The notes under the pieces: generated by a model
Databases searched by the model: none
Told to the model about the DNA's origin: nothing
What the model saw: only the letters and a program-made list of their open reading frames with translations
Source: a virus
DNA: 59,330 nucleotides
Direction: 5' to 3' (one strand)
IMG/VR virus record: IMGVR_UViG_3300050821_008403
Coordinates: 1-59,330 of that record
Made by a program: the position numbers and the translations under genes
Shown: positions 1-59,330 of the stretch, piece after piece
Layout of the letters: each line of letters starts with the position of its first letter
Position numbering within the stretch: position 1 is the first letter of the stretch

Positions 1-1
1 G

Positions 2-166
2 CCGCTTCCCTACATGCTCAATTTCGAGTTCGCCGCGCCGGCATCGACCTTGTTTTTTGCGTATCGGCTCTATGACGACGCCAGCCGCGCCGATGAGCTG
101 CGCGAGGAAAACCACGTCGTGCATCCGGCCTTCGCCCGACCCTTCGGGCGCGCCCTGGCCTCATAA
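2..166 (+). CDS. DNA circularization / Mu gp43-like protein, C-terminal end (partial)
   Basis: An open frame enters from the left edge and ends in TAA, giving the last 54 residues of a protein. Its stop shares one base with the ATG of the next gene (TAATG), the coupling seen in phage morphogenesis operons. The tail of the protein (RLYDDASRADELR, then VHPAFARP) resembles the C-terminus of Mu gp43-type tail/DNA circularization proteins, which attach near the baseplate hub. The order with gp44- to gp48-like genes supports this. The N-terminus and any domain lie outside the window, so the call rests on C-terminal pattern and synteny. Confidence 0.6.
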   Translation, partial: PLPYMLNFEFAAPASTLFFAYRLYDDASRADELREENHVVHPAFARPFGRALAS

Positions 167-1332
167 TGCTGTTCGGACCGATCCCCAATCCGGCCGAGGT
201 GGCGACGCTGATCGTCGGCGGCCGCAAGTTCGATGACTGGACGAGCGTCATGGTGCAGCACCGCTACGCCGAGGCGTGGCCGCTGTTCCGCTTCAGCGCC
301 GTCGAGCGCTTGCCGGCGATTCAATCCCGGTGGGCCAGTCTACAATTCAAGCCGGGCGATGAGTGCGCCATCTACCTTGGCGGCATCCTGGCGATCGTCG
401 GCGTCATCACCGTGCGGCAGGTCGCCTACGACGCCCAGAACCATGCGGTGCAGCTACAAGGGAAAGGGATTAGCTGGTACGCCTCGAAATCGTCGATCAT
501 CGACGAGAGCGGCAACTTCGACGGGCAGACATTCGAGCAGGTGGCGCGCAAGATCATCGCGCCCTTCGGCGTCGGGGTGGAAGTCGTTGGCAAGCTCAAC
601 ACGATCCCCTTCCAGCGTTTGCAGATTGAGCCGGGTGAGAAGCTCTGGGATTGCCTAGAGCGGCTGGCGCGCCCGAAGGGCATCGTGATGGGGAGCGACC
701 ATCTCGGCAACTTCTTGCTGATCGGCGACCGCGCCGTCACCGCCGAGACTGACCTGATCGAAGGCGAGAACATCAAGAGCGTGCAAGCGGTCGTGAGCAC
801 CGAGCACATCCATTCCGAATATTGGCTACGCGGCCAGACGGCGGCTAGCGATGAACAGCACGGCGCACAGGCAAGCCAACAGCAGGCCAAGGTCACCGGA
901 ACCGGAAAGCGCTACTCGCCGCTATTGACCACGGCCGAGCAGCCGGTGTGGTTGCAAGCGGAGCTACAGGACCGCGCCCGCAACGAATCGATCTGGCACG
1001 AAGGCGCCGTCTCACAGGCGGTGATCACCGTTCAGGGGTGGATGCGCGGCGATGGCGGTTTATGGCGCGCCGGCATGGCGGTGCATGTGCAGTCGCCGAT
1101 GGCGATGCTGGACACGACGATGATGACCCAATCGGTCACCTTCACGCAGGATTCCGACGGCGGGACGTTGACCGTGCTTGAGTGCGTGCCGCCCTTCCTG
1201 CTCCGCGGTCAGTCGGACTACAACCTCGGCCGATCCGACGTGCCGCAGGATCCGCAATCTTATGAGACGGGAACGCCGGCGGCGCCCGCGACCAGCGTGC
1301 CGGAGCCGCCGCCCGTCGAGATGCCGAACTGA
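166..1332 (+). CDS. Baseplate hub protein, Mu gp44 (gpP)-like
   Basis: This 388-residue protein has the length and style of the Mu gp44/late-control-D hub family, which forms the ring at the centre of the contractile-tail baseplate and holds the spike. The N-terminus (VATLIVGGRKFDDW, then a segment beginning FRFSAVER) matches the beta-rich start of this family. The C-terminus is proline-rich and disordered (about residues 365-388). The gene is coupled to the gp43-like gene upstream and followed after about 55 bases by the spike gene. Family assignment is from recognised pattern and synteny; no catalytic residues are expected. Confidence 0.75.
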   Translation: MLFGPIPNPAEVATLIVGGRKFDDWTSVMVQHRYAEAWPLFRFSAVERLPAIQSRWASLQFKPGDECAIYLGGILAIVGVITVRQVAYDAQNHAVQLQGKGISWYASKSSIIDESGNFDGQTFEQVARKIIAPFGVGVEVVGKLNTIPFQRLQIEPGEKLWDCLERLARPKGIVMGSDHLGNFLLIGDRAVTAETDLIEGENIKSVQAVVSTEHIHSEYWLRGQTAASDEQHGAQASQQQAKVTGTGKRYSPLLTTAEQPVWLQAELQDRARNESIWHEGAVSQAVITVQGWMRGDGGLWRAGMAVHVQSPMAMLDTTMMTQSVTFTQDSDGGTLTVLECVPPFLLRGQSDYNLGRSDVPQDPQSYETGTPAAPATSVPEPPPVEMPN

Positions 1333-1386
1333 CTTCCTTTTTTCGATCAATTTATCGACAGCAAAAACGAAGTGAGGAGAGCCGCA

Positions 1387-2163
1387 ATGCACCGCGCCAC
1401 GCCCGCCAATTCGAGCTTCCGCGCCTATTCGGCCGGCGGGGCTCGCGCCACGGTCTCGGGGATCGACGATTCGAAACTCATGCAGGAAATCAGCGGCGCC
1501 TTCATGAAGGGCGAAAGCCGCGGCAAGATTGAGCACGCGCAACAATACGGCTTCACGGCCGTGCCTTTCGACCCGGACAAGGGCGAGGACGGCAAGGAAG
1601 GGCTGGGCCCGGAGACGTTTATCTCCTTCATGGGGGGCAACCGATCGTTCCCGGTGGCGGGCGCGATCGATGATCGCCGGCACCGTCTCAAGGGGCTGGA
1701 AAAGGGCGATGTGGCGCTGTTCCGCGGCAAGGACGACGGCCAGCAATTTCACATGAACGGCGTCGGCACCTTCCTGTCGAGCTATCCGGGCAAGAAGCTG
1801 CGCATGCAGCTCGTGCAAAAAGCGCAGCAGGCGGCCGGCCAAGCGCCCGGCCAACAAGCCGAGGCGGGCGGCGGTGCCGGCGGACAGGCGGGCGGCGGTG
1901 AGCAGAAGGCGACCGGGCAATCGTCGGTCTACAAGCAGGAAAGCTCGCAATACTTTGAGGTCACCGGCGACGTGACGGAGAGCATGAACAAGAAGCATGT
2001 GATCATGCTCGACGACAAGGAGATTGCCGTTAACGTCCGGCCCGCAGAAGGCGGGCACCCCAAAGGCGTCTACCTCGGCGGCCGGCCGGAGCTCGGCCAT
2101 CAATTCTCGCCGGTTGTGACGGTCGCCGGTCCGAGCGCCTATGTCTTTGCGCGGATCGGCTGA
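1387..2163 (+). CDS. Baseplate spike / assembly protein V, Mu gp45-like
   Basis: This 258-residue protein occupies the gp45 position between hub and gp46 homologues. Mu gp45 is the trimeric central spike that pierces the outer membrane. The middle (residues about 145-180) is a low-complexity Gly/Gln/Ala stretch, probably a flexible linker, followed by a beta-rich C-terminal part. I prefer ATG 1387 because AGGAGA lies just upstream; an in-frame GTG at 1372 would add five residues. The stop at 2163 is two bases before the next ATG. The terminal iron-binding HxH motif of some spikes is not obvious here. Confidence 0.7.
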   Translation: MHRATPANSSFRAYSAGGARATVSGIDDSKLMQEISGAFMKGESRGKIEHAQQYGFTAVPFDPDKGEDGKEGLGPETFISFMGGNRSFPVAGAIDDRRHRLKGLEKGDVALFRGKDDGQQFHMNGVGTFLSSYPGKKLRMQLVQKAQQAAGQAPGQQAEAGGGAGGQAGGGEQKATGQSSVYKQESSQYFEVTGDVTESMNKKHVIMLDDKEIAVNVRPAEGGHPKGVYLGGRPELGHQFSPVVTVAGPSAYVFARIG

Positions 2164-2165
2164 CG

Positions 2166-2669
2166 ATGGACATTCGCCTTGTCCAATCGCCGGACTTCCT
2201 GCGCTACTCGATGGGATCGGATTGGGCGCTTCGCGATGACGGCACGCTCGATGACCGACAAGCCCTGGCGACGGCGGTGATCGTGGCGCTCGGCACCGAT
2301 CGCCTAGCGGAGCGCACCGACATCCTGCCAGACCCGGATTCGACCGATCGCGCCGGCTGGTGGGGCGATCTTGATGCCGAGGAAATCTGGGGAGGCTGGC
2401 CGATCGGCTCACGCTTGTGGCTGTTGAAGCGCGACAAGATCGAGGACCCAGGCTCGCAGCGCGGCGCGACCGTCACCCGCGTCGAGTACTACATCCGCGA
2501 AGCCTTGCAGCCCTTCGTCGATCTCAAGATCGCGTCGGCCTTGCAAGTGTCAGCGCAGCGCACCGGGCGTGAGCGCATCGAAGCGCTGGTGCGGCTCTAC
2601 CGCGGGCCGCAGCTCGCCGTCGAGCTTCGCTATCAAGTCCTTTGGGATGAGCTGATTGAGGGAACGTAA
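2166..2669 (+). CDS. Mu gp46-like baseplate wedge protein
   Basis: A 167-residue protein in the gp46 slot, corresponding to the gpW/gp25-like baseplate wedge component that links the tail tube region to the wedges. The typical family features are visible: an acidic 'DGTLDDRQALATAV' stretch in which two short runs flank the N-terminal helix, then 'GWWGDLDAEEIWGGW' near residue 60, which is characteristic of GP46 proteins. It starts two bases after the spike gene stop and its stop overlaps the next ATG by one base, so the genes are translationally coupled. Confidence 0.8.
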   Translation: MDIRLVQSPDFLRYSMGSDWALRDDGTLDDRQALATAVIVALGTDRLAERTDILPDPDSTDRAGWWGDLDAEEIWGGWPIGSRLWLLKRDKIEDPGSQRGATVTRVEYYIREALQPFVDLKIASALQVSAQRTGRERIEALVRLYRGPQLAVELRYQVLWDELIEGT

Positions 2670-3760
2670 TGCCTTGGGAGACGCCGCGGCTGGAAACGGT
2701 GCGGACCCTGGTCCGCGATCAGGTGCGCGGCAACCTCACCGGCGCCGACGCCACCATCCCGAATTCGATCCTGCGCGTGCTCTCCGACGTGGCGGCCGCT
2801 CTCTGCCATCTGACGTTGCAATACATCGATTGGCTGGCGCAGCAATTGCTGCCCGACACCGCCGAGGCCGAATGGCTCGATCGGCACGGGCATATGTGGC
2901 TGACCAACGCCGACGGCACCACCGGGCGCAAGCTGGCGACCCTGGCCGAAGGGGTGGTGAGTCTGACCGGGCAGACTTGGGTGGCCGTGCCGGTCGGGCA
3001 GCGGCTCATCAATCACGCTACCGAAGTCGAGTATGAGACGACGGAAGCCATCGTCCTGGCGCCCGGCGGCTATCCGACGCCGGTGCCGGTCCGGGCGCTC
3101 GATGCCGGCATGGTCGGCAACCTGCCGCAGGGCACAAGCCTAGCGCTGCTTCAGGCGCCGCCCGGTGTCGATGGCGCGGCCACGGTGGTGCTGATCGACG
3201 GCGGCATCGACGATGAGGAAACCGAGGATCTGCGCGGCCGCGTCTTGTTGCGCATCCGACAACCGCCGATGGGCGGCGCGGCGATCGACTACCGGCACTG
3301 GGCGCTGGCCGTCGCCGGCGTGACGCGCGCCTGGGCCTATCCGCTCGAGATGGGCATGGGCACGGTGACGGTGCGCTTCATGGCGGACAGCTTGCGCGCC
3401 GACGAAGAGGGCTTCCCGCGGCAGTTCGAAATCGACCGCGTGATCCAGTATCTCGACAGCGTGCGCCCGGTGGCGGTCAAAGACTGCTTCGTGGTGGCGC
3501 CCATCCGGCACGCGGTCAACGTGGAGATCAATCGCCTTGTGCCCGACACGACGGCGGTGCGGCTGGCGATCGCCGAGAGCCTGAAGGAGATGCTGCGTGA
3601 GCGGGCCGAGCCCGGCGGGGTGATTTACGCCGCCTGGAAGAATTTCGCGATCATGCAGGCGCCCGGCGTTATCTCGTTCTTCCTAGGCAACAGTCGCGAT
3701 GATGTGATGCCGTCGCCGGGCCACATGCCGGTGCTGGGAAACATCATCTATGGCCAGTGA
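2669..3760 (+). CDS. Baseplate J family protein, Mu gp47-like
   Basis: This 363-residue protein is a baseplate J/gp47 homologue, the large wedge subunit of contractile-tail baseplates. The family pattern is clear: an N-terminal helical segment containing IDWLAQQLLPDTAEAEWLDRHG, a central beta domain with repeated GTSL/GAATVV-type strands, and the 'GVTRAWAYPLEMGMGTV' segment near residue 215 that is diagnostic for baseplate J. The length is usual for Mu-type phages. It overlaps the gp48-like gene by 11 bases, as in other Mu-like tail operons. Note that no complete motif longer than this is needed for the call. Confidence 0.85.
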   Translation: MPWETPRLETVRTLVRDQVRGNLTGADATIPNSILRVLSDVAAALCHLTLQYIDWLAQQLLPDTAEAEWLDRHGHMWLTNADGTTGRKLATLAEGVVSLTGQTWVAVPVGQRLINHATEVEYETTEAIVLAPGGYPTPVPVRALDAGMVGNLPQGTSLALLQAPPGVDGAATVVLIDGGIDDEETEDLRGRVLLRIRQPPMGGAAIDYRHWALAVAGVTRAWAYPLEMGMGTVTVRFMADSLRADEEGFPRQFEIDRVIQYLDSVRPVAVKDCFVVAPIRHAVNVEINRLVPDTTAVRLAIAESLKEMLRERAEPGGVIYAAWKNFAIMQAPGVISFFLGNSRDDVMPSPGHMPVLGNIIYGQ

Positions 3761-4556
3761 GCTAGGTGTCTTTCGGATTCGCCTGCGCAGGGTGCCGCGC
3801 GATCGATTCGTGCGGCGCACCAGCGATAACTATGCGGAAGCCTTCTTGCGGCTCTTGCCACGCGGGCAGGCGTGGCCGCGCCATCCCGAGAGCATCCTCG
3901 TCAAGGTCTGCCAGGCGCTAAGCTGGTTTTGGGGTTACGTCGACGGCCGGGCGGCCGATCTTTTGGAACGCGAATCGGACCCGCAGCGCACCGTCGAGCT
4001 GCTGCCCGAATGGGAACGGGCCTTCGGCCTTCCCGATCCCTGTTTCCCCGAGTCCGACACGGTCGGCGAACGACAGCGGATGCTGGTCACGAAGATCACG
4101 TGGATGGGCGGCCAAAGCCGACAATATTTCATCGACGTGATGGCGTGGCTCGGCTTCGAGACGATCATTCAGGAGTGGGCGCCTTTCATGGCCGGCGTCT
4201 CGCGCGTCGGCGACACGCGGCCGCCCTCTCAGCTAAGGCATCGCTGGTATATCGGGCCGCCGGAATCGCGCTTCGTCTGGACGGCGCAGGTCAACAATAT
4301 CGGGCTCGTGTGGTTCCGCTGCGCCTCCGGCCGCTGCGGCACCGATCCGCATCTGCAATTCCGCATGCCGTTCGACCTTGAATGCCTGCTACGGCGCTGG
4401 AAACCGGCGCACACGCAGGTGGTGTTCGACTATTCCGGCCTTGCCTTCCCCGACGATCCGTTCGCCGGCACTCAGAGCAAAGCAAAGGGACAGACCCATG
4501 CGCTACGTCCAGCCGTACGGCGTCAGCGATCCAGACGCGCCCTACGTCAACGGTGA
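3750..4556 (+). CDS. Tail protein gp48-like (YmfQ / DUF2313 family)
   Basis: A 268-residue protein with the gp48/YmfQ signature: 'LLPRGQAWPR' at about residue 31, then 'ELLPEWERAFGLPDPC' at about 79 and a following 'RQRMLVTKI' helix. Members sit at the outer edge of the baseplate between wedge and tail fibre. The last 20 residues are Arg/Gln-rich and run into the start of the fibre gene at 4498, a 59-base overlap, which suggests the C-terminus may have been extended by loss of an earlier stop. Synteny gp43-gp44-gp45-gp46-gp47-gp48 is complete up to here. Confidence 0.85.
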   Translation: MASELGVFRIRLRRVPRDRFVRRTSDNYAEAFLRLLPRGQAWPRHPESILVKVCQALSWFWGYVDGRAADLLERESDPQRTVELLPEWERAFGLPDPCFPESDTVGERQRMLVTKITWMGGQSRQYFIDVMAWLGFETIIQEWAPFMAGVSRVGDTRPPSQLRHRWYIGPPESRFVWTAQVNNIGLVWFRCASGRCGTDPHLQFRMPFDLECLLRRWKPAHTQVVFDYSGLAFPDDPFAGTQSKAKGQTHALRPAVRRQRSRRALRQR

Positions 4557-6180
4557 TCCGACCATCGGCCGCGAGGGATCGATCCCGCCGGCGGCGGCCA
4601 TCGAGCACCCGATGCGCGAGGTCGTGGCCGTCATAGCCAAGAGCGGCATTCGGCCGAACGAAGAGCACTTGGAACAGCTCGCCGAAGGCGTGCGCTCGCA
4701 GTTCCTCAACTTCGCCGAGGACACGGGCACGCCTGATAATCTGCGCGTCGCCTATGACCCACCGATCACCGAATACACGCGCGGCTTGGTGCTGCGCGTG
4801 CGCGTGCGGCACAACAACACCGGGCCGTGCAACATCAATGCTGGCGGCGACACGGTGGCGGTTCGCAAGATGAACGGCGCCGACCTGAGTGAGGGCGAGC
4901 TGTCCAACGGCGCGCTGATCACGCTGGTGTTCGACGGCACGATATTTCAGCTCTCCAACTTCGGCGGCGCCGGCGGCGGCGAGGAACAGGTGTTCATGGT
5001 GAACATCCCCTACACCGTCGACACCTCACCGACGCCGGGCCGCATCATCGCGGTATTCAACCCGCCCATCGAGGAAGACCTCGTTCCGGGTAACGTGATC
5101 GCGGTCAGGGTGGCGCATACGAATCCCGGCGCGACCTACATCGAGATCAACAATCTGGACCCCATCCAACTGATGCCGAACGGCGGCGGCATCATGCTGC
5201 AGGGCGACATCATCGCCGACGACGTGGTGCAGTTCTTCTATGACGGTGAGTTTCTGCGCTTCCACGCCTTCCCGGAGATTACGGCGCCGGCGACCTACAC
5301 GGTCGGGACGACGGGCCAGAATTTCCCCAGCATCGAAGCCGCCATGCAGGCGTTGCGCCGCAAGATCATCGGGGCGCGCGGGCATGTGACCTTGCTGATG
5401 GCGCCCGGCGCCTATGATGGCGGCATCGAGATTTCCCATCCGAACGCCGACCGCCTCGTCATCCGCGGCACGATGATCGCCGCCCATCCGACCTGGGGAG
5501 AATTCGCGGCCAACGGCTCCTCGTCGCAGCAGCGCGCCCAGGACGCCTTCTACAACATCAACATGCTCCGCGGGCGCTACGGGACAGAGATCAGGCTACG
5601 CCAGGAAGCGAGCAACTTTAATACCGGCATCCGCAACGTCGGCCCCGGCAAGCCTGTCTTTCAGGACTTGCTCTTCGTCGGCACGCAGACGCCGATGCCG
5701 TCGACGTGGCTGTTCTGGGAACAGGGCATCCACGTGCCGACCGGCTGTTCCTGCTGGTGCTACGACTGCACGGTGTGGGGCGCGCAGGTCGGCTGGGCCG
5801 TCAATGGCAGCGTCGATTGCTATCGCTGCTTCGCCGCCAACAACACCTTCCTCGGGGTGACAGGCAACATCATCAACTGGGGCCTCGGCGGTGTGATCGG
5901 CAACCAAGACGGCATCTTCATCAATTACGGGGGACTCTACACGCAGCAGACGAAGGTGCTGGTCAACGGCGGCCAGGGCATCTGGTGCAGCAATGGCGGT
6001 AGCGCGCAAAACGCCTGGACGGATTCGCTCGGCAACGGCACTTTCGATGTCCTGGCCTTTGCTTCCTCGTCGATCAACATGGTCCTGCCGGCCAGCTTTA
6101 ATAACGTCGATCCGCCGACCTTCGTGGTCGGCAATTACAACTCGATCATCACCCAGCACTATCAACAACCGCCGCCTTAA
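4498..6180 (+). CDS. Tail fibre protein
   Basis: This 560-residue protein begins with a short conserved N-terminal module (MRYVQPYGVSDPDAPY, then GREGSIPPAAAIEHP near residue 30) that I recognise from fibre proteins following gp48-like genes; it likely anchors the fibre to the baseplate. The rest is beta-rich, with Gly- and Asn-rich repeats and a right-handed beta-helix-like region from about residue 260 that is unusually rich in Cys (TGCSCWCYDC near 419). ATG 4498 is chosen because AAAGGGA precedes it and the conserved module starts there. Target and any glycan-degrading activity cannot be read from the sequence. Confidence 0.7.
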   Translation: MRYVQPYGVSDPDAPYVNGDPTIGREGSIPPAAAIEHPMREVVAVIAKSGIRPNEEHLEQLAEGVRSQFLNFAEDTGTPDNLRVAYDPPITEYTRGLVLRVRVRHNNTGPCNINAGGDTVAVRKMNGADLSEGELSNGALITLVFDGTIFQLSNFGGAGGGEEQVFMVNIPYTVDTSPTPGRIIAVFNPPIEEDLVPGNVIAVRVAHTNPGATYIEINNLDPIQLMPNGGGIMLQGDIIADDVVQFFYDGEFLRFHAFPEITAPATYTVGTTGQNFPSIEAAMQALRRKIIGARGHVTLLMAPGAYDGGIEISHPNADRLVIRGTMIAAHPTWGEFAANGSSSQQRAQDAFYNINMLRGRYGTEIRLRQEASNFNTGIRNVGPGKPVFQDLLFVGTQTPMPSTWLFWEQGIHVPTGCSCWCYDCTVWGAQVGWAVNGSVDCYRCFAANNTFLGVTGNIINWGLGGVIGNQDGIFINYGGLYTQQTKVLVNGGQGIWCSNGGSAQNAWTDSLGNGTFDVLAFASSSINMVLPASFNNVDPPTFVVGNYNSIITQHYQQPPP

Positions 6181-6191
6181 GGAGAGCGCCG

Positions 6192-6689
6192 ATGCGCATC
6201 TTCGTCCGACGATCCGCCTTGACGCTCAAGGCCGACGAGGTCGTGACCGTGATGATGACCCTGGATGACAGGGCCGAGATGCCGACCGAAGCGCAATGGC
6301 CGCCGCTGACGCAGATGGCCATGCTCAATGTGCCGCCGCTGGCGTTGCATCATGTGCAGATCGGCTTGCCGACGCTGGCGCCCGGATGGCGCGAAACCTA
6401 CCGGACGCAGATCACCGAGGGCGAGGCCGAACGACGCATCGTCATCGCCTTTCCCGAGCATCTACAACGCTACAGCCTCTACGAGCTCGACGCGGCGATC
6501 CTCGATCACGGCCCGGACGCCAAGCAATGGCCGGCGACCACCAAGCAGCGTAAAGCCGACATCGATCGCGCCTGGGGCTATGTGGTGGCGGTGCGCGGCA
6601 AAGCCGCCGCCATGGCGAAGGGGGCGCTGCCGGCCGATCCGACTTCGGATCGGCATTGGCCGCCGCGCATCGCGCCTTATACGGGATAG
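6192..6689 (+). CDS. Tail-region protein of unknown function
   Basis: A 165-residue protein with a clear ribosome site (AAGGAG) ahead of ATG 6192, between two fibre-type genes. The N-terminal half is beta-rich. The C-terminal third is helical (DIDRAWGYVVAVRGKAAAMAKG) and recalls the conserved end of small tail-fibre-associated proteins. No enzyme motif, signal peptide or membrane segment is visible. It could be a fibre connector or an assembly chaperone; that is an inference from position only. Confidence 0.5.
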   Translation: MRIFVRRSALTLKADEVVTVMMTLDDRAEMPTEAQWPPLTQMAMLNVPPLALHHVQIGLPTLAPGWRETYRTQITEGEAERRIVIAFPEHLQRYSLYELDAAILDHGPDAKQWPATTKQRKADIDRAWGYVVAVRGKAAAMAKGALPADPTSDRHWPPRIAPYTG

Positions 6690-6693
6690 CGAC

Positions 6694-9702
<3,009 letters not shown>

Positions 9703-9713
9703 GGAGGCGCGCA

Positions 9714-11069
9714 ATGGATCGCACCACCGATCGCCGCACCGACCGGGAACGCATCTTCCCGGCCGAATGCACCGTGCGCGGCACCGTCCTGACCGGCACT
9801 TACGGGCTTGATCTTCAACAGAGCGGGCCGCCCGAAGCACCGGAGCCGCCCGGCACCTGGGAGCCGCCGGATTGGCTAATCCGCGATCGCGAGCTGCACG
9901 ACGTGCCGGACACGCCCAGGCCCGGCTATCTGGCGACCTACGACGACCCGGTGTTCCATAGTCATGTGACGCGCGTCAGCGGCGATCCGGGCGAGCCGAT
10001 TCCGAACGGCGGCGGTGCCACCTGGGGCGAGCTATGCCGGCATCACTTGGTGACCTCGCAAGCCTGGAATTGCGATCAGAGCCTCATCATGCTCAGCAAC
10101 GGCGGTGCGGGCGCCAGCGGTCCCGGCGGTCTGTTGCTCGACGGCGAGAGCTATGAAGTCGAATTCATGCGACATGCCGACTGGCCGCCCGGCGCCGATG
10201 TGCGCTGGCACCCGACCGAGCCGGATGTCATCGATTTCGCCCGCCTCTCCACCTGGGGCACTTTCAACGTCCGCACCGGCGCGACGACGTTCCTGAAGGA
10301 CTTCGGCTCCGAATATACAGACGTGCGCATCGGCCAGAACCGCGGCAATCGATCCTTCGACGGCAAGATGGTGGCGCTGTCGGCGCGCAAAACGTCGCGC
10401 CCGGTGATCATCCCTTACGACATCGAGAACGACGTTCAGCTACCGGACATTTGGCCCGACGAGATCGGTGAGCCGCGTAGCTTCTCAGCCTGCATGATGG
10501 CGCCGGCCGGCCGGAACATCGTCATTAATTACTCGGGCGATCATTACGATTTCATCGATCTCGAGGGCAACCTCGTCAATGCGCTGACGCCAGTCGCCGC
10601 GGCTTTCGGCGACTGCGCCTTCGATGCCAACGGCGATGAGGTCTGGAGCGGGCGTTTGAACTCATCCTCGATCGGCCTCGGTTCATCCGGCACGATCAGC
10701 AAGTGGCGCTTGCGCGACGGTCAGCGCACGCAACTGACGATCGGCGGCTATGTCTACAACACCGGGACGCGAGCACAGAACATCAACGCCACGGGCCATG
10801 CGCAATGGTGCTGCGGCGACACCCGCGATAATGGCAGCGGTGGTATCGTCGTCGCGCCCTATTCCTGTGAGCTGTTGCTGATGGCGCTCTCCGGAAGCAC
10901 GGTCTACCGCCTCTGCCATCACCACAGCTCGAACCCGGTGGACAATGACGCGCAGCCGCAACCGAGCATGAGCCCGGATGCCAGTCGGGTGATCTTCGCC
11001 TCGGCCTGGCGCGCGACGGGCGCGGCGCCGCGGCCGGTCGGCGCCTATGTTGTGGATTACCGGGAATGA
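9714..11069 (+). CDS. Large tail-associated protein, paralogue B (beta-propeller-like)
   Basis: A 451-residue paralogue of the preceding gene, with the same order of conserved blocks and the same YVVDYRE C-terminus but a different first 40 residues. GAGGAGG just upstream supports ATG 9714. Similarity is strong in the propeller-like body and weak at the N-terminus, so the two copies may attach to the tail differently or recognise different ligands. It is followed by an ATGA overlap with a small Cys-rich gene. Function unknown; a receptor-binding or polysaccharide-processing role is inferred from position among fibre genes. Confidence 0.6.
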   Translation: MDRTTDRRTDRERIFPAECTVRGTVLTGTYGLDLQQSGPPEAPEPPGTWEPPDWLIRDRELHDVPDTPRPGYLATYDDPVFHSHVTRVSGDPGEPIPNGGGATWGELCRHHLVTSQAWNCDQSLIMLSNGGAGASGPGGLLLDGESYEVEFMRHADWPPGADVRWHPTEPDVIDFARLSTWGTFNVRTGATTFLKDFGSEYTDVRIGQNRGNRSFDGKMVALSARKTSRPVIIPYDIENDVQLPDIWPDEIGEPRSFSACMMAPAGRNIVINYSGDHYDFIDLEGNLVNALTPVAAAFGDCAFDANGDEVWSGRLNSSSIGLGSSGTISKWRLRDGQRTQLTIGGYVYNTGTRAQNINATGHAQWCCGDTRDNGSGGIVVAPYSCELLLMALSGSTVYRLCHHHSSNPVDNDAQPQPSMSPDASRVIFASAWRATGAAPRPVGAYVVDYRE

Positions 11070-11287
11070 CTGCCACGAAGCCCGAGCTCAATCCGAATTT
11101 CCCCTGGCACGATGTAACCTGGGGCGGCGCTGAGGATCGCGTCAGCGACCGCTGCTCGCTCTGCGGCCGCGCGATCGATGAGCACGCCGTGCCGTTGCGC
11201 CTATGGAAAAAGGATGGCAGCGCCGTGGTCTTTTGTGACGGCTGCGCCCATCGCCTGTTCGCTAAGCCCGCAGAGGGCCGGACGTGA
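11066..11287 (+). CDS. Small zinc-finger-like protein
   Basis: A 73-residue protein with two Cys pairs, CSLC at residues 31-34 and CDGC at 57-60, spaced as in a treble-clef or ribbon zinc site. The ATGA overlap with the preceding gene places it at the end of the tail operon. No DNA-binding helix is evident, and the function is unknown. Confidence 0.5.
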   Translation: MTATKPELNPNFPWHDVTWGGAEDRVSDRCSLCGRAIDEHAVPLRLWKKDGSAVVFCDGCAHRLFAKPAEGRT

Positions 11288-11385
11288 CGATTTACTATGA
11301 CAGCAGCGGTCCGCTGATCGGATACCGGATTCAAACGGGATGGCGTAGCTCGCCGGCAGGGGTGAAGCGCGCGGTTGCTGTGTAA
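11284..11385 (+). CDS. Possible 33-residue small protein ending the tail operon
   Basis: A GTG start overlaps the preceding stop in GTGA and opens a 33-codon frame to TAA at 11385. The product (MTIYYDSSGPLIG, then YRIQTGWRSS) is polar, with no membrane segment. Coupling is the only support; it may be a real small phage protein or chance. Confidence 0.3.
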   Translation: MTIYYDSSGPLIGYRIQTGWRSSPAGVKRAVAV

Positions 11386-11688
11386 TCAGATCGCGCTCTG
11401 ATCGGTTAAGTCCAGGACCGTGTCGCCTTCCAATTTATCCGGTGGAAATGGAATTAGGCCCAGGGCTGACCGGGAAATCCACTTCTGGCTTTCCTCGGTT
11501 GATCGTCTCGCGGCGACCTTAGTTTCCCAGAAGCTGATCGACATTGCTTCCAGGCCACCGCAGTCCACGACATGGTAGGCTTTGAAGCCGGGCAAGCTTC
11601 TAACGATAGGCACAAACTCTTTCTTGATCCGACGAAGAAGCTCTTCGCTACTCCCGGCAAGCCGATACCTGCGGATTATGACATACAT
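11386..11688 (-). CDS. Antibiotic biosynthesis monooxygenase-like (ABM/dabb fold) protein
   Basis: This 100-residue protein has the compact alpha/beta pattern of ABM-domain proteins: an N-terminal strand with VIIRRYRL, a helix with 'EELLRRIKKEFVPIVRSLPGF', then 'YHVVDCGG', a fourth strand with 'SISFWETK' and a second helix. Such proteins usually act as small dimeric oxidases or binding proteins. It runs against the tail operon and its stop directly abuts the end of the 33-codon frame, so it appears to be host-type or cargo DNA at the edge of the late region. Substrate unknown. Confidence 0.55.
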   Translation of the reverse strand: MYVIIRRYRLAGSSEELLRRIKKEFVPIVRSLPGFKAYHVVDCGGLEAMSISFWETKVAARRSTEESQKWISRSALGLIPFPPDKLEGDTVLDLTDQSAI

Positions 11689-11748
11689 GTCGGGTGCCCC
11701 CGCGCACGGAGCCTTCCCAGTTTTGGGTATGCATTTGGTCAGACTGTA

Positions 11749-11954
11749 ATGAGCATCCGCTATCGGGGTTACCGGAGCCTTAAGTCGCGCTTCAGCCGCA
11801 GCGGCTTCCTCGGCGGCTTCGGCATGCGATCTCCCGAGACGGCGTCCTTTACGTCGATGATCTCAACCCCGAGACTCGCTTGCGCTGGATCGTCAGTCGC
11901 ATGGAAATGCTCGCCATCGCCTGGCGCTGTCTCGTCGCCGCGCTGAAAGGGTGA
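11749..11954 (+). pseudogene. Frameshifted phage-type small gene remnant
   Basis: A frame starting ATG 11749 (MSIRYRGYRSLKSRF, then GFLGGFG) breaks off in sense, and a second frame ending TGA at 11952-11954 continues with HAISRDGVLYVDDLNPETR and WRCLVAALKG. The length 11749-11954 is one base short of a multiple of three, so a single-base loss near 11825 would join the two halves. The 'LYVDDLNP' segment is one I associate with small genes near phage tail ends. I read this as a decayed phage gene; the exact break point is uncertain. Confidence 0.4.
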
Positions 11955-12120
11955 GGCCGCCGCCAGCCCTCGGCTCGATCCCTGACCAACGGCGGCCGAC
12001 CGGCAGCCTGGGGAGAGATTTAGACGGTCGCCCAAAAGCGCCGCCGCGGTCAAGGCGCTCGGCGCCGCGTCACTTGCCGCGGCCGGCTGGGTCCTCCTCC
12101 TCGCCCGGTCGGCCTCTTTA

Positions 12121-12149
12121 AGCCCCGCCCTCGTGGCGGGGTTTCTTTT
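12121..12149 (+). terminator. Strong intrinsic terminator
   Basis: A seven-base perfect stem, CCCCGCC at 12123-12129 and GGCGGGG at 12135-12141, encloses a five-base loop and is followed by TTTCTTTT. It fits the end of the rightward tail operon, about 740 bases after the last tail gene. Nothing else convincing is seen between 11955 and 12120. Confidence 0.8.
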
Positions 12150-12265
12150 GCCTGGCGCGGCGCCTGATCGGAGCTGAGTCTTAGTGATGGACGGTCGGCG
12201 GGCGTTCAAGGCCTCGAGTTCGGGGTGTCAGCTCTTCCTCCGCTGCCGCCTCATTGCGCTGCCCT

Positions 12266-12326
12266 GCCTACGGAGGCGGACATGCGGACAGCTGACAGGC
12301 TGCAATCTGCTGTCGCCGGCCTTTAG
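12266..12326 (+). pseudogene. Excisionase gene fragment (N-terminal copy)
   Basis: GCCTACGGAGGCGGACATG followed by CGGA at 12266-12288 is identical to the ribosome site and start of the excisionase gene on the opposite strand at 29554-29576. The match continues with CTGACAGGCTGCAA (12292-12305 against 29537-29550). Translation from ATG 12282 gives MRTADRLQSAVAGL and a stop, against MRSTDRLQDH in the intact gene. This is the 5' end of a second, truncated excisionase from a related element, in inverted orientation. Confidence 0.65.
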
Positions 12327-12404
12327 GTGGACCCCTGGATGTGATGACGCCGATCAGATAGGCTTCGGTGCCCTAAGCCGTTCGGGCGAAAGCATGGAGG
12401 TCTG

Positions 12405-12815
12405 ATGGCTAAAGCAAGAACCGCCGCAAAAGCAGCAGACCGGAAAAAACGTCAAATCGCCGACTATGAGCATAAGGACAAGGACCGCCTCAACAATCCG
12501 CCCGTCGGCTTGGTGACGGCCGACCTCGATCGCGATGAGGCGCCTAAGACGTACGCCTACGACCCCCATCTCGATCCGCAACTTGTCTGGACCGGCAAGG
12601 CCGAGCACAGCCCCTTTGCCGTTCCGACTGTCTCGCTCCACGTCCACGAGCGGATCGACCCTCATACGATCATGGAGGCCATCCGCAGTAAGAACGGTAA
12701 CGACAGCCAGCTCTCGCTTTTCGCCATGCCGAAGGAAAACCTGCCGATCCGAGGTCCGGCAGTCCGTCCGCGATCTCGAAGGCAAGCCGCTGCAAGGGCA
12801 GACGCATGGGCTTAA
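12405..12815 (+). pseudogene. Truncated type III-like DNA methyltransferase (Mod), N-terminus only
   Basis: The first about 115 residues (MAKARTAAKAADRKKRQIAD, then KDRLNNPPVGLV, LVWTGKAEH, VSLHVHERIDP and QLSLF) are the conserved N-terminal region of large site-specific DNA methyltransferases of type III-like systems. After NLPIR the family sequence stops and unrelated Arg-rich residues run to a stop at 12815. The catalytic motifs (DPPY and the SAM site) are absent, and no restriction subunit is present. It is a 5' fragment left by deletion or insertion and cannot methylate DNA. Confidence 0.6.
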
Positions 12816-13160
12816 AGACAAGACGGTCGAACACGTTTTCCGTCTTCGAGAGGGCAAGGTGATTCGACATTCAGGATGCTGTTTAAGGCTCCCCGGCTCT
12901 TCCCCTACCGGACGACCGGAAACGCCGTCTATGGGCCAATGGCCGTTTCTACGCGGCCTGGATCGACGATCGCCGAGGCGGCGCCGCGGCCCTCCCACTC
13001 GAGATGCGATGTGACGCCAGCAGGGCGCCACCGAAAACCTGCCAATTTGGCCGGTTTATCCAATGACCAAGCGGCGAGTTGCTGAGGCTCAAAGCGCTCT
13101 TCGAGCACCTCGGCGAGCCTGCCAGGCTGAGGTGCGATGACTTCCTATTTCTTGCTACGT
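12816..13160. other. Gene-fragment region without an intact gene
   Basis: No gene with start, ribosome site and family pattern is visible. Short protein-like stretches occur in different plus-strand frames: VRDLEGKPLQGQTHGLKDK around 12760-12870 and NGRFYAAWIDDRRGG around 12940-12990, the latter ending in a stop near 13064. They look like pieces of at least two other genes. I cannot name their families. Confidence 0.35.
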
Positions 13161-14096
13161 CTACGGCGCTGTCATCCCCTGACATTTGGGAACGAGGCAT
13201 TCATCCCTGTCCAAAGAACGAGGTCTGCCTAGGCCGTCAAATGACCCCCTCACAGAAATCCAAGTTGGCGATGGGTCGGGATGATCCTGGCCTATCTTTG
13301 GCACCAATCCCAAAACAACTTCTAACTTTTCGCCGGCAAGCAATCTGTCGCAAAAAGCCCTGTAGACGGTGGACGAGAGAGTTTTATCCATTGGCAGTGT
13401 TGTTTGGCTTCCGTCTGAATTCTTTCTCGTCATCGTGGGATTGCTCATCAAAATCCCAGGAACTAACGGCTTCGCCCCGCATGTGCTGAAGTCGGAGACA
13501 AAGCCGACCGCAGCGATATCAAGATTGGTCCGTAAACGGAGGTCGATGTTTGTGTATTGCTCCGCGGAGTGATTTACTAAAATGACTCTCACCTGTGAGA
13601 ACCGCTTTTGCCATTGAATGCCGCCAATGTTTGTGCCGTCAGGATATGTTTCCGGCATGGGCAGAAAATCGGCATCTATAGGGACTGGCCGAAAAACCAA
13701 CCACCCAATCGAGAGAACAACGGCTCCAATAGCCGCCCACCCCAGAGCTTTCCCACGGATGGGAAATTTCTTCGAAAAAAACCACCACTCATAGGCTATG
13801 TAGCAAATGGCAAAAAAGGCGAGACATACGCCTAGCCAGAAATTGAGATAGCCGGTCATTGTGACCCCGAGCCCGACAAGAAGGGCCGGCAAGCCCAACA
13901 AAATAATCCATGACCGCGCCTCAGAAAGAGGTTGGTTCGGCATGTTGTCGTGTTCCGATGAGGAGGGCGGCAGTTGCGGCGGCAAGGGTGATGGGGAGGA
14001 AAGTTGGTTGAGACCAACCTGTAATGGTTCTGTCTCTTCGGTTTCGCGCTTCTTAGCCCGACCCTCTCGGCGCGAAAATTGCGATCGTTTCCCCAT
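13161..14096 (-). CDS. Membrane protein of unknown function
   Basis: A 311-residue protein with a Pro/Ser-rich N-terminal tail, three hydrophobic segments (about residues 62-82, 86-106 and 117-136) and a C-terminal soluble domain of about 170 residues. The soluble part has strands such as RVILVNHSAEQYTNIDL and pairs of Cys (residues about 208 and 248). GGAGG lies 12 bases upstream of ATG 14096; an internal ATG at 13943, just before the first membrane segment, is an alternative start. No named domain is recognised. AT content is somewhat higher than in the phage operons, which fits separate acquisition. Confidence 0.5.
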   Translation of the reverse strand: MGKRSQFSRREGRAKKRETEETEPLQVGLNQLSSPSPLPPQLPPSSSEHDNMPNQPLSEARSWIILLGLPALLVGLGVTMTGYLNFWLGVCLAFFAICYIAYEWWFFSKKFPIRGKALGWAAIGAVVLSIGWLVFRPVPIDADFLPMPETYPDGTNIGGIQWQKRFSQVRVILVNHSAEQYTNIDLRLRTNLDIAAVGFVSDFSTCGAKPLVPGILMSNPTMTRKNSDGSQTTLPMDKTLSSTVYRAFCDRLLAGEKLEVVLGLVPKIGQDHPDPSPTWISVRGSFDGLGRPRSLDRDECLVPKCQGMTAP

Positions 14097-14108
14097 CCCG
14101 CACCCTAA

Positions 14109-14300
14109 CCTCCGATAGCGACGACCTGCAATCGGAGATTCAATTCTCTAGGATTGCGAGCCGAGAACCGCCTCCGCTGGCAGAGTTATCGGGTCAGCGC
14201 CGATTTGTTCCGGGCGCAGCATCGCCAGAGAGGCGCTGAGCAGGGAGCACTATCGGAGCTGGCCGCGTTGCGCGACGCTCTGACTGCGCTGCTGACGTAG
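14109..14300 (+). other. Protein-like fragment, C-terminal remnant
   Basis: A plus-strand frame without a usable ATG ends at TAG 14298-14300 and reads RAENRLRWQSYRVSADLFR, then GALSELAALRDALTALLT. It has a helical, coding-like pattern but no start, so it looks like the 3' end of a lost gene. The rest of 14301-14454 shows nothing clear. Confidence 0.25.
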
Positions 14301-14454
14301 CCCGACGACTTGCTCTTTCCGACGGCCGGCGGAGCCTCGGCTTCCCCGCCCGGCATCGCCGCTGGCCTGCGCCGGTGAGGCCTCACGCGCCGGAGGATGG
14401 TCGTCGCCGGCAACGCGCTCGCCGCGAGCCAGCCTCATGAGGGTGTCGGGATTG

Positions 14455-15030
14455 CTATTTTTGCGGCTCGCGCCCGCTGATCTGTCGCAATGCACACTGT
14501 AGAACCCCCAAGACCTCGTTGCGCGTGGAAGTCAAAGTTTCGACCGTTCGCATCCACGCATCAGATGTAGTCAGGAAAATTGGAGGCTGTCGATGACTAT
14601 CAAAGTCTACATAGGCATGCATGGCGTCCGAGAGCGGGGTGTATTCAGACAGCGCCTGGGACAAATTAATAGACAGGGCAACGATATCTTGAGAGTGTTC
14701 TGCCACTTCCAGACTTCGACGAAGCTCTTTGTAGCTCTTCTGAACTTCGTTGGCATTGTAAAATGGGCGATTCAATACGAGATCAAGGCGCGGGCTGCTG
14801 TGTTGCTTCAGTGCAGCCTCCCGCTCGCGGTCGAGATATTCAGCTTCGGAGGGGGGCACAGCTTCTACACGGCTGAAGACACTATCCAGGTAGAACATGA
14901 CGCTATTAATCTCAGTCGCTATATCTGCGAAGGAGGACATCTGTGGGTAGCTGCAGAATTCAGCATGCGCTGAGGCACAGTCAAGGAGGGCGACTGAACA
15001 GATGAGAGCGACGAGTGCCTTTATGTGCAT
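14455..15030 (-). CDS. Secreted protein of unknown function
   Basis: From ATG 15030 the 191-residue product starts MHIKALVALICSVALL and reaches ASAHA-EF, a good type I signal peptide with cleavage after about residue 23. The mature part is helical with two Cys (about residues 26 and 180) that could form a disulfide. An upstream ATG at 15054 would add eight residues before the signal peptide and is less likely. No family is recognised. It lies isolated between decayed genes and does not resemble phage lysis proteins. Confidence 0.5.
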   Translation of the reverse strand: MHIKALVALICSVALLDCASAHAEFCSYPQMSSFADIATEINSVMFYLDSVFSRVEAVPPSEAEYLDREREAALKQHSSPRLDLVLNRPFYNANEVQKSYKELRRSLEVAEHSQDIVALSINLSQALSEYTPLSDAMHAYVDFDSHRQPPIFLTTSDAWMRTVETLTSTRNEVLGVLQCALRQISGREPQK

Positions 15031-15113
15031 GAGCACCCCAGCGCTGGCCGACAAGGAGCCAGCAGTTCATCCCAATATCTGATTTTTGAATGCCTGGACA
15101 GCGGACCACGTCG

Positions 15114-15320
15114 ATGAGGCTCAAGGTCAATACTGCGTTGAGCCCGGTCGAGCGGGCCATCGCCTTGCTGCTCCGCGCTCGCCGCCTGGGCACCGAGGAG
15201 GCCAAGGCCGAGGCTGACCTGGCCCTTGTCGACCTCACCCGCGAGCAACTGCGCGAGGTGCTGGCGCGCGCTCAGCAAGCGCAGGCTCCGCGGCGCGGCG
15301 GGGAAGCGAGAGCGCCATGA
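15114..15320 (+). CDS. Small helical protein, unknown function
   Basis: A 68-residue product with strong helical, coiled-coil-like character (SPVERAIALLLRARRLG, then EAKAEADLALVDLTREQL). Start ATG 15114 leaves the conserved-looking part intact; another ATG at 15090 is possible. No membrane or metal motif is seen. It could be a phage remnant or a small regulator. Short length and lack of operon partners keep confidence modest. Confidence 0.4.
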   Translation: MRLKVNTALSPVERAIALLLRARRLGTEEAKAEADLALVDLTREQLREVLARAQQAQAPRRGGEARAP

Positions 15321-15383
15321 GCGCCAGGGGGTAGTGGGCCGGGCGTCGCTATTACGCCCCGGGGGGAGCAAAAAAGGGCGATT

Positions 15384-16019
15384 ATGCCAGACTTGACATT
15401 TATACGCGTCGTCTCCCGTGAAGTCAGTTCGTTCATCCATGAAAACCGGGATGATATCTCGGCCGTTTCGACGCTCGTCATTGCGATCTTCACAATAGTC
15501 CTCGGAGTTGCCACCGGCCTCTTGTGGCGCGCAACGAAAAGCTTAGTTCGTGGCGGCGAGGATACGGCTAAACGGCAATTGCGAGCTTACGTTCACGTTG
15601 AACAAATCAATGCGCTGAATATGACTACTGGCCCGTCGCCAGGCATTCAGATTATGACTAAGAATTTCGGCCAGACCCCAGCCCGAGAAATTGTCATCAC
15701 TTATCGATATGCCGCATTCTCCCGCAGAAACGTCGACTTTGATTTGACGGGCGCTATTCGTGGTCAAATGGTCGATTTGGCACCTGGGCAGCACGATCAT
15801 CTCGTAATCATTGTTGATCTCTCCGCATGGGTCGCAATGAAACAGAGCGTATTCACTCGCGCCACGTGGTTCTATGTGTTTGGGCGCATCGATTACCTCG
15901 ATATATTCGGAAAAGCGCGATGGACCGAATTTCGGCAACTGCTTTTCTTCGGTCCTGCCGGGCCCACCGACAAAGAGGCATTCGTTGTCGAGGGCTACAG
16001 TGGGAACAGGTCCACTTGA
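15384..16019 (+). CDS. Membrane-anchored protein of unknown function
   Basis: A 211-residue protein with one membrane segment at about residues 25-48 (STLVIAIFTIVLGVATGLLW) and a C-terminal beta-rich domain with strands such as QLRAYVHVE and IVITYRYA, then FYVFGRIDYLDIFG. This architecture, a single N-terminal helix plus an Ig-like soluble domain, is common among uncharacterised proteins of rhizobial genomes. GGGGGGAGC and AGGGCG lie just upstream of ATG 15384. It is more AT-rich than the phage operons. Function and partners are unknown. Confidence 0.55.
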   Translation: MPDLTFIRVVSREVSSFIHENRDDISAVSTLVIAIFTIVLGVATGLLWRATKSLVRGGEDTAKRQLRAYVHVEQINALNMTTGPSPGIQIMTKNFGQTPAREIVITYRYAAFSRRNVDFDLTGAIRGQMVDLAPGQHDHLVIIVDLSAWVAMKQSVFTRATWFYVFGRIDYLDIFGKARWTEFRQLLFFGPAGPTDKEAFVVEGYSGNRST

Positions 16020-16121
16020 TGAGGATGAGGAGGCAAAACTGGCTATGAGGATCAGGAACGCACCATGCGCCGCGCATTCCGCGAGCGTCGGACCGGCTAG
16101 GTCAAGGCGCGGCCATCGAGG

Positions 16122-16727
16122 CTACGCTCGCCGCTTCACGAACATGTGATTGCCGCACTTGTCACAGGTAACTTCATCGTATTCGCTCACCGGCTGGGAA
16201 TAGGTGGCGCGAACGTCGGCTTCGCTGATGAACGGCTTGTCGCCGCCATCCTTCCCGCTCTCCCGGTCGGTCGCCTGGGCGCCCTCCGCGTCCTGTCGGC
16301 CGGCCGGCGGAGCCTCGTCCGGCGTGCTCTTGCGCCGGTTGTCGGCCAGCTGGAAATCCAGCGTCGCCAAGTCGAAGGCAGTCGCCAGATTGAGCGACGC
16401 CAGCTCGCCGGCCAGCATCTCCCCATCCCAAGTCGAGAATTCCTGCACGCGGTTGTCGGCGAGGCGATCGAGCTTGATCGTCTCCTCGTCGGCGTCGGTG
16501 TAGACGCATGGGATTTTCGCCATCTTCAGCCGCACGGCCGCCTTCCAGCGGGTGTGACCCTTGACGATGACGTTGGCGCGATCGAGCACCAGCGGCACGT
16601 TAAAGCCGACCTTGGGGATCAGCTCGACTAGCTTCTCGACGGTGGCGTCATTGTGCCGGGGATTGCGGTGGTAGGGCTTGATCTGGCGCGTCTCGACCAT
16701 GACCAATTGGTTGACGATTTCCACCAT
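16122..16727 (-). CDS. ParB-domain protein with C-terminal zinc knuckle
   Basis: This 201-residue protein opens with a ParB/Srx-fold domain: IKPYHRNPRHND at about residues 16-27, VKGHTRWKAA at 55-64 (the GxxR nucleotide/phosphate motif), and DNRVQEFSTWD at 91-101. The tail holds a single CxxC (CDKC) followed by GNHMFVKR. There is no ParB helix-turn-helix or dimerisation domain, so it is not a chromosome partition protein. Many phage ParB-fold proteins of this sort bind NTPs or nick DNA. It is the last gene of a six-gene minus-strand operon whose neighbours modify DNA or bind PAPS-like substrates. Confidence 0.7.
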   Translation of the reverse strand: MVEIVNQLVMVETRQIKPYHRNPRHNDATVEKLVELIPKVGFNVPLVLDRANVIVKGHTRWKAAVRLKMAKIPCVYTDADEETIKLDRLADNRVQEFSTWDGEMLAGELASLNLATAFDLATLDFQLADNRRKSTPDEAPPAGRQDAEGAQATDRESGKDGGDKPFISEADVRATYSQPVSEYDEVTCDKCGNHMFVKRRA

Positions 16728-16739
16728 GCGATTTCTCCG

Positions 16740-17279
16740 CTAGGCGGCGTGCTGATAGGCGAGCAGGGGGATGTGCTCGACGAGCTTGGGCAGCTCGCTG
16801 TCGATGTCCGGATAGTTGGCATAGTCGGCACCGACCAACAGCTTGTTCGGCCCGGTTTGCGGGAGCCGCGGATCGCGGGCCACCTGATGCGGCGACCAGG
16901 TATCGAGGAGGATGGCCAGCCCCGGCAGGAACAGCGGCATCCGCTTAGGATCGTCCTCGAGGCCGTGCACGATAAAGCCGCCCTGGTTGTGAAGCTGGAT
17001 TTGCAGCGCGTAACGGGTGTAGCCCGGATCGGTATGCAGGGGCAGGCCGCCGCGGGAGCAGAGGAAATGCGGGCTGGTGCTCTCCTTGCCGACCTTGTGC
17101 CCAAAGGTTTTCAGCCGTCGCGTCGTCTTGCGCTCGCCCCACAGATCATAGAACCATTGCGGCTCTAGTTCTGGCAAGGCGACGACCTCGCCATAGCCTA
17201 GCTCCGCCAGCGTGCCATGCCACAAGATCGGGTGACCGGTCTGATCGCCGCTGAGCGTCGCACCCTTCGGCCAATCCAT
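16740..17279 (-). CDS. Putative 2-oxoglutarate/Fe(II)-dependent oxygenase
   Basis: From ATG 17279 the product is 179 residues. It has a possible HxD iron motif at H82-T83-D84 (LHTDPGYTRYALQIQL), a beta-strand run with GGFIVHG, a distal His at 131 in TWSPHQVARDP, and Arg at 135 and 138 that could bind 2-oxoglutarate. This is the order HxD...H...R of double-stranded beta-helix oxygenases. Spacing H to R is shorter than the usual, so the call is tentative. Placement two bases from a DNA methyltransferase suggests it could act on a methylated base, as TET-like enzymes do; that is inference. Confidence 0.45.
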   Translation of the reverse strand: MDWPKGATLSGDQTGHPILWHGTLAELGYGEVVALPELEPQWFYDLWGERKTTRRLKTFGHKVGKESTSPHFLCSRGGLPLHTDPGYTRYALQIQLHNQGGFIVHGLEDDPKRMPLFLPGLAILLDTWSPHQVARDPRLPQTGPNKLLVGADYANYPDIDSELPKLVEHIPLLAYQHAA

Positions 17280-17281
17280 CT

Positions 17282-17971
17282 CTAGGCCTCCGCCGGATCG
17301 AAGCGTGTGCCGTTGATGGCCCAGGCGCCGCCGAGCCGGTGAATTTTGCTGACCATGACCGCCAGCCTGGCCGGGTTGAGCTCGGTGCCGACGAACTGAC
17401 GGCCAACACGGAAGACCTCGACGCCGACGCGGCCACGCCCCATGCAAAGATCGGCGATGACGTCGAATGGCTCTTGCTGGCAGATCAGGTCGATGATGGC
17501 TTCCTCGTCCATGCCGGCGTAATCATGCTGGCCCGGCCGCTCGCCGCCACGCACCACGAAACAGTGATTGGCGGCCTTGTGGTAGTAGGTGGCTGGGTAG
17601 ATCGTCGCAAACGGATAACGCGCCGTCAGGCGGTCTCGCACTGTGGCGAGGTGCTGTTTGCCGATTTCAATGAAGCACGTGGCCGGCGCGATACGGTCAA
17701 TGCCGGCAAACAGGGCATCGAGGAAATTGACGAAATCGGTGTTCGTGGCCGGCCGGCCGGCCTTGGTGCGGAAGCCGTTCTCGAGCGCTAGATTGTAGGG
17801 TGGATCGACAAAGACACAGTCGGCCGTGAGCATGAAATCGGGGATGCCATCATAGAGATCGTTGACCATCACGGTCCCGCATTCACACGTCCAGACCTCG
17901 CCAGGCTGCATCGGGAAACGAGCGATGCTGCCGTCATAATCCCATTTCTTGCGCGGCTCACTCGGCCTCAT
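17282..17971 (-). CDS. DNA methyltransferase, beta-class N4/N6 type
   Basis: A 229-residue protein with catalytic motif IV DPPYN at residues 56-60, followed much later by a SAM-binding motif-I-like segment DLCMGRGRVG at 174-183 and GTELNPARL at 195. Motif IV before motif I is the beta-class order, which includes N6-adenine and N4-cytosine methylases. The CxC at residues 29-31 (TCEC) may bind metal. There is little room for a target recognition domain between the motifs, so it probably recognises a short site or relies on partners. It overlaps the IbrB-like gene by 14 bases and lies two bases from the oxygenase-like gene. Confidence 0.75.
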   Translation of the reverse strand: MRPSEPRKKWDYDGSIARFPMQPGEVWTCECGTVMVNDLYDGIPDFMLTADCVFVDPPYNLALENGFRTKAGRPATNTDFVNFLDALFAGIDRIAPATCFIEIGKQHLATVRDRLTARYPFATIYPATYYHKAANHCFVVRGGERPGQHDYAGMDEEAIIDLICQQEPFDVIADLCMGRGRVGVEVFRVGRQFVGTELNPARLAVMVSKIHRLGGAWAINGTRFDPAEA

Positions 17972-18686
17972 GCTTCAAGCGCTCTTCGATCTGGCGGTTG
18001 GTCTCCATGGCCGGCGAATAGTCGCCGCCGGCGAAGAATTTGGCGTAACCCGTAATGTGCTTGAGCCGGATGAGCTCTTGCTTCTCCAATCCCAATTCCT
18101 CGCACACTCGGCGATCGCTCCAGCCGTTGCCGAGCATCTGGATGACCAGCGCGCTCATGCCGTCGATACTGTGCTTGCCGCGCGCCCGGTTGTGACGGAT
18201 CGTCGAGGCCATGCGGTCGTTGACGCCCTTGTCGATGACGACGATCGGCAGCAGGCCGTGGTTCTTCTCGCGGATGTCGGGATAGCGCTTCATGATCGCA
18301 TAGCGATGGAAGCCATCGACGATGACGTAGCGATCGCGCTCGGCGTCGTAGATGGTGACGATCGGCTGAGTATAGCCGTCGTGCTTGATCGACACGTAGA
18401 GGAGCCGCATCTCCATGAGCGCCACGGCGTTCGGGTTGTAGTTGTTGGCGAACAGCTTCTCGAGCGGCACCCACAGCACGCGGCTCACCGGGTTGTGGCT
18501 CATGTCCGGCCCAGTGGGCTCCGGTCGGGGTGGTTTCACCGGAGGCATGGGCGTCTCCACGTGCGAGGTCGGCAGGACCGTGTCATCAACGAAGCGGTGA
18601 CAGCGCCCACAATAGCGATTTTCGATGTCGCCGCGATTGTGGGAGACGGCGCCGCAAAAGGGACACGTGAACGAGGCGACGCTCAT
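17958..18686 (-). CDS. IbrB-like ParB-domain protein with N-terminal zinc ribbon
   Basis: This 242-residue protein starts with a zinc ribbon (Cys 8, 11, 26 and 29), then a Pro-rich linker and a ParB domain: LEKLFANNYNPN near 75-86, VDGFHRYAIMKR at 123-134, and IRHNRARGKHS at 163-173. A helix-turn-helix-like end (GWSDRRVCEELGLEKQEL) follows. In E. coli the ParB-fold protein IbrB works with the PP-loop protein IbrA as a co-activator of prophage genes. Here it sits four bases from an IbrA homologue (ATGA overlap). The zinc ribbon and helix-turn-helix suggest DNA or RNA contact. The equivalence to IbrB is by domain and pairing. Confidence 0.75.
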   Translation of the reverse strand: MSVASFTCPFCGAVSHNRGDIENRYCGRCHRFVDDTVLPTSHVETPMPPVKPPRPEPTGPDMSHNPVSRVLWVPLEKLFANNYNPNAVALMEMRLLYVSIKHDGYTQPIVTIYDAERDRYVIVDGFHRYAIMKRYPDIREKNHGLLPIVVIDKGVNDRMASTIRHNRARGKHSIDGMSALVIQMLGNGWSDRRVCEELGLEKQELIRLKHITGYAKFFAGGDYSPAMETNRQIEERLKHEAE

Positions 18687-19816
18687 GACGGGCGTTCCGC
18701 AGCGAGCCGGCGGGCCTCCTTGCGCTGTTCGTAGAGCCCGCCCGGCGCCTTGCGGTCCAGCATCTTGAAGCGGGTCCGGGCATTGCCGTTCAGCGTGCCA
18801 TCGAGGTCATTGATCAGGATCTCGCGCACATGCACCTTGTGCCAGCGCTCCTCGTCCTGATTTTTCCAGCGCCGCCGGAAGCGCTCGCGATGCTGCGGCT
18901 CGGTCAGGTGTTCCAGTAGATAATCGCGATACTCGCGCCAGTCGGCGAAAAAGCCCGGCAGCTTCTCCGGCATGATCTGGCGCTCGAAGTGCGAGAAGCA
19001 ATTCACCCCTTCGACGCGCCCGAGATAGCGGTTGTACATCTCCGGCTCGGCCTCCTGCAATTCCTCGATCGAATGCCAGGCGGTCTCATGGATCAGCGCC
19101 GAGACGCGCATCTGGCGCCCGGTTTTGCCGTATTTGTAGAAGGCGTCGTAAATGCGGTTGTAGGGCCAGCCGTGGTTGGCGATCGCCGTCCAGATGTCGC
19201 GGTCGAGCCAATCATAGAGCGGCCAGAAGACGCGGGTGTTGGCGATCGGCTTGCGGCACCAGGTGATGCCCTTGAAGTAGGGCGCATGTTCAGTCAGCGA
19301 CAGGCGCCGATTCGAGCTTTCCATGGCCCGCATGCCGACCAGGACGCCGACGTGCTGCTTGCCGGCGCAATCGCATTGCGAGGGCAGCCGCTCGATCAGG
19401 TCATGAAAGCGGTCGTATTTGGGGATCGGGTTGACTTTGATGCTGAGCGGATCCTGCTCGCGAATCCATTTGGCCCGGTCGGTCAGGGCCCAGCAATTGA
19501 GGAAGTTGTCGGAGAACGACAGGCTGTTCGACAGCCGGAAGGGGATTTGAAACCAGAACGGCCGCACGTCCGGGGCGCGCATGATCTGCGCCATGTAGGT
19601 CTCGGTCGCTTTCCACTCCGCCTCTTGATCCAGCCAGAAGACTTTGAGCGGCAGCCGCCGGCGCTCGGCGGCGATGACGCGCGTGAGTTCGAACAGCACG
19701 GTCGAATCCTTGCCGCCGCTCATCGACACGATCACGTCATCGCAGTTGTCGTAGACGAAGCCGATGCGCTCGCGCGCCGCCTCAAAAACCGATTTCGTCA
19801 AGTAGTTTTGAGTCAT
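18683..19816 (-). CDS. IbrA-like PP-loop ATP pyrophosphatase (PAPS-reductase/DUF3440 family)
   Basis: From ATG 19816 the product is 377 residues, usual for the IbrA/DUF3440 group. The PP-loop SGGKDST lies at residues 33-39 and a 'FWLDQEAEW' adenine-pocket strand follows near 61. Residues about 150-185 hold a Cys pair (CDCAG) and 'VGMRAMESSNRR', then a C-terminal helical DUF3440-type region. PP-loop proteins of this class bind ATP or PAPS; DndC of DNA phosphorothioation is a relative, but the other Dnd genes are absent. IbrA homologues act with IbrB on prophage gene expression. ATG 19816 is chosen because conserved sequence begins there and it overlaps the upstream gene by 35 bases. Confidence 0.8.
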   Translation of the reverse strand: MTQNYLTKSVFEAARERIGFVYDNCDDVIVSMSGGKDSTVLFELTRVIAAERRRLPLKVFWLDQEAEWKATETYMAQIMRAPDVRPFWFQIPFRLSNSLSFSDNFLNCWALTDRAKWIREQDPLSIKVNPIPKYDRFHDLIERLPSQCDCAGKQHVGVLVGMRAMESSNRRLSLTEHAPYFKGITWCRKPIANTRVFWPLYDWLDRDIWTAIANHGWPYNRIYDAFYKYGKTGRQMRVSALIHETAWHSIEELQEAEPEMYNRYLGRVEGVNCFSHFERQIMPEKLPGFFADWREYRDYLLEHLTEPQHRERFRRRWKNQDEERWHKVHVREILINDLDGTLNGNARTRFKMLDRKAPGGLYEQRKEARRLAAERPS

Positions 19817-20072
19817 CGTCAACCTTGGCCCGGTTGATGATCTGACACTTCGCCAGGTCATAGTCCGGCATCGCCCAATATTGCCAGCCGTCGCCAGGGC
19901 GCCAGTATCGGTAGCGCCGGCCCTGGAAGCGGCCAAGCACACCCTCGCGGCGAATCACATGGAAGAGCTCGACGAACAGCTCCTCGTTCTCCGGCGTGCG
20001 CACGACGTACTCGTGCGGAATCTCGGGCATGGTCTTAGCGAACTTGAAGGTGAGGCGGCTGAGGTCGACCAT
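19782..20072 (-). CDS. Small protein heading the IbrAB-like operon
   Basis: A 96-residue protein, MVDLSRLTFKFAKTMPEIPH followed by EYVVR and a GRRYRYW...GWQYWAMP beta-rich centre, then a polar tail. It overlaps the IbrA-like gene, so it is probably translated with it. The aromatic-rich strands recall a compact nucleic-acid-binding fold, but I do not recognise the family. Upstream frames in phase lack a credible start, supporting ATG 20072. It is the first gene of the six-gene unit. Confidence 0.5.
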   Translation of the reverse strand: MVDLSRLTFKFAKTMPEIPHEYVVRTPENEELFVELFHVIRREGVLGRFQGRRYRYWRPGDGWQYWAMPDYDLAKCQIINRAKVDDDSKLLDEIGF

Positions 20073-20420
20073 CGGAGTGAAATTAGCACGACTAGGGCAG
20101 GCTGTCCCGGCGGGCTTTGCAGGCCAGCTTAATCGAACGCGGATCGTCCGCTCTCCCGGCTGTGGTGAGGCCGACCCGCCGGCGACGAGTGTCATCAGAC
20201 GCTGACTAGACTAGGGCGTGTAACTCATAAACTCGACATCGGGCGAATGTCCGCTCTTCGGGTGAATCGGACACGCGGGTATGACGGCAATGACGTGAAT
20301 GACCCAACTCGGACATGAGTGGCGGGTGGGCGGGCTGGTATGACGTTTGGCACAGCCAGGCGGCTCTCCCTTTCGACGGTGCGGCGTTTGCATCGTGAGT
20401 CGTTCTGGCTCAGAGGGTCC
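20073..20420. other. Intergenic boundary region, possible mobile-element scar
   Basis: No gene is seen. GACTAG is repeated in tandem-like form (ctgactagactaggg) at about 20203, followed by TGTCCGCTCTTCGGGTGAATCGGACA near 20249-20275, an imperfect inverted repeat (TGTCCG...CGGACA). The segment separates two minus-strand operons of different origin and should hold the promoter of the IbrAB-like operon near 20080-20200, although no clear consensus boxes stand out. Confidence 0.35.
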
Positions 20421-23400
20421 TCACTCGGCCGCCTGCCGCAAGGGCACGTTTTGCACCTTCTCGTTCAAAACTTCGACGATCCTACTTGGCAGGCGCCAGC
20501 CTTTGATGAGCCCATAGATCGCTGGAATGACTACAAGCGTCAGTATGGTCGAGGAGATCATGCCGCCGATCATGGGCACGGCAATGCGCTGCATCACCTC
20601 TGATCCGGTCCCGGTGCTCCACAGGATCGGCACGAGACCCGCCATGATGGCGACGACCGTCATCATCTTCGGGCGGACGCGCTCCACGGCGCCGAGCATG
20701 ATCGCCTCGTGGAGATCGGATCTCGCGAAGGGGCGTCCGTCGCGCGCTCGTTCGGACCTGAGCTCGGCCATGGCCTGATCGAGATAGATCAGCATGACGA
20801 CCCCGGTCTCGGCAGCGACGCCGGCGAGCGCAATAAAGCCTACCGCGACCGCAACCGACATGTTGAAGCCGAGCCACCACATCAGCCACACGCCCCCGAC
20901 GAGTGCGAAGGGCAAGGACAGCATGACGATCAGGGTCTCGGTGAGCCTCTGGAAGTTCAGGTAGAGCAGAAGGAAGATGATCAACAGCGTAAGCGGGACG
21001 ACGATTTGCATCCGCGCCTTGGCCCTCTCAAGATATTCGAACTGTCCGCTCCAACCTATCGAATAACCCGTGGGCAGCTTGACCTGATCCGCCACCGCTC
21101 TTTGCGCATCGGCGACATATCCGCCGAGATCGCGGCCATTGATGTCGACATAGATGTAGGCTGCGAGCTGACCGTTCTCGGTGCGGATCGAGGTGGCCCC
21201 GCGTGTAAGGCTCACTCTCGCCACCTCCCCGAGCGGCACGGCACCGCCGCCCGGCAGAGGCACCTCCACATCTGTGGCAATCGCCTGCGGGCTCGATCTG
21301 AGATCGCGCGGATAGCGGATATTCACGCCGTAGCGCTCGCGTCCCTCGACCGCTGTCGTGACCGTCTCGCCCCCCAGCGCAGTTGCAATCACGTCCTGCA
21401 CATCGCCGACGGACAAGCCATAGCGGCCGAGCGCCTCGCGATCAGGGATGATCTCGAGATAGTAGCCTCCGATCACCCGCTCGGCATAAGCGCTGGATGT
21501 CCCGGGCACTGTCCTCAAGGTCGCCTCGACCTGGCGTGCCACCTTCTCGATTTCTCCAAGGTCGTTGCCGAATACCTTGACGCCGACTGGCGTGCGTATC
21601 CCGGTCGAAAGCATGTCGATACGAGCCCGAATCGGCATGGTCCAGGCATTTGAGACACCCGGAAACTGCAACGCCTTATCCATCTCCGTCTTGAGGCTGT
21701 CGATGGTCACGCCGGGCCGCCATTCGCTTTTCGGTTTGAGGTTGATGACGGTCTCGAACATCTCGGTAGGAGCGGGATCGGTAGCGGTCGCGGCTCGGCC
21801 CGCCTTGCCATAAACCGACTCGACCTCAGGAAACGACTTGATGATGCGGTCCTGGACTTGCAGAAGCTCGGCGGATTTCGTGATCGAGATGCCGGGCAGG
21901 GTCGTCGGCATATAGAACAGCGTGCCTTCGTCGAGACTAGGCATGAACTCGGAGCCGAGCTGACGCGCCGGCCAGACGGTCACGGCGATTGCGGCGAGCG
22001 CCAACAATATCGTGAAGCTCTTCGCCTTCAGCACGCCACGAATAATCGGGCGGTAAAGCCAAATCAGCAGCCGGTTGATCGGGTTTCTCTTCTCGGAGAT
22101 GATCTTTCCCCTTATGAAGGTCACCATGAGCGCGGGCACGAGCGTCACCGAGAGCAAAGCTGCGGCCGCCATTGCAAAAGTCTTGGTGAAGGCCAGCGGC
22201 CCGAAAAGCCGGCCTTCCTGCGATTCGAGCGTAAAGATCGGCAGGAACGACACCGTGATAACAAGGAGGCTCAAGAAGAGCGCTGGACCGACCTGGCTTG
22301 CCGCGTCGACGAGGATCTGACGACGCAGCCTGTCCGGCGGCGCGCGCTCGAGATGCTTGTGGGCGTTCTCGATCATCACGATGGCGGCGTCGATCATGGC
22401 CCCGACCGCTATAGCGATGCCTCCGAGGCTCATAATGTTCGAGCCGAGCCCGATCAGCTTCATGCCGGCGAACGCGATCAGGATACCAACCGGCAGCATG
22501 AGAATGGCGACCAACGCGCTGCGCAAATGCAGCAGGAAGACCACGCAGACGAGTGCGACAATGACGCTCTCCTCGGTGAGCGTCTTTCTGAGGGTCTCGA
22601 TCGCCGCCTCGATCAACCGCGACCGGTCATAGACCGGAACAATCTCCACGCCCTTAGGCAGGCTTGCGGTAATGTCGGCGAGTTGCTGTTTCACATTCTT
22701 GATCACGGTCAGAGCGTTGGCACCGAAACGCTGCAGCACGATGCCGCTCGCGACCTCGCCTTCGCCATTCAGCTCGGCGATCCCGCGCCGCTCGTCAGGG
22801 CCAATCTCGACGCGAGCCACATCCTTGAGGCGCAACGGGGTTCCGCCGCTGGTCTTGAGCACGATGTTTTCGATATCGGCCGGTGATCGGATATAGCCGC
22901 GCCCGCGAACCATGAACTCGAACTCGGAGAGCTCAAGCGTGCGGCCGCCAACATCGCGATTGCTGGCGCGCACAGCGTCGCGCAGGGCCGACAAAGAGAT
23001 GCCTTGGGCGCGTAGACGCAGCGGATCGACGACGATGTTGTATTGCTTGACGAAGCCGCCGACGCTCGCGACCTCGGCAACACCGTCGGCCTTGGAAGCG
23101 GAGAAGCGGATGACCCAATCTTGCAGTGAGCGCAGCTCGGCGAGGGTCATGTCCTTTGCGATGACGGCGTATTGATAGACCCAGCCGACGCCGGTCGCAT
23201 CCGGGCCGAGGCCCGGCGTCACGCCGGCAGGCAGGCGCTTCGACGCGGCATTAAGGTATTCGAGCACGCGGCTCCTGGCCCAGTAAGGATCAGTGCCGTC
23301 CTCGAAGATGATGTAGACGAAGGACACGCCGAAGAAGGAGAAGCCACGCACCACCTTGGACTTCGGCACGGTCAGCATGGCCGTCGTCAGCGGGTATGTG

Positions 23401-23594
23401 ACCTGATCTTCGACGACCTGCGGCGCCTGTCCGGGATAATCCGTGAAGACGATAACCTGAACGTCAGACAGGTCCGGGATGGCGTCGAGCGGCAGGGTCT
23501 TGAGCGCATAAACGCCGGCCACGATGGCGAAGGCAGTGCCGACCAAAATCAAGATCAGGTTGTGCGCCGACCAGGCGATCAGGCGCGCGATCAT
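20421..23594 (-). CDS. cusA: CusA/CzcA-type heavy-metal efflux RND pump
   Basis: This 1057-residue protein is a full-length heavy-metal RND transporter of the inner membrane. Residues 1-30 form the first membrane helix, followed by the diagnostic LPLDAIPDLSDVQV and the porter domain (GLGPDATGVGWVYQYAV). The central membrane block starts near residue 335 with SVIVALVCVVFLLH and includes the proton-relay region GGIAIAVGAMIDAAIVM with its Asp. The second porter half carries the periplasmic methionines typical of Cu(I)/Ag(I) pumps (EFMPSLDEGTLFYMPTTLPG). It overlaps the adaptor gene by four bases. No outer-membrane channel gene is present nearby. Cu/Ag versus Zn/Co specificity is not certain. Confidence 0.88.
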   Translation of the reverse strand: MIARLIAWSAHNLILILVGTAFAIVAGVYALKTLPLDAIPDLSDVQVIVFTDYPGQAPQVVEDQVTYPLTTAMLTVPKSKVVRGFSFFGVSFVYIIFEDGTDPYWARSRVLEYLNAASKRLPAGVTPGLGPDATGVGWVYQYAVIAKDMTLAELRSLQDWVIRFSASKADGVAEVASVGGFVKQYNIVVDPLRLRAQGISLSALRDAVRASNRDVGGRTLELSEFEFMVRGRGYIRSPADIENIVLKTSGGTPLRLKDVARVEIGPDERRGIAELNGEGEVASGIVLQRFGANALTVIKNVKQQLADITASLPKGVEIVPVYDRSRLIEAAIETLRKTLTEESVIVALVCVVFLLHLRSALVAILMLPVGILIAFAGMKLIGLGSNIMSLGGIAIAVGAMIDAAIVMIENAHKHLERAPPDRLRRQILVDAASQVGPALFLSLLVITVSFLPIFTLESQEGRLFGPLAFTKTFAMAAAALLSVTLVPALMVTFIRGKIISEKRNPINRLLIWLYRPIIRGVLKAKSFTILLALAAIAVTVWPARQLGSEFMPSLDEGTLFYMPTTLPGISITKSAELLQVQDRIIKSFPEVESVYGKAGRAATATDPAPTEMFETVINLKPKSEWRPGVTIDSLKTEMDKALQFPGVSNAWTMPIRARIDMLSTGIRTPVGVKVFGNDLGEIEKVARQVEATLRTVPGTSSAYAERVIGGYYLEIIPDREALGRYGLSVGDVQDVIATALGGETVTTAVEGRERYGVNIRYPRDLRSSPQAIATDVEVPLPGGGAVPLGEVARVSLTRGATSIRTENGQLAAYIYVDINGRDLGGYVADAQRAVADQVKLPTGYSIGWSGQFEYLERAKARMQIVVPLTLLIIFLLLYLNFQRLTETLIVMLSLPFALVGGVWLMWWLGFNMSVAVAVGFIALAGVAAETGVVMLIYLDQAMAELRSERARDGRPFARSDLHEAIMLGAVERVRPKMMTVVAIMAGLVPILWSTGTGSEVMQRIAVPMIGGMISSTILTLVVIPAIYGLIKGWRLPSRIVEVLNEKVQNVPLRQAAE

Positions 23595-25033
23595 GGCGTG
23601 GTCTCCGCTGCTGCCATGCCACTCAACGCGGCCTTGAGATTGCTCTCTGCGTCGATCAGGAAATTGGCGGCGACCACCACCCGGTCGCCGGATGCGATGC
23701 CACCTCGGATCTCGGTGTAGCCGCCGCCCTGAACTCCAAGCTTGACCTCACGCGGCTCGAAGCGGCCTTCACCCTTCTCGAGAATCACGATTTGGCGTTT
23801 GCCCGTATCGATAACCGCGCTATCGGGAACGGCGAGAACCGGCTTCGCCGCGCCCGCCGCGATCTCGACATCGGCATACATGTCGGGATGGAGCAGCTCG
23901 TCCGGGTTCGGAATCTCGATCCGCACCTTGATCGAGCGGGTCTCCGGATTGACATGGGGGTGAATGGCCGTGATACGGGCCTGGAACGTCCGCCCCGGAA
24001 GGCCGCGGATTCGAATCGTTGCTAATTGGCCGGGGGCTACGCTCGCAAACTCATATTCGGGCACGTCGGCGAGCACCCACACCGTCGATAGGTCGGCGAT
24101 GCGGAAGAGAACGTCGCCGGCGGCCATCTTCATGCCTTCGGTCGCGTTGCGCAGTAGCACTACGCCGTCGTGCGGGGAGGACCAAATGAAGGCTGGTGGC
24201 ACCTGCCGGGTGCGCTCAATCTCGGCGATGACTTCCGCAGGCACAGCGAGGTTCTCGAGCCGCCGCTTTGCGCCTTCGAGGCCCGGATTGATCTGGAGTT
24301 GGACTGCTGCGGCGGTGATATCGGGCGAGCGGAGCTGCAGCAAAGGCTGACCTTTGTGAACATGGTCTCCGGTCGTGACATTCTCGACGCTGCCGACGAA
24401 GCCGTCAGTCGGAACAGACACGGCCCAGATGCGCCGCTCATCGGGCTGGACAGTGCCCGGCACGCGCAACTCGCGCACGATGACGCGTTCGGAGGCAGTG
24501 TCGCTGCGAACTCCCGTTCGCTGCAGCTTGCCCGGCGCGATCTTGATCGTCGCACCGTTCTCGTCCTCGCCGGCATAGACGGGGACGTAATCCATCCCCA
24601 TCGAATCTTTCTTCGGCACCGGCGAGGTGTCGGGCAGCCCCATGGGGTTGCGATAGTAAAGAACCTTCTTCGGCTCAGCGCTCGCGGAGGCCGCAGATCC
24701 AGCTTCGGCTTCTAGTTTATCGTCGAAGCTGATGTCTTCGCGCACCCGGACCGCAATAAACTCGCGTCCCGCGGCGGTCTTGCGTGGCTCAGCCGCGTAG
24801 ATGGGTTGGCCATCTGGATCGCGATAATAGATCACCGGTCCCGATGGCGCCGGCTTAGCGCTCGGAGGCGCGGCGATCCCCAGTTTGAGCCAGGGGATCG
24901 ATTGGAGCCAGGGCGTGGATTGAAGCCACGGAATTACCGGAAGTTCGGATCCGCTCCGCCCAGCCCGGAAGCCCAGAGCCCCTGCCGCCGATATGGCGAC
25001 GAGGGTCAGGGCGACGCGCCCGGCCCGCTTCAT
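23591..25033 (-). CDS. cusB: CusB-type efflux adaptor with heavy-metal-binding domains
   Basis: A 480-residue periplasmic adaptor. An N-terminal membrane segment or signal (about residues 5-25) is followed by two HMBD-like repeats: a degenerate one (IYYRDPDGQPIYA near 70) and a complete one, YYRNPMGLPDTSPVPKKDSM near 126, with the Met pattern that binds Cu or Ag. Then come the barrel-sandwich and beta-barrel domains of membrane-fusion proteins (GFVGSVENVTTGDHVHKGQ, 'FEPREVKLG'). It delivers metal to CusA and links it to an outer-membrane channel. The start overlaps the upstream gene by four bases, placing it in the same operon. Confidence 0.85.
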   Translation of the reverse strand: MKRAGRVALTLVAISAAGALGFRAGRSGSELPVIPWLQSTPWLQSIPWLKLGIAAPPSAKPAPSGPVIYYRDPDGQPIYAAEPRKTAAGREFIAVRVREDISFDDKLEAEAGSAASASAEPKKVLYYRNPMGLPDTSPVPKKDSMGMDYVPVYAGEDENGATIKIAPGKLQRTGVRSDTASERVIVRELRVPGTVQPDERRIWAVSVPTDGFVGSVENVTTGDHVHKGQPLLQLRSPDITAAAVQLQINPGLEGAKRRLENLAVPAEVIAEIERTRQVPPAFIWSSPHDGVVLLRNATEGMKMAAGDVLFRIADLSTVWVLADVPEYEFASVAPGQLATIRIRGLPGRTFQARITAIHPHVNPETRSIKVRIEIPNPDELLHPDMYADVEIAAGAAKPVLAVPDSAVIDTGKRQIVILEKGEGRFEPREVKLGVQGGGYTEIRGGIASGDRVVVAANFLIDAESNLKAALSGMAAAETTP

Positions 25034-25434
25034 GACACGGCCTTGAAGACGAGCTTGCTTTGAACCGTGCCGTTCTCGCCCTGGATCTTGGCGCCTAGCG
25101 AGAGCTGCCAGCCGCCTGCCATGCCAAGATTGGCCTTGAACTTGTAGACGCCAGATTCCGAACTCGGCATCGGCATGACCTTCGTCACCATTTCCTGCAT
25201 GCCCTCGGGCTCCATATCGAGACGCGTGGCGAAGATGACGGCGTCCGGGACGGGCTTGCCGGTCGTCTTATTGACCAGGCGAACCGCGATGACAGCGTCG
25301 CCTTTCTTGATCTCGGTCTGAATGAGCTGGAACTCGTAGTCGTCGATGTTGGCTCGAGCCTGAGAGCCAATCCCCATAGAGACAAGGCTGATGAGCATCG
25401 CGATGACGATGCGCTTCACGTTCGAAAAGAGCAT
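25030..25434 (-). CDS. YtkA/FixH-like secreted protein of the metal-efflux operon
   Basis: A 134-residue protein with an N-terminal signal peptide (IAMLISLVSMGIGSQARA) and a YtkA/FixH-like Ig domain: 'YEFQLIQTEIKKGDAVIAVRL', 'TGKPVPDAVIFATRLDM', Met-rich 'EPEGMQEMVTKVMPM' and a final strand. Proteins of this type are common immediately upstream of cusAB-like genes and may bind copper in the periplasm through the Met cluster. It overlaps cusB by four bases, so the three genes form one transcription unit read leftward from about 25.5 kb. Confidence 0.7.
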   Translation of the reverse strand: MLFSNVKRIVIAMLISLVSMGIGSQARANIDDYEFQLIQTEIKKGDAVIAVRLVNKTTGKPVPDAVIFATRLDMEPEGMQEMVTKVMPMPSSESGVYKFKANLGMAGGWQLSLGAKIQGENGTVQSKLVFKAVS

Positions 25435-25580
25435 TTCGATATTTCCCGATTTTCATCGTTCCACCGCGTGCTGCGCGGCGCGCCTACGGTGTGGCTTGCC
25501 TATGACTACGCCACGTCTTCACGCCCAGCGGCGTCAAGCCGTGTGGCGCGGTTCGGCCCGCAAAGGGACCGTCGATGAAT

Positions 25581-25964
25581 TCAGGATCGGGGAGGCCTTG
25601 GAGCAGGCGGGTCTAGCAGAAAATCGCGCCAGCTATCGTCGCCCGGCGTTCTCACGTCGGCCACGGCAAACCGGGCCGGAATGGTGACGAAGGCCGCTGG
25701 GACGCCGGGGAAAGACATGCCCAGGCACGAACCTGCCAGCGGGCAAAATTTCGAGCAATCCGGCAAGACGGGTTTCTGATGCGGACAGCAGGGCATGTCG
25801 TCCGAGAAGGGAGCTATCTCGGACATTACCGCCATGGACACGTCATCCATCACTGCCGCGTCATCCATCACTGCCGCGCTCGATGCCATGGCCAGTGGGG
25901 CGGTCAAAAGGCCCACGAGCGCGACGATCGAGAGCAGACGGGGGACGAGCGACCAGAACTGCAT
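25581..25964 (-). CDS. Cys-rich secreted protein near metal-efflux operon
   Basis: A 127-residue protein with a signal-like N-terminus (LLSIVALVGLLTAPLAMA) and a Cys/Met/His cluster: MPCCPHQKP, then CSKFCPLAGSCLGMS. The repeated 'AVMDD' units at residues 30-45 are an oddity. The pattern fits small periplasmic metal-binding proteins found with Cu/Ag efflux genes. It lies 146 bases upstream of the FixH-like gene in the same orientation and may be transcribed with it or separately. Family name not certain. Confidence 0.5.
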   Translation of the reverse strand: MQFWSLVPRLLSIVALVGLLTAPLAMASSAAVMDDAAVMDDVSMAVMSEIAPFSDDMPCCPHQKPVLPDCSKFCPLAGSCLGMSFPGVPAAFVTIPARFAVADVRTPGDDSWRDFLLDPPAPRPPRS

Positions 25965-26154
25965 CCCCAGAGAATATCACAACGCGCCGGGCAAGAGAAG
26001 AAAGGATTGCTTCACATTCCTGTCAGCGGTCCTGCGGCGGATAGCCCCCAGTCGCAAAATGCGTCTATAACCGGCCACGAACGTTGCGTTTTCAGAACGA
26101 GGCGGTGTGGCTTCTTGGGCACCTTTTCCAACCGGACATGATGGCCAGGTTTCC

Positions 26155-26331
26155 TCAGCAAACAGCCGGAAGTTGCGATACGATCGAAATTGACGGATAA
26201 GGCAGATCGATCTGACAAGCCGGCTCCCCGCCGTTGCTGAAATCCACGTCAACGCCGGTCGGGAAGGCGGGATTAGGCGGGCATTGCGACTCCTGGCCCT
26301 GATCAATCCACCGCACGCGATGCTTACTCAT
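26155..26331 (-). pseudogene. Small phage protein cut short at a junction
   Basis: ATG 26331 overlaps the upstream gene's stop in ATGAGTAA and opens a 58-codon frame. The first 46 residues (MSKHRVRWIDQGQESQCPPN, then FPTGVDVDFS and CQIDLPYP) match a small Cys-containing phage protein I recognise, whose usual continuation is a Cys-rich second half. After LPYP (about 26194) the reading changes to unrelated SISIVSQLPAVC and stops. This marks a recombination or insertion boundary between phage DNA and the metal-efflux segment. No gene is visible in 25965-26154. Confidence 0.5.
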
Positions 26332-26743
26332 GGCGCGGCCCTATCAGCAATTGCGTGGGAGCCTTGCCCGACGCGAGCATGGTGGCGAGCTGAGGCCGGA
26401 ACTCCTCATACACGGTGCTGCCGTGCGGGGTAACGATGTCGCTCAAGAACTGTTCCTCGACACTCGAGATGCCGGCCTCGACGGTTTCCAGCTTGGCCCG
26501 GATGATCATCAGCAAGGTGCGCCAGCGCGAGCGCTTCAACCGATCGTGCTGGACAGGTTTCAGATTGCCGGCCGGGAATGGCAGAGTGATCTTGATCAAC
26601 GTCTTTCCGAGGAAGAATCCGACCTGCGCGCGATGCGGCTCCTCGGCGCAATAGAAGCGGTCGGCGCCGTGCTTAGCGAGCAGCGTTTGGATTTCGGTCT
26701 TGGTGTTGGCAATGGGCACACGTGTATCGGCAGCGTAAGCCAT
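26324..26743 (-). CDS. Conserved phage protein of unknown function
   Basis: This 139-residue protein belongs to a group often found in early regions of alphaproteobacterial prophages: TKTEIQTLLAKHGAD and FYCAEEPHRAQVGFFLGKT, then 'RWRTLLMIIRAKLETVEAGI' and 'EEQFLSDIVTPHG'. The last two segments are its most conserved part, a helix followed by a short loop. It has no membrane or catalytic motif that I recognise. Coupling with the truncated downstream gene shows it is part of a leftward phage operon. Confidence 0.6.
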   Translation of the reverse strand: MAYAADTRVPIANTKTEIQTLLAKHGADRFYCAEEPHRAQVGFFLGKTLIKITLPFPAGNLKPVQHDRLKRSRWRTLLMIIRAKLETVEAGISSVEEQFLSDIVTPHGSTVYEEFRPQLATMLASGKAPTQLLIGPRHE

Positions 26744-26817
26744 AGCAACCTCTCCGCTTCGTTTGCCGTCGCCGTCGCGCAGGGCTGGCCGGAGAGCCGC
26801 CGCGCGCCGCGCGCCGC

Positions 26818-27111
26818 TTATCCCAGGCCCGGGCGACGCGATCGGCCGCCAGCGGCCCGCCCTGGGGCCATCACGGCGGCCCGCGCCCGTCGCGCCGCGA
26901 GAATGGTGCGGTTGCCGGCGATCTCGACCATTTCCGCGTCGGTCAGGGGCCGCAGCCGCAGGCGCTCGCCGAAGGCCATGACGTGTCCGCAGTAGAGACA
27001 GATGGTGATGTCATCGGGCTTCGGCCGATGGTCGCCATCGAAGCTCGTGACAGCGTCCATGACCTTGCCACAAGCGAGGCAGGCGCAAGGCGGGGTGCGG
27101 GTTTCCCGCAT
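26818..27111 (-). CDS. Zinc-ribbon phage protein
   Basis: A 97-residue protein with two Cys pairs, CACLAC (residues 8-13) and CLYC (38-41), flanking SFDGDHRPKPDDITI, a zinc ribbon arrangement. A helical tail follows (TDAEMVEIAGN). The start ATG 27111 overlaps the preceding stop by one base. Small zinc-ribbon proteins of this sort are widespread in prophages; a nucleic-acid or protein contact role is assumed, not shown. Confidence 0.6.
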   Translation of the reverse strand: MRETRTPPCACLACGKVMDAVTSFDGDHRPKPDDITICLYCGHVMAFGERLRLRPLTDAEMVEIAGNRTILAARRARAAVMAPGRAAGGRSRRPGLG

Positions 27112-27389
27112 CAGGCATGGCCCTGGACTTCGGGTTGGCCCTCGAAGCGCGCGATCATCTCCTTGAAGAGCACCACGAGGTCGCCCCGATCGGCGCCGTT
27201 CGAGATGAAGTTGCAGCGCCCGCTCGTGTCACCGAAGGGGAATACCAGCAGTACAAAGCCGACAGACCGATCTTTGCCACGCAGGTCGCCGTTGAAGTAA
27301 CGATCGATGGCGTGCGCCAGGGCCTCCATCTGCTCCTGGTATTCCGGGTCGATCGGTGCGTCGCCGAGTGTATACTTGTCAGAGGGCAT
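27111..27389 (-). CDS. Small phage protein, unknown function
   Basis: A 92-residue acidic protein. A helix (YQEQMEALAHAIDRYFNG) is followed by strands with 'VGFVLLVFPFGD' and 'GRCNFISNGADRGDLVVL' and a C-terminal helix. The 'NFISNGADR.DL' motif is common to small phage proteins of this type. It overlaps the next upstream gene by 11 bases. No known enzyme motif. Confidence 0.55.
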   Translation of the reverse strand: MPSDKYTLGDAPIDPEYQEQMEALAHAIDRYFNGDLRGKDRSVGFVLLVFPFGDTSGRCNFISNGADRGDLVVLFKEMIARFEGQPEVQGHA

Positions 27390-27690
27390 GGCTGTTGCTG
27401 TCGGTGATCGAAGTGATGGCTTGCAGCACCATGCGGCGGATGTAGGTGTCGCGCGGCCCGGTCACATACTTGCCGCGCGTCGCCATGATCTGGCAGTGCA
27501 GCGCCTGATCGACGAAGGCCTCGACGCTGAGGGCTTCGTTGTCGTTCTTGCGATCGACGCTGGTCATCGCTTGCCGCATCTTATTGTCCGTGCGGACGAG
27601 CGGCCGCACGGTGTCGCCGATCTCCTGCTCCATCTTGGTTAGACTGGCCTCGATGGCGTCCGTCATCTTGTTCGTCGGCTGGTCAGTCAT
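27379..27690 (-). CDS. Small phage protein, unknown function
   Basis: From ATG 27690 the product is 103 residues, largely helical: NKMTDAIEASLTKMEQEIGD, then 'MRQAMTSVDRKNDNEALSVEAFVDQALH'. A GGAGG site lies just upstream (CAGAGGAGGCTACGGCT), which fixes the start; frames further upstream run into the tRNA-like repeat region and are not credible. It is the first of five leftward phage genes that end at the truncated gene at 26155. Confidence 0.55.
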   Translation of the reverse strand: MTDQPTNKMTDAIEASLTKMEQEIGDTVRPLVRTDNKMRQAMTSVDRKNDNEALSVEAFVDQALHCQIMATRGKYVTGPRDTYIRRMVLQAITSITDSNSHAL

Positions 27691-27726
27691 AGCCGTAGCC
27701 TCCTCTGTACCGTTGACATTGGAAGC

Positions 27727-27775
27727 GGGAGCGCGTCGCACTCTTGGCGGTCCACCGAATCGAGGACGCGCTCCC
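27727..27775. repeat. 11-base perfect inverted repeat (hairpin)
   Basis: GGGAGCGCGTC at 27727-27737 pairs perfectly with GACGCGCTCCC at 27765-27775 around a 27-base loop. There is no following T tract, so it is not a terminator. It may be a recombinase or regulator site next to the tRNA-like repeat. Confidence 0.6.
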
Positions 27776-27793
27776 TGACCCGGCTTGCGCCGG

Positions 27794-27819
27794 GGTTCGA
27801 ATCCCAGGTTCGAATCCCA
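27794..27819. repeat. Tandem tRNA T-arm-like repeat, candidate att core
   Basis: GGTTCGAATCCCA occurs twice in direct tandem (27794-27806 and 27807-27819) and is followed by ACCCGCCA. The unit is the T-loop and 3' stem of a tRNA, yet no D or anticodon arm can be folded upstream. It fits a duplicated 3' tRNA end left by integration at a tRNA gene. Confidence 0.5.
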
Positions 27820-27846
27820 ACCCGCCAAGTTTTTTTACACTGCCGA

Positions 27847-27976
27847 CTAAGCTATTGATATTTAAGGGGCCGGATGGGCCAAGATTTTACCGGTCGGAGG
27901 GCCTAAGCGATTGATATCGCTCACAGATGCCCTAACCCACCCCTTCCGCCACCTGCCAATTATATCAATAGCTTAG
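27847..27976. repeat. Three copies of a 15-base integrase/excisionase-type element
   Basis: CTAAGCTATTGATAT at 27847-27861 recurs as a perfect inverse at 27962-27976 and as a one-mismatch direct copy, CTAAGCGATTGATAT, at 27903-27917. Spacing between starts is 56 and 59 bases. Such evenly spaced arm sites are typical of tyrosine-integrase or excisionase binding. Confidence 0.6.
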
Positions 27977-27982
27977 GCCGTT

Positions 27983-28005
27983 TTTTACAGTCGCCTTTTA
28001 CAGTC
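27983..28005. repeat. Paired TTTTACAGTC direct repeats
   Basis: TTTTACAGTC occurs at 27983-27992 and 27996-28005, a 13-base period. A related TTTTACACTG lies at 27833-27842. The period slightly exceeds one helical turn, and the pair sits between the 15-base elements and the integrase stop. Confidence 0.45.
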
Positions 28006-28097
28006 CGCTTCGCTTTTTGTTCGCGCCGGCCTCTTTTTAGCTAGACGGCCTTGCGGGGAGCCTCGCCCGCCGCTCAGCCCGCTCATCCACAAAAGGC

Positions 28098-29261
28098 TCA
28101 TGGGCCTGTCCTCTTCAACCGTGCAATATTCTCGGCGGCGTCGATCGCCGCCTCGCGCGCCTCGCGCGCATACATCGCGTCGCGCTTCGCCTGCCCGTCA
28201 CGGGCCAAGCGCCGCTGCTCCGCCTGTTTCACATAAACGGCGACCATCTTCATCGTCGCATGGCCGAGCACCGCCCCAATCTGCCGATCGGAGGCCCCGG
28301 CCTCGGCCAGCTCCTTGCCGCACAGATGGCGCAAGCCGTGCGGCGAATAAAAGCGCGGCTGGCCCTTCGAATCCGTCGTCTGAAAACCCAGGGCGCGCGT
28401 GGCCACGATAATCTCGTTGGTGATCGAGGTTTCGCGCCACGGCTCACCGGCGCGCTTGGGTGACATGACGATGTAATCGCCGGTGCGCGGCCAGCTCGCC
28501 AGATAGTCGCGCAGCCGCGCCGGCATCGGCACCCAAATGCGGGCGCCGGTTTTTTCTTGCGCGACGAACATGTCGTCGCCCAAGATGTGCTCCCATTTCA
28601 TCTGGGCGAGGTCGGAGCGGCGCTGCCCGGTATAGCGGGCCAGATAGTAAAAGGTCACAAGATCGCGGTTCTCGAGCTGCTCGAATCGGCTGCACAGCTC
28701 ATCGGGCCAGACCGGCGCGGATTCGCCGGCGCCCTGATGCGCCTTGGCGAGGTGGCGGCCGGGATTGACGCCGTTGAGCTTCACGTCGCCGCGCAGGAAC
28801 TCGCGAGCGTAGTCCCAGACCTGGGCGAAGCGTTCGACCGTCATGTCGGCGACCGAAGGCTTGTCGGCGAATTCCGGCAGATCGCGAATCTCGCGCAGCA
28901 TGTCGGAATCGAACGAGGCCAGCAGGTCGTTGCCGAAGCGATCGGTCAGCCAGGCGAAGCGGCGATCATAAATCTCTTTGGTGCTCGCCGCCGCGTCGCG
29001 CCATTGCGGCGACCTGGCCCGGTATTGCGCGATCGCCCAGCCGAGCGAGCCGATCGGAAATCCGCCCAGGCTGCGCCCGCCGCCGGGCGCCGCCACGTGG
29101 TCGGCGACCAGCGCCTCATAGGCCTGCAAAAATTCGCGCGAACCCGGCCGGCCGGGCAGACGGATGCGAACCGCGCCCTGGCCCTGACCGTCCGATCCGT
29201 GACGGAAATAGTAATAATCGCGCTTGCCGCTGCGGATCTGGATCACATAGGGCAGTTTCAT
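28098..29261 (-). CDS. int: Tyrosine-type phage integrase
   Basis: From ATG 29261 the product is 387 residues. The catalytic Arg lies in RYTGQRRSDLAQMKW, the HxxR box is HGLRHLCG, the second His is in LGHATMKMV and the nucleophile Tyr is in AVYVKQAE. The N-terminal half has the arm-binding and core-binding domains. It would integrate or excise phage DNA at attachment sites, the candidates being the repeats immediately downstream. A TTG at 29270 overlapping the excisionase stop could add three residues. It is the last gene of the leftward operon that begins near 36.4 kb, so its expression would follow that early promoter. Confidence 0.9.
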   Translation of the reverse strand: MKLPYVIQIRSGKRDYYYFRHGSDGQGQGAVRIRLPGRPGSREFLQAYEALVADHVAAPGGGRSLGGFPIGSLGWAIAQYRARSPQWRDAAASTKEIYDRRFAWLTDRFGNDLLASFDSDMLREIRDLPEFADKPSVADMTVERFAQVWDYAREFLRGDVKLNGVNPGRHLAKAHQGAGESAPVWPDELCSRFEQLENRDLVTFYYLARYTGQRRSDLAQMKWEHILGDDMFVAQEKTGARIWVPMPARLRDYLASWPRTGDYIVMSPKRAGEPWRETSITNEIIVATRALGFQTTDSKGQPRFYSPHGLRHLCGKELAEAGASDRQIGAVLGHATMKMVAVYVKQAEQRRLARDGQAKRDAMYAREAREAAIDAAENIARLKRTGP

Positions 29262-29266
29262 TGCAC

Positions 29267-29560
29267 TCAATCTTTCGTTTGCGCCTCGCGCAGCGCCCTG
29301 AGGCGGCGCCGCACGTCCTCGCGACCGCGCTCGATGGGGTCGGCGCGCTTCGCCTTATAGTCCTCAAACGCCGCGTCGAGATCGTGCCGATCCCAGCGCG
29401 GCAATTTATCCTCGAACCGGACCGGCTTCGGCATCCGCCCTTCCTCCACCATCTCCAGAAACTTGCTCGGGCCGAGCCCGAGATAGGCCGCCGCCCGTTC
29501 TGCATCCATGCCGCGCGGCGGGTAGCTGAGATGGTCTTGCAGCCTGTCAGTGCTCCGCAT
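29267..29560 (-). CDS. Excisionase / AlpA-type DNA-binding protein
   Basis: A 97-residue protein with a MerR-like winged helix: MDAERAAAYLGLGPSKF is the helix-turn-helix and 'EEGRMPKPVRFEDKLPRWDRHDL' the wing, as in excisionases of the AlpA/HTH_17 type. It lies immediately ahead of the integrase. CGGAGG precedes ATG 29560. The ribosome site and first ten codons are copied at 12266-12326. It probably bends att DNA to favour excision and may also repress. Confidence 0.75.
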   Translation of the reverse strand: MRSTDRLQDHLSYPPRGMDAERAAAYLGLGPSKFLEMVEEGRMPKPVRFEDKLPRWDRHDLDAAFEDYKAKRADPIERGREDVRRRLRALREAQTKD

Positions 29561-29647
29561 GTCCGCCTCCGTAGGCTGGGCATCGCGCCCCCGGACATGC
29601 TGTCCGCAAGATAGGCCGCGCTTGGCACTTTTGCAAGACCCGCGCCT

Positions 29648-29914
29648 TCACAATAGCCGCTCCTGTTCTTCCTCAAGCCGCAGGCGCCGGGCGATCTCGC
29701 GCATCTTGGCGATCTTGAGCTCCGCGTCCTGTGGCTTCATCTTCCCGGCCGCGACGCGGTTGGCGTAGACCGTCTCGCGCATCGTCACTTCGCGCTCCGC
29801 CTCGCGCGCCAGCTCGGCTGCGGTGAAGCAATGCGCCTCCGTGCTAGCGAATTTCGCGCGCCATGCCGCCGTCGATAGGCCCGGCGCATCGTCCCGATCA
29901 CGGCCCATCACCAT
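29648..29914 (-). CDS. Small phage early protein, unknown function
   Basis: An 88-residue helical protein (CFTAAELAREAEREVTMRET, then DAELKIAKMREIARRLRLEEE) with predicted coiled-coil character in its C-terminal half. It overlaps the upstream gene by seven bases. No known motif; the helical pattern suggests a protein-interaction role. Confidence 0.5.
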   Translation of the reverse strand: MVMGRDRDDAPGLSTAAWRAKFASTEAHCFTAAELAREAEREVTMRETVYANRVAAGKMKPQDAELKIAKMREIARRLRLEEEQERLL

Positions 29915-30168
29915 CCGTCCCGAGGGTCGCCGCTGTCCTCGGCCTCTTCCTCTAGCCAGAAGTCATAGCTTTTGATGAACTCGTCGATCGGCATGACGAT
30001 CAACTCGACCGCGTTGTATTCCTTGCCGGCATCGTAATTGGCCCAATAGACCTTGCCGTTTTCGATGACGTTGGCGCTGGGATAGCCGCCGCACATGTCC
30101 AGGCGGCTTTGATCGGCGCGCTCGATGATCCGCTCCACCAGCTCTCGCTGCGATGACTTTCGTTTCAT
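29908..30168 (-). CDS. Small phage early protein, unknown function
   Basis: An 86-residue acidic protein beginning with a basic helix (MKRKSSQRELVERIIERAD), then strands with 'NGKVYWANYDAGKEYNAVELIVMPIDEFI' in two parts, and an acidic Trp-ending tail. It overlaps the downstream gene. No family is recognised. Confidence 0.5.
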   Translation of the reverse strand: MKRKSSQRELVERIIERADQSRLDMCGGYPSANVIENGKVYWANYDAGKEYNAVELIVMPIDEFIKSYDFWLEEEAEDSGDPRDGW

Positions 30169-30188
30169 GCTTCGTCTCTTTCTCCGGC

Positions 30189-30659
30189 TCAGCCGCGGGG
30201 CAGCGGCGGCGGCGGCCGTTGGAGTGCGGCCTCCAAGAGCTCGGCCGACCCCTCAAAGCCATCGGCGACGTGATGACGGTTACTGATTTGCCGTTGGGTA
30301 GCGTCGCGATCCCAATCGGCGAAGCTATAACCGGCGGTTTGATTGCCGTTGCCGCCCTCCAATGCTTTGGCCACGTCTCTGATCACCTTTAATGGATCGA
30401 ACTGCCGCTTGGTCTTCTCGCGCAGTTTCGCTCGACCATGCGCGGTAAGCTTGCAGCCGAGGCGCTCTTCTAGCCACAGTCTGATGACCGGCCATTGAAC
30501 ATCTGCGCGGCTCAGGCGCTTGCCGGCACGGATCAAGGCCTCCTCCATGATGAAATAGCGATCGCGCTCGAGTAGCGTCACGCAGACGGCAAGTAGGTCA
30601 TCATGCAAATTCTTCAGATACTCAGTATTTTGCTTAGTCAGGCCCCGTAGTTGCTCCAT
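30189..30659 (-). CDS. Phage early protein with winged-helix-like core
   Basis: A 156-residue protein. The N-terminus is a helix pair (KQNTEYLKNLHDDLLAVCVT, ERDRYFIMEEALIRAGKR). The middle, RADVQWPVIRLWLEERLGCK followed by LTAHGRAKLREKTKR, looks like a small winged-helix or helix-turn-helix. The Pro-rich end is likely disordered. Function unknown. It starts three bases from the ParB-like stop, so it is coupled to that gene. Confidence 0.5.
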   Translation of the reverse strand: MEQLRGLTKQNTEYLKNLHDDLLAVCVTLLERDRYFIMEEALIRAGKRLSRADVQWPVIRLWLEERLGCKLTAHGRAKLREKTKRQFDPLKVIRDVAKALEGGNGNQTAGYSFADWDRDATQRQISNRHHVADGFEGSAELLEAALQRPPPPLPRG

Positions 30660-30662
30660 GGA

Positions 30663-31694
30663 TTACGCTCCTTTATTTTCGAGCGCCCGCAACTGCACGA
30701 CTTTCTCGCGGCTGGGCGTCAGGCGGCGGCGCCAGCCATTGGCACGCTCGCCGAGATTGACCAGCTCGACATCAAGCCGGCGCAGGGCCTCCCAATCTTC
30801 AAGCATGGAAATTTGCGACAACACCGCTTCGATGCGGGCCAGCTTCTCGGCATCGGCGTCGGTATTGAGGCTTCGCTTGAGATTGTCGGCGACCGCATTG
30901 GCGAACACGGCGAACAGCGGCGACGGCCGGTCTTTGGCGCGGCGGGCGGCTTTGAAATCGACGGTGCTGCGGATGTCACGATATGGGATGGTGCCCTCGC
31001 GCACCTGCTTGGCCGTATCGGCGGCGGCGCGCCCATACTGCCGCTTGGCGGTTTCGATCTCCCGCCGCGGGCGAGCACTCGCGGCGCCGACTTTGTCAAT
31101 TTGTTCGATGCGCGCCAAAGCGCGCTCAGTGATCTCCCGCGCCGAGCGAACAGTTTGCTCGGCAAAATCCTCTCTCGCCATATAGCCGCCCTGGATGAGG
31201 GTATAGGCGGAATGACAGGCCGCTGCGGTGTTGTTGAGGATTGGGGTCTGACCGTCCTGAACGCGTGTCCATCCTAAAAGCGAGGCAATCGCAACAGATT
31301 GATGCCGTTTCTCCTTCGTGGAGGAGACTAAACCGCTCTTGATCGCCGCCTCCCAGCTTTCCAGCTGAATGAGGAAGGAGGCGTTGTAATCCTCAAGGTT
31401 CTCGCGCCCCATGTACTGAAGCATTTGCTTATCGGTTAGCTTTTCGATGATCAGCGGCAGCGTCTTGAATTTGAGGCGGCGGGCCGCCTCGACGCGGTGA
31501 TGACCGAAGGCGAGTTCGTATTGCCACAAACGCTGCTCACCGATGCGTCGGGCAATGATGCTCGGCCACAAGCCCACATCGCTGATAGAGCGCTGAAGCG
31601 CCTTGAGCTTGCTGTCGATATAGGGGAAGGCATGCAGGCGGCGGTACGGGTTGATGGCGATACGATCGATGTCGACGCTGATAATTTCAGCCAT
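30663..31694 (-). CDS. ParB-domain phage protein
   Basis: A 343-residue protein with a ParB N-terminal domain: IDRIAINPYRRLHAF at 9-23, SISDVGLWPSIIARR, then FGHHRVEAARRL at 63-74 (the GxxR nucleotide motif with His-His-Arg) and MGRENLEDYNASFL near 95. The remainder is helical and unlike chromosomal ParB; a partner ParA gene is absent. Such proteins in phages may regulate early genes or nick DNA. It is one of three ParB-fold proteins here and starts eight bases inside the upstream gene. Confidence 0.7.
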   Translation of the reverse strand: MAEIISVDIDRIAINPYRRLHAFPYIDSKLKALQRSISDVGLWPSIIARRIGEQRLWQYELAFGHHRVEAARRLKFKTLPLIIEKLTDKQMLQYMGRENLEDYNASFLIQLESWEAAIKSGLVSSTKEKRHQSVAIASLLGWTRVQDGQTPILNNTAAACHSAYTLIQGGYMAREDFAEQTVRSAREITERALARIEQIDKVGAASARPRREIETAKRQYGRAAADTAKQVREGTIPYRDIRSTVDFKAARRAKDRPSPLFAVFANAVADNLKRSLNTDADAEKLARIEAVLSQISMLEDWEALRRLDVELVNLGERANGWRRRLTPSREKVVQLRALENKGA

Positions 31695-31977
31695 GTGAAT
31701 CTCCTTCCTTTTCGTGATCGCGATTCATGATCTCGACGAGCTGACGCACGGCCTTGATGTGAAGCGACAGGATTTCCTCGCGCAGGGCCGCCGTCTGTTC
31801 GCGATCGCCGAGTATCTGATGCCCGGAAATGAAGGTCGCCAACAGGCAGGCTAGAGCGCCGCCTTGAACGCCCGCCTGACGCCCGGCGAGCAAAGGCCGA
31901 ATGGCCTGCTCCACGGCCTCGGCCTCGATGGTCATGACCATCACCGGATCGGCCTGCATGGCGGGGCTAACGGTCAT
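31687..31977 (-). CDS. Small phage early protein, unknown function
   Basis: A 96-residue helical protein (IEAEAVEQAIRPLLAGRQA and 'REQTAALREEILSLHIKAVRQLVEI') overlapping genes on both sides by four to eight bases. It lies between the probable recombination gene and the ParB-like gene. No motif recognised; translation coupling supports it as real. Confidence 0.5.
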   Translation of the reverse strand: MTVSPAMQADPVMVMTIEAEAVEQAIRPLLAGRQAGVQGGALACLLATFISGHQILGDREQTAALREEILSLHIKAVRQLVEIMNRDHEKEGDSHG

Positions 31978-33026
31978 ACGAGTTTGTCCGGCTTATCCGG
32001 CTTGGCCCGCTTGGCCGCAGAGGAAGTGACCGAGGCTCCCTCCGCGGCCGTCGCTCCCGGCGCTCCCTCGCCCGGCTCGGCCGCGGGCGTGGGGCCTGAC
32101 GACTGAGCTGGCGCGCCGGAATCACTGGTCGGCGCCTGCGTTGCGCCGGAACCGGAATCGCTGGTCGCTGAATCGGTGGTGGCGAAGTCGTCGAGCTTGC
32201 TGCCTGTCTCGGCCGCCGGCGCGGCGAGCGGCGGGAAGGTTTCGTCGATCGTGGCCATGCCGTCAGAGACGGCCTTCATCATGGCGATCACGGCGCTGAC
32301 ATCGGGCGCCAGCCAATCGGCGGCTGCGCGTCCGATCACCGCTTCGGCGCGGGCGATGTCGACCCGTGCCGACAACTTTTTGATGGTCGCCTCGCGCCAT
32401 TTCGGCAAGTCGCGGCCGACCTTATCGACCAGCGCGCCCTTCGCCTCTTCGAGCGCGAAATCGGCATAGGTTTGCAGCGCGTTGACCGTGACATTGCGGA
32501 TCGCCTTGGAGACGCCGATTTGTAGGGCGATGTCACGCGCCCGGTCCTTGTCCTCCGCCGTTGCCCTCTCGCCGAAGGTCCGCTGACCCTTGCGCTGCTG
32601 GAACGGCCGCGTCAGCGAATAGCCGGTTTCGTAATCGGTGAAGCGCGCATAGATGAGCCAATAATCACCAATGTCGATGATTCGCCCCGTCTCGACTTCG
32701 TCATTGCCGTAAAGCCGCGCCAGGTCATTGGCGAGCTTGATGCTGGCGCCTTCGATCCAGGTCGTCTTGCCGCTCTTTCTCTCTTTGACTGGCCAGCGGT
32801 AATACCAATCTTCGCCGGCGGCCGCGGCCAGCACTTTCAGCTGTTGCAGCACCCGCGGCACATCGCGCGTCACGGCGAGCTTCTGCGCCCCGACCACCCG
32901 CAAGCCGGCGCCGCCGCCGCTCATCAGATCTCCGGCCGGTACGGTCGCGGGCAGCGGCGCATTGGTTCCCGCCTGGGCGAAATCGTCCAGGGCGCTCCGG
33001 CGTTCGTCACGCTCCGTATTAGCCAT
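31974..33026 (-). CDS. Probable phage single-strand annealing / recombination partner protein
   Basis: A 350-residue protein adjoining and overlapping the YqaJ exonuclease gene, the usual place for a RecT/Sak-type annealing partner. Residues about 45-230 are a folded domain with WIEGASIKLANDLARLYGN, then 'YWLIYARFTDYETGYS', 'RARDIALQIGVSKAIRN' and TVNALQTYADFALEEAK. The last 90 residues are low-complexity Ser/Thr/Ala/Pro, followed by a Lys-rich end. I cannot assign a named annealase family from the sequence. The role is inferred from context and the conserved core. It could also be a single-strand-binding accessory. Confidence 0.5.
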   Translation of the reverse strand: MANTERDERRSALDDFAQAGTNAPLPATVPAGDLMSGGGAGLRVVGAQKLAVTRDVPRVLQQLKVLAAAAGEDWYYRWPVKERKSGKTTWIEGASIKLANDLARLYGNDEVETGRIIDIGDYWLIYARFTDYETGYSLTRPFQQRKGQRTFGERATAEDKDRARDIALQIGVSKAIRNVTVNALQTYADFALEEAKGALVDKVGRDLPKWREATIKKLSARVDIARAEAVIGRAAADWLAPDVSAVIAMMKAVSDGMATIDETFPPLAAPAAETGSKLDDFATTDSATSDSGSGATQAPTSDSGAPAQSSGPTPAAEPGEGAPGATAAEGASVTSSAAKRAKPDKPDKLV

Positions 33027-33978
33027 GTCTCATCTCCTTGACGCGCAGCACGCGCGGGTCCGACGCGTTGACGGTGTAGGCTTCGCGATGCTCGTTCTTC
33101 CAGGAAATCCGCCAGCCGGGCGCCAGCGCTAATTCGTGCGGGCCGAGCTTTGCCTTGACGGCTGTCTCGATGACCTCGACGCGCTTTTTCGCATCCTTCA
33201 TTACGCCGTTGAGGCCCGCCCGCGCGGTCAGCAAGCGGTCAATCTCGTTGTCACCCGAGAGGTCGAGCGGCTGTTGTTCCTTGATCAGCGCTTTCGGATG
33301 AATCGCCCTGATCGTCTCGGCGTCCTGCTCCGGATCGAGCACCGGCATTAGGCCGGCGTCAAAATCGCACCAGAAGCGATCGACGGCCGCGCGCATCCGG
33401 GCCTCGGAGGCTTCGTGCCGCTCGACATCGAAGATCAACGGCTGCCACTCATAGCGGTGCATGACGAGCACCGCGATCGCGCCCCACGAAGCCGCGGCGA
33501 GCATCATCTCGGCGAGCGTCTGCAGCTGAAAGCCGAGTGGCGCGCCGCTGGTCCATTCACGCTCAAAGACACTCTCGGCAATGGTCTTGCACTGAACCAC
33601 GCCGACGCCGGCGCGCTCGGGATCGACGGCCACCGCATCAGGCGTGGCACCGAGGCGGATCGCCGGATCGCGCAGATAGACGGCGGCGCGGCGGACCTGC
33701 CATTCCGGGCGTTCATCGTGCAGCATTTCGATGACTGCGGCCTCGCCCCAGCGGCCGCGGCGCAGCACGGCGTTGTCGGCCTGAGCTTGGGTGAGGCCCT
33801 GCTTGTCAGCCCACAGGCTCAACCGGGTGCGGCCGTAAGGGTGCAGGGTGGCGCGGCCATCGGGGTGCTTGAACAGGGCGGCGACCTCGGATGCGGTGAC
33901 GTCGTGCTGGCGCCACTCGAGCCATTGGGCGCGGTCCGTGATTGGGCGCCGCTCGATCGTGTCGCCGCGATCATTCAT
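33019..33978 (-). CDS. YqaJ-like viral recombinase / exonuclease
   Basis: A 319-residue YqaJ-family nuclease with a RecB-like PD-(D/E)XK core. The segments are TASEVAALFKHPDGR near residue 30, 'GRWGEAAVIEMLHDE' near 90 (the first catalytic Glu), LGATPDAVAVD near 128 (the Asp) and VVQCKTI near 147 (the QxK pair). Such enzymes resect dsDNA ends for annealing-based recombination. It is coupled to a probable annealing partner by an eight-base overlap. All core motifs are present, so activity is expected. Confidence 0.85.
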   Translation of the reverse strand: MNDRGDTIERRPITDRAQWLEWRQHDVTASEVAALFKHPDGRATLHPYGRTRLSLWADKQGLTQAQADNAVLRRGRWGEAAVIEMLHDERPEWQVRRAAVYLRDPAIRLGATPDAVAVDPERAGVGVVQCKTIAESVFEREWTSGAPLGFQLQTLAEMMLAAASWGAIAVLVMHRYEWQPLIFDVERHEASEARMRAAVDRFWCDFDAGLMPVLDPEQDAETIRAIHPKALIKEQQPLDLSGDNEIDRLLTARAGLNGVMKDAKKRVEVIETAVKAKLGPHELALAPGWRISWKNEHREAYTVNASDPRVLRVKEMRHG

Positions 33979-34307
33979 AACCGCGCCCCCGCCGGCATGA
34001 CCTCGCCAGTTTCAGGGTCCACCGTATGCGGGCCGGTGACGGGCGCCTCCGCCTTCGGCTCATTCGGCGACCGGCGGCGCTTGAGCTGACCGGACGCCTG
34101 ACGCGCCTTTCTCAGCTCGTAGCCGAACGCTTCGATGGCGTCGGCGAGCTCCGCGTCATCGCGCGTGCGGGCCGCTTCGATTTGCGCCTCCGTGAGGCCG
34201 ATCAGAGCGGAACCACAGGTCTTGCGTTCATGCGACCGGCACGCCGCCTCGGTGGCGAATTCGCGACCGTCACGGGCAACGTAAAGGGTGCGCTCAACGG
34301 TCTTCAT
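33975..34307 (-). CDS. Phage early protein, unknown function
   Basis: A 110-residue basic protein. The start VERTLYVARDGREFATEAA is followed by a single CRSHERKTC pattern resembling a loose zinc-binding loop, then a helical region and a disordered Pro-rich tail (TGEVMPAGARL). Overlaps with both neighbours by four bases are typical of this operon. No family recognised. Confidence 0.5.
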   Translation of the reverse strand: MKTVERTLYVARDGREFATEAACRSHERKTCGSALIGLTEAQIEAARTRDDAELADAIEAFGYELRKARQASGQLKRRRSPNEPKAEAPVTGPHTVDPETGEVMPAGARL

Positions 34308-34504
34308 CGAACCGCCTCTTTCAAATCGGCGCTGAGTTGCTCGATGGTCTGGCGCAAATCGACTTGCGCCTCGACGGCCCGCTCGCTGGCGTCATCGAGG
34401 GTGCGGCATAGCTCGAGGATGGCCTCGCAAATGGTCGCGTCGCTGTCGTTGACGCCCTGCATGACTTCGCGACGGTCGGCCAGACGTTGAGACGGCGTTC
34501 GCAT
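34304..34504 (-). CDS. Small helical phage protein
   Basis: A 66-residue product, nearly all helix (DATICEAILELCRTLDDASE, then AVEAQVDLRQTIEQLSADLK), with a heptad-like pattern suggesting a short coiled coil. It overlaps the downstream gene by four bases. Function unknown. Confidence 0.5.
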   Translation of the reverse strand: MRTPSQRLADRREVMQGVNDSDATICEAILELCRTLDDASERAVEAQVDLRQTIEQLSADLKEAVR

Positions 34505-34628
34505 GCGTTTCCCTCCATTGCAGCAGTAGATTCAACCGGGCGCGGCGCATAAGCCCACCGAGCCAGATGGCCAACGGCACGGCCGCGGCGAAATAGGCGA
34601 TCAGGACGATCAGCAGGTCAGGGCGGCC
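34505..34628 (-). other. Hydrophobic reading frame without a standard start
   Basis: On the minus strand this gap reads DLLIVLIAYFAAAVPLAIWL then GGLMRRARL, a convincing single membrane helix ended by Arg, in a frame that runs on over the next gene to 34392. The only in-frame starts are CTG codons or a GTG (34580) inside the helix. It may be a small membrane peptide with a rare start, or a remnant. Confidence 0.3.
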
Positions 34629-35291
34629 TCACAATCTCCATCTCCATTGCGCGTCGAAGCCACCGAAGCGCATCCATTCGCCGGGCCATCCAGCCGGGCT
34701 CGGCCGCCACACGCCGCAGGCGTCCGGAGCGGCGGGCGGCAAGGGCGGCACGCGGATCAGCGCGGCGCGCACGGCGCGATGACGCCGGACAAAGCCACGC
34801 GCCAGGGCAGAATGAACGGGGACGCAGCGGTGCAGGCTGACGCGCAGGATCTGGCCCTTGCTGCAAGCCTGAGCCTCGGTGGGCATCAGGGCCCACAGCG
34901 CCATGAGGCCGACGATCAAGCAAAACCACACGCGCCGGGCGAACAGTACGGCCGTGCCGTAGATCATCGGCATGGCTTCGGGGTCGGGATATTCAGCGGG
35001 CGCGTGCACCAGCACGTTGTTGCGATAGATCACCGTGGCCCGATCGTTGCGCGGCAGGCCCTTGGGGCCGCCCAGCTCGTCAACGAACATGTCGAGATAG
35101 CGATCCGGCTCGCCTTCAGCGAAGTACGTGAACACCCGCACGTGCTCCGGGTCACCGCCGTCAAGCAATGGCCTGATCAGCTCGTTGAGACTGCGCCAGG
35201 TGGGTGGATTACCGTCGAGCACGACGGGTTGCACGCTCGGCGGGTCATCGATCCGGAAGATCCGCAGCTGCGTCTCGAAGCGGGTGCTCAT
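34629..35291 (-). CDS. DUF3846-like phage protein fused to a signal/membrane tail
   Basis: This 220-residue protein has two unlike halves. Residues about 40-123 show the DUF3846 pattern: FVDELGGPKGLPRNDRAT, IYRNNVL, and MIYGTAVLFARRVWF, where family members normally end. The frame then continues into a membrane segment or signal (CLIVGLMALWALMPTEAQA, residues 124-142) and a Cys-containing tail (CSKGQ then HRCV) with Arg/Pro repeats. This looks like a fusion of two genes that are usually separate, through loss of a stop; an internal start is also possible. It overlaps the downstream neighbour by four bases. Confidence 0.55.
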   Translation of the reverse strand: MSTRFETQLRIFRIDDPPSVQPVVLDGNPPTWRSLNELIRPLLDGGDPEHVRVFTYFAEGEPDRYLDMFVDELGGPKGLPRNDRATVIYRNNVLVHAPAEYPDPEAMPMIYGTAVLFARRVWFCLIVGLMALWALMPTEAQACSKGQILRVSLHRCVPVHSALARGFVRRHRAVRAALIRVPPLPPAAPDACGVWRPSPAGWPGEWMRFGGFDAQWRWRL

Positions 35292-35947
35292 GCCTCGGCC
35301 CTCGGATAGAGCTTCAGCAGCTTGCGGGCCATCAGAATGCGGCCATGCAGTTCGGTGCGCGCGCCCTCCGGGTCGGGGTCGGCGTCGGCCAGGGCGCGCA
35401 GCGCCGGCAGGCCGCTCATGATGGATTCCTCGAGCTCCTGCGGCGTCGCCGGGCGGCCCTCGGCGAAAGCCTCAACACGCACCGGCTCGCCCAGGCTGAA
35501 GAGATAGCCGTTGCCGACCGGGACGCGCGTATATGAGCGGCAAACCCACAGCAGCACGACGCCGGGATTGCGCTCGAGCATGATGCCGGGCGGATCGCGC
35601 TTATCTTCGAGCGGCGCGCGGCGCATGCGCGGGCGCGTCAGGAAGGGACAGGCCTGTGTCGCGAAGCTGGCGCATTCGACATGCGAGGCCGGCTCGGACG
35701 TGGCGCGATTGATGGCGCACATCGGGCCGATGCAGAAGGCGAGGTTGCGGAACAGCTTGGTGCCGCAAATCCAGCACAGGCGGCCGACGAAGGCCTGACG
35801 TACACGCATCGGGTCGGCGACCTGAAAATTCCACTCACCGTTGATCTTCGGTGTGAACCACGGCACCGGGAAGCCGCGCGGGTCGATCGGCAGGCGCTTC
35901 ATCTGTGCCGGCAGCGGTGGCAGGCCTGAGCGCAAGGCGAGGGTCAC
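35288..35947 (-). CDS. Cys-rich phage early protein, unknown function
   Basis: A 219-residue protein that opens with LRSGLPPLPAQMKRLPIDPR, GFPVPWF, the start of a widespread phage family of unknown function. Cys pairs (CWICG near residue 58, CIGPMC at 72-77, then C92 and C100) suggest a zinc-stabilised domain. A helical end follows. It overlaps both neighbours by four bases and belongs to the leftward early operon. Confidence 0.6.
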   Translation of the reverse strand: MTLALRSGLPPLPAQMKRLPIDPRGFPVPWFTPKINGEWNFQVADPMRVRQAFVGRLCWICGTKLFRNLAFCIGPMCAINRATSEPASHVECASFATQACPFLTRPRMRRAPLEDKRDPPGIMLERNPGVVLLWVCRSYTRVPVGNGYLFSLGEPVRVEAFAEGRPATPQELEESIMSGLPALRALADADPDPEGARTELHGRILMARKLLKLYPRAEA

Positions 35948-36390
35948 GGGCTGCCCTCCTGCGTGCGTGTATCAGAAACCGGCAGGCCGAGGGCCGCTTC
36001 GAGCGCGCTGACCATTTCGTCATGATCACAAACGGGGACATAGGCCATCGCGGCGACGACCATCTCGTCGGTTAGATCGACAGTCGGCTGCCGGTGCCTT
36101 TCTTTGGGAAGGCGGGACACCGGCAGCCTACGGACGGGTGCTGGGGGGCGTGCCCCGTCCGATCTCTGGGATAGCCCGCGCACGACGCAGTCGGGGTCGG
36201 CGCGTAGGCTGTGCGCCAGGCGCGCCCGGCGGGCATCATCGCCGGCCGCGTTGCGGCGATGCTTGTTGATGATGTCGAGAATCTGATCGAGCAAGTCCAT
36301 CCTGATCTGCCCGATGAAGTCGCCGTCGGGCACGCTGCCGCCGAGTGAATTGATCTCGTCGTAGAGGCGATCGAGCGGAGAGATGGGCAT
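35944..36390 (-). CDS. First gene of the leftward early operon, unknown function
   Basis: A 148-residue protein with helical ends (ISPLDRLYDEINSLGGSV, then VDLTDEMVVAAMAYVPV and 'DEMVSALEAALGLP') and a basic middle with PPAPVRRLPVSRLPKERHR. ACGGAG lies upstream of ATG 36390. It is about 30 bases from the predicted start point of the leftward promoter, so it would be the first early protein made. No family is recognised. Confidence 0.5.
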   Translation of the reverse strand: MPISPLDRLYDEINSLGGSVPDGDFIGQIRMDLLDQILDIINKHRRNAAGDDARRARLAHSLRADPDCVVRGLSQRSDGARPPAPVRRLPVSRLPKERHRQPTVDLTDEMVVAAMAYVPVCDHDEMVSALEAALGLPVSDTRTQEGSP

Positions 36391-36425
36391 GATCTGCGGC
36401 TCCGTTGCGGGTGCCGGGATACGCC

Positions 36426-36454
36426 AACCTAGTTCAGGCGATTTGAAACTGCAA
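36426..36454 (-). promoter_or_regulatory. Leftward early promoter (PL-like)
   Basis: Read on the minus strand, TTGCAG (36449-36454) and TAGGTT (36426-36431) are separated by exactly 17 bases, giving a plausible -35/-10 pair. Transcription would start near 36419, about 30 bases ahead of ATG 36390. The spacer is occupied by an operator-like palindrome, so repressor binding would block polymerase. Confidence 0.45.
36432..36449. promoter_or_regulatory. Operator-like palindrome OL (third copy)
   Basis: GTTCAG-GCGATT-TGAAAC has half-sites matching the two sites between the repressor and Cro-like genes (GTTTCAG and CTGAAAC). It fills the spacer of the leftward promoter. Confidence 0.45.
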
Positions 36455-36699
36455 GCCGCAATTTACAGGCGGACGTGAAAAGACTGCTTGTGGAATACCG
36501 AGGCGTAATCCGAAAGCGCTTGCGCATCAGAAAAATTGAAGGCAGCATAGCGTAGAAGTACCTGGGCCATGGCAGCTGTCGACGGGACTGCGGCGAGTTG
36601 TGGAAGGCTGCGGGGGCGGTCAACCCAATTCCAGAGAGCCCAAAAAACGCACCCCATTTAGGTGTAGCGCGCGGTCCTGTGAGTGTCGGAGTACGGCGC

Positions 36700-37659
36700 A
36701 TGACAGACAAGTCATCGACCGAAGCCGAGTGGCGCGACAAAGAGGCCTTTCATCGGCATCTCGCTGGCGAAATTGTCGCTGAGCTACCGTATCGCCCCGA
36801 GGATCAACGCCACGTCCTGTCGCTGGTGCTGCAGCTGCTGAAAATACCCGTCAAGATCAGGACGGCTTTCGATGGCTATTGCGACGAGGCGATAGCGGCG
36901 GCGGACAATGTCGTGCGCCTAAGGCAATTGAACGACGGCAGCCCAGCCGGACCGAAGTCGCATGCTTCGAGATCGATGGAAAAGCGCAGGCGGCACAGCT
37001 TTGCCGACAGTTTCAGCGAGAAGAATTTCCGGCTCCTTGCGGATAATGCGCCGGTCATGATCTGGCGTTCCGGAACGGGCAAGCTCTGCGATTGGTTCAA
37101 CAAACCGTGGCTCGATTTCACCGGCCGCACTCTGGAGCAAGAGCTGGGAAACGGCTGGACGCAGGGTGTACACAAGGACGATTTTGATCGCTGCCTCCGC
37201 ACCTATGTGTCCGCATTCGACAGGCGCGAGAATTTCAGCATGGACTACCGACTCCGTCGGCATGACGGTGTCTATCGCTGGATCTTGGACAATGGGCAAC
37301 CCTACTTTTCCCGAAGCGGGAGATTCAGAGGTTATTTCGGATCGGCCATCGACATTCATGACCGCAAGCAAGCCGAAGCGGAAATGCGCTCTCGAGCCTC
37401 CGGGGAGGGGGCCTCGCTTGTCACCGATGATGAAGCCGAGATTGACTATGGTGGCTTGGTGCCGGAACGGCTTGACGGACCGTTGATGAAGGTCGTCGAC
37501 GATGGCGACGATTTGCATTTCATTTATCGCGATCGGCATCTGGTCAGGAGCAAGGCGGATTTCGCTCTGACCAGACTACGGGTAAGCGCGGCCTTGCAAA
37601 AGAAGGAGGTTGGCGTCTGGCCCGACTTACGCGGGTTCAAGCGTGAGCGGGCCATGTGA
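36700..37659 (+). CDS. PAS-domain protein in the phage immunity region
   Basis: From ATG 36700 the product is 319 residues. A helical N-terminal part (to about 75) and a basic linker precede a PAS_3-type domain at about 107-222: NFRLLADNAPVMIWRSG, WLDFTGRTLEQELGNGW, VHKDDFDRC, then the typical YRLRRHDGVYRWILDNG. A final 95 residues follow that I cannot assign. There is no histidine kinase, GGDEF or helix-turn-helix output domain, so it may signal through protein contact. It sits between the leftward promoter and the repressor, the place where lysogenic-conversion genes are often carried. Composition is slightly less GC-rich than its neighbours. An upstream in-frame start at 36598 is less likely. 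Confidence 0.65.
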   Translation: MTDKSSTEAEWRDKEAFHRHLAGEIVAELPYRPEDQRHVLSLVLQLLKIPVKIRTAFDGYCDEAIAAADNVVRLRQLNDGSPAGPKSHASRSMEKRRRHSFADSFSEKNFRLLADNAPVMIWRSGTGKLCDWFNKPWLDFTGRTLEQELGNGWTQGVHKDDFDRCLRTYVSAFDRRENFSMDYRLRRHDGVYRWILDNGQPYFSRSGRFRGYFGSAIDIHDRKQAEAEMRSRASGEGASLVTDDEAEIDYGGLVPERLDGPLMKVVDDGDDLHFIYRDRHLVRSKADFALTRLRVSAALQKKEVGVWPDLRGFKRERAM

Positions 37660-37691
37660 GGGTCCCCCGACGAGCGCGGAAGCGAGCATCG

Positions 37692-38069
37692 TTAAGTGGC
37701 GCGGCCTCGCCGAGCACCGCGCCCCAGCCCGGACTCAGGGCTTGCCGTTTTCGATGCAGGCGGATGGTCCGCCGTTAAGTCAGCGGGGTCTGACGGCAAT
37801 TCGCCGAGCGCTTCGCGCATGACCAGGTTGAGCCCGTCGACCTCGCCGACATAAATCCAGTCGAGCGTGATGCCCTTGATCTGCTTCTTGAGCAGCAGGG
37901 CGGCGGCAATGGAAATGCCGGCGCCGGCTTCGTAATTCGACCACTGTGAATTGGTGAAGCCGTAGCGGCGGCAAAAGACCGTCTGCGTCGGCCCGAAGGC
38001 CCGCCGCAGGCGTACCATGCGATCACCGAAGGCTGAATGGTTGCGTGATTTGCGAGGGCTTCGCGCCAC
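37692..38069 (-). CDS. Phage repressor, XRE-type helix-turn-helix
   Basis: A 125-residue protein from GTG 38069. Residues about 15-75 form an XRE helix-turn-helix (DRMVRLRRAFGPTQTVFCRR, then FTNSQWSNYEAGAGISI with the turn and recognition helix). 'LKKQIKGITLDWIYVGEVDG' completes the fold. No LexA-like peptidase domain follows, so induction cannot rely on RecA-stimulated self-cleavage. It diverges from the Cro-like gene, with two palindromes between. AAGGGGAA upstream supports the GTG start. It probably keeps the lysogen by blocking both early promoters. Confidence 0.75.
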   Translation of the reverse strand: MARSPRKSRNHSAFGDRMVRLRRAFGPTQTVFCRRYGFTNSQWSNYEAGAGISIAAALLLKKQIKGITLDWIYVGEVDGLNLVMREALGELPSDPADLTADHPPASKTASPESGLGRGARRGRAT

Positions 38070-38118
38070 TTACCGTGGTTCCCCTTTACCGACTTCCCCA
38101 GCCCGTATCATAGCCGAC

Positions 38119-38137
38119 GTTTCAGTTTTCCTGAAAC
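38119..38137. promoter_or_regulatory. Operator-like palindrome O1
   Basis: GTTTCAG-TTTTC-CTGAAAC is a perfect inverted repeat with seven-base arms and a five-base centre. On the minus strand it overlaps the -35 side of TATGAT (38107-38112), a candidate -10 for the repressor gene, so it could mediate autoregulation. Confidence 0.6.
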
Positions 38138-38156
38138 GGTTTCTTGATACCAGCAA

Positions 38157-38174
38157 TTTCAGCGCTGGCTGAAC
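38157..38174. promoter_or_regulatory. Operator-like palindrome O2
   Basis: TTTCAG-CGCTGG-CTGAAC repeats the half-sites of O1 with a one-base-longer centre, about 38 bases from O1 centre to centre and immediately ahead of the -35 box of the rightward promoter. Confidence 0.55.
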
Positions 38175-38175
38175 G

Positions 38176-38203
38176 TTGACTTTTCAAGTGGCGTGAATAA
38201 TCT
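38176..38203 (+). promoter_or_regulatory. Rightward early promoter (PR-like), possibly leaderless
   Basis: TTGACT (38176-38181) and TAATCT (38198-38203) are separated by 16 bases. The expected transcription start, six to eight bases after the -10, falls at about 38210, on the ATG of the Cro-like gene at 38211. The mRNA would therefore be nearly or fully leaderless. O2 abuts the -35 box. Confidence 0.5.
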
Positions 38204-38210
38204 CCGGGCG

Positions 38211-38453
38211 ATGAAATTCACCTCCCTGACAACGACGACATCGGTGATCCAGGCCCTTGGCGGCTCGGCTCAGGTGGCGCGTTTAACGGGACGTAAATTG
38301 TCGGCGGCCTCGAATTGGCACCGCTGTCAGGCCTTTCCGGCCAACACCTATGTCGCCATGAGCGCCGCGCTGCACGCCAGCGGCCTGCATGCGCCGGCGT
38401 GGCTGTGGGGCATGGAGCCGAGGAAGAGCGAGAGCCAGACCGAGGTGGCGTGA
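38211..38453 (+). CDS. Cro-like / YdaS-type helix-turn-helix protein
   Basis: An 80-residue protein from ATG 38211 (MKFTSLTTTTSVIQALGGSA). The helix-turn-helix is QVARLTGRKLSAASNWHRCQ, followed by FPANTYVAMSAAL, the pattern of Cro/YdaS proteins. It is the first gene rightward of the repressor and ends in GTGA-type proximity to the nuclease gene. It probably represses the repressor gene to favour lytic growth. A GTG at 38193 would overlap the -10 box and is rejected as start. Confidence 0.65.
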   Translation: MKFTSLTTTTSVIQALGGSAQVARLTGRKLSAASNWHRCQAFPANTYVAMSAALHASGLHAPAWLWGMEPRKSESQTEVA

Positions 38454-38454
38454 G

Positions 38455-38946
38455 GTGCCGCGCGCCCCGTTCGCGCGCGCACTGTTGAAGGCTCAAGGGA
38501 CGACTCGCCGCAAAGGCCAGATCGACCTCTTCACCCGCCGGGTCCGCAAGCTACCGCCGGCACCGGAATTCGCCTTGCAATGCATGGTCGCCGATATCCT
38601 GCGCCGCTGGGTCGCGCCCGGCTGGCGCTGGACGCATGTGCCGTCCGGCGAGGAGCGGCCGTCAAAGATCATCAAGGGCAAGCGCGTGTCGTTCGCGGCC
38701 GCCCGGCTCAAACGCATGGGCCTCATGCCCGGCTGGCCTGACCTGATCCTGCTGTCGCCGTCACCGGCCTCGCTGGCGCACTTCCTCGAGCTCAAGCGGC
38801 GCGGTGGCGAGCTCGACGCGGATCAGGAGGCTTTCGCCGCCTACTGCTTAACGCACGGCTACCCGCACGAATGGGCCGACAATTTCGATAAGGCGCTCGC
38901 CATCCTCCGCCGCTGGGAAGCCATCAGGCTGGGGATCACCGCATGA
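38455..38946 (+). CDS. VRR-NUC domain nuclease
   Basis: A 163-residue protein from GTG 38455 (MPRAPFARALLKAQG). The VRR-NUC core is plain: FALQCMVADILRRW holds the first acidic residue region (residues about 40-55), GLMPGWPDLILL supplies the catalytic Asp near 102, and HFLELKRRGGELDADQ supplies E-x-K near 116. A final 'YCLTHGYPHEWADNFDKAL' is also typical. These structure-specific nucleases act on branched DNA in replication or recombination. The next gene overlaps in ATGA. Confidence 0.8.
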   Translation: MPRAPFARALLKAQGTTRRKGQIDLFTRRVRKLPPAPEFALQCMVADILRRWVAPGWRWTHVPSGEERPSKIIKGKRVSFAAARLKRMGLMPGWPDLILLSPSPASLAHFLELKRRGGELDADQEAFAAYCLTHGYPHEWADNFDKALAILRRWEAIRLGITA

Positions 38947-39335
38947 GCGAGATCGTCCACAACCGCGACCAGAAATTCGACCTGCAGCTCTCCCAGGCTT
39001 TGATCGACGAGCGCCGCCTGGCGGCTATTTTTGCCGGGGCGAAGATCGAGCGCATCGAACTCAAATCCGAAAGCTGGTTGTGGGAGCGGACTGGCAACAT
39101 CTGCATCGAATATCGGCGTGCCGGCCGGCCCTCTGGCATCTCAACGACCGAAGCTGACGTTTGGGTTCACGAGCTCAAGCGCGATGGCGAGACGCTCGTC
39201 TATTTGATGTTCCCCATCGACCGTCTGAAAGCGCTGTGCCGGCAGGCTTTTGCGCGCGGCGATTATCGCCTGGGCGGCGGCGATGGCGGCGAATTCGATG
39301 TCATCCTGCTCAAGCTCAAGGACATCCTCGCATGA
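38943..39335 (+). CDS. Phage early protein, possible nuclease-like fold
   Basis: A 130-residue protein coupled to the VRR-NUC gene by an ATGA overlap. It shows RRLAAIFAGAKIERIELKSE followed by 'NICIEYRRAGRPSGISTTEADVWVHEL', which recalls a PD-(D/E)XK arrangement with E-x-E and a later acidic residue, but the diagnostic lysine is not in the expected place. The last third is 'FPIDRLKALCRQAF'. I class it as a frequent phage protein of unknown function with a possible nuclease-like fold. Confidence 0.5.
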   Translation: MSEIVHNRDQKFDLQLSQALIDERRLAAIFAGAKIERIELKSESWLWERTGNICIEYRRAGRPSGISTTEADVWVHELKRDGETLVYLMFPIDRLKALCRQAFARGDYRLGGGDGGEFDVILLKLKDILA

Positions 39336-40324
39336 CAGCGCTGGCGAGATATGATGCGGCCCGACGTGCCCTCGCCGAGGCCTGTCGGATCGATGTGGTG
39401 ATCGACATCCACGACTGGGCGGCGACCTTCATGAATTATGCTCGCCAAGCCAAGGATGTCGAACTCCTCAATCAGGCGGTCGAAGTTCGTCTATTGGCCG
39501 AGCGCAGGGCGGGCCAGTTGCTCGAACAGATGGCGAGGAACGGCGAGCGCGATCAAGGCAAAGGCGGTGACCGAAAATCACGGTCCCGCGAAATGACCGT
39601 GAAACTTGCTGACCTCGGTGTCACCAAAAATCAGTCGTCGCATTGGCAGAAGCGTGCGGCGTTGAGCGATGAGGCCTTTGCGCTGGTAATGGCTTCCGTC
39701 AAGCAGGAGGCCATCGCCGTCGTCGCCATGAGCGCGGCTGAACGTATGGCGGTGAAGCGCGAACGACGGCAAGAGCGCGAGCGTGAGCTGGCCGTGAAAA
39801 TCCGGGCGCTGCCGGAGGCCAAGTTCGGCGTGCTTTATGCCGATCCGCCCTGGCGCTTCGAGCCCTGGTCACGTGATACCGGCATGGATCGCGCCGCCGA
39901 CAACCATTACCCCACGATGGAACTTGAGGAGATCAAGGCATTGGAGGTGCCGGCGGCCGACGACTGCGTGCTGTTCCTCTGGGCAACGCCAGCGATGATT
40001 TTGCAGGCGTTCGAGGTCATGGCGACCTGGGGCTTCGTCTATAAGACGCATTCCGTCTGGATCAAGGACAAGCTAGGCACCGGTCATTGGCTCATTAACC
40101 AGCACGAGGATTTGCTGATCGGCGTCAAAGGCAAAGTGCCGGCGCCGGCGCCCGGCGAGCAATGGCCGTCAGTAGTCGTGGAAGCTCGTCGCCAGGAGCA
40201 TTCGCGCAAGCCCGAGATCTTCGCCGAGCTGATTGAGACGATGTTCCCCAATGTCCCGAAGCTTGAGCTGTTCGCTCGGCAGTTACGGCCGGGCTGGGAG
40301 GCTTGGGGCAACGAGGCAGCTTAA
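39332..40324 (+). CDS. MT-A70-type N6-adenine DNA methyltransferase
   Basis: A 330-residue protein from ATG 39332. The N-terminal 160 residues are helical, with 'EVRLLAERRAGQLLEQMARNGER' near 52-74 and DLGVTKNQSSHWQKRA near 94-109, a recognisable DNA-contact module in phage MT-A70 proteins. The catalytic domain starts at VLYADPPWRFEPW, DPPW being residues 171-174. It contains VLFLWATPAMILQAFEVM and ends with PGWEAWGNE. Such enzymes methylate adenine N6 and may protect phage DNA or time gene expression. A short overlap couples it to the previous gene. Confidence 0.85.
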   Translation: MTALARYDAARRALAEACRIDVVIDIHDWAATFMNYARQAKDVELLNQAVEVRLLAERRAGQLLEQMARNGERDQGKGGDRKSRSREMTVKLADLGVTKNQSSHWQKRAALSDEAFALVMASVKQEAIAVVAMSAAERMAVKRERRQERERELAVKIRALPEAKFGVLYADPPWRFEPWSRDTGMDRAADNHYPTMELEEIKALEVPAADDCVLFLWATPAMILQAFEVMATWGFVYKTHSVWIKDKLGTGHWLINQHEDLLIGVKGKVPAPAPGEQWPSVVVEARRQEHSRKPEIFAELIETMFPNVPKLELFARQLRPGWEAWGNEAA

Positions 40325-40342
40325 GTTTGATGAGGCGGTGCG

Positions 40343-41230
40343 ATGGGCGGCTGGTTCCGCATGTATGACGCAGTGATCGATGATCACAAGGTGATGAGCC
40401 TGCCCAAGGAGCTGCGCTGGGATTGGTTCAGCGTGCTGTGCGTGGCCAATCGGCATAGAGGCCAGCTGCCGGCGATGAGCGAGCTGGCCTTCAACTTGCG
40501 GATCACCGAGGCGGAGGCCTTGGCGATGGTCACCAAGCTCAAGAATGCCGGGCTCATCGAATCGGAGCAAGGAGCGCTGAAGCCGCACAATTGGGAGGGC
40601 CGGCAATTTCAATCGGACAGCTCGAAGGAACGCACCCAACGCTATCGCGAACGTCACCGTGACGGCGGCGGTGACAAGACGGTGACGCCTCGCGCGCGTA
40701 CAGACCAGACCAGACACAGAGTACAGACCAGAACAGAGGATTCTTCGCTTCGCTCAGAATCAGTATCGCATGTGAGTAAGGACTCACATGCTCCGACGCT
40801 GCCGGCTCAAAAACGAGCCGCAGCGTCGCCACGTCTGACGCTCGCCTCGGTCGATAATTTCGAGAAGCTTAGAGCCGCCTATCCGAAGCGCGCCGGCCAA
40901 AATCCGCGCAAGCCGAGCTTCGCCGCCTTCCAAACCGCGGTCATCTCCCGCAACGCCGAACCCGACCAGCTGATCGCCGCTGCCGGCAAATACGCCGCGG
41001 CGGTGCGCGCCGACGGCAAGGAAAGAACCCGTTACGTGCCGCAGCTCAGCACGTGGCTCAATCAGGACAGGTGGAGCGATGATTACACACCCGAGCGACA
41101 ACCCACGAACGGAGCCGGCGACAAGTCAGTCCATCGGGCAGCTGAGCGGCTCGATAAGCGCGTTCAAGCCTTCTTCGACGATCCCCGCGACGACGAAGCA
41201 CCGCCCCTGTCATCCAGCCGTCGCGACTAG
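40343..41230 (+). CDS. Phage replication-initiation-like protein with helix-turn-helix
   Basis: A 295-residue protein opening with GGWFRMYDAVIDDHKVMSLP, a winged-helix replisome-organiser pattern (WFSVLCVANRHRGQLPAMSE, then 'LAMVTKLKNAGLIESEQGAL'). The middle is basic and disordered. The C-terminus (LRAAYPKRAGQNPRKPSFAAF, then YVPQLSTWLNQDRWSDDY) is the conserved end of phage O/DnaT-like proteins. It probably recruits helicase at the phage origin, which could lie in its own disordered coding region. Confidence is high for the class and moderate for the role. Confidence 0.7.
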   Translation: MGGWFRMYDAVIDDHKVMSLPKELRWDWFSVLCVANRHRGQLPAMSELAFNLRITEAEALAMVTKLKNAGLIESEQGALKPHNWEGRQFQSDSSKERTQRYRERHRDGGGDKTVTPRARTDQTRHRVQTRTEDSSLRSESVSHVSKDSHAPTLPAQKRAAASPRLTLASVDNFEKLRAAYPKRAGQNPRKPSFAAFQTAVISRNAEPDQLIAAAGKYAAAVRADGKERTRYVPQLSTWLNQDRWSDDYTPERQPTNGAGDKSVHRAAERLDKRVQAFFDDPRDDEAPPLSSSRRD

Positions 41231-41777
41231 GCTGGCCCGCCGGCTGCTCGGCTTCTACCCGAGAGCCAAGGCCGGAGACCCTGAGACCTATGCCGCCGGC
41301 GTCGCGGCCATCCTGGCGCGCTATCCCGAGGACATCGCTGACCAGATCTGCGGCCCGCTGAGCGTCGCCTCGACGATCAGCTTCCTGCCGACCCTGAAGG
41401 AAGTTCGCGACGCCTGCGAACAAGCCATGCGACCGCTCTATGAGGCCGCTTCGCGAGAGGCCGAGCGCAAGCACCGCGAAGCGCAGCTCGCCGAGCGCAA
41501 ACGCCTCGCCGAAGTGCATGCGGCTCTCGACGTCGAGCGCGTCGAGCGCCTGGCCGCCGAATTCCGCAAGCAAGCCAAGCCGAGCCCCAGGCGAGGGCGC
41601 AATCCGAACGACGAGACGATCGCGGAAGCCCAGGCCAAGCTCGCCAGCTGCAAGCCGATCGCAGCCGATGATCCGGCAGCCGCCTCGCTGCGCCGCATGA
41701 TGGGGCTCCTTGAGCCGCCCAAGCCCGAGCCGCCGGAACGGCAATGGTTGACCGAGGAGCCGGACGATCCGGTGTGA
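41079..41777 (+). CDS. Phage protein following the replication gene, unknown function
   Basis: A 232-residue frame. The conserved-looking part begins near residue 45 with 'HPAVATRLARRLLGFYPRAK' and 'GVAAILARYPEDIADQICGPL', then a long coiled coil (EAERKHREAQLAERKRLAEV). The first 44 residues overlap the replication gene and look weak, so a rare start nearer 41230 may be used. The order replication protein then this gene is common in phages of this type. Possible partner in replication; unproven. Confidence 0.5.
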   Translation: MITHPSDNPRTEPATSQSIGQLSGSISAFKPSSTIPATTKHRPCHPAVATRLARRLLGFYPRAKAGDPETYAAGVAAILARYPEDIADQICGPLSVASTISFLPTLKEVRDACEQAMRPLYEAASREAERKHREAQLAERKRLAEVHAALDVERVERLAAEFRKQAKPSPRRGRNPNDETIAEAQAKLASCKPIAADDPAAASLRRMMGLLEPPKPEPPERQWLTEEPDDPV

Positions 41778-41808
41778 AAATTATTTCGCCCTGAAATCGC
41801 CTGCACCC

Positions 41809-41837
41809 TTGCGCCCTAGGGCATCACGCCCTATATG
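41809..41837 (+). promoter_or_regulatory. Internal rightward promoter
   Basis: TTGCGC (41809-41814) and TATATG (41832-41837) are 17 bases apart, with the palindrome GCCCTAGGGC and two CGCCCTA copies (41813 and 41827) in the spacer, a likely regulator site. AGGAG (41866-41870) then precedes ATG 41880. Confidence 0.45.
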
Positions 41838-41879
41838 TGGGTGCGGGTGCTTTTGCCCGTTTATCAGGAGCACTGAAAA

Positions 41880-42671
41880 ATGGCCCTCAATCTCGATGTG
41901 ACCTTCACGGCCAAATCCAACGCCCAGCGCAACCTGCGCAAGGCGATCGCCGCCGGCGAGTGCGAAGCCGGCACCCACACCGTAGTGGCCGCCGGCAGCG
42001 GCTTCCGTATCGCGCAGGCGCTCCCCGACGTGGTGGTCGCGCCGGTCGCGCCGGTCGCTGAAGAGGCGACCTCGCCGGCCGGTTGGCGCGCCCCGGAGCC
42101 GCAGCCCTCGATCGAGGACGAAGCGGCTTACCAGGCGGAGTATCGCGCCGAGCAGCAGGCGGCCGAGCCCGCCAGCGTGCCGCCCGGCCTCGCCCGGTTG
42201 CGCGCTCATGACGACGCCGAAACGATCCGCGAATCGGTGGTCGCCGATCAGGACAACGCCCTCGGCCGCAAGGCCCGGGTCGGCGTCGCCAAGGAGAACC
42301 GCGAGATCAAGGCCCGCAAGGTGCAGGCGGCGATCGCCAAGCTGGACGCGCCGAAGCCGGTAGCGCGCAAGTCCGCACCCAAGGCCGCGCCCGGCGGCGT
42401 CTCACCGGAGGCGGCGAAAGTGCTCAAGGCGCTTTACTTCGCGCCTGCCTTCCGCGACCTACCGGCGCCTGAGCGCATTGGCTATTGGGTCGAATACAAG
42501 AGCATCAACGAGAGCGATGCTCCGCACGGCCTGCCAGTTCGCCGCGTCCCCGGCTTTGTCGCCGGCTTGCAGCGGCGCGGCCTGATCGAATGCCGCATGG
42601 ACAAGCCCGGCAAATACTCGGCCCGCATCACGCCGGCCGGCGCCGCCCTGGCGCAGGAGGCGGGGCGATGA
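41880..42671 (+). CDS. Phage protein with C-terminal winged-helix domain
   Basis: A 263-residue protein. Residues 1-50 form a small folded unit (MALNLDVTFTAKSNAQRNLR). Residues 60-150 are disordered and acidic or Pro-rich. The C-terminal 85 residues look like a winged helix: SPEAAKVLKALYFAPAF, 'GYWVEYKSINESD', 'VPGFVAGLQRRGLIECRMDK' and 'YSARITPAGAALAQE'. It likely binds DNA as a middle-gene regulator. It has its own promoter and an AGGAG ribosome site, and overlaps the next gene by four bases. Confidence 0.55.
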   Translation: MALNLDVTFTAKSNAQRNLRKAIAAGECEAGTHTVVAAGSGFRIAQALPDVVVAPVAPVAEEATSPAGWRAPEPQPSIEDEAAYQAEYRAEQQAAEPASVPPGLARLRAHDDAETIRESVVADQDNALGRKARVGVAKENREIKARKVQAAIAKLDAPKPVARKSAPKAAPGGVSPEAAKVLKALYFAPAFRDLPAPERIGYWVEYKSINESDAPHGLPVRRVPGFVAGLQRRGLIECRMDKPGKYSARITPAGAALAQEAGR

Positions 42672-43291
42672 CCTTCGAGGTCTGGTACATGCGGCCGTCG
42701 TTCTTCCGCGACGGCTCGATGGGCGTGAAGTGGTTGCAGGCGCACAAGCGCCTGCCCACGACCGGCACGCTCGGCGACACGCACGCCATGGTCAAAGAGG
42801 TCGAGGCCGACACGCTGGAAGGCCTGTTCTGGCAAATGCAAGGTGAGAACTGGTCGCCGAACGGCGAGGCCCGCGCGCTGATCCAGGGCTTGGGCCTTGA
42901 GCACACGTCCATGTCGGTGGGCGATGTCGCGCGCGATGCCAAGACCGGGGCCTGCTGGATCGCCGACAGCTTCGGCTTTCAGCTGCTTTCCCAAGCGACG
43001 GCGAAGAGCGTGCCGCTGGGCCGGCTGCTGGCCACGCCGGGCGCCTTGCGCGCCCTCGATGGCGAGCGCATCGCCGCGCTGCTAGCGCGCCACATCAGGG
43101 GCGATTGGGGCGTGGTCGACGCCGACGATCGCGCCGCTAACGACGCGGCGCTCGCCCAAGGTGAGCGCATCCTGTCGGCCTATGCCATCGATCCAGCGAA
43201 GCCGTGCGCCGGCCACGGCGCCAACTGCGTCTGGATCATCACCGAGCGCGATCGCAGCGTCACCACCGTCCTGTTGCCGGAGGAATACTGA
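42668..43291 (+). CDS. Two-domain phage protein (phage module plus plasmid-type module)
   Basis: From ATG 42668 the product is 207 residues. The first half (MTFEVWYMRPSFFRDGSMGV, then HAMVKEVEADTLEGLFWQMQ and WSPNGEARALI) is a phage protein usually found alone. The second half, from about 115 (GRLLATPGALRAL, then LLARHIRGDWG and 'CVWIITERDRSVTTVLLPEEY' in parts), is a module common on plasmids and often mislabelled as a type I restriction subunit. Here they are one chain. Function of either module is unknown. The neighbours are coupled small genes. Confidence 0.6.
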   Translation: MTFEVWYMRPSFFRDGSMGVKWLQAHKRLPTTGTLGDTHAMVKEVEADTLEGLFWQMQGENWSPNGEARALIQGLGLEHTSMSVGDVARDAKTGACWIADSFGFQLLSQATAKSVPLGRLLATPGALRALDGERIAALLARHIRGDWGVVDADDRAANDAALAQGERILSAYAIDPAKPCAGHGANCVWIITERDRSVTTVLLPEEY

Positions 43292-43488
43292 TGACCCTCG
43301 ACATTCAGGCCCGCATCGACGCCATGACCGTGGAACAGCTCGCCACCGCCTTCTGCATCACGCCCGTCGACAGCCCGCTCTTCCACGGCGCGCTCGGCGT
43401 CTATTTCGTCAAACGGCTCAAAGAAACCGGCGCCCTGGCGCTGGCCCTCTCCTTCGGCTTCCGCTTCACGCAAGGATTTGCCCCATGA
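43291..43488 (+). CDS. Small phage protein, unknown function
   Basis: A 65-residue product starting one base inside the previous stop. MTLDIQARIDAMTVEQLATA then FCITPVDSPLFHGAL and a hydrophobic helix (ALALALSFGFRF) that may be membrane-associated. Four-base overlap with the next gene supports it. Confidence 0.5.
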   Translation: MTLDIQARIDAMTVEQLATAFCITPVDSPLFHGALGVYFVKRLKETGALALALSFGFRFTQGFAP

Positions 43489-43718
43489 ACCGGATCGCCA
43501 TTAGCGCCGCGGCCTACGCGGCCATTGTCGCGGACCTCCCCGAAGAGGCCCGCGGCGTCGAACCCGAGCGCACCGTTGACGGGCGCTTGTGGGTCTGGCT
43601 GCCGCGGCCGCTCGTCGACGCGCTTGCCGCAGCACGCGGCCCGCGCGAGAGCTATAGCGATGTGATCATCCGCTTGGCGCGCTTGGCCAGCCAGTTGGAC
43701 CCAAAGGAGGCCCCATGA
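43485..43718 (+). CDS. Small phage protein, unknown function
   Basis: A 77-residue protein with ISAAAYAAIVADLPEEARGV, LWVWLPRPLVDAL and SYSDVIIRLARLA. The C-terminal part resembles a ribbon-helix-helix-type helix pair but is not diagnostic. ATGA overlaps join it to both neighbours. Confidence 0.5.
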   Translation: MNRIAISAAAYAAIVADLPEEARGVEPERTVDGRLWVWLPRPLVDALAAARGPRESYSDVIIRLARLASQLDPKEAP

Positions 43719-44296
43719 TGCGGCAGTGCGGCGATTGTCAATTGTGCTGCCGGCTCCTGCCGGTGGGCTCACTCAACAAAGCCGCCGGCCAGCGCTGCCG
43801 TCATCAGCGCCACCATAAGGGCTGCGTCGTGCACGCTCGGCTGGCGCAGATCTCGCCCGAATGCCAGTGGTGGAATTGCCGCTGGTTGGTCAACGACGAC
43901 GCCGCCGAGCTCAGCCGCCCGGATCGCTCGCATTACGTGATCGACGTGCTGCCCGACTTCGTCACCCTGCGCAACGACGTGACCGGCGAGCGTCAGGACT
44001 TCGAAGTGGTGCAGATTTGGGTCGACCCGCATCATCCCGATGCGCACCGCGATCCGGCCTTGCGCGCCTGGCTGCTCAGGCGCGGCGCCGAAGGCGTGGC
44101 GGCGCTGATCCGTTATTCCGACCTAGACGGCTTCGCCCTCTTCCCGCCGAATATGAGCACTGACGGCGAGTGGCACGAACAGACCTCGCAGTACCGCCAA
44201 CAGACGCACAGCTTCGCCGAAGTAGCGCGGGCGCTCGGTGCCCCAGGGCCTCTTGTCAGCGGGCGACAGAACCGAGTAGATTCGCGTGATGACTGA
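43715..44296 (+). CDS. YkgJ-like Cys-rich cluster protein
   Basis: A 193-residue protein whose first 60 residues hold seven Cys in the YkgJ/zinc-or-iron cluster pattern: MRQCGDCQLCCRLLPV, RCRHQRHHKGC, then 'ISPECQWWNCRWL'. YkgJ-fold proteins bind a metal or iron-sulfur cluster; their role is unknown. The remainder (VIDVLPDFVTLRNDVTGE, then 'VVQIWVDPHHPDAHRDPALR') is a conserved companion region. The gene overlaps its upstream neighbour by four bases. Confidence 0.65.
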   Translation: MMRQCGDCQLCCRLLPVGSLNKAAGQRCRHQRHHKGCVVHARLAQISPECQWWNCRWLVNDDAAELSRPDRSHYVIDVLPDFVTLRNDVTGERQDFEVVQIWVDPHHPDAHRDPALRAWLLRRGAEGVAALIRYSDLDGFALFPPNMSTDGEWHEQTSQYRQQTHSFAEVARALGAPGPLVSGRQNRVDSRDD

Positions 44297-44345
44297 CATT
44301 CCCGGCGATCTGCGCCGGCGCGTCAAGGAGCAGGAGCCCAAATGA
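44289..44345 (+). CDS. Possible 18-residue minigene
   Basis: ATG 44289 to TGA 44345 encodes MTDIPGDLRRRVKEQEPK. It overlaps both neighbours in the ATGA style of this operon. Too short for family recognition; it may only serve translational coupling. Confidence 0.25.
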   Translation: MTDIPGDLRRRVKEQEPK

Positions 44346-44626
44346 GAGCCCGCCGCCGCTCCCGCCCTGCCTTCACTGCCCACTTGACGCCGATCGACGA
44401 GCCCCTATCCGATGACTTCATGGCGCCCGAGGAGTTCGTTCAGATCCTTGAGGAGCTCGGGCTGTCGCTGCTCGCTGTCGCTCGCTTGGTCGGGGTCAAC
44501 GAACGAACCCCCCGCCGCTGGGTTAAGGGCAAAACCCCGATTCAGCCGCCGGTGGCGCGCTTCCTGCGCTTCCTGGCCCGCGCCAAAATCTCGCCGATCA
44601 CCGTCATGGAGACGCTCGCCTCATGA
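44342..44626 (+). CDS. Small helix-turn-helix regulator
   Basis: A 94-residue protein. A basic start precedes APEEFVQILEELGLSLLAVA and 'RLVGVNERTPRRWVKGKTPI', a helix-turn-helix with W in the recognition turn as in phage transcriptional regulators. The end, FLRFLARAKISPITVMETL, is also typical. It likely controls middle or late genes. It overlaps the truncated gene that follows by four bases. Confidence 0.6.
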   Translation: MRARRRSRPAFTAHLTPIDEPLSDDFMAPEEFVQILEELGLSLLAVARLVGVNERTPRRWVKGKTPIQPPVARFLRFLARAKISPITVMETLAS

Positions 44627-44700
44627 CCGACCGGCTGACCCTGACCCGTGCCCTTGAGGCCGGCGGTAGACGAGGTCCAACGAATGCCCCCAAGTCGTAG
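44623..44700 (+). pseudogene. Phage gene cut short by an insertion
   Basis: ATG 44623 opens MTDRLTLTRALEAGGRRGPT then stops at 44700. The first 15 residues are the start of a small coiled-coil/membrane phage protein I recognise (…LTRAL.AGG then a helix). Here the frame runs into the 5' flank of the large nuclease-methyltransferase gene, so the original gene was interrupted at about 44670. Confidence 0.45.
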
Positions 44701-47700
44701 AGCTAACGCGACCCGAACGCACGAGCAGACCATCAACACCGCTTTGGCAGAGATATTAGAGGGGTTAGGGCGGACGTGGACCATGCATGCCGAGGACATC
44801 GGACACATTTTTGAGGAAGGCGGCCGGCCGGACATCTTGATTGGAAAATCTGACGGCTGGCCCATTGTCATCGAGGCCGAGGTCGGAAACCACAGGCAAG
44901 CGGAAATTGAGGCAAAGTCGAGGCTAGGAAAGACAATCTCCTCGAACTCCCACAAAGTGCATGCAGCTGTCGCACTGGTCTATGCCGACGACCTAAGAAG
45001 CCATCGCGGGCAACAATTACGTGAGGCTATCCGAACCACACTGTTCGAATACGCTCTTTATTCGAGCGATCAGAACGACCAACCTATTCGCCTTCCGACA
45101 GAAGGGTGGATCGTCGGCGGCATCAAAGAGCTAGCCATCCTCCTCCACCGTTCGAGCATTCCCGCTTGGCGCGTCGAAGCCCTCGCCGATGTGCTGGAAA
45201 GCGGCGTTACCAGAGCTGCAGGCAGCTTTTCAGCTGCTCACCCCGCCGGGAGCGCTCTAGGCCACGATGTTGCGAAACTGTTGGGACAGGTCGACGACAC
45301 CGACGGACAGACTAGGCGAATGGCCATGACGGTCATCGCCGACGCCTTCGTGTTCCACGCCGCTCTCTCCGAAGCCGAGATGATCATCCACGACCCAGCG
45401 AGTCGGGCGGATCGCAGAGTGAGGGAACCGCGCGCATTCAGGCAACAAGGGGCGTTCAGACCGACCGCCATCATCGACGAATGGGAAAGAATCTTAGAAA
45501 TAAATTACTGGCCAATTTTCCATACTGCCAGCAGTATACTACAGGTAATGCCAACGCAACTTGCGGCAACGATCCTAAATCTTCTGTGGGCTACTGCTGA
45601 GCAGCTAATTGTGGGGGGTGTCACGCGGTCACATGACCTTACTGGCGTGGTCTTTCAGAGGCTGATTGCGGACCGGAAGTTCCTCGCAACCTACTACACC
45701 ATGCCCTCCGGCGCGGCGCTGTTGGCGGGTCTCGCACTTCCGATTTCACATCCTCCGGCGAGTGGTAAATGGAGCGACCCCACCGCAGTTTCGAGCCTGC
45801 GAATCGGTGACTTCGCCTGCGGCACCGGAACGCTCCTCTCAACTGCATATCAGAGGATCGGGCTTCTCCACGAGATGCATGGCGGAAACCCGAAAGAATT
45901 GCACCCTGTCATGATGCAACGGGGCTTGGTCGGCCTGGATGTACTCACGGTTGCAGTTCACCTCACCGCAGCCATGCTCGCCGGATCATATCCCGACACG
46001 CCTTTCGCAGGTGAATGCCTTCTCACGATGCCTTACGGCACCCATCAGTGGGGCGTGTGCGTCGGTTCGCTTGATCTGCTCGACCCGCAGACGTCGTTCG
46101 AGATCATCCAGGCGGCCGCCCATACTGCCGGCGGCCGAGGGACCGCGGAGATTCGTGATCTTATGGCCCGAGTTGGTCACGGACATTTCGACTTAGTCAT
46201 TATGAACCCGCCATTCACTCGACATGGGGCGCACGAAGGAGACAGGACTCAGGTTCATAATCCGGCATTTGCCGCGTTCGGCGCAGACGAAGAAGAGCAG
46301 AACAGACTTGCGAACCGGCTCAGCAGGCTTGCGGCCCGAGGCGTGGCGCACGGTCACGCCGGTCTGGCTTCCTATTTTGCCGACCTAGCCGACCGGAAAC
46401 TCGCGGGGGACGGCACTCTCGCTCTCGTGCTGCCGCTTTCGGCAATGAGCGGCAGCTCTTGGGAGAAGGTAAGAACACTGTGGCGCAACAACTACTCTTC
46501 GATCATGGTGGTTACAATTGCCGGTGAGGGGTCACATTTGCGTTCGTTTTCCGCCGACACCGGGATGGCCGAGTGCCTTGTCGTGGCTCGGAAGAGCAGG
46601 GTTCCCGGTGAGAACCGGGCCACTTTCGTAGTGCTTTCAAGACAGCCTGAAAGTTCGTTGCACGGCGAACTTTTGGCCCTAGTAATCTGTGAGGCGGCGA
46701 CAGCTGGGACCGTTAGGCGGCTTGAGGATGGGCCGTTCGGCGGCACGCGTATTCTGCTTGGCGAGGTAGTCGAAGGCGAAGCCATCAATTGCCCGCTTCC
46801 TGCGGAAGGCCCTTGGCCGTTGGTCGGGATCAAGGACCTAAGCTTGGCCCAAACGGCGCACCAACTTTCTTTCGGGCGGCTTTGGATCGAGGGGATGCCG
46901 GCCGCGCACCATGTGTCCGTGCCCGTCGCCCCCCTAGAGCAGATCATCGTCCGCATGGGCCCGCATGATCTCGATATTACCGGGGCACAGGTGAAGGCCG
47001 ACCGGATGCCCCAGGGACCGTTCGAGCTTATCCCAGGCACCGCACCTACTATGGCTTATCCGTCCTTGTGGAATCGCGACAGCGCGAGGGAGCGTCGCCC
47101 GCATGTGGAGCCTGATTCGCATTGCCGCGTTCGGCAAATTCAAGGGCGGATTCCCGCCGCGCTCGCGGAGCGCGCGGAAGCCCGTTGGGCGACGGCTACG
47201 CGTGCTCATTATGGGCGCGACCTTCAATTCAATTCGCAGTCGACCATCGTGGCAATGACTGACCAGCCGACTCTCGGCGGTCGGGCGTGGCCGTCCGTCG
47301 TCTTCGACGATCCACGTCACGAAGTAACCTTTGCCCTCTGGGCAAATTCGACGCTGGGCCTCCTATGTCACTGGTGGATGTCAAACAAGTCGCAGACTGG
47401 TAGAGGGACAACAACGATCACGAGTATCCCGGCAATCTCGACCCTCGACGTGCGGCAGCTATCGGATGATCAGCTAGGAGTGGCCGGCGAGGAATTCGAG
47501 GCCGTAAAGGATTGCCGGCTCCTCCCATTTGATCAGCTCGACGAAGATGAAGCGCGAGCAAACTTGGATCGCCGGCTTCTCGTCAACGTGCTGGGTTTGT
47601 CAGCAACCCTTTGTGACCCCAACGGGCCTATGGAGCGTCTCCGCCGCAAGCTCGCCGCAGAACCGCAGATTCGCGGTGGCAAACAAACTCGGCTCGTATT

Positions 47701-47734
47701 CACCGAGGACGGAGAGGAAAGCGTCCCACGTTAG
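44684..47734 (+). CDS. Single-chain nuclease-methyltransferase (type IIG/BREX-like restriction enzyme)
   Basis: From ATG 44684 the product is 1016 residues. Residues about 15-110 look like a PD-(D/E)XK nuclease: GRPDILIGK with Asp50, then VIEAEVG with E64 and E66, although no Lys occupies the usual place. A helical region with RLIADRKFLATYYTMPSGA near 327-345 precedes the N6-adenine methylase core: SAM motif DFACGTGTLL at 376-385 and catalytic NPPF at 508-511. Residues about 700-950 would be the target-recognition part. A single chain with all three functions is the plan of type IIG enzymes; BREX/DISARM methylases lack the nuclease. It has lower GC than its surroundings, lies between interrupted phage genes and is probably cargo for excluding other phages. 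Confidence 0.7.
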   Translation: MPPSRRANATRTHEQTINTALAEILEGLGRTWTMHAEDIGHIFEEGGRPDILIGKSDGWPIVIEAEVGNHRQAEIEAKSRLGKTISSNSHKVHAAVALVYADDLRSHRGQQLREAIRTTLFEYALYSSDQNDQPIRLPTEGWIVGGIKELAILLHRSSIPAWRVEALADVLESGVTRAAGSFSAAHPAGSALGHDVAKLLGQVDDTDGQTRRMAMTVIADAFVFHAALSEAEMIIHDPASRADRRVREPRAFRQQGAFRPTAIIDEWERILEINYWPIFHTASSILQVMPTQLAATILNLLWATAEQLIVGGVTRSHDLTGVVFQRLIADRKFLATYYTMPSGAALLAGLALPISHPPASGKWSDPTAVSSLRIGDFACGTGTLLSTAYQRIGLLHEMHGGNPKELHPVMMQRGLVGLDVLTVAVHLTAAMLAGSYPDTPFAGECLLTMPYGTHQWGVCVGSLDLLDPQTSFEIIQAAAHTAGGRGTAEIRDLMARVGHGHFDLVIMNPPFTRHGAHEGDRTQVHNPAFAAFGADEEEQNRLANRLSRLAARGVAHGHAGLASYFADLADRKLAGDGTLALVLPLSAMSGSSWEKVRTLWRNNYSSIMVVTIAGEGSHLRSFSADTGMAECLVVARKSRVPGENRATFVVLSRQPESSLHGELLALVICEAATAGTVRRLEDGPFGGTRILLGEVVEGEAINCPLPAEGPWPLVGIKDLSLAQTAHQLSFGRLWIEGMPAAHHVSVPVAPLEQIIVRMGPHDLDITGAQVKADRMPQGPFELIPGTAPTMAYPSLWNRDSARERRPHVEPDSHCRVRQIQGRIPAALAERAEARWATATRAHYGRDLQFNSQSTIVAMTDQPTLGGRAWPSVVFDDPRHEVTFALWANSTLGLLCHWWMSNKSQTGRGTTTITSIPAISTLDVRQLSDDQLGVAGEEFEAVKDCRLLPFDQLDEDEARANLDRRLLVNVLGLSATLCDPNGPMERLRRKLAAEPQIRGGKQTRLVFTEDGEESVPR

Positions 47735-47746
47735 GTCGATTGAGTT

Positions 47747-47872
47747 TTGACCCTAGAGCCTGCGCAGCCGTTCGATGCCGGCGGCCCTGGCGGGCGCAGG
47801 ACGGCCATCGCGGCCGCGGCCGGGGCCTGGGATAGCGGGCCGCGGCCAAAGCCCGTCCTGGGGCATCTGTGA
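47747..47872 (+). CDS. Possible 41-residue frame or 3' remnant of interrupted gene
   Basis: In the 182-base gap after the methyltransferase, a frame from TTG 47747 reads QPFDAGGPGGRRTAIAAAAG then 'PKPVLGHL' and stops. It looks coding-like and may be the tail of the phage gene whose start lies at 44623. No good ribosome site is seen. Confidence 0.2.
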   Translation: MTLEPAQPFDAGGPGGRRTAIAAAAGAWDSGPRPKPVLGHL

Positions 47873-47916
47873 GGCAGCTTGACCATCGCGCGGTTTGACG
47901 GTGTTTTGCTGCACTC

Positions 47917-48399
47917 ATGGCTTATTGGGCGGTCGCTCGCACCCTGCCGAGGCGCGAAAGTGTCGCCGCTGAGCGCCTGAACACGGCCGGCTTTGAAACC
48001 TTCGCCCCGGAAACCAAAACCGGGCGTGGCGAGGCGCCGCTGTTCCCGGGCTACCTGTTCGTCCGTATCGTCGCTCGCTGGCGCGCCGTCGACCGCACGA
48101 TCGGCATCATCGGCCTGATCAAGTTCGGCGAAGTGCCGGCGAAGTGCCCGGACGCCGAGATCGCCAAACTGCAAGGCCAGCTCGATGCTGACGGCCTCGT
48201 GAGTCTGCCGCACCGCCCGCCTAAGCCCGCCCGGCCGACGCCCGGCGCCCAGGTGCGCATCGCGGCCGGCCCGTTCCGCGGCTTCACCGCCATCTATGCC
48301 GGCATGACCGCGCGAGACCGCGAGCGCGTGCTCATCGATCTGCTCGGCCGCCAGGCGCTCGTCGAACTGCGCACCGGCCAAATCTTTCAGTCAGCTTGA
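47917..48399 (+). CDS. NusG/RfaH-like transcription factor
   Basis: A 160-residue protein with an NGN domain (AYWAVARTLPRRESVAAERL, NTAGFETFAPE, then PLFPGYLFVRIV near 45-56) and a C-terminal KOW motif (PGAQVRIAAGPFRGFTAIY near 108-126). This is the NusG-paralogue plan; RfaH-type members antiterminate at specific operons. Being placed just ahead of the packaging and head genes, it may act as the late antiterminator of the phage. The start ATG 47917 is followed by the conserved segment directly. Confidence 0.8.
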   Translation: MAYWAVARTLPRRESVAAERLNTAGFETFAPETKTGRGEAPLFPGYLFVRIVARWRAVDRTIGIIGLIKFGEVPAKCPDAEIAKLQGQLDADGLVSLPHRPPKPARPTPGAQVRIAAGPFRGFTAIYAGMTARDRERVLIDLLGRQALVELRTGQIFQSA

Positions 48400-48473
48400 A
48401 CTTGCGCAGGCCGCGCGGCCGCGCTACACCATGCTCCGCTAGCCGGCGAATCGTCGAGGGAAGTTCAAGCCGT

Positions 48474-48908
48474 ATGGACTCTCCCCACCGCGCGGAGCGT
48501 TGCGCTCCCCCACCCCAATTTCAGCCTTGGCGTCGCTGGTACAGCTTGCAACGCTGGCGGAAGCGGGCTCTCGATCAGCTCCGGCGCCAACCGCTATGCG
48601 CCAACTGCCTAACTCAGGGTAGGATCATTGTCGCTACCGTCGCCGATCATCACCCACCGCATCGCGGCGACTGGAACGCCTTCCGCCTCGGCCCCTTGCA
48701 ATCGCTCTGCTTCGATTGCCACAACCGCAAATGGGCGGAGGATGCGCGTGGTTATCGTTGTGACATCGACGCCGACGGCCTGCCGCTCGACGCCAGGCAT
48801 CCCTTCAATCAGAGGCCGCGTCGTTACACCGGCTGGCAACCAGAGCCAGGTCCGCGGCCGGCTCCTCCAACCACCGGGACGGGAGTGCAACCGCCCTCGC
48901 GACCCTGA
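48474..48908 (+). CDS. HNH endonuclease
   Basis: A 144-residue protein from ATG 48474. The HNH core is RRQPLCANCLTQGR (first Cys pair), VADHHPPHRGD (catalytic HH), then LQSLCFDCHNRKWAEDARG (second Cys pair and N-R-K). A short HNH protein immediately ahead of the terminase genes is the usual partner of HK97-type packaging, where it nicks cohesive sites. An earlier in-frame ATG at 48396 overlaps the NusG-like stop and adds low-complexity sequence. Confidence 0.8.
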   Translation: MDSPHRAERCAPPPQFQPWRRWYSLQRWRKRALDQLRRQPLCANCLTQGRIIVATVADHHPPHRGDWNAFRLGPLQSLCFDCHNRKWAEDARGYRCDIDADGLPLDARHPFNQRPRRYTGWQPEPGPRPAPPTTGTGVQPPSRP

Positions 48909-48912
48909 CCCG

Positions 48913-49089
48913 GTGAGGCGGCGGTCCGAGCTTTTGGCCCCGGCTCCCCGCCGCCAACGCTTACCCGCCTGCTGGCGCTACCCGCGGCGCCGCTGCCCCG
49001 GCGAATGCCAATACGGGCTCAGGCCCGACGAATGCTGGCACCAGCTCGCCATGGGGCACATGGGGGACCACCGGGCACATCGAAGCTGA
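48913..49089 (+). CDS. Small Cys-containing phage protein
   Basis: GTG 48913 to TGA 49089 encodes 58 residues: a basic start, then CRYPRRR-type and CPGECQYGLRPDECWHQLAM, with Cys and His that could bind zinc. It starts five bases after the HNH stop and overlaps the next ATG by one base, suggesting a coupled series of small genes. Confidence 0.4.
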   Translation: MRRRSELLAPAPRRQRLPACWRYPRRRCPGECQYGLRPDECWHQLAMGHMGDHRAHRS

Positions 49090-49217
49090 TGGCGGGGGGG
49101 CGACGCGAAAAAATCTCCGCCGCTGAAACCGCGGGCGTCGGAGCGCCATCGTTCTGGCGGCTGCACATTCGGGGGGTGGTGATACGAGGTCGGCCGCCGG
49201 TCCGCGGCGGTGCGTGA
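49089..49217 (+). CDS. Small basic phage protein
   Basis: ATG 49089 shares a base with the preceding stop (TGATG) and encodes 42 residues (GRREKISAAETAGVGAPSFW, then 'GVVIRGRPPVRGG'). Basic, no membrane segment. Coupling is the main support; function unknown. Confidence 0.35.
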   Translation: MAGGRREKISAAETAGVGAPSFWRLHIRGVVIRGRPPVRGGA

Positions 49218-49230
49218 GAGGTGAGACGCG

Positions 49231-49332
49231 GTGAATGACCTGTGGGCGACGGTGAGCCGCTATCCGATGTTCGCCATCGGCGCGCTGATCCTGCTCGCCG
49301 TGCTGTGCTGGCTGATCTTTTTCCGAGTTTGA
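49231..49332 (+). CDS. Small single-pass membrane protein
   Basis: GTG 49231 to TGA 49332 encodes 33 residues: MNDLWATVSRYPMFAIG followed by a hydrophobic helix (ALILLAVLCWLIFF) and a terminal Arg-Val. A weak GAGAGGTGAG site lies upstream. It resembles small phage membrane peptides and could be a holin-like or anchor peptide, but no lysis partner is adjacent. Confidence 0.45.
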   Translation: MNDLWATVSRYPMFAIGALILLAVLCWLIFFRV

Positions 49333-49348
49333 CCGCGAAAGGAAACCA

Positions 49349-51103
49349 ATGACCGACGATCCGCGCGAAGAGAGCGAAGAATATTCTTGCCCGCCCGTGC
49401 CGCCGACGCCCGGCGAGCCCGATGCGCCTCCTGATGCGCAGCTCCCCGAGGGTGGAGAAGGCACGCAACTACCCGAGCGAGGTGGTCGCCGCGTCGCCGC
49501 TATCCGTTGGCTGCATCGTCGGAAGAAGCGCCGCGACAGCAAGCCCAACATCCTGGTCATCATGTCGGATGACGTCGGTATCTCCAACATCTCAGCCTAC
49601 ACGCACGGCATTCAGGGCTTCCGCACCGAGAACATCGACCGTCTGGCGCGCGAAGGGGCGATCTTCACCGATTGCTATGGCCAGCAAAGCTGCACCGCCG
49701 GCCGTTCGGCCTTCATCCTCGGGCAATGCCCGTTCAGGACCGGCTTGACTGCGGTCGGCCTGCCGGGTTCGCCGCACGGCATTCCCGATTGGGCGCCGAC
49801 CCTGGGCGATCTGCTCAAGGAGCAAGGCTACCGCACCGGCCAGTTCGGCAAGAACCACCTTGGCGATTGGAACAAGCATTTGCCGACGCTGCACGGCTTC
49901 GATGAGTTCTACGGCAACCTCTACCACCTCAACACGAGCGAGGAGCCGGAGGGCGAATTCTACCCCAAAGACCCGGCCTTCCTGGCGGCCTATGGCCCGC
50001 GCGGCGTGCTGGATTGCCGGGCCACCGATCGCGCTCCGCCCGACGTGCGCGAAGACCCGCGCTTCGGCCCGCAGGGCAACCAGATCATCCGCGACACCGG
50101 GCCGCTGACGCGGGCTCGGATGCCGAACTTTGACGATGGCGAGGTGGAGCCGCGGGCCGCCAAATTCATGAGCGATGCGGTCAAGGCCAAGGAGCCGTTC
50201 TTCTGCTGGTTCTGCCCGAGCCGCCTACACGTCTTCACCCGCCTCAAGGAGGAGAGCCAGGGCAAGACCGGCGTCGGCCTTTACGGCGATGGGATGCTCG
50301 AGCACGACAACGCCGTCGGCCGCCTGCTCAAGCTGTTGGATGATCTCAAGGTCGCCGACGACACCATCGTCATCTGGACGACCGACAACGGCGCCGAGCT
50401 TGCCAGCTGGCCGGATGGCGGCAACACCCCGTTCCACGGCGAGAAGGGCACGACCTCGGAAGGCGGCTTCCGCGTGCCATTCCTGATGCGCTGGCCCGGT
50501 GTCATCGATCCCGGCACCTGGGAGAACGCCATGTTCTCCTTCGAGGACGTCTTGCCGACGCTGATGGCGGCCGCCGGCGAGGACAACATCGTCGAGGATC
50601 TGCGGGGCGCAGGCCGGCGCTCGCGACGCCGCAAGGATACCACCTGGAAGGTGCACCTCGATGGCTTCAACTTCATGCCCTACTTCCTGGGCGAGGTCGA
50701 TCATTCGCCGCGCGAATCCTTCCTGTATTTCGGCCAGACGGGCGAACTCAACGCGGTGCGCTGGAACGATTGGAAGGTCAGCTTCGCCCATATCGAAGGC
50801 AACATGTTCACCGGGGTGCGCTCCATCCCGGCGGCGCCGACCATCAACAACTTGCGCGCCGACCCCTACGAAGTGATGCACATGGAAAGCGAGATGTATC
50901 TGCGCTTCTACGCCGATCAGCTTTGGCTGTTCGTGCCGGTCGGGCAGAAGATCGCCGAGTTCGTGCAATCGATGCGCGGCTTCCCCAACCAGCAAGGCCC
51001 GCTGGCGCAGCCGAGCGATCTTAATTACGCTCTCATCAGCGTGGCCGAATGGGCGGCGCGCTTTGCCGACCCGCGCAAGTTCATGATCAACGCCTTCGAC
51101 TGA
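49349..51103 (+). CDS. Arylsulfatase-family enzyme encoded in the packaging region
   Basis: A 584-residue type I sulfatase. After a Pro/acidic N-terminus and a basic run (HRRKKRRDS), the core starts with PNILVIMSDDVG (metal Asp74-Asp75). The formylglycine motif is CTAGR at residues 115-119, followed by GQFGKNHLGDW near 164-175 (catalytic Lys and His) and 'WTTDNGAE' near 345 (metal Asp-Asn). All key residues are present, so hydrolysis of a sulfate ester is expected after host conversion of Cys115 to formylglycine. There is no signal peptide, so it would be cytoplasmic or packaged with the virion. The gene sits between HNH and terminase genes in matching composition, a very unusual place. Confidence 0.8.
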   Translation: MTDDPREESEEYSCPPVPPTPGEPDAPPDAQLPEGGEGTQLPERGGRRVAAIRWLHRRKKRRDSKPNILVIMSDDVGISNISAYTHGIQGFRTENIDRLAREGAIFTDCYGQQSCTAGRSAFILGQCPFRTGLTAVGLPGSPHGIPDWAPTLGDLLKEQGYRTGQFGKNHLGDWNKHLPTLHGFDEFYGNLYHLNTSEEPEGEFYPKDPAFLAAYGPRGVLDCRATDRAPPDVREDPRFGPQGNQIIRDTGPLTRARMPNFDDGEVEPRAAKFMSDAVKAKEPFFCWFCPSRLHVFTRLKEESQGKTGVGLYGDGMLEHDNAVGRLLKLLDDLKVADDTIVIWTTDNGAELASWPDGGNTPFHGEKGTTSEGGFRVPFLMRWPGVIDPGTWENAMFSFEDVLPTLMAAAGEDNIVEDLRGAGRRSRRRKDTTWKVHLDGFNFMPYFLGEVDHSPRESFLYFGQTGELNAVRWNDWKVSFAHIEGNMFTGVRSIPAAPTINNLRADPYEVMHMESEMYLRFYADQLWLFVPVGQKIAEFVQSMRGFPNQQGPLAQPSDLNYALISVAEWAARFADPRKFMINAFD

Positions 51104-51111
51104 GGTCACGC

Positions 51112-51603
51112 ATGCGGCCAGGCAAACGACCGATGCCGACGCATCTGAAGCTACTCCGAGGCAATCCGGGGCAGCGCTCGCTTAATCGCAACGAGCCGAT
51201 GCCGACGCTGCCGGAGCGGCCGCCGGACCCGCCGGAGTGGATCGAAGGCTACGCTCGCGAAGAATGGGGCCGTATCATCATCGAGGCCTTCCGGCTCAAG
51301 CTGGTGACGTCGATGGACCTCAATCCGCTGGCCGCCTATTGCAAGGCCTACGCGCGCTGGCGTACGGCGGAGGAAACCATCGCCGCGATGGCCGAACGCG
51401 ATCAAGTCATGCACGGCCTCATCGTCAAGACGCAGAGCGGCGGCGCCACCCCCAATCCGCTGGTCTGGATTGCTCAAAGCGCCGCGCGCGATATGGTTCG
51501 CTATGCAGCCGAGTTCGGACTTACCCCAGCCGCCCGGTCGCGGATCGCCGCCATCGACGCCGCCGGGAAGACGGGTAAATTCACCGGCTTCCTGGCAAGT
51601 TAA
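51112..51603 (+). CDS. Terminase small subunit, P27 family
   Basis: A 163-residue protein starting ATG 51112, with the P27 signature PTHLKLLRGNPGQRSLNRNE near residues 10-29 and 'PPEWIEGYAREEW' near 41, then helices containing LAAYCKAYARWRTAEETI. P27 proteins bind phage DNA at the packaging start and recruit the large subunit. It begins eight bases after the sulfatase stop and overlaps the large-subunit frame. Confidence 0.85.
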   Translation: MRPGKRPMPTHLKLLRGNPGQRSLNRNEPMPTLPERPPDPPEWIEGYAREEWGRIIIEAFRLKLVTSMDLNPLAAYCKAYARWRTAEETIAAMAERDQVMHGLIVKTQSGGATPNPLVWIAQSAARDMVRYAAEFGLTPAARSRIAAIDAAGKTGKFTGFLAS

Positions 51604-53161
51604 GCGGACCGCCAAGGGCAAGCGCCGCGCTGCCCTGGTCATCGGCTTCATCGAGCGCCTGACGGTGCCGAGCGGCGAGGGCCAGGGTAAGCCCTTCAAG
51701 CTGATGGGATGGGAGAAGCGCTTCATCCGCGACATCTACGAGCCGCATCGCGGCTTGCGCCGGGTGGTCCGCCGGGCCATTTTGAGCGTCGCCCGGAAGA
51801 ACGGTAAGACGGCGCTGATCGCCGCCCTGGCGCTGGCTCACCTGATCGGCCCCGAGGCGATCCCGAACGGCGAAATTTACTCCTGCGCCAACGATGTGGA
51901 CCAAGCGGGCATCGTCTATAAATTCGCCTCGCAGATCGTCGAACGCGAGCCTGAGCTCAAAGACAAGATCGACTTGGTGCCCTCGACCAAGACGATGATC
52001 GGCCGGCCGACCGGCTCGGTCTATCGAGCGGTGTCACGCGAAGCCGGAACCAAGCACGGCTACTCGCCCTCGGTGGTCATCTACGACGAGCTGGCGCAGG
52101 CCATCAGCCGCAACCTCTATGACGTGTTCGACACCTCGTTCGGAGCCCGCACCGAGCCGCTGTTCATCGCCATCTCGACGCAGAGCAACGATCCCGAGCA
52201 CATCCTGTCGAAGCTGATCGACGATGGCCTGTCGGGCACCGACCCGTCGATTATCTGTCACCTCTATGCCGCCGACGAGGATTGCGAGCTGAACGACGAG
52301 CGGCAGTTGCGCAAGGCCAACCCGGCGCTCGACGTGTTCCGCGATCGCGAGGATCTGATGACGGCCATCCGCAAGGCAATGCGTATGCCGGCCGAGGAGC
52401 CCAAGGTCCGTAACCTGTTCCTGAACCAGCGCGTGTCGCCGACCTCGCCCTTGGTGTCGCGCGTCGAATGGTTAGGCTGCGTCGGGCCGGCGGAGTTCGT
52501 TGTTGGGGAGCCCGTGTATCTGGGCCTGGACCTGGCCAGCGTCGTCGACCTGGCGGCGCTGGTCATGGTTTCGGTCGCCGACCCGGCCCGAGTGGCGCCG
52601 CATTTCTGGAAGCCGGCGGCACTTCTCGAGGAGCAATCAAGGCGAGACTTCGGCGCCGGCAACAACCGCTATCAGGAATGGGCAAATGCCGGCCTGCTGC
52701 GCTTGAGCCCCGGCCGTTCCATCGATCCGGTGGTGGTCGCATCCTTCATCGGCGAGCTGCATCAGCGCTTCCAGATCCGTGGCCTCGCTTATGATCGCTG
52801 GCGCGTCGACGACCTGTTGCGAGCCTTCGATAATATCGGCTTGCGGGCCTTTAAGGACGGCGAGAAAGGCGACGGGCTGCGCCTGGTGCCGTGGGGCCAG
52901 GGCTACAAGGATATGGGCCCGGCCATCGACGCCCTCGAATTGGCGCTGTTCGAGCACCGCCTCGCGCACGCGAGCCATCCGATCTTGAACTGGAACATGA
53001 GCAACGCCGTGGCGAACACTGACCCGGCCGGCAATCGCAAGCTCGACAAGGACAAGGCCCGCTTCCGCATCGACGGCGCGGTGGCCCTGGCGATGGCGAT
53101 GGGCCTGCGCTCGCGCGATCGCACCGCCAGGCCGATCGACGTTGCCGCTCTCATCGGCTGA
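51503..53161 (+). CDS. terL: Terminase large subunit
   Basis: A 552-residue packaging ATPase-nuclease from ATG 51503; an upstream TTG at 51470 adds 11 residues. The Walker A-type motif is VARKNGKT at about 96-103, Walker B is VVIYDEL at 191-197 (catalytic Glu196), and the coupling motif is AISTQSND near 225. The nuclease half starts with YLGLDLASVVDLAAL near 338 (first Asp) and ends with 'FRIDGAVALAMAM'. It is most like HK97/phi-type TerL with P27 partner. The 101-base overlap with the small-subunit gene is unusually long and the first 35 residues look poorly conserved. Confidence 0.85.
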   Translation: MQPSSDLPQPPGRGSPPSTPPGRRVNSPASWQVKRTAKGKRRAALVIGFIERLTVPSGEGQGKPFKLMGWEKRFIRDIYEPHRGLRRVVRRAILSVARKNGKTALIAALALAHLIGPEAIPNGEIYSCANDVDQAGIVYKFASQIVEREPELKDKIDLVPSTKTMIGRPTGSVYRAVSREAGTKHGYSPSVVIYDELAQAISRNLYDVFDTSFGARTEPLFIAISTQSNDPEHILSKLIDDGLSGTDPSIICHLYAADEDCELNDERQLRKANPALDVFRDREDLMTAIRKAMRMPAEEPKVRNLFLNQRVSPTSPLVSRVEWLGCVGPAEFVVGEPVYLGLDLASVVDLAALVMVSVADPARVAPHFWKPAALLEEQSRRDFGAGNNRYQEWANAGLLRLSPGRSIDPVVVASFIGELHQRFQIRGLAYDRWRVDDLLRAFDNIGLRAFKDGEKGDGLRLVPWGQGYKDMGPAIDALELALFEHRLAHASHPILNWNMSNAVANTDPAGNRKLDKDKARFRIDGAVALAMAMGLRSRDRTARPIDVAALIG

Positions 53162-53197
53162 ACGTCAGGCATTCATTTTCAAACCCCGGAGGACGCG

Positions 53198-53434
53198 ATG
53201 AGCCTCGGCGGATTGCTTCTCGGCTTGATCAACATCGCCATCGTGGTCGCCGTCATGCTGCTGATCGGCGCGGTCATCCTCTGGTTCCTCAACTGGATGG
53301 GCATGGCCGTCTCGATGCAGATGCAAAAGCTGTATATCGCCGTGGTCGCGTTGGTCGCGCTCTACGGGCTGGTCAGTTTGCTCCTCGGCGTGCCGTTTGT
53401 GCACGTCCTCGGTGGTCGCTCCCTGATCGATTAG
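53198..53434 (+). CDS. Small two-helix membrane protein
   Basis: A 78-residue protein with two long hydrophobic helices, residues about 5-35 (GLLLGLINIAIVVAVMLLIG) and 45-70 (LYIAVVALVALYGLVSLLLG). CGGAGGA precedes ATG 53198. The plan recalls class II holins or a membrane anchor for head assembly, but no endolysin lies nearby. It is only two bases ahead of the capsid-like gene. Confidence 0.6.
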   Translation: MSLGGLLLGLINIAIVVAVMLLIGAVILWFLNWMGMAVSMQMQKLYIAVVALVALYGLVSLLLGVPFVHVLGGRSLID

Positions 53435-53436
53435 CC

Positions 53437-55992
53437 ATGAACATTCACGCCAAACCGCCCCGATCGAGGCCATTTCAGCGGCGCAAGCCGGCGATGCTGC
53501 CGCAGGCGACCGCGAGCGCGGAGACGTTCGTTCGCTATGTGACCGCGCAAGCGCACGCGCAGCTTGTCCATGACGATCCGCTCGCGATCGCCAATCGGCG
53601 CTGGCCCGCCGATGCGCGGGTACGCACCGTCATCCGTGCCGTCAGCGAGCCGCCGGCCGACCTGTCCAACACGCCGGCGCTGGCGGTGGTGGCGACGGAC
53701 TTCATCACGAGCTTGCAGCCGATCTCAGCCGCGGCGCAGCTCATGAGCGCCGGGCTGTTGCTCAACTTCGATCGCTACGCCCGCATCGTCCTGCCGGATT
53801 TCACCGGGCTCGATGATCTGCCGACGCCGTTCGTCGGAGCCGGCCAGCCAGCACCGGTCGCCGAGATGAGCAGCTCGGCGCCTGCGCTCGAGCCCTACAA
53901 GATCGAGCTGATCGTCACCGCCACCAAGGAAATGATCTTGGGTGGCAACGCTGAGCGACTGATCGGCGACGCGCTCAAGCGCTCGGCGGCCTTCGCATTA
54001 GACAAGGCTCTATTCGACGCTCATCCGGGCGACGCGAACCGGCCGCCAGGCCTGCGGACCTCGGCCCGCCTCGCCGAATCGGTGGCGATCAACAATGAGA
54101 CGGCGATGCAGATGGACGTGGGCCGGCTAGTCGGCGCGTCCGAGCATGTCGCCGCGGCGGCGCCGTTCTACTTCATCGGCCGCTCGCGCCGTATGTCGGC
54201 GATGCGGATGCTGATGAAACAGGTGCCGCCCAACTTCGTCTTGCTGTCGAGCGCCGCCGGCCAGGCGCTCCCCGAGAGCGCGCTGTTGTGCGTGGTGCCG
54301 CTGGGTTTCGCCTCGGCCGTCGGCCTACCGGAAGTCGAGCTGGTCGAGAGCGCCACCGTGGAGATGAACGACGCGCCGGGCTCGCCCGACCTTTCGCAGG
54401 CGCAGCGGGTCCGATCGATGTTCCAGACCGACACGGTCGGCATCAAGATCAGAATCCCGGCGAGCTGGGCGCTACGCACGCCGGACGCCGCGAACTGGAT
54501 CACCTGCATCTGGCCTTCCGACATCGGCGGCGGCGGCGAGGGCATGCCCGAAGCGCCCTATGACGAATTCCATTATGGCCGGCATCAAGGAACGTGGGCG
54601 GCGGTCTGCGAGGAGCCGCCGGCGACGCCAACCGGCACCGGTTATGTGCGGACGAGCTACGGCGCGCCCGGCGGCTGGTATGCGATCGACAATTTCGGCT
54701 TTGCGTCGCTCAACTCGCCGGCCTTCATCGGCACGCCGACCGCGCCGACGCCGCCGCAGGGCGATGTCAGCAGCCGCTTGGCGACGACGCAATTCGTGCG
54801 CGAGAACGCCGGCGAGGGCGGTGGCGGTGGCGGCGGCGTTGAGGAGGTTCCGGAGACGCCGGGTGTCTATGCACGCACCCGTCTAGGCGGCGTGCTGGAA
54901 TGGTCGGATTTCGGCACGCTCAAAGTGGCGTCGCTCGCCAAGCCGATCTTCGAAACTGGCGGCTCGCCGACGAGTGTGGGCGTCGGCATCGGTGACCTGT
55001 CCACCGGCTATTATCGCTCGGGCAACGTCGTCGTCTGGTCGATCGCCACCAAGCCGGTAATGCAGTTGATGGATAGCAGCGCCGCGTTCTTTGTGCCGCT
55101 CAACATGGGCAATCAGACGATTCAAGCCGTCGCCGACCCAGTCGTCGACACCGACGCGCTCAACCGGCGCACCGGCGACGGTCGCTATCTGCAACGCGGC
55201 GGCGGCATCATGGACGGGCCGCTGGTCGCCGCGCGAGGGCTCGCAACCTTGCCGGGGCTGGCGGTCGGCGACACGAACACCGGGCTCTACCGGCAGGACA
55301 ACGACCTGGGCTTCTCGGTCGCGGGCTTCCCGATCTTCTACTTGTATGCGAGCCGCGAGGCGGCCATCACCGGCCCGCTCACTATGTCGATGCAGCGCAT
55401 CATGGCCCTTGCTGATGCGACGACGGGCACCGACGCGCTCAACCGGCAATCCGCCGACGCTCGCTACCTACAACTGACCGGGGGCGCACTTAGCGGTAAC
55501 CTGATTCTCAACGCGCCGCCGGTGCTTGCCACCCACGCGGCGACGAGAGGCTATGTCGATCAGACCGCCAGCCCGCGCGCGCCGACCGTCATCTTCGACA
55601 TCCCGGTCGATTATCCGATCGCCCACGATGACACCTGGAAAATACTCTACACCGCAAACTTCCCGATCCCGCGCGGCGGCAATTCGCTCGTCATGGTGAG
55701 CCTGTCCTGCAACGTCAAGGACGTTAGCGCGATCAAATTGATTGGCGCGCGCATTCAGGGCAACCCCGAGCGAATCGTTTGGGCCTACGGCGCGACGGCG
55801 CCCAACATCAGCTGCGGCTTCACCGTCAACTTGTATGCGGAAGTGAGCGGCAATAATCCGGCGGTCGTCATCGAGCTCAAGCCGGTCGACGGCGGTGCCG
55901 GCGCAGCGCCGGCTCCCTTCACGGTGGTCGGCGGCGGCCCGACGGTGGCTGATCGCTCGCAAATCTGCATCTTCGATCTCGGACCGCGCTAG
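53437..55992 (+). CDS. Capsid-like protein fused to fibre/appendage domain
   Basis: An 851-residue protein of two parts. Residues about 1-370 are HK97-capsid-like: FVGAGQPAPVAEMSSSAPAL near 131-150, then DKALFDAHPGDANRPPGL and the C-terminal capsid strand 'QTDTVGIKIRIPASWALRTP'. Residues about 385-851 resemble tail-fibre material: SSRLATTQFVREN near 449, paired 'TDALNRRTGDGRYLQRGGG' and TDALNRQSADARYLQLTGGA repeats, then a beta-rich head ending ICIFDLG. A separate full capsid gene follows, so this may be a minor capsomer carrying a fibre outside the shell. The fusion is continuous in frame with steady codon use. Function is inferred. Confidence 0.65.
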   Translation: MNIHAKPPRSRPFQRRKPAMLPQATASAETFVRYVTAQAHAQLVHDDPLAIANRRWPADARVRTVIRAVSEPPADLSNTPALAVVATDFITSLQPISAAAQLMSAGLLLNFDRYARIVLPDFTGLDDLPTPFVGAGQPAPVAEMSSSAPALEPYKIELIVTATKEMILGGNAERLIGDALKRSAAFALDKALFDAHPGDANRPPGLRTSARLAESVAINNETAMQMDVGRLVGASEHVAAAAPFYFIGRSRRMSAMRMLMKQVPPNFVLLSSAAGQALPESALLCVVPLGFASAVGLPEVELVESATVEMNDAPGSPDLSQAQRVRSMFQTDTVGIKIRIPASWALRTPDAANWITCIWPSDIGGGGEGMPEAPYDEFHYGRHQGTWAAVCEEPPATPTGTGYVRTSYGAPGGWYAIDNFGFASLNSPAFIGTPTAPTPPQGDVSSRLATTQFVRENAGEGGGGGGGVEEVPETPGVYARTRLGGVLEWSDFGTLKVASLAKPIFETGGSPTSVGVGIGDLSTGYYRSGNVVVWSIATKPVMQLMDSSAAFFVPLNMGNQTIQAVADPVVDTDALNRRTGDGRYLQRGGGIMDGPLVAARGLATLPGLAVGDTNTGLYRQDNDLGFSVAGFPIFYLYASREAAITGPLTMSMQRIMALADATTGTDALNRQSADARYLQLTGGALSGNLILNAPPVLATHAATRGYVDQTASPRAPTVIFDIPVDYPIAHDDTWKILYTANFPIPRGGNSLVMVSLSCNVKDVSAIKLIGARIQGNPERIVWAYGATAPNISCGFTVNLYAEVSGNNPAVVIELKPVDGGAGAAPAPFTVVGGGPTVADRSQICIFDLGPR

Positions 55993-56002
55993 GAGGCCCG
56001 AC

Positions 56003-58369
56003 ATGCCGATGGCACCCCACAAAGATGAGTCGCAATCCGACTTCATGGCGCGCTGCGTGCCTGAAATGATCGGCACGGGTGAGGACGCGCGACCGCAGGA
56101 ACAGGCGGTCGCCATCTGCCTTGACATCTGGCGCGAGGACCATCCGGAGGATGCATATCGGAGCCGCGGCCGGCGACGCCGGCAAGCACCGCCACCCGGC
56201 GCGGACGAGAGTCACGACGACTTCATGGATCGCTGCACCACGGCGCTGATGTCCGAGAACGGCAACATGAGCGAGGACGACGCCGCGCAGATGTGCGAGG
56301 TCGCCTGGGGCGAAAAAGGCCACGCCCTCAAGCCGATCATCAAGAGCACCGTCGCGCCGGTGCATGACATGGAATTCACGCTTTCAGACGAGTCGGTGGA
56401 TCGTTACGGCGACATCGTCACCGCCGCCGGCTGGGAGCTAGACAATTTCCGCAAGAATCCGATCGCCCTGTTCGGCCATCAATACGACTTCCCGATCGGC
56501 CGCTGGCTCGATCTGCATGTCGATGATGAGGCGAAGGCACTGCGCGGCAAGCTGGCCCTAGCGCCGAAAGGCACCTCACCCCGCATCGACGAAATCCGCA
56601 CCCTGATCAACGCCGACATCCTGCGCGCCGTCTCGGTCGGCTTCCGCGCTCTCGAGCGTCCGAAATGGATCAAGGACGAGGAGGGCGAGGAGACCGGCGG
56701 CCTGCATTTTCTGCGCCATGAATTGCTGGAATGCTCGGTGGTGCCGGTCCCGGCCAACCCGAACGCCCTGGCGATCGCCAAGGCGCTGCGCATTTCGTCC
56801 GACACGCTCAAGCTGGCGTTTGCCGAGTCCGGCGAACAGCGCCAGCCGGTGCGGCGTCGGATCATCACCGGCGAGCCCGCCGCCATCCCTCAAGCAACAA
56901 GGCACAAAGCCATGTCGCTCTCACAACGAATCGAGGACGCGCAGGCGCGCGAAACGGCGCTGCGCGATCGCCTCACCGAACATCTCGGCCACGTCGATGA
57001 CGCTAACGCCAGCGAAGCCGAGGACGCCATCACGCTTGAACTCAACCGCCAGATCGGACAGGCGGCCCGGCATCGGGCGACGCTCGAGGAGGCGGAAAGG
57101 GCGCTCACGCCCGGCAACGGCAACGGCGCCGATCCTGACGCCGACCCGCCGGCCGAGCCGACCGGCCGCGCCCTGGTGCCGGCAGGCCGGAGCATGCCGC
57201 GTATCGCGGTGCAACGCCTCGATGGCTCGATCAAGTATCGTTCACCGCGGGCGGCATCGCTGTCGCGCCGCAAAGAGCTGGACGTTGTCGACTACATCGT
57301 GCGCAACGGCGTCATCACCTTGCTGGCGCACCGCTTGCGCAAGTCGGGCGATGAAGTCCGGCAAATCTACTATCGCGACGACGAGATGACGAAGGTCGCC
57401 TACGAGTACATCCAAAAGGCGCGCTCGGAGCCGGCGACGACGACCGGCACCGGCTGGGCGGCCGAGCTGGTCACGCAATTCCAGGGCGACTTCATGTCGC
57501 CGCTGATGCCGAACGCCATCTTTCCGAAGTTGTCGGGGCGCGGCCTATCGCTCGACTTCGGCCGGGCCGGGCGCATCGCCATCCCGACACGGCAGCGGAC
57601 GCGCACCATCGCCGGCTCGTTCGTCGGCGAGGGGCAACCGATCCCCGTCAAGCAGGGCGTGTTCGCGGCGCAGATCATCACGCCGAAGAAATTGGGCGTG
57701 ATCACGGTGATGACGCGCGAGATCGAGGACCACTCGATCCCGGCCATCGAGGCGCTACTCCGCGATGCGATTTCGGAGGACACCGGGGAATCCATCGACA
57801 ACGTGCTGCTCGATGCCAACCCGGCGACCGCGCAACGGCCGCCCGGCATCCGCAACGGCATCGCCTTTACGCCTGTTACCGGACCCGGGACCGATCCACC
57901 GTTCACGCGCATGATCGGCGACTTCCGCTCGCTACGAGCCGCGCTCATCAACTCGACGAACGGCAACGTGCGGGCGCCGTGCTGGATCATGAATCCGATC
58001 CGGGCGGATGCGATCTCGCTGATGGTGGCACCGGCTTCGGGCAGCTTCCCGTTCAAGGATGAGGTCGGCGCCGGGTCGCTGCTAGGCTGGCCGATCTTCG
58101 ATTCGACCCTGGTCGACCCGCAGCAGATGATCGTCGTCGATGCGGCCGACTTCGTTACCGCCGGCCAGGGCGTGCCGACGTTCGAGGTGTCGGATCAAGC
58201 GACCCTGCACATGGAAGATACGGCACCGCTGCCGATCGTCGACGGGACGCCAGCCTCGCCGACGCGCTCATTGTGGCAAACAGACAGCTTCGCCCTTCGG
58301 ATGCTGTATCGGCTCAACTGGCTGATGCGGCGGCCGATCGTGGCGTGGATGCAAGGTATCACTTGGTGA
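56003..58369 (+). CDS. Prohead protease-major capsid fusion, HK97 type
   Basis: A 788-residue protein from ATG 56003 (AGGAGG upstream). Two similar 40-residue units open it: DESQSDFMARCVPEM near 9 and DESHDDFMDRCTTALM near 69. The protease domain (about 115-320) has LFGHQYDFPIGRW with the catalytic His near 157 and 'ILRAVSVGFRAL' with the Ser near 217. A coiled-coil delta/scaffold region (about 320-430) leads into the HK97 capsid fold (FVGEGQPIPVKQG near 541; LWQTDSFALRM near 758). Such fusions are processed during head maturation. It is the probable major capsid gene. Confidence 0.85.
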   Translation: MPMAPHKDESQSDFMARCVPEMIGTGEDARPQEQAVAICLDIWREDHPEDAYRSRGRRRRQAPPPGADESHDDFMDRCTTALMSENGNMSEDDAAQMCEVAWGEKGHALKPIIKSTVAPVHDMEFTLSDESVDRYGDIVTAAGWELDNFRKNPIALFGHQYDFPIGRWLDLHVDDEAKALRGKLALAPKGTSPRIDEIRTLINADILRAVSVGFRALERPKWIKDEEGEETGGLHFLRHELLECSVVPVPANPNALAIAKALRISSDTLKLAFAESGEQRQPVRRRIITGEPAAIPQATRHKAMSLSQRIEDAQARETALRDRLTEHLGHVDDANASEAEDAITLELNRQIGQAARHRATLEEAERALTPGNGNGADPDADPPAEPTGRALVPAGRSMPRIAVQRLDGSIKYRSPRAASLSRRKELDVVDYIVRNGVITLLAHRLRKSGDEVRQIYYRDDEMTKVAYEYIQKARSEPATTTGTGWAAELVTQFQGDFMSPLMPNAIFPKLSGRGLSLDFGRAGRIAIPTRQRTRTIAGSFVGEGQPIPVKQGVFAAQIITPKKLGVITVMTREIEDHSIPAIEALLRDAISEDTGESIDNVLLDANPATAQRPPGIRNGIAFTPVTGPGTDPPFTRMIGDFRSLRAALINSTNGNVRAPCWIMNPIRADAISLMVAPASGSFPFKDEVGAGSLLGWPIFDSTLVDPQQMIVVDAADFVTAGQGVPTFEVSDQATLHMEDTAPLPIVDGTPASPTRSLWQTDSFALRMLYRLNWLMRRPIVAWMQGITW

Positions 58370-58377
58370 GGTCAGCT

Positions 58378-59133
58378 ATGACCGACGACGATCTGGCCGC
58401 GGCGCGCGCCCGCATTGCCGACCGCAGCCGGCAGGTCGGCGAATTCGCGACCACCCGGCCGACGCCGACACGGGATGAACAAAAGCCCGGCGAAATCGTC
58501 ATGCTCAAGCAGTGGGACTTATCGCCGGTCGACCCGTCGTCGTTCGACCCGACCGAACCGCCCGGCCGGCCGCTGCCGACCGAGCCGCCTGTCCCGATCG
58601 CCGCGCCGGTGGCTTCCGGCACGGCGGTGGTCGGCTCGGTGCTGACGACAACCGACGGAGAGTGGCGGAATTCCCCGACCTCGTTTGCGTATCAATGGCG
58701 CCGGGGCGCGACGAATATCGGCGCCGCGACCGGGCCCAGCTACACGCTCGTCGCCGCCGACGATCTCGCCGTGATCACTTGCATGGTCACGGCGATCAAC
58801 GGCGTCGGCAGCGTCGGCACCCCTAGCAACGACATCGGCCCGGTGGTCAGGCCGCCGCCGGCGAACACGGTGGCGCCGGTCGCTTCCGGGACGCCTGAAG
58901 TGGGTGAGACGCTTACGACCACTAACGGCACATGGACCAACGCGCCGACGTTTACTTACCTCTGGCGCCGGGGCGGGACGCCGATCGTCGGCGGCGCGAC
59001 CGCTCAAGCCTACGTCCTCGTCGCCGCCGATCTCGGCGCCATGATCACTTGCGCGGTCACTGGCACAAACAGCGGGGGCAACGCCCAGGCCATCAGCAAC
59101 GCTATCGGCCCGATCGTCGAGCCGGAGGAATAA
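58378..59133 (+). CDS. Ig-like domain protein, possible head decoration
   Basis: A 251-residue protein from ATG 58378. A short N-terminal helix (DDLAAARARIADRSRQVGEF) is followed by a Pro-rich linker and two repeats of an Ig-like fold: 'PVASGTAVVGSVLTTTDGEW' with FAYQWRRGATNIG, and 'PVASGTPEVGETLTTTNGTW' with FTYLWRRGGTPIV, each ending in ITC-type strands. Ig-like modules in phage heads bind cell-surface sugars. Nearly the same N-terminal helix starts the next gene. It is placed directly after the capsid gene. Confidence 0.65.
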   Translation: MTDDDLAAARARIADRSRQVGEFATTRPTPTRDEQKPGEIVMLKQWDLSPVDPSSFDPTEPPGRPLPTEPPVPIAAPVASGTAVVGSVLTTTDGEWRNSPTSFAYQWRRGATNIGAATGPSYTLVAADDLAVITCMVTAINGVGSVGTPSNDIGPVVRPPPANTVAPVASGTPEVGETLTTTNGTWTNAPTFTYLWRRGGTPIVGGATAQAYVLVAADLGAMITCAVTGTNSGGNAQAISNAIGPIVEPEE

Positions 59134-59145
59134 GGGAGTTTTGCG

Positions 59146-59330
59146 ATGCGCACCGATGAAGAACTAGCGGCCGCGCGCGCCGCGATCGCCAGCCGGCAGG
59201 CCGGCGAATTCGAAACCACCCGGCCGACGCCGACGCAGGCCGAACACGATCTGCTGGCGTTGATGCCGGCTTCGCCGTTGGCACACACGCCCCGCGTGCT
59301 GACCATGCTGAAGGAGTGGGATTTATCGCC
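59146..59330 (+). CDS. Paralogue of the Ig-like protein, N-terminus (partial)
   Basis: ATG 59146 opens a frame that leaves the window after 61 codons. It repeats the helix and linker of the preceding gene (DEELAAARAAIASRQAGEFE, then TTRPTPT; the end reads MLKEWDLS as in MLKQWDLS). It is probably another capsid-associated protein; the C-terminal part is unseen. GGGAG precedes the start. Confidence 0.6.
   Translation, partial: MRTDEELAAARAAIASRQAGEFETTRPTPTQAEHDLLALMPASPLAHTPRVLTMLKEWDLS

Follow-up and report, generated by a model that had tools for sequence, protein, structure and literature searches.

Comparison with described systems

Pairs of IbrA and IbrB (YbdN and YbdM in E. coli) have been found in settings that lack the second ParB-fold protein and the small protein g1 described below, often accompanied by SNF2 helicases, which are typically DNA translocases; in the phage locus analysed here, clear homologues of both (g2 and g3) are coupled in the same order, inside an island of tailoring enzymes. 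The CmoA-CmoX-CmoY carboxymethylcytosine-glycine system resembles this island in having a base-modifying transferase, an AMP-forming ligase and a frequent ParBc neighbour, which sets a precedent for such a ligase and a ParBc protein beside a DNA carboxymethyltransferase (PMC12783734), but its transferase is a C5-cytosine enzyme and its ligase is of the asparagine-synthetase type, whereas the present locus offers a DPPY amino-methyltransferase, an IbrA-type PP-loop protein and oxygenase/glycosyltransferase functions. The glucosyl-hydroxymethylcytosine pathway of T4 and the TET/JBP-type phage pathways follow a logic of hydroxylation and then glucosylation that may apply here also; they differ in that the oxygenase candidate g5 matches no TET/JBP family, the island glycosyltransferase is GT25-like, no hydroxymethylase gene was seen in the island, and the IbrAB/ParB core is additional. 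The asparagine-synthetase-type ligase of the CmoA-CmoX-CmoY system has a PP-loop fold. DndC/DndB phosphorothioation likewise combines a PP-loop enzyme with a ParB-like partner, and weak matches to DndC were obtained, but IbrA lacks conserved Fe-S/persulfide cysteines; DndA, DndD and DndE had no match among the six proteins and were not recognised among recurrent neighbours.

The reading given somewhat better than even odds is that the six genes represent one variant of a modular phage island whose product is a hypermodified base in phage DNA. Searches of the literature turned up no description of this kind of island, which is apparently widespread and undescribed; the computational surveys of phage base modification by Iyer, Aravind and colleagues in 2013 could anticipate parts of it.

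Organization of the locus

The window, that is, the whole stretch of 59,330 nucleotides analysed, is the IMG/VR virus record IMGVR_UViG_3300050821_008403 (59.3 kb), which is possibly incomplete. Six orfs between positions 16122 and 20072 were verified:

g1, 19782..20072, minus strand, 96 aa, small conserved protein, core component
g2 (IbrA-like), 18683..19816, minus strand, 377 aa, PP-loop ATP pyrophosphatase (PAPS_reduct and DUF3440)
g3 (IbrB-like), 17958..18686, minus strand, 242 aa, ParB-superfamily protein
g4 (MT4), 17282..17971, minus strand, 229 aa, small beta-order amino-methyltransferase
g5, 16740..17279, minus strand, 179 aa, double-stranded beta-helix (DSBH) protein, putative Fe(II)-dependent oxygenase
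g5 triad codons, minus strand, invariant residues: H82 at 17036-17034, D84 at 17030-17028, H131 at 16889-16887
g6 (ParB2), 16122..16727, minus strand, 201 aa, second ParB-fold protein with a C-terminal CxxC

The tight coupling described in the sequence-only reading is real: g1 overlaps g2, g2 overlaps g3 (at ATGA) and g3 overlaps g4, while 2 bases separate g4 from g5 and 12 bases separate g5 from g6. The window phage also has an integrase gene.

The IbrA-like and IbrB-like proteins

The assignment of g2 to the PAPS-reductase/DUF3440 type of PP-loop protein holds, with both Pfam domains above their curated cut-offs (PAPS_reduct, E 1.1e-12; DUF3440, E 3.9e-6), a match to PHROG 2302 (E 5e-80), an SGGKDS motif at 19720-19703 and an IbrB partner. 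Its homologues in phage islands nearly form a single lineage (4 tree changes, compared with 35.5 when shuffled). The earlier suggestion that a base might be thiolated is disfavoured because an alignment of 220 IbrA sequences contains no conserved cysteine (no Cys column exceeds 52%); no cysteine desulfurase or DndDE partner was seen, and a DndC-like function was set aside.

The solved structures closest to IbrA (FAD synthase, CysD and PAPS reductase) act on small nucleotides or sulfate, as would suit an island that makes a small molecule, such as a modified nucleotide or signal, for defence or counter-defence instead of a genomic base. The resemblance of IbrB to free serine kinases and the diffusible aminopropyl donor that is the product of the AdoMet decarboxylase of some islands also fit such a molecule; the ParB-type partners, the linkage to terminase genes and the absence of a recurrent effector (nuclease or pore) among clustered neighbours do not, and this explanation is considered very unlikely.

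The IbrB-like g3 belongs to PHROG 2159 (ParB, E 1.1e-68) and has a DGFHR motif at 18317-18303, and g6, also proposed earlier to have a ParB fold, belongs to PHROG 620 (ParB, E 2.2e-38); both have the ParB_N domain, at Pfam scores below the gathering cut-off, and the GxHR-type motif of the ParB/sulfiredoxin superfamily. The zinc ribbon attributed to g3 (N-terminal CxxC...CxxC) is present in the window copy only and is missing from its relatives. Among 206 aligned IbrB sequences, DGFHR and TIRHNRARGxH are nearly invariant, and profile matches include ParB/Noc as well as free serine kinase/SbnI structures.

According to their published name and annotations, IbrA and IbrB would be transcriptional co-activators of prophage genes, and their neighbours here would be separate cargo; E. 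coli ybdNM, without assigned biochemistry and under the LysR-type regulator CitR, agrees with this view. However, over 200 sequences keep the PP-loop ATPase and ParB/Srx active-site motifs nearly unchanged, and the gene order with tailoring enzymes is conserved, which makes a purely regulatory role as improbable as a small-molecule product. Regulation may instead be secondary to modification of the DNA.

The methyltransferase g4 and the small protein g1

The features of g4 agree with the sequence-only reading of it as a beta-class DNA methyltransferase: the DPPY motif IV (DPPYN at 17806-17792, residues 56-60) precedes the SAM-binding motif I (D174xC..G178.G180), the arrangement of DPPY amino-methyltransferases, and profile matches are to an adenine-specific DNA methyltransferase (5hfj), CcrM and MboIIA, with Pfam N6_N4_Mtase (E 3.4e-5) slightly under its cut-off. 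About 27 g4 homologues are located near IbrA. The gene varies in position, and two relatives have it upstream of g1.

The small protein g1, to which no identity had been given earlier, is a conserved island component. It has no Pfam, PHROG or NCBIfam match, but its homologues (19 near IbrA in the first set) share the pattern FAKTMPxIPHxY...YWxM...NRAK, and P19, H20, Y22, Y65, W66 and N80 are nearly invariant in an alignment of 41 rows. Phages Hendrix, Leaf and Rasputia encode g1 as a fusion with a class I methyltransferase-like domain.

The 179-residue protein g5

No family in Pfam, PHROGs or NCBIfam accounts for g5. It is absent from the 50,697 isolate phage records and from plasmids, where only chance hits were obtained even with divergent queries; a scan of genome contigs gave no match, and PDB searches returned only chance matches to amylase and CD-NTase (single sequence and 6 sequences) or one chance match (53-sequence profile). 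A structure prediction from 6 close sequences had a pLDDT of 43; repeated with 53 sequences, AF2 produced a double-stranded beta-helix with pLDDT 93.8 and pTM 0.89, the fold expected if g5 were the oxygenase that had been suspected, and the HxD...H triad (H82, D84, H131) is invariant in 53/53.

Foldseek matched the model to 7v4m (prob 1.00), to PolD (0.93) and to cupins, and its matches include a nucleoside-antibiotic hydroxylase; in the viral library, the best structural neighbours are the Asp/Asn/Pro hydroxylase-like 2OG oxygenases (prob 1.00), from which g5 differs in having no detectable sequence homology to them and no conserved 2OG-anchoring Arg/Lys. These structural matches are weak (best PDB E 7e-3, TM ~0.35; viral E 2e-4, TM 0.39). 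After the distal His there is no conserved Arg/Lys, the usual 2-oxoglutarate anchor (K146 is not conserved); R89, kept in 52/53, could anchor 2OG from another strand. The protein g5 is annotated as a putative DSBH Fe(II)-dependent oxygenase, and it defines a new oxygenase-like family that is missing from the searched family libraries and isolate phages.

Conservation and composition of the island

The same genes occur in nearly the same order, with 48-90% identity, in other viral contigs, which answers the question of co-occurrence raised earlier; because the gene set recurs there and at dozens more loci, the arrangement is not due to chance. When g5 alone was used as the query, 56 loci were found, with IbrA (54), ParB2 (51), IbrB (49), a glycosyltransferase (48) and g1 (32) within 6.5 kb, usually in the order ParB2-g1-glucosyltransferase-g5-IbrA-IbrB-TerS-TerL. 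For comparison, IbrA was found in 215 of 50,697 isolate phage records. Of 44 less redundant g5 loci, 36 have IbrA as the next gene downstream and 33 have the glycosyltransferase directly upstream, and the tight order g5-IbrA-IbrB spans 34 g5 clusters at 70% identity. TerS and TerL directly follow the island in many relatives. ParB2 is present in 72 of 73 distinct core viral islands (being one of the two markers that define that set), and at least one tailoring enzyme in 68 of the 73; in an IbrA-anchored sample, 23 of 28 islands have a tailoring enzyme.

The main tailoring enzymes are the amino-methyltransferase, g5 and the GT25-like glycosyltransferase, which belongs to PHROG 854 (glucosyltransferase, E 1e-9 to 3e-8) and weakly matches GT25 LPS enzymes (E 7e-3). 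Rarer are a class I methyltransferase (Methyltransf_24, 5e-20), an AdoMet decarboxylase (6e-11), an NAD-dependent epimerase (2e-44) and an acetyltransferase (GNAT). Among g5-bearing core islands, a g4-type methyltransferase is present in 3/48 and a glycosyltransferase in 41/48; the choice of g5 as anchor biases these counts, and with IbrA as anchor the anticorrelation does not reach significance. The window variant, with methyltransferase and g5 but no glycosyltransferase, is uncommon. A glycosyltransferase was looked for across the window and its nearest kin and was found only in the L009 record, where it stands with g5 at 47.4 kb, ~13-16 kb away from g1-IbrA-g4-IbrB-ParB. Oxidation of a methylated base, which had been proposed from the window, is doubtful as a general rule because g5 pairs far more often with a glycosyltransferase than with a g4-type methyltransferase; methylation followed by oxygenation was set aside as a general pathway, subject to the same anchoring bias. 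Of the earlier interpretation, then, the fold and the co-occurrence stand, thiolation is not supported, and the broader idea of phage nucleic-acid modification is strengthened by the glycosyltransferases, epimerases, AdoMet decarboxylase and other tailoring enzymes of these islands.

Surface glycan synthesis is another typical setting for enzymes of the GT25-like, epimerase and O-methyltransferase types, which counts against DNA hypermodification. So does the lack of the glycosyltransferase in the window and, the L009 record aside, in its nearest kin. The glycosyltransferase, epimerase and O-methyltransferase might act on the glycans of the host surface or on proteins of the virion, for superinfection exclusion or by protein hydroxylation of the Asp/Asn-hydroxylase kind, with IbrAB and ParB as regulatory neighbours; the weak LPS-like glycosyltransferase match and the usual action of the nearest viral relatives of g5 on proteins are in keeping with this. 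Such a role is nevertheless unlikely, in that it leaves the g5-IbrA-IbrB order and the near-constant ParB2 unexplained, and no membrane or flippase genes are conspicuous among the island genes read.

An island of the same type is found in the cultured Microbacterium phage Hendrix, in which GT2-GT-[g1+methyltransferase]-GNAT-IbrA is at one end of the record and IbrB-ParB2-ParB2-(TerS)-TerL at the other. The islands of Hendrix, Leaf and Rasputia adjoin tRNA genes, as might be expected if the target were tRNA or rRNA and the phage were sustaining translation. Modification of tRNA commonly involves PP-loop enzymes, 2OG oxygenases and methyltransferases, and IbrA has remote profile matches to PP-loop tRNA thiolases and lysidine synthetase; but the two ParB-fold proteins, the DPPY methyltransferase with its profile matches to DNA adenine methyltransferases and the TerS/TerL neighbourhood point to DNA, and no tRNA gene is present in the 59,330-nt window, so that an RNA target is quite unlikely.

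Proposed function

If the island hypermodifies DNA, IbrA would use AMP-forming chemistry to activate an acceptor, the nucleotide-binding ParB-fold proteins IbrB and ParB2 might supply an NTP-dependent DNA loading or kinase step, and g1 would be an accessory of this core. Swappable tailoring enzymes would then elaborate the product of the core: in the window phage the pair would be the amino-methyltransferase g4 and the oxygenase g5, and in most g5-bearing relatives g5 and the GT25-like glucosyltransferase, taken to hydroxylate first and then glycosylate. A candidate base-level transferase and successive tailoring enzymes, which would act on the base, occur together in the cluster, as expected for hypermodification. 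The purpose is likely to be shielding from host nucleases or the marking of DNA ahead of packaging. That DNA is the substrate is inferred, and so are the succession of steps, what IbrA and IbrB catalyse, and this purpose. Hypermodification in temperate phages has been argued to be awkward for the host (PMC3918226), and the integrase of the window phage therefore counts against it.

A wider proposal, made tentatively and at rather less than even odds, is that IbrA and IbrB are the core of a class of DNA base hypermodification that has so far gone unrecognised: a PP-loop enzyme and ParB-fold proteins would attach a reactive group to a base of phage DNA, and swappable cassettes (the new DSBH oxygenase with the GT25-like glycosyltransferase, the amino-methyltransferase, aminopropyl donor synthesis, acetylation and O-methylation) would diversify it into combinatorial DNA disguises. 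The cultured phages Hendrix, Leaf and Rasputia make the island hypothesis directly testable. For IbrA and IbrB, which so far have a regulatory name, a place at the core of a tailoring island provides a concrete biochemical hypothesis; if it is true, phage DNA hypermodification would gain a large combinatorial class and, with it, new enzymes that transfer sugar and oxygen.

Gene content of the window

The window is an IMG/VR virus record of 59,330 bases. Mu-like baseplate genes occupy its left and terminase and capsid genes its right, with an integrase at 28.1-29.3 kb. The six tightly coupled minus-strand genes described by the sequence-only reading are all present as open reading frames, adjacent genes overlapping or lying 2-12 bases apart, a spacing that would fit a single transcript:

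20072-19782, minus strand: g1, a conserved small protein of 96 residues
19816-18683, minus strand: g2, IbrA-like PP-loop protein (PAPS_reduct 1.1e-12, DUF3440 3.9e-6)
18686-17958, minus strand: g3, IbrB-like ParB-superfamily protein (PHROG 2159, 1.1e-68)
17971-17282, minus strand: g4, small methyltransferase with DPPYN ahead of the SAM motif
17279-16740, minus strand: g5, 179 residues, predicted beta fold
16727-16122, minus strand: g6 or ParB2, second ParB-fold protein (PHROG 620, 2.2e-38)

Relatives open with nearly the same peptide, which supports 20072 as the start of g1. Pfam, PHROGs, NCBIfam and PADLOC gave no family for either g1 or g5; the g4 profile matches DNA adenine methyltransferases. 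Upstream, the genes adjoin a heavy-metal efflux-like set (20421-25434, minus strand) of a YtkA-like protein (YtkA 1.8e-22) and, as read from their sequences, a 1057-residue CusA/CzcA-type RND pump and a membrane-fusion-like protein. The window also encodes a third ParB protein outside the island (PF02195 1e-9; 30663-31694, minus strand), two more methyltransferases on the plus strand (39161-40324 and 44648-47734), one an MT-A70 enzyme (1.9e-28) with an N-terminal extension matching PHROG 21315 and the other a protein of 1028 residues that weakly matches Eco57I-type methylases, and a 584-residue sulfatase just ahead of the terminase large subunit (PF00884, 1.8e-46; 49349-51103, plus strand), odd cargo for a phage.

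Conservation of the gene set

Among viral contigs, close relatives retain the gene set with 48-90% identity. In two of these g4 sits ahead of g1, and it is therefore a movable part. A scan with an IbrA alignment gave 80 viral and 80 bacterial loci, and searching with profiles of the six genes revealed four distant homologues of g5, every one directly upstream of IbrA. An enlarged g5 alignment then gave 58 loci selected by g5 alone. Among the 56 that were annotated, some of them repeats of the same contigs, genes within 6.5 kb included IbrA in 54, ParB2 in 51, IbrB in 49, a glycosyltransferase in 48 and g1 in 32; by comparison, 215 of 50,697 isolate phage records contain an IbrA match. The co-occurrence that the sequence-only reading had proposed to seek elsewhere is thus conserved. 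The usual order, ParB2-g1-glycosyltransferase-g5-IbrA-IbrB-TerS-TerL, links the genes to the terminase. When 44 less redundant loci were counted, the gene next to g5 on the downstream side was IbrA in 36, and on the upstream side a glycosyltransferase in 33. Clustering at 70% identity divides the 53 g5 sequences into 34 groups, so they do not represent one virus repeatedly sampled.

Predicted functions of the proteins

An AlphaFold2 model of g5 from the 53-sequence alignment (pLDDT 93.8, pTM 0.89) has a largely beta fold. The HxD...H triad (H82, D84, H131) is invariant in the alignment, as are H71, G106, D126, P130 and D152, and R89 is kept in 52 sequences. Among viral structures Foldseek ranks Asp/Asn/Pro hydroxylase proteins highest (E 2e-4, prob 1.0); matches in the PDB, which include the nucleoside-antibiotic hydroxylase 7v4m (prob 1.0), PolD and also cupins, are weak (E near 1e-2, TM near 0.35). 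The double-stranded beta-helix anticipated for g5 is therefore well supported as a prediction, and g5 is likely to be an Fe(II) oxygenase; 2OG is no more than a possible cosubstrate, since the alignment has no conserved basic residue after the distal histidine.

In profile searches the nearest solved structures to IbrA are FAD synthase, CysD and PAPS reductase, and those to IbrB are ParB/Noc and the ParB-fold serine kinases SerK and SbnI. The PP-loop SGGKDS and several D/E/R residues hardly vary over 220 IbrA sequences, but no cysteine is conserved, which speaks against an iron-sulfur or persulfide mechanism of the DndC kind. Accordingly, thiolation is disfavoured. A phage modification system, as first proposed, remains the best reading of the six genes, one to which we give slightly better than even chances. 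In Mycobacterium phage Gaia (L018 6302-7201) another beta-barrel protein, an ectoine-synthase-like cupin (PF06339 1.3e-32), is joined to the IbrA/IbrB pair by fusion to IbrB.

Modularity of the islands

At least one tailoring enzyme is encoded in 68 of 73 distinct islands (viral loci with IbrA and either ParB2 or g1), and in 23 of 28 in the IbrA-anchored subset, which is free of g5 bias. These exchangeable proteins include g4-type and class I methyltransferases, g5, a Methyltransf_24 enzyme (5e-20), GNAT acetyltransferases, an NAD-dependent sugar epimerase (2e-44), AdoMet decarboxylase and a glycosyltransferase matching PHROG 854 'glucosyltransferase' (1e-9 to 3e-8) and, weakly, GT25. The epimerase is inserted between glycosyltransferase and g5 in two loci (L207 5037-6008, L208 1588-2559), an arrangement that may reflect a change of sugar donor. 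AdoMet decarboxylase-like proteins in two IbrA loci (L118 7300-7992, PF02675 5.7e-11 by search; L125 1343-1729, recognised by inspection of the sequence) hint at possible aminopropyl chemistry.

A glycosyltransferase is present in 41 of 48 g5-bearing core islands, a pairing that suggests hydroxylation followed by glycosylation. The window phage has g4 and g5 as its tailoring set, and no glycosyltransferase was found in its record, which may be incomplete. Oxidation of a methylated base, as earlier suggested, is possible in this phage but does not look general: g4 and g5 share only three core islands, a count biased by anchoring, and in the IbrA-anchored sample, too small to be decisive, g4 occurs in none of four islands with g5 and nine of 24 without. 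One record (L009) links the two island types: g1-IbrA-g4-IbrB-ParB lies at about 31-34 kb in it, and glycosyltransferase-g5 follows at 47.4 kb.

Of 80 bacterial loci, 31 have an SNF2 helicase together with IbrAB, as do 25 of 55 other viral loci, Flavobacterium phage 1H and Streptococcus phage CHPC1148, but none of the 73 islands; this frequent association suggests a separate three-gene system. On the IbrA tree the island label needs 4 changes versus 35.5 with shuffled labels, so the island association is largely inherited.

Proposed mechanism and cultured carriers

In the proposed scheme IbrA would activate an acceptor using ATP, IbrB and ParB2 would either bring the complex onto DNA or contribute a nucleotide-driven step, and tailoring enzymes would extend the product. 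The closest precedent in the literature is the CmoA-CmoX-CmoY system of DNA hypermodification, where an asparagine synthetase-type ligase acts on carboxymethylated cytosine and ParBc genes of unknown role often adjoin (PMC12783734). The literature searched describes IbrA/IbrB as 'co-activators of prophage gene expression' or by plain annotation, and assigns no biochemistry to E. coli YbdNM. No paper describing the island was found in the openly accessible literature, so its novelty is provisional. The six genes are read as a variant of phage DNA hypermodification systems; a new class of such systems, defined by the IbrAB core, is a tentative idea, with the odds somewhat against it.

Among isolate phages, the glycosyltransferase queries matched only Microbacterium phage Hendrix (two records). 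The right end of its record carries, in this order, GT2, another glycosyltransferase, a g1-class I methyltransferase-like fusion, GNAT and IbrA; the left end carries IbrB, two ParB2-like proteins, a TerS-sized protein and TerL. In phages Leaf and Rasputia the right end is of the same kind, with more glycosyltransferases. The island genes tested in Hendrix and Leaf included no recognisable g5.
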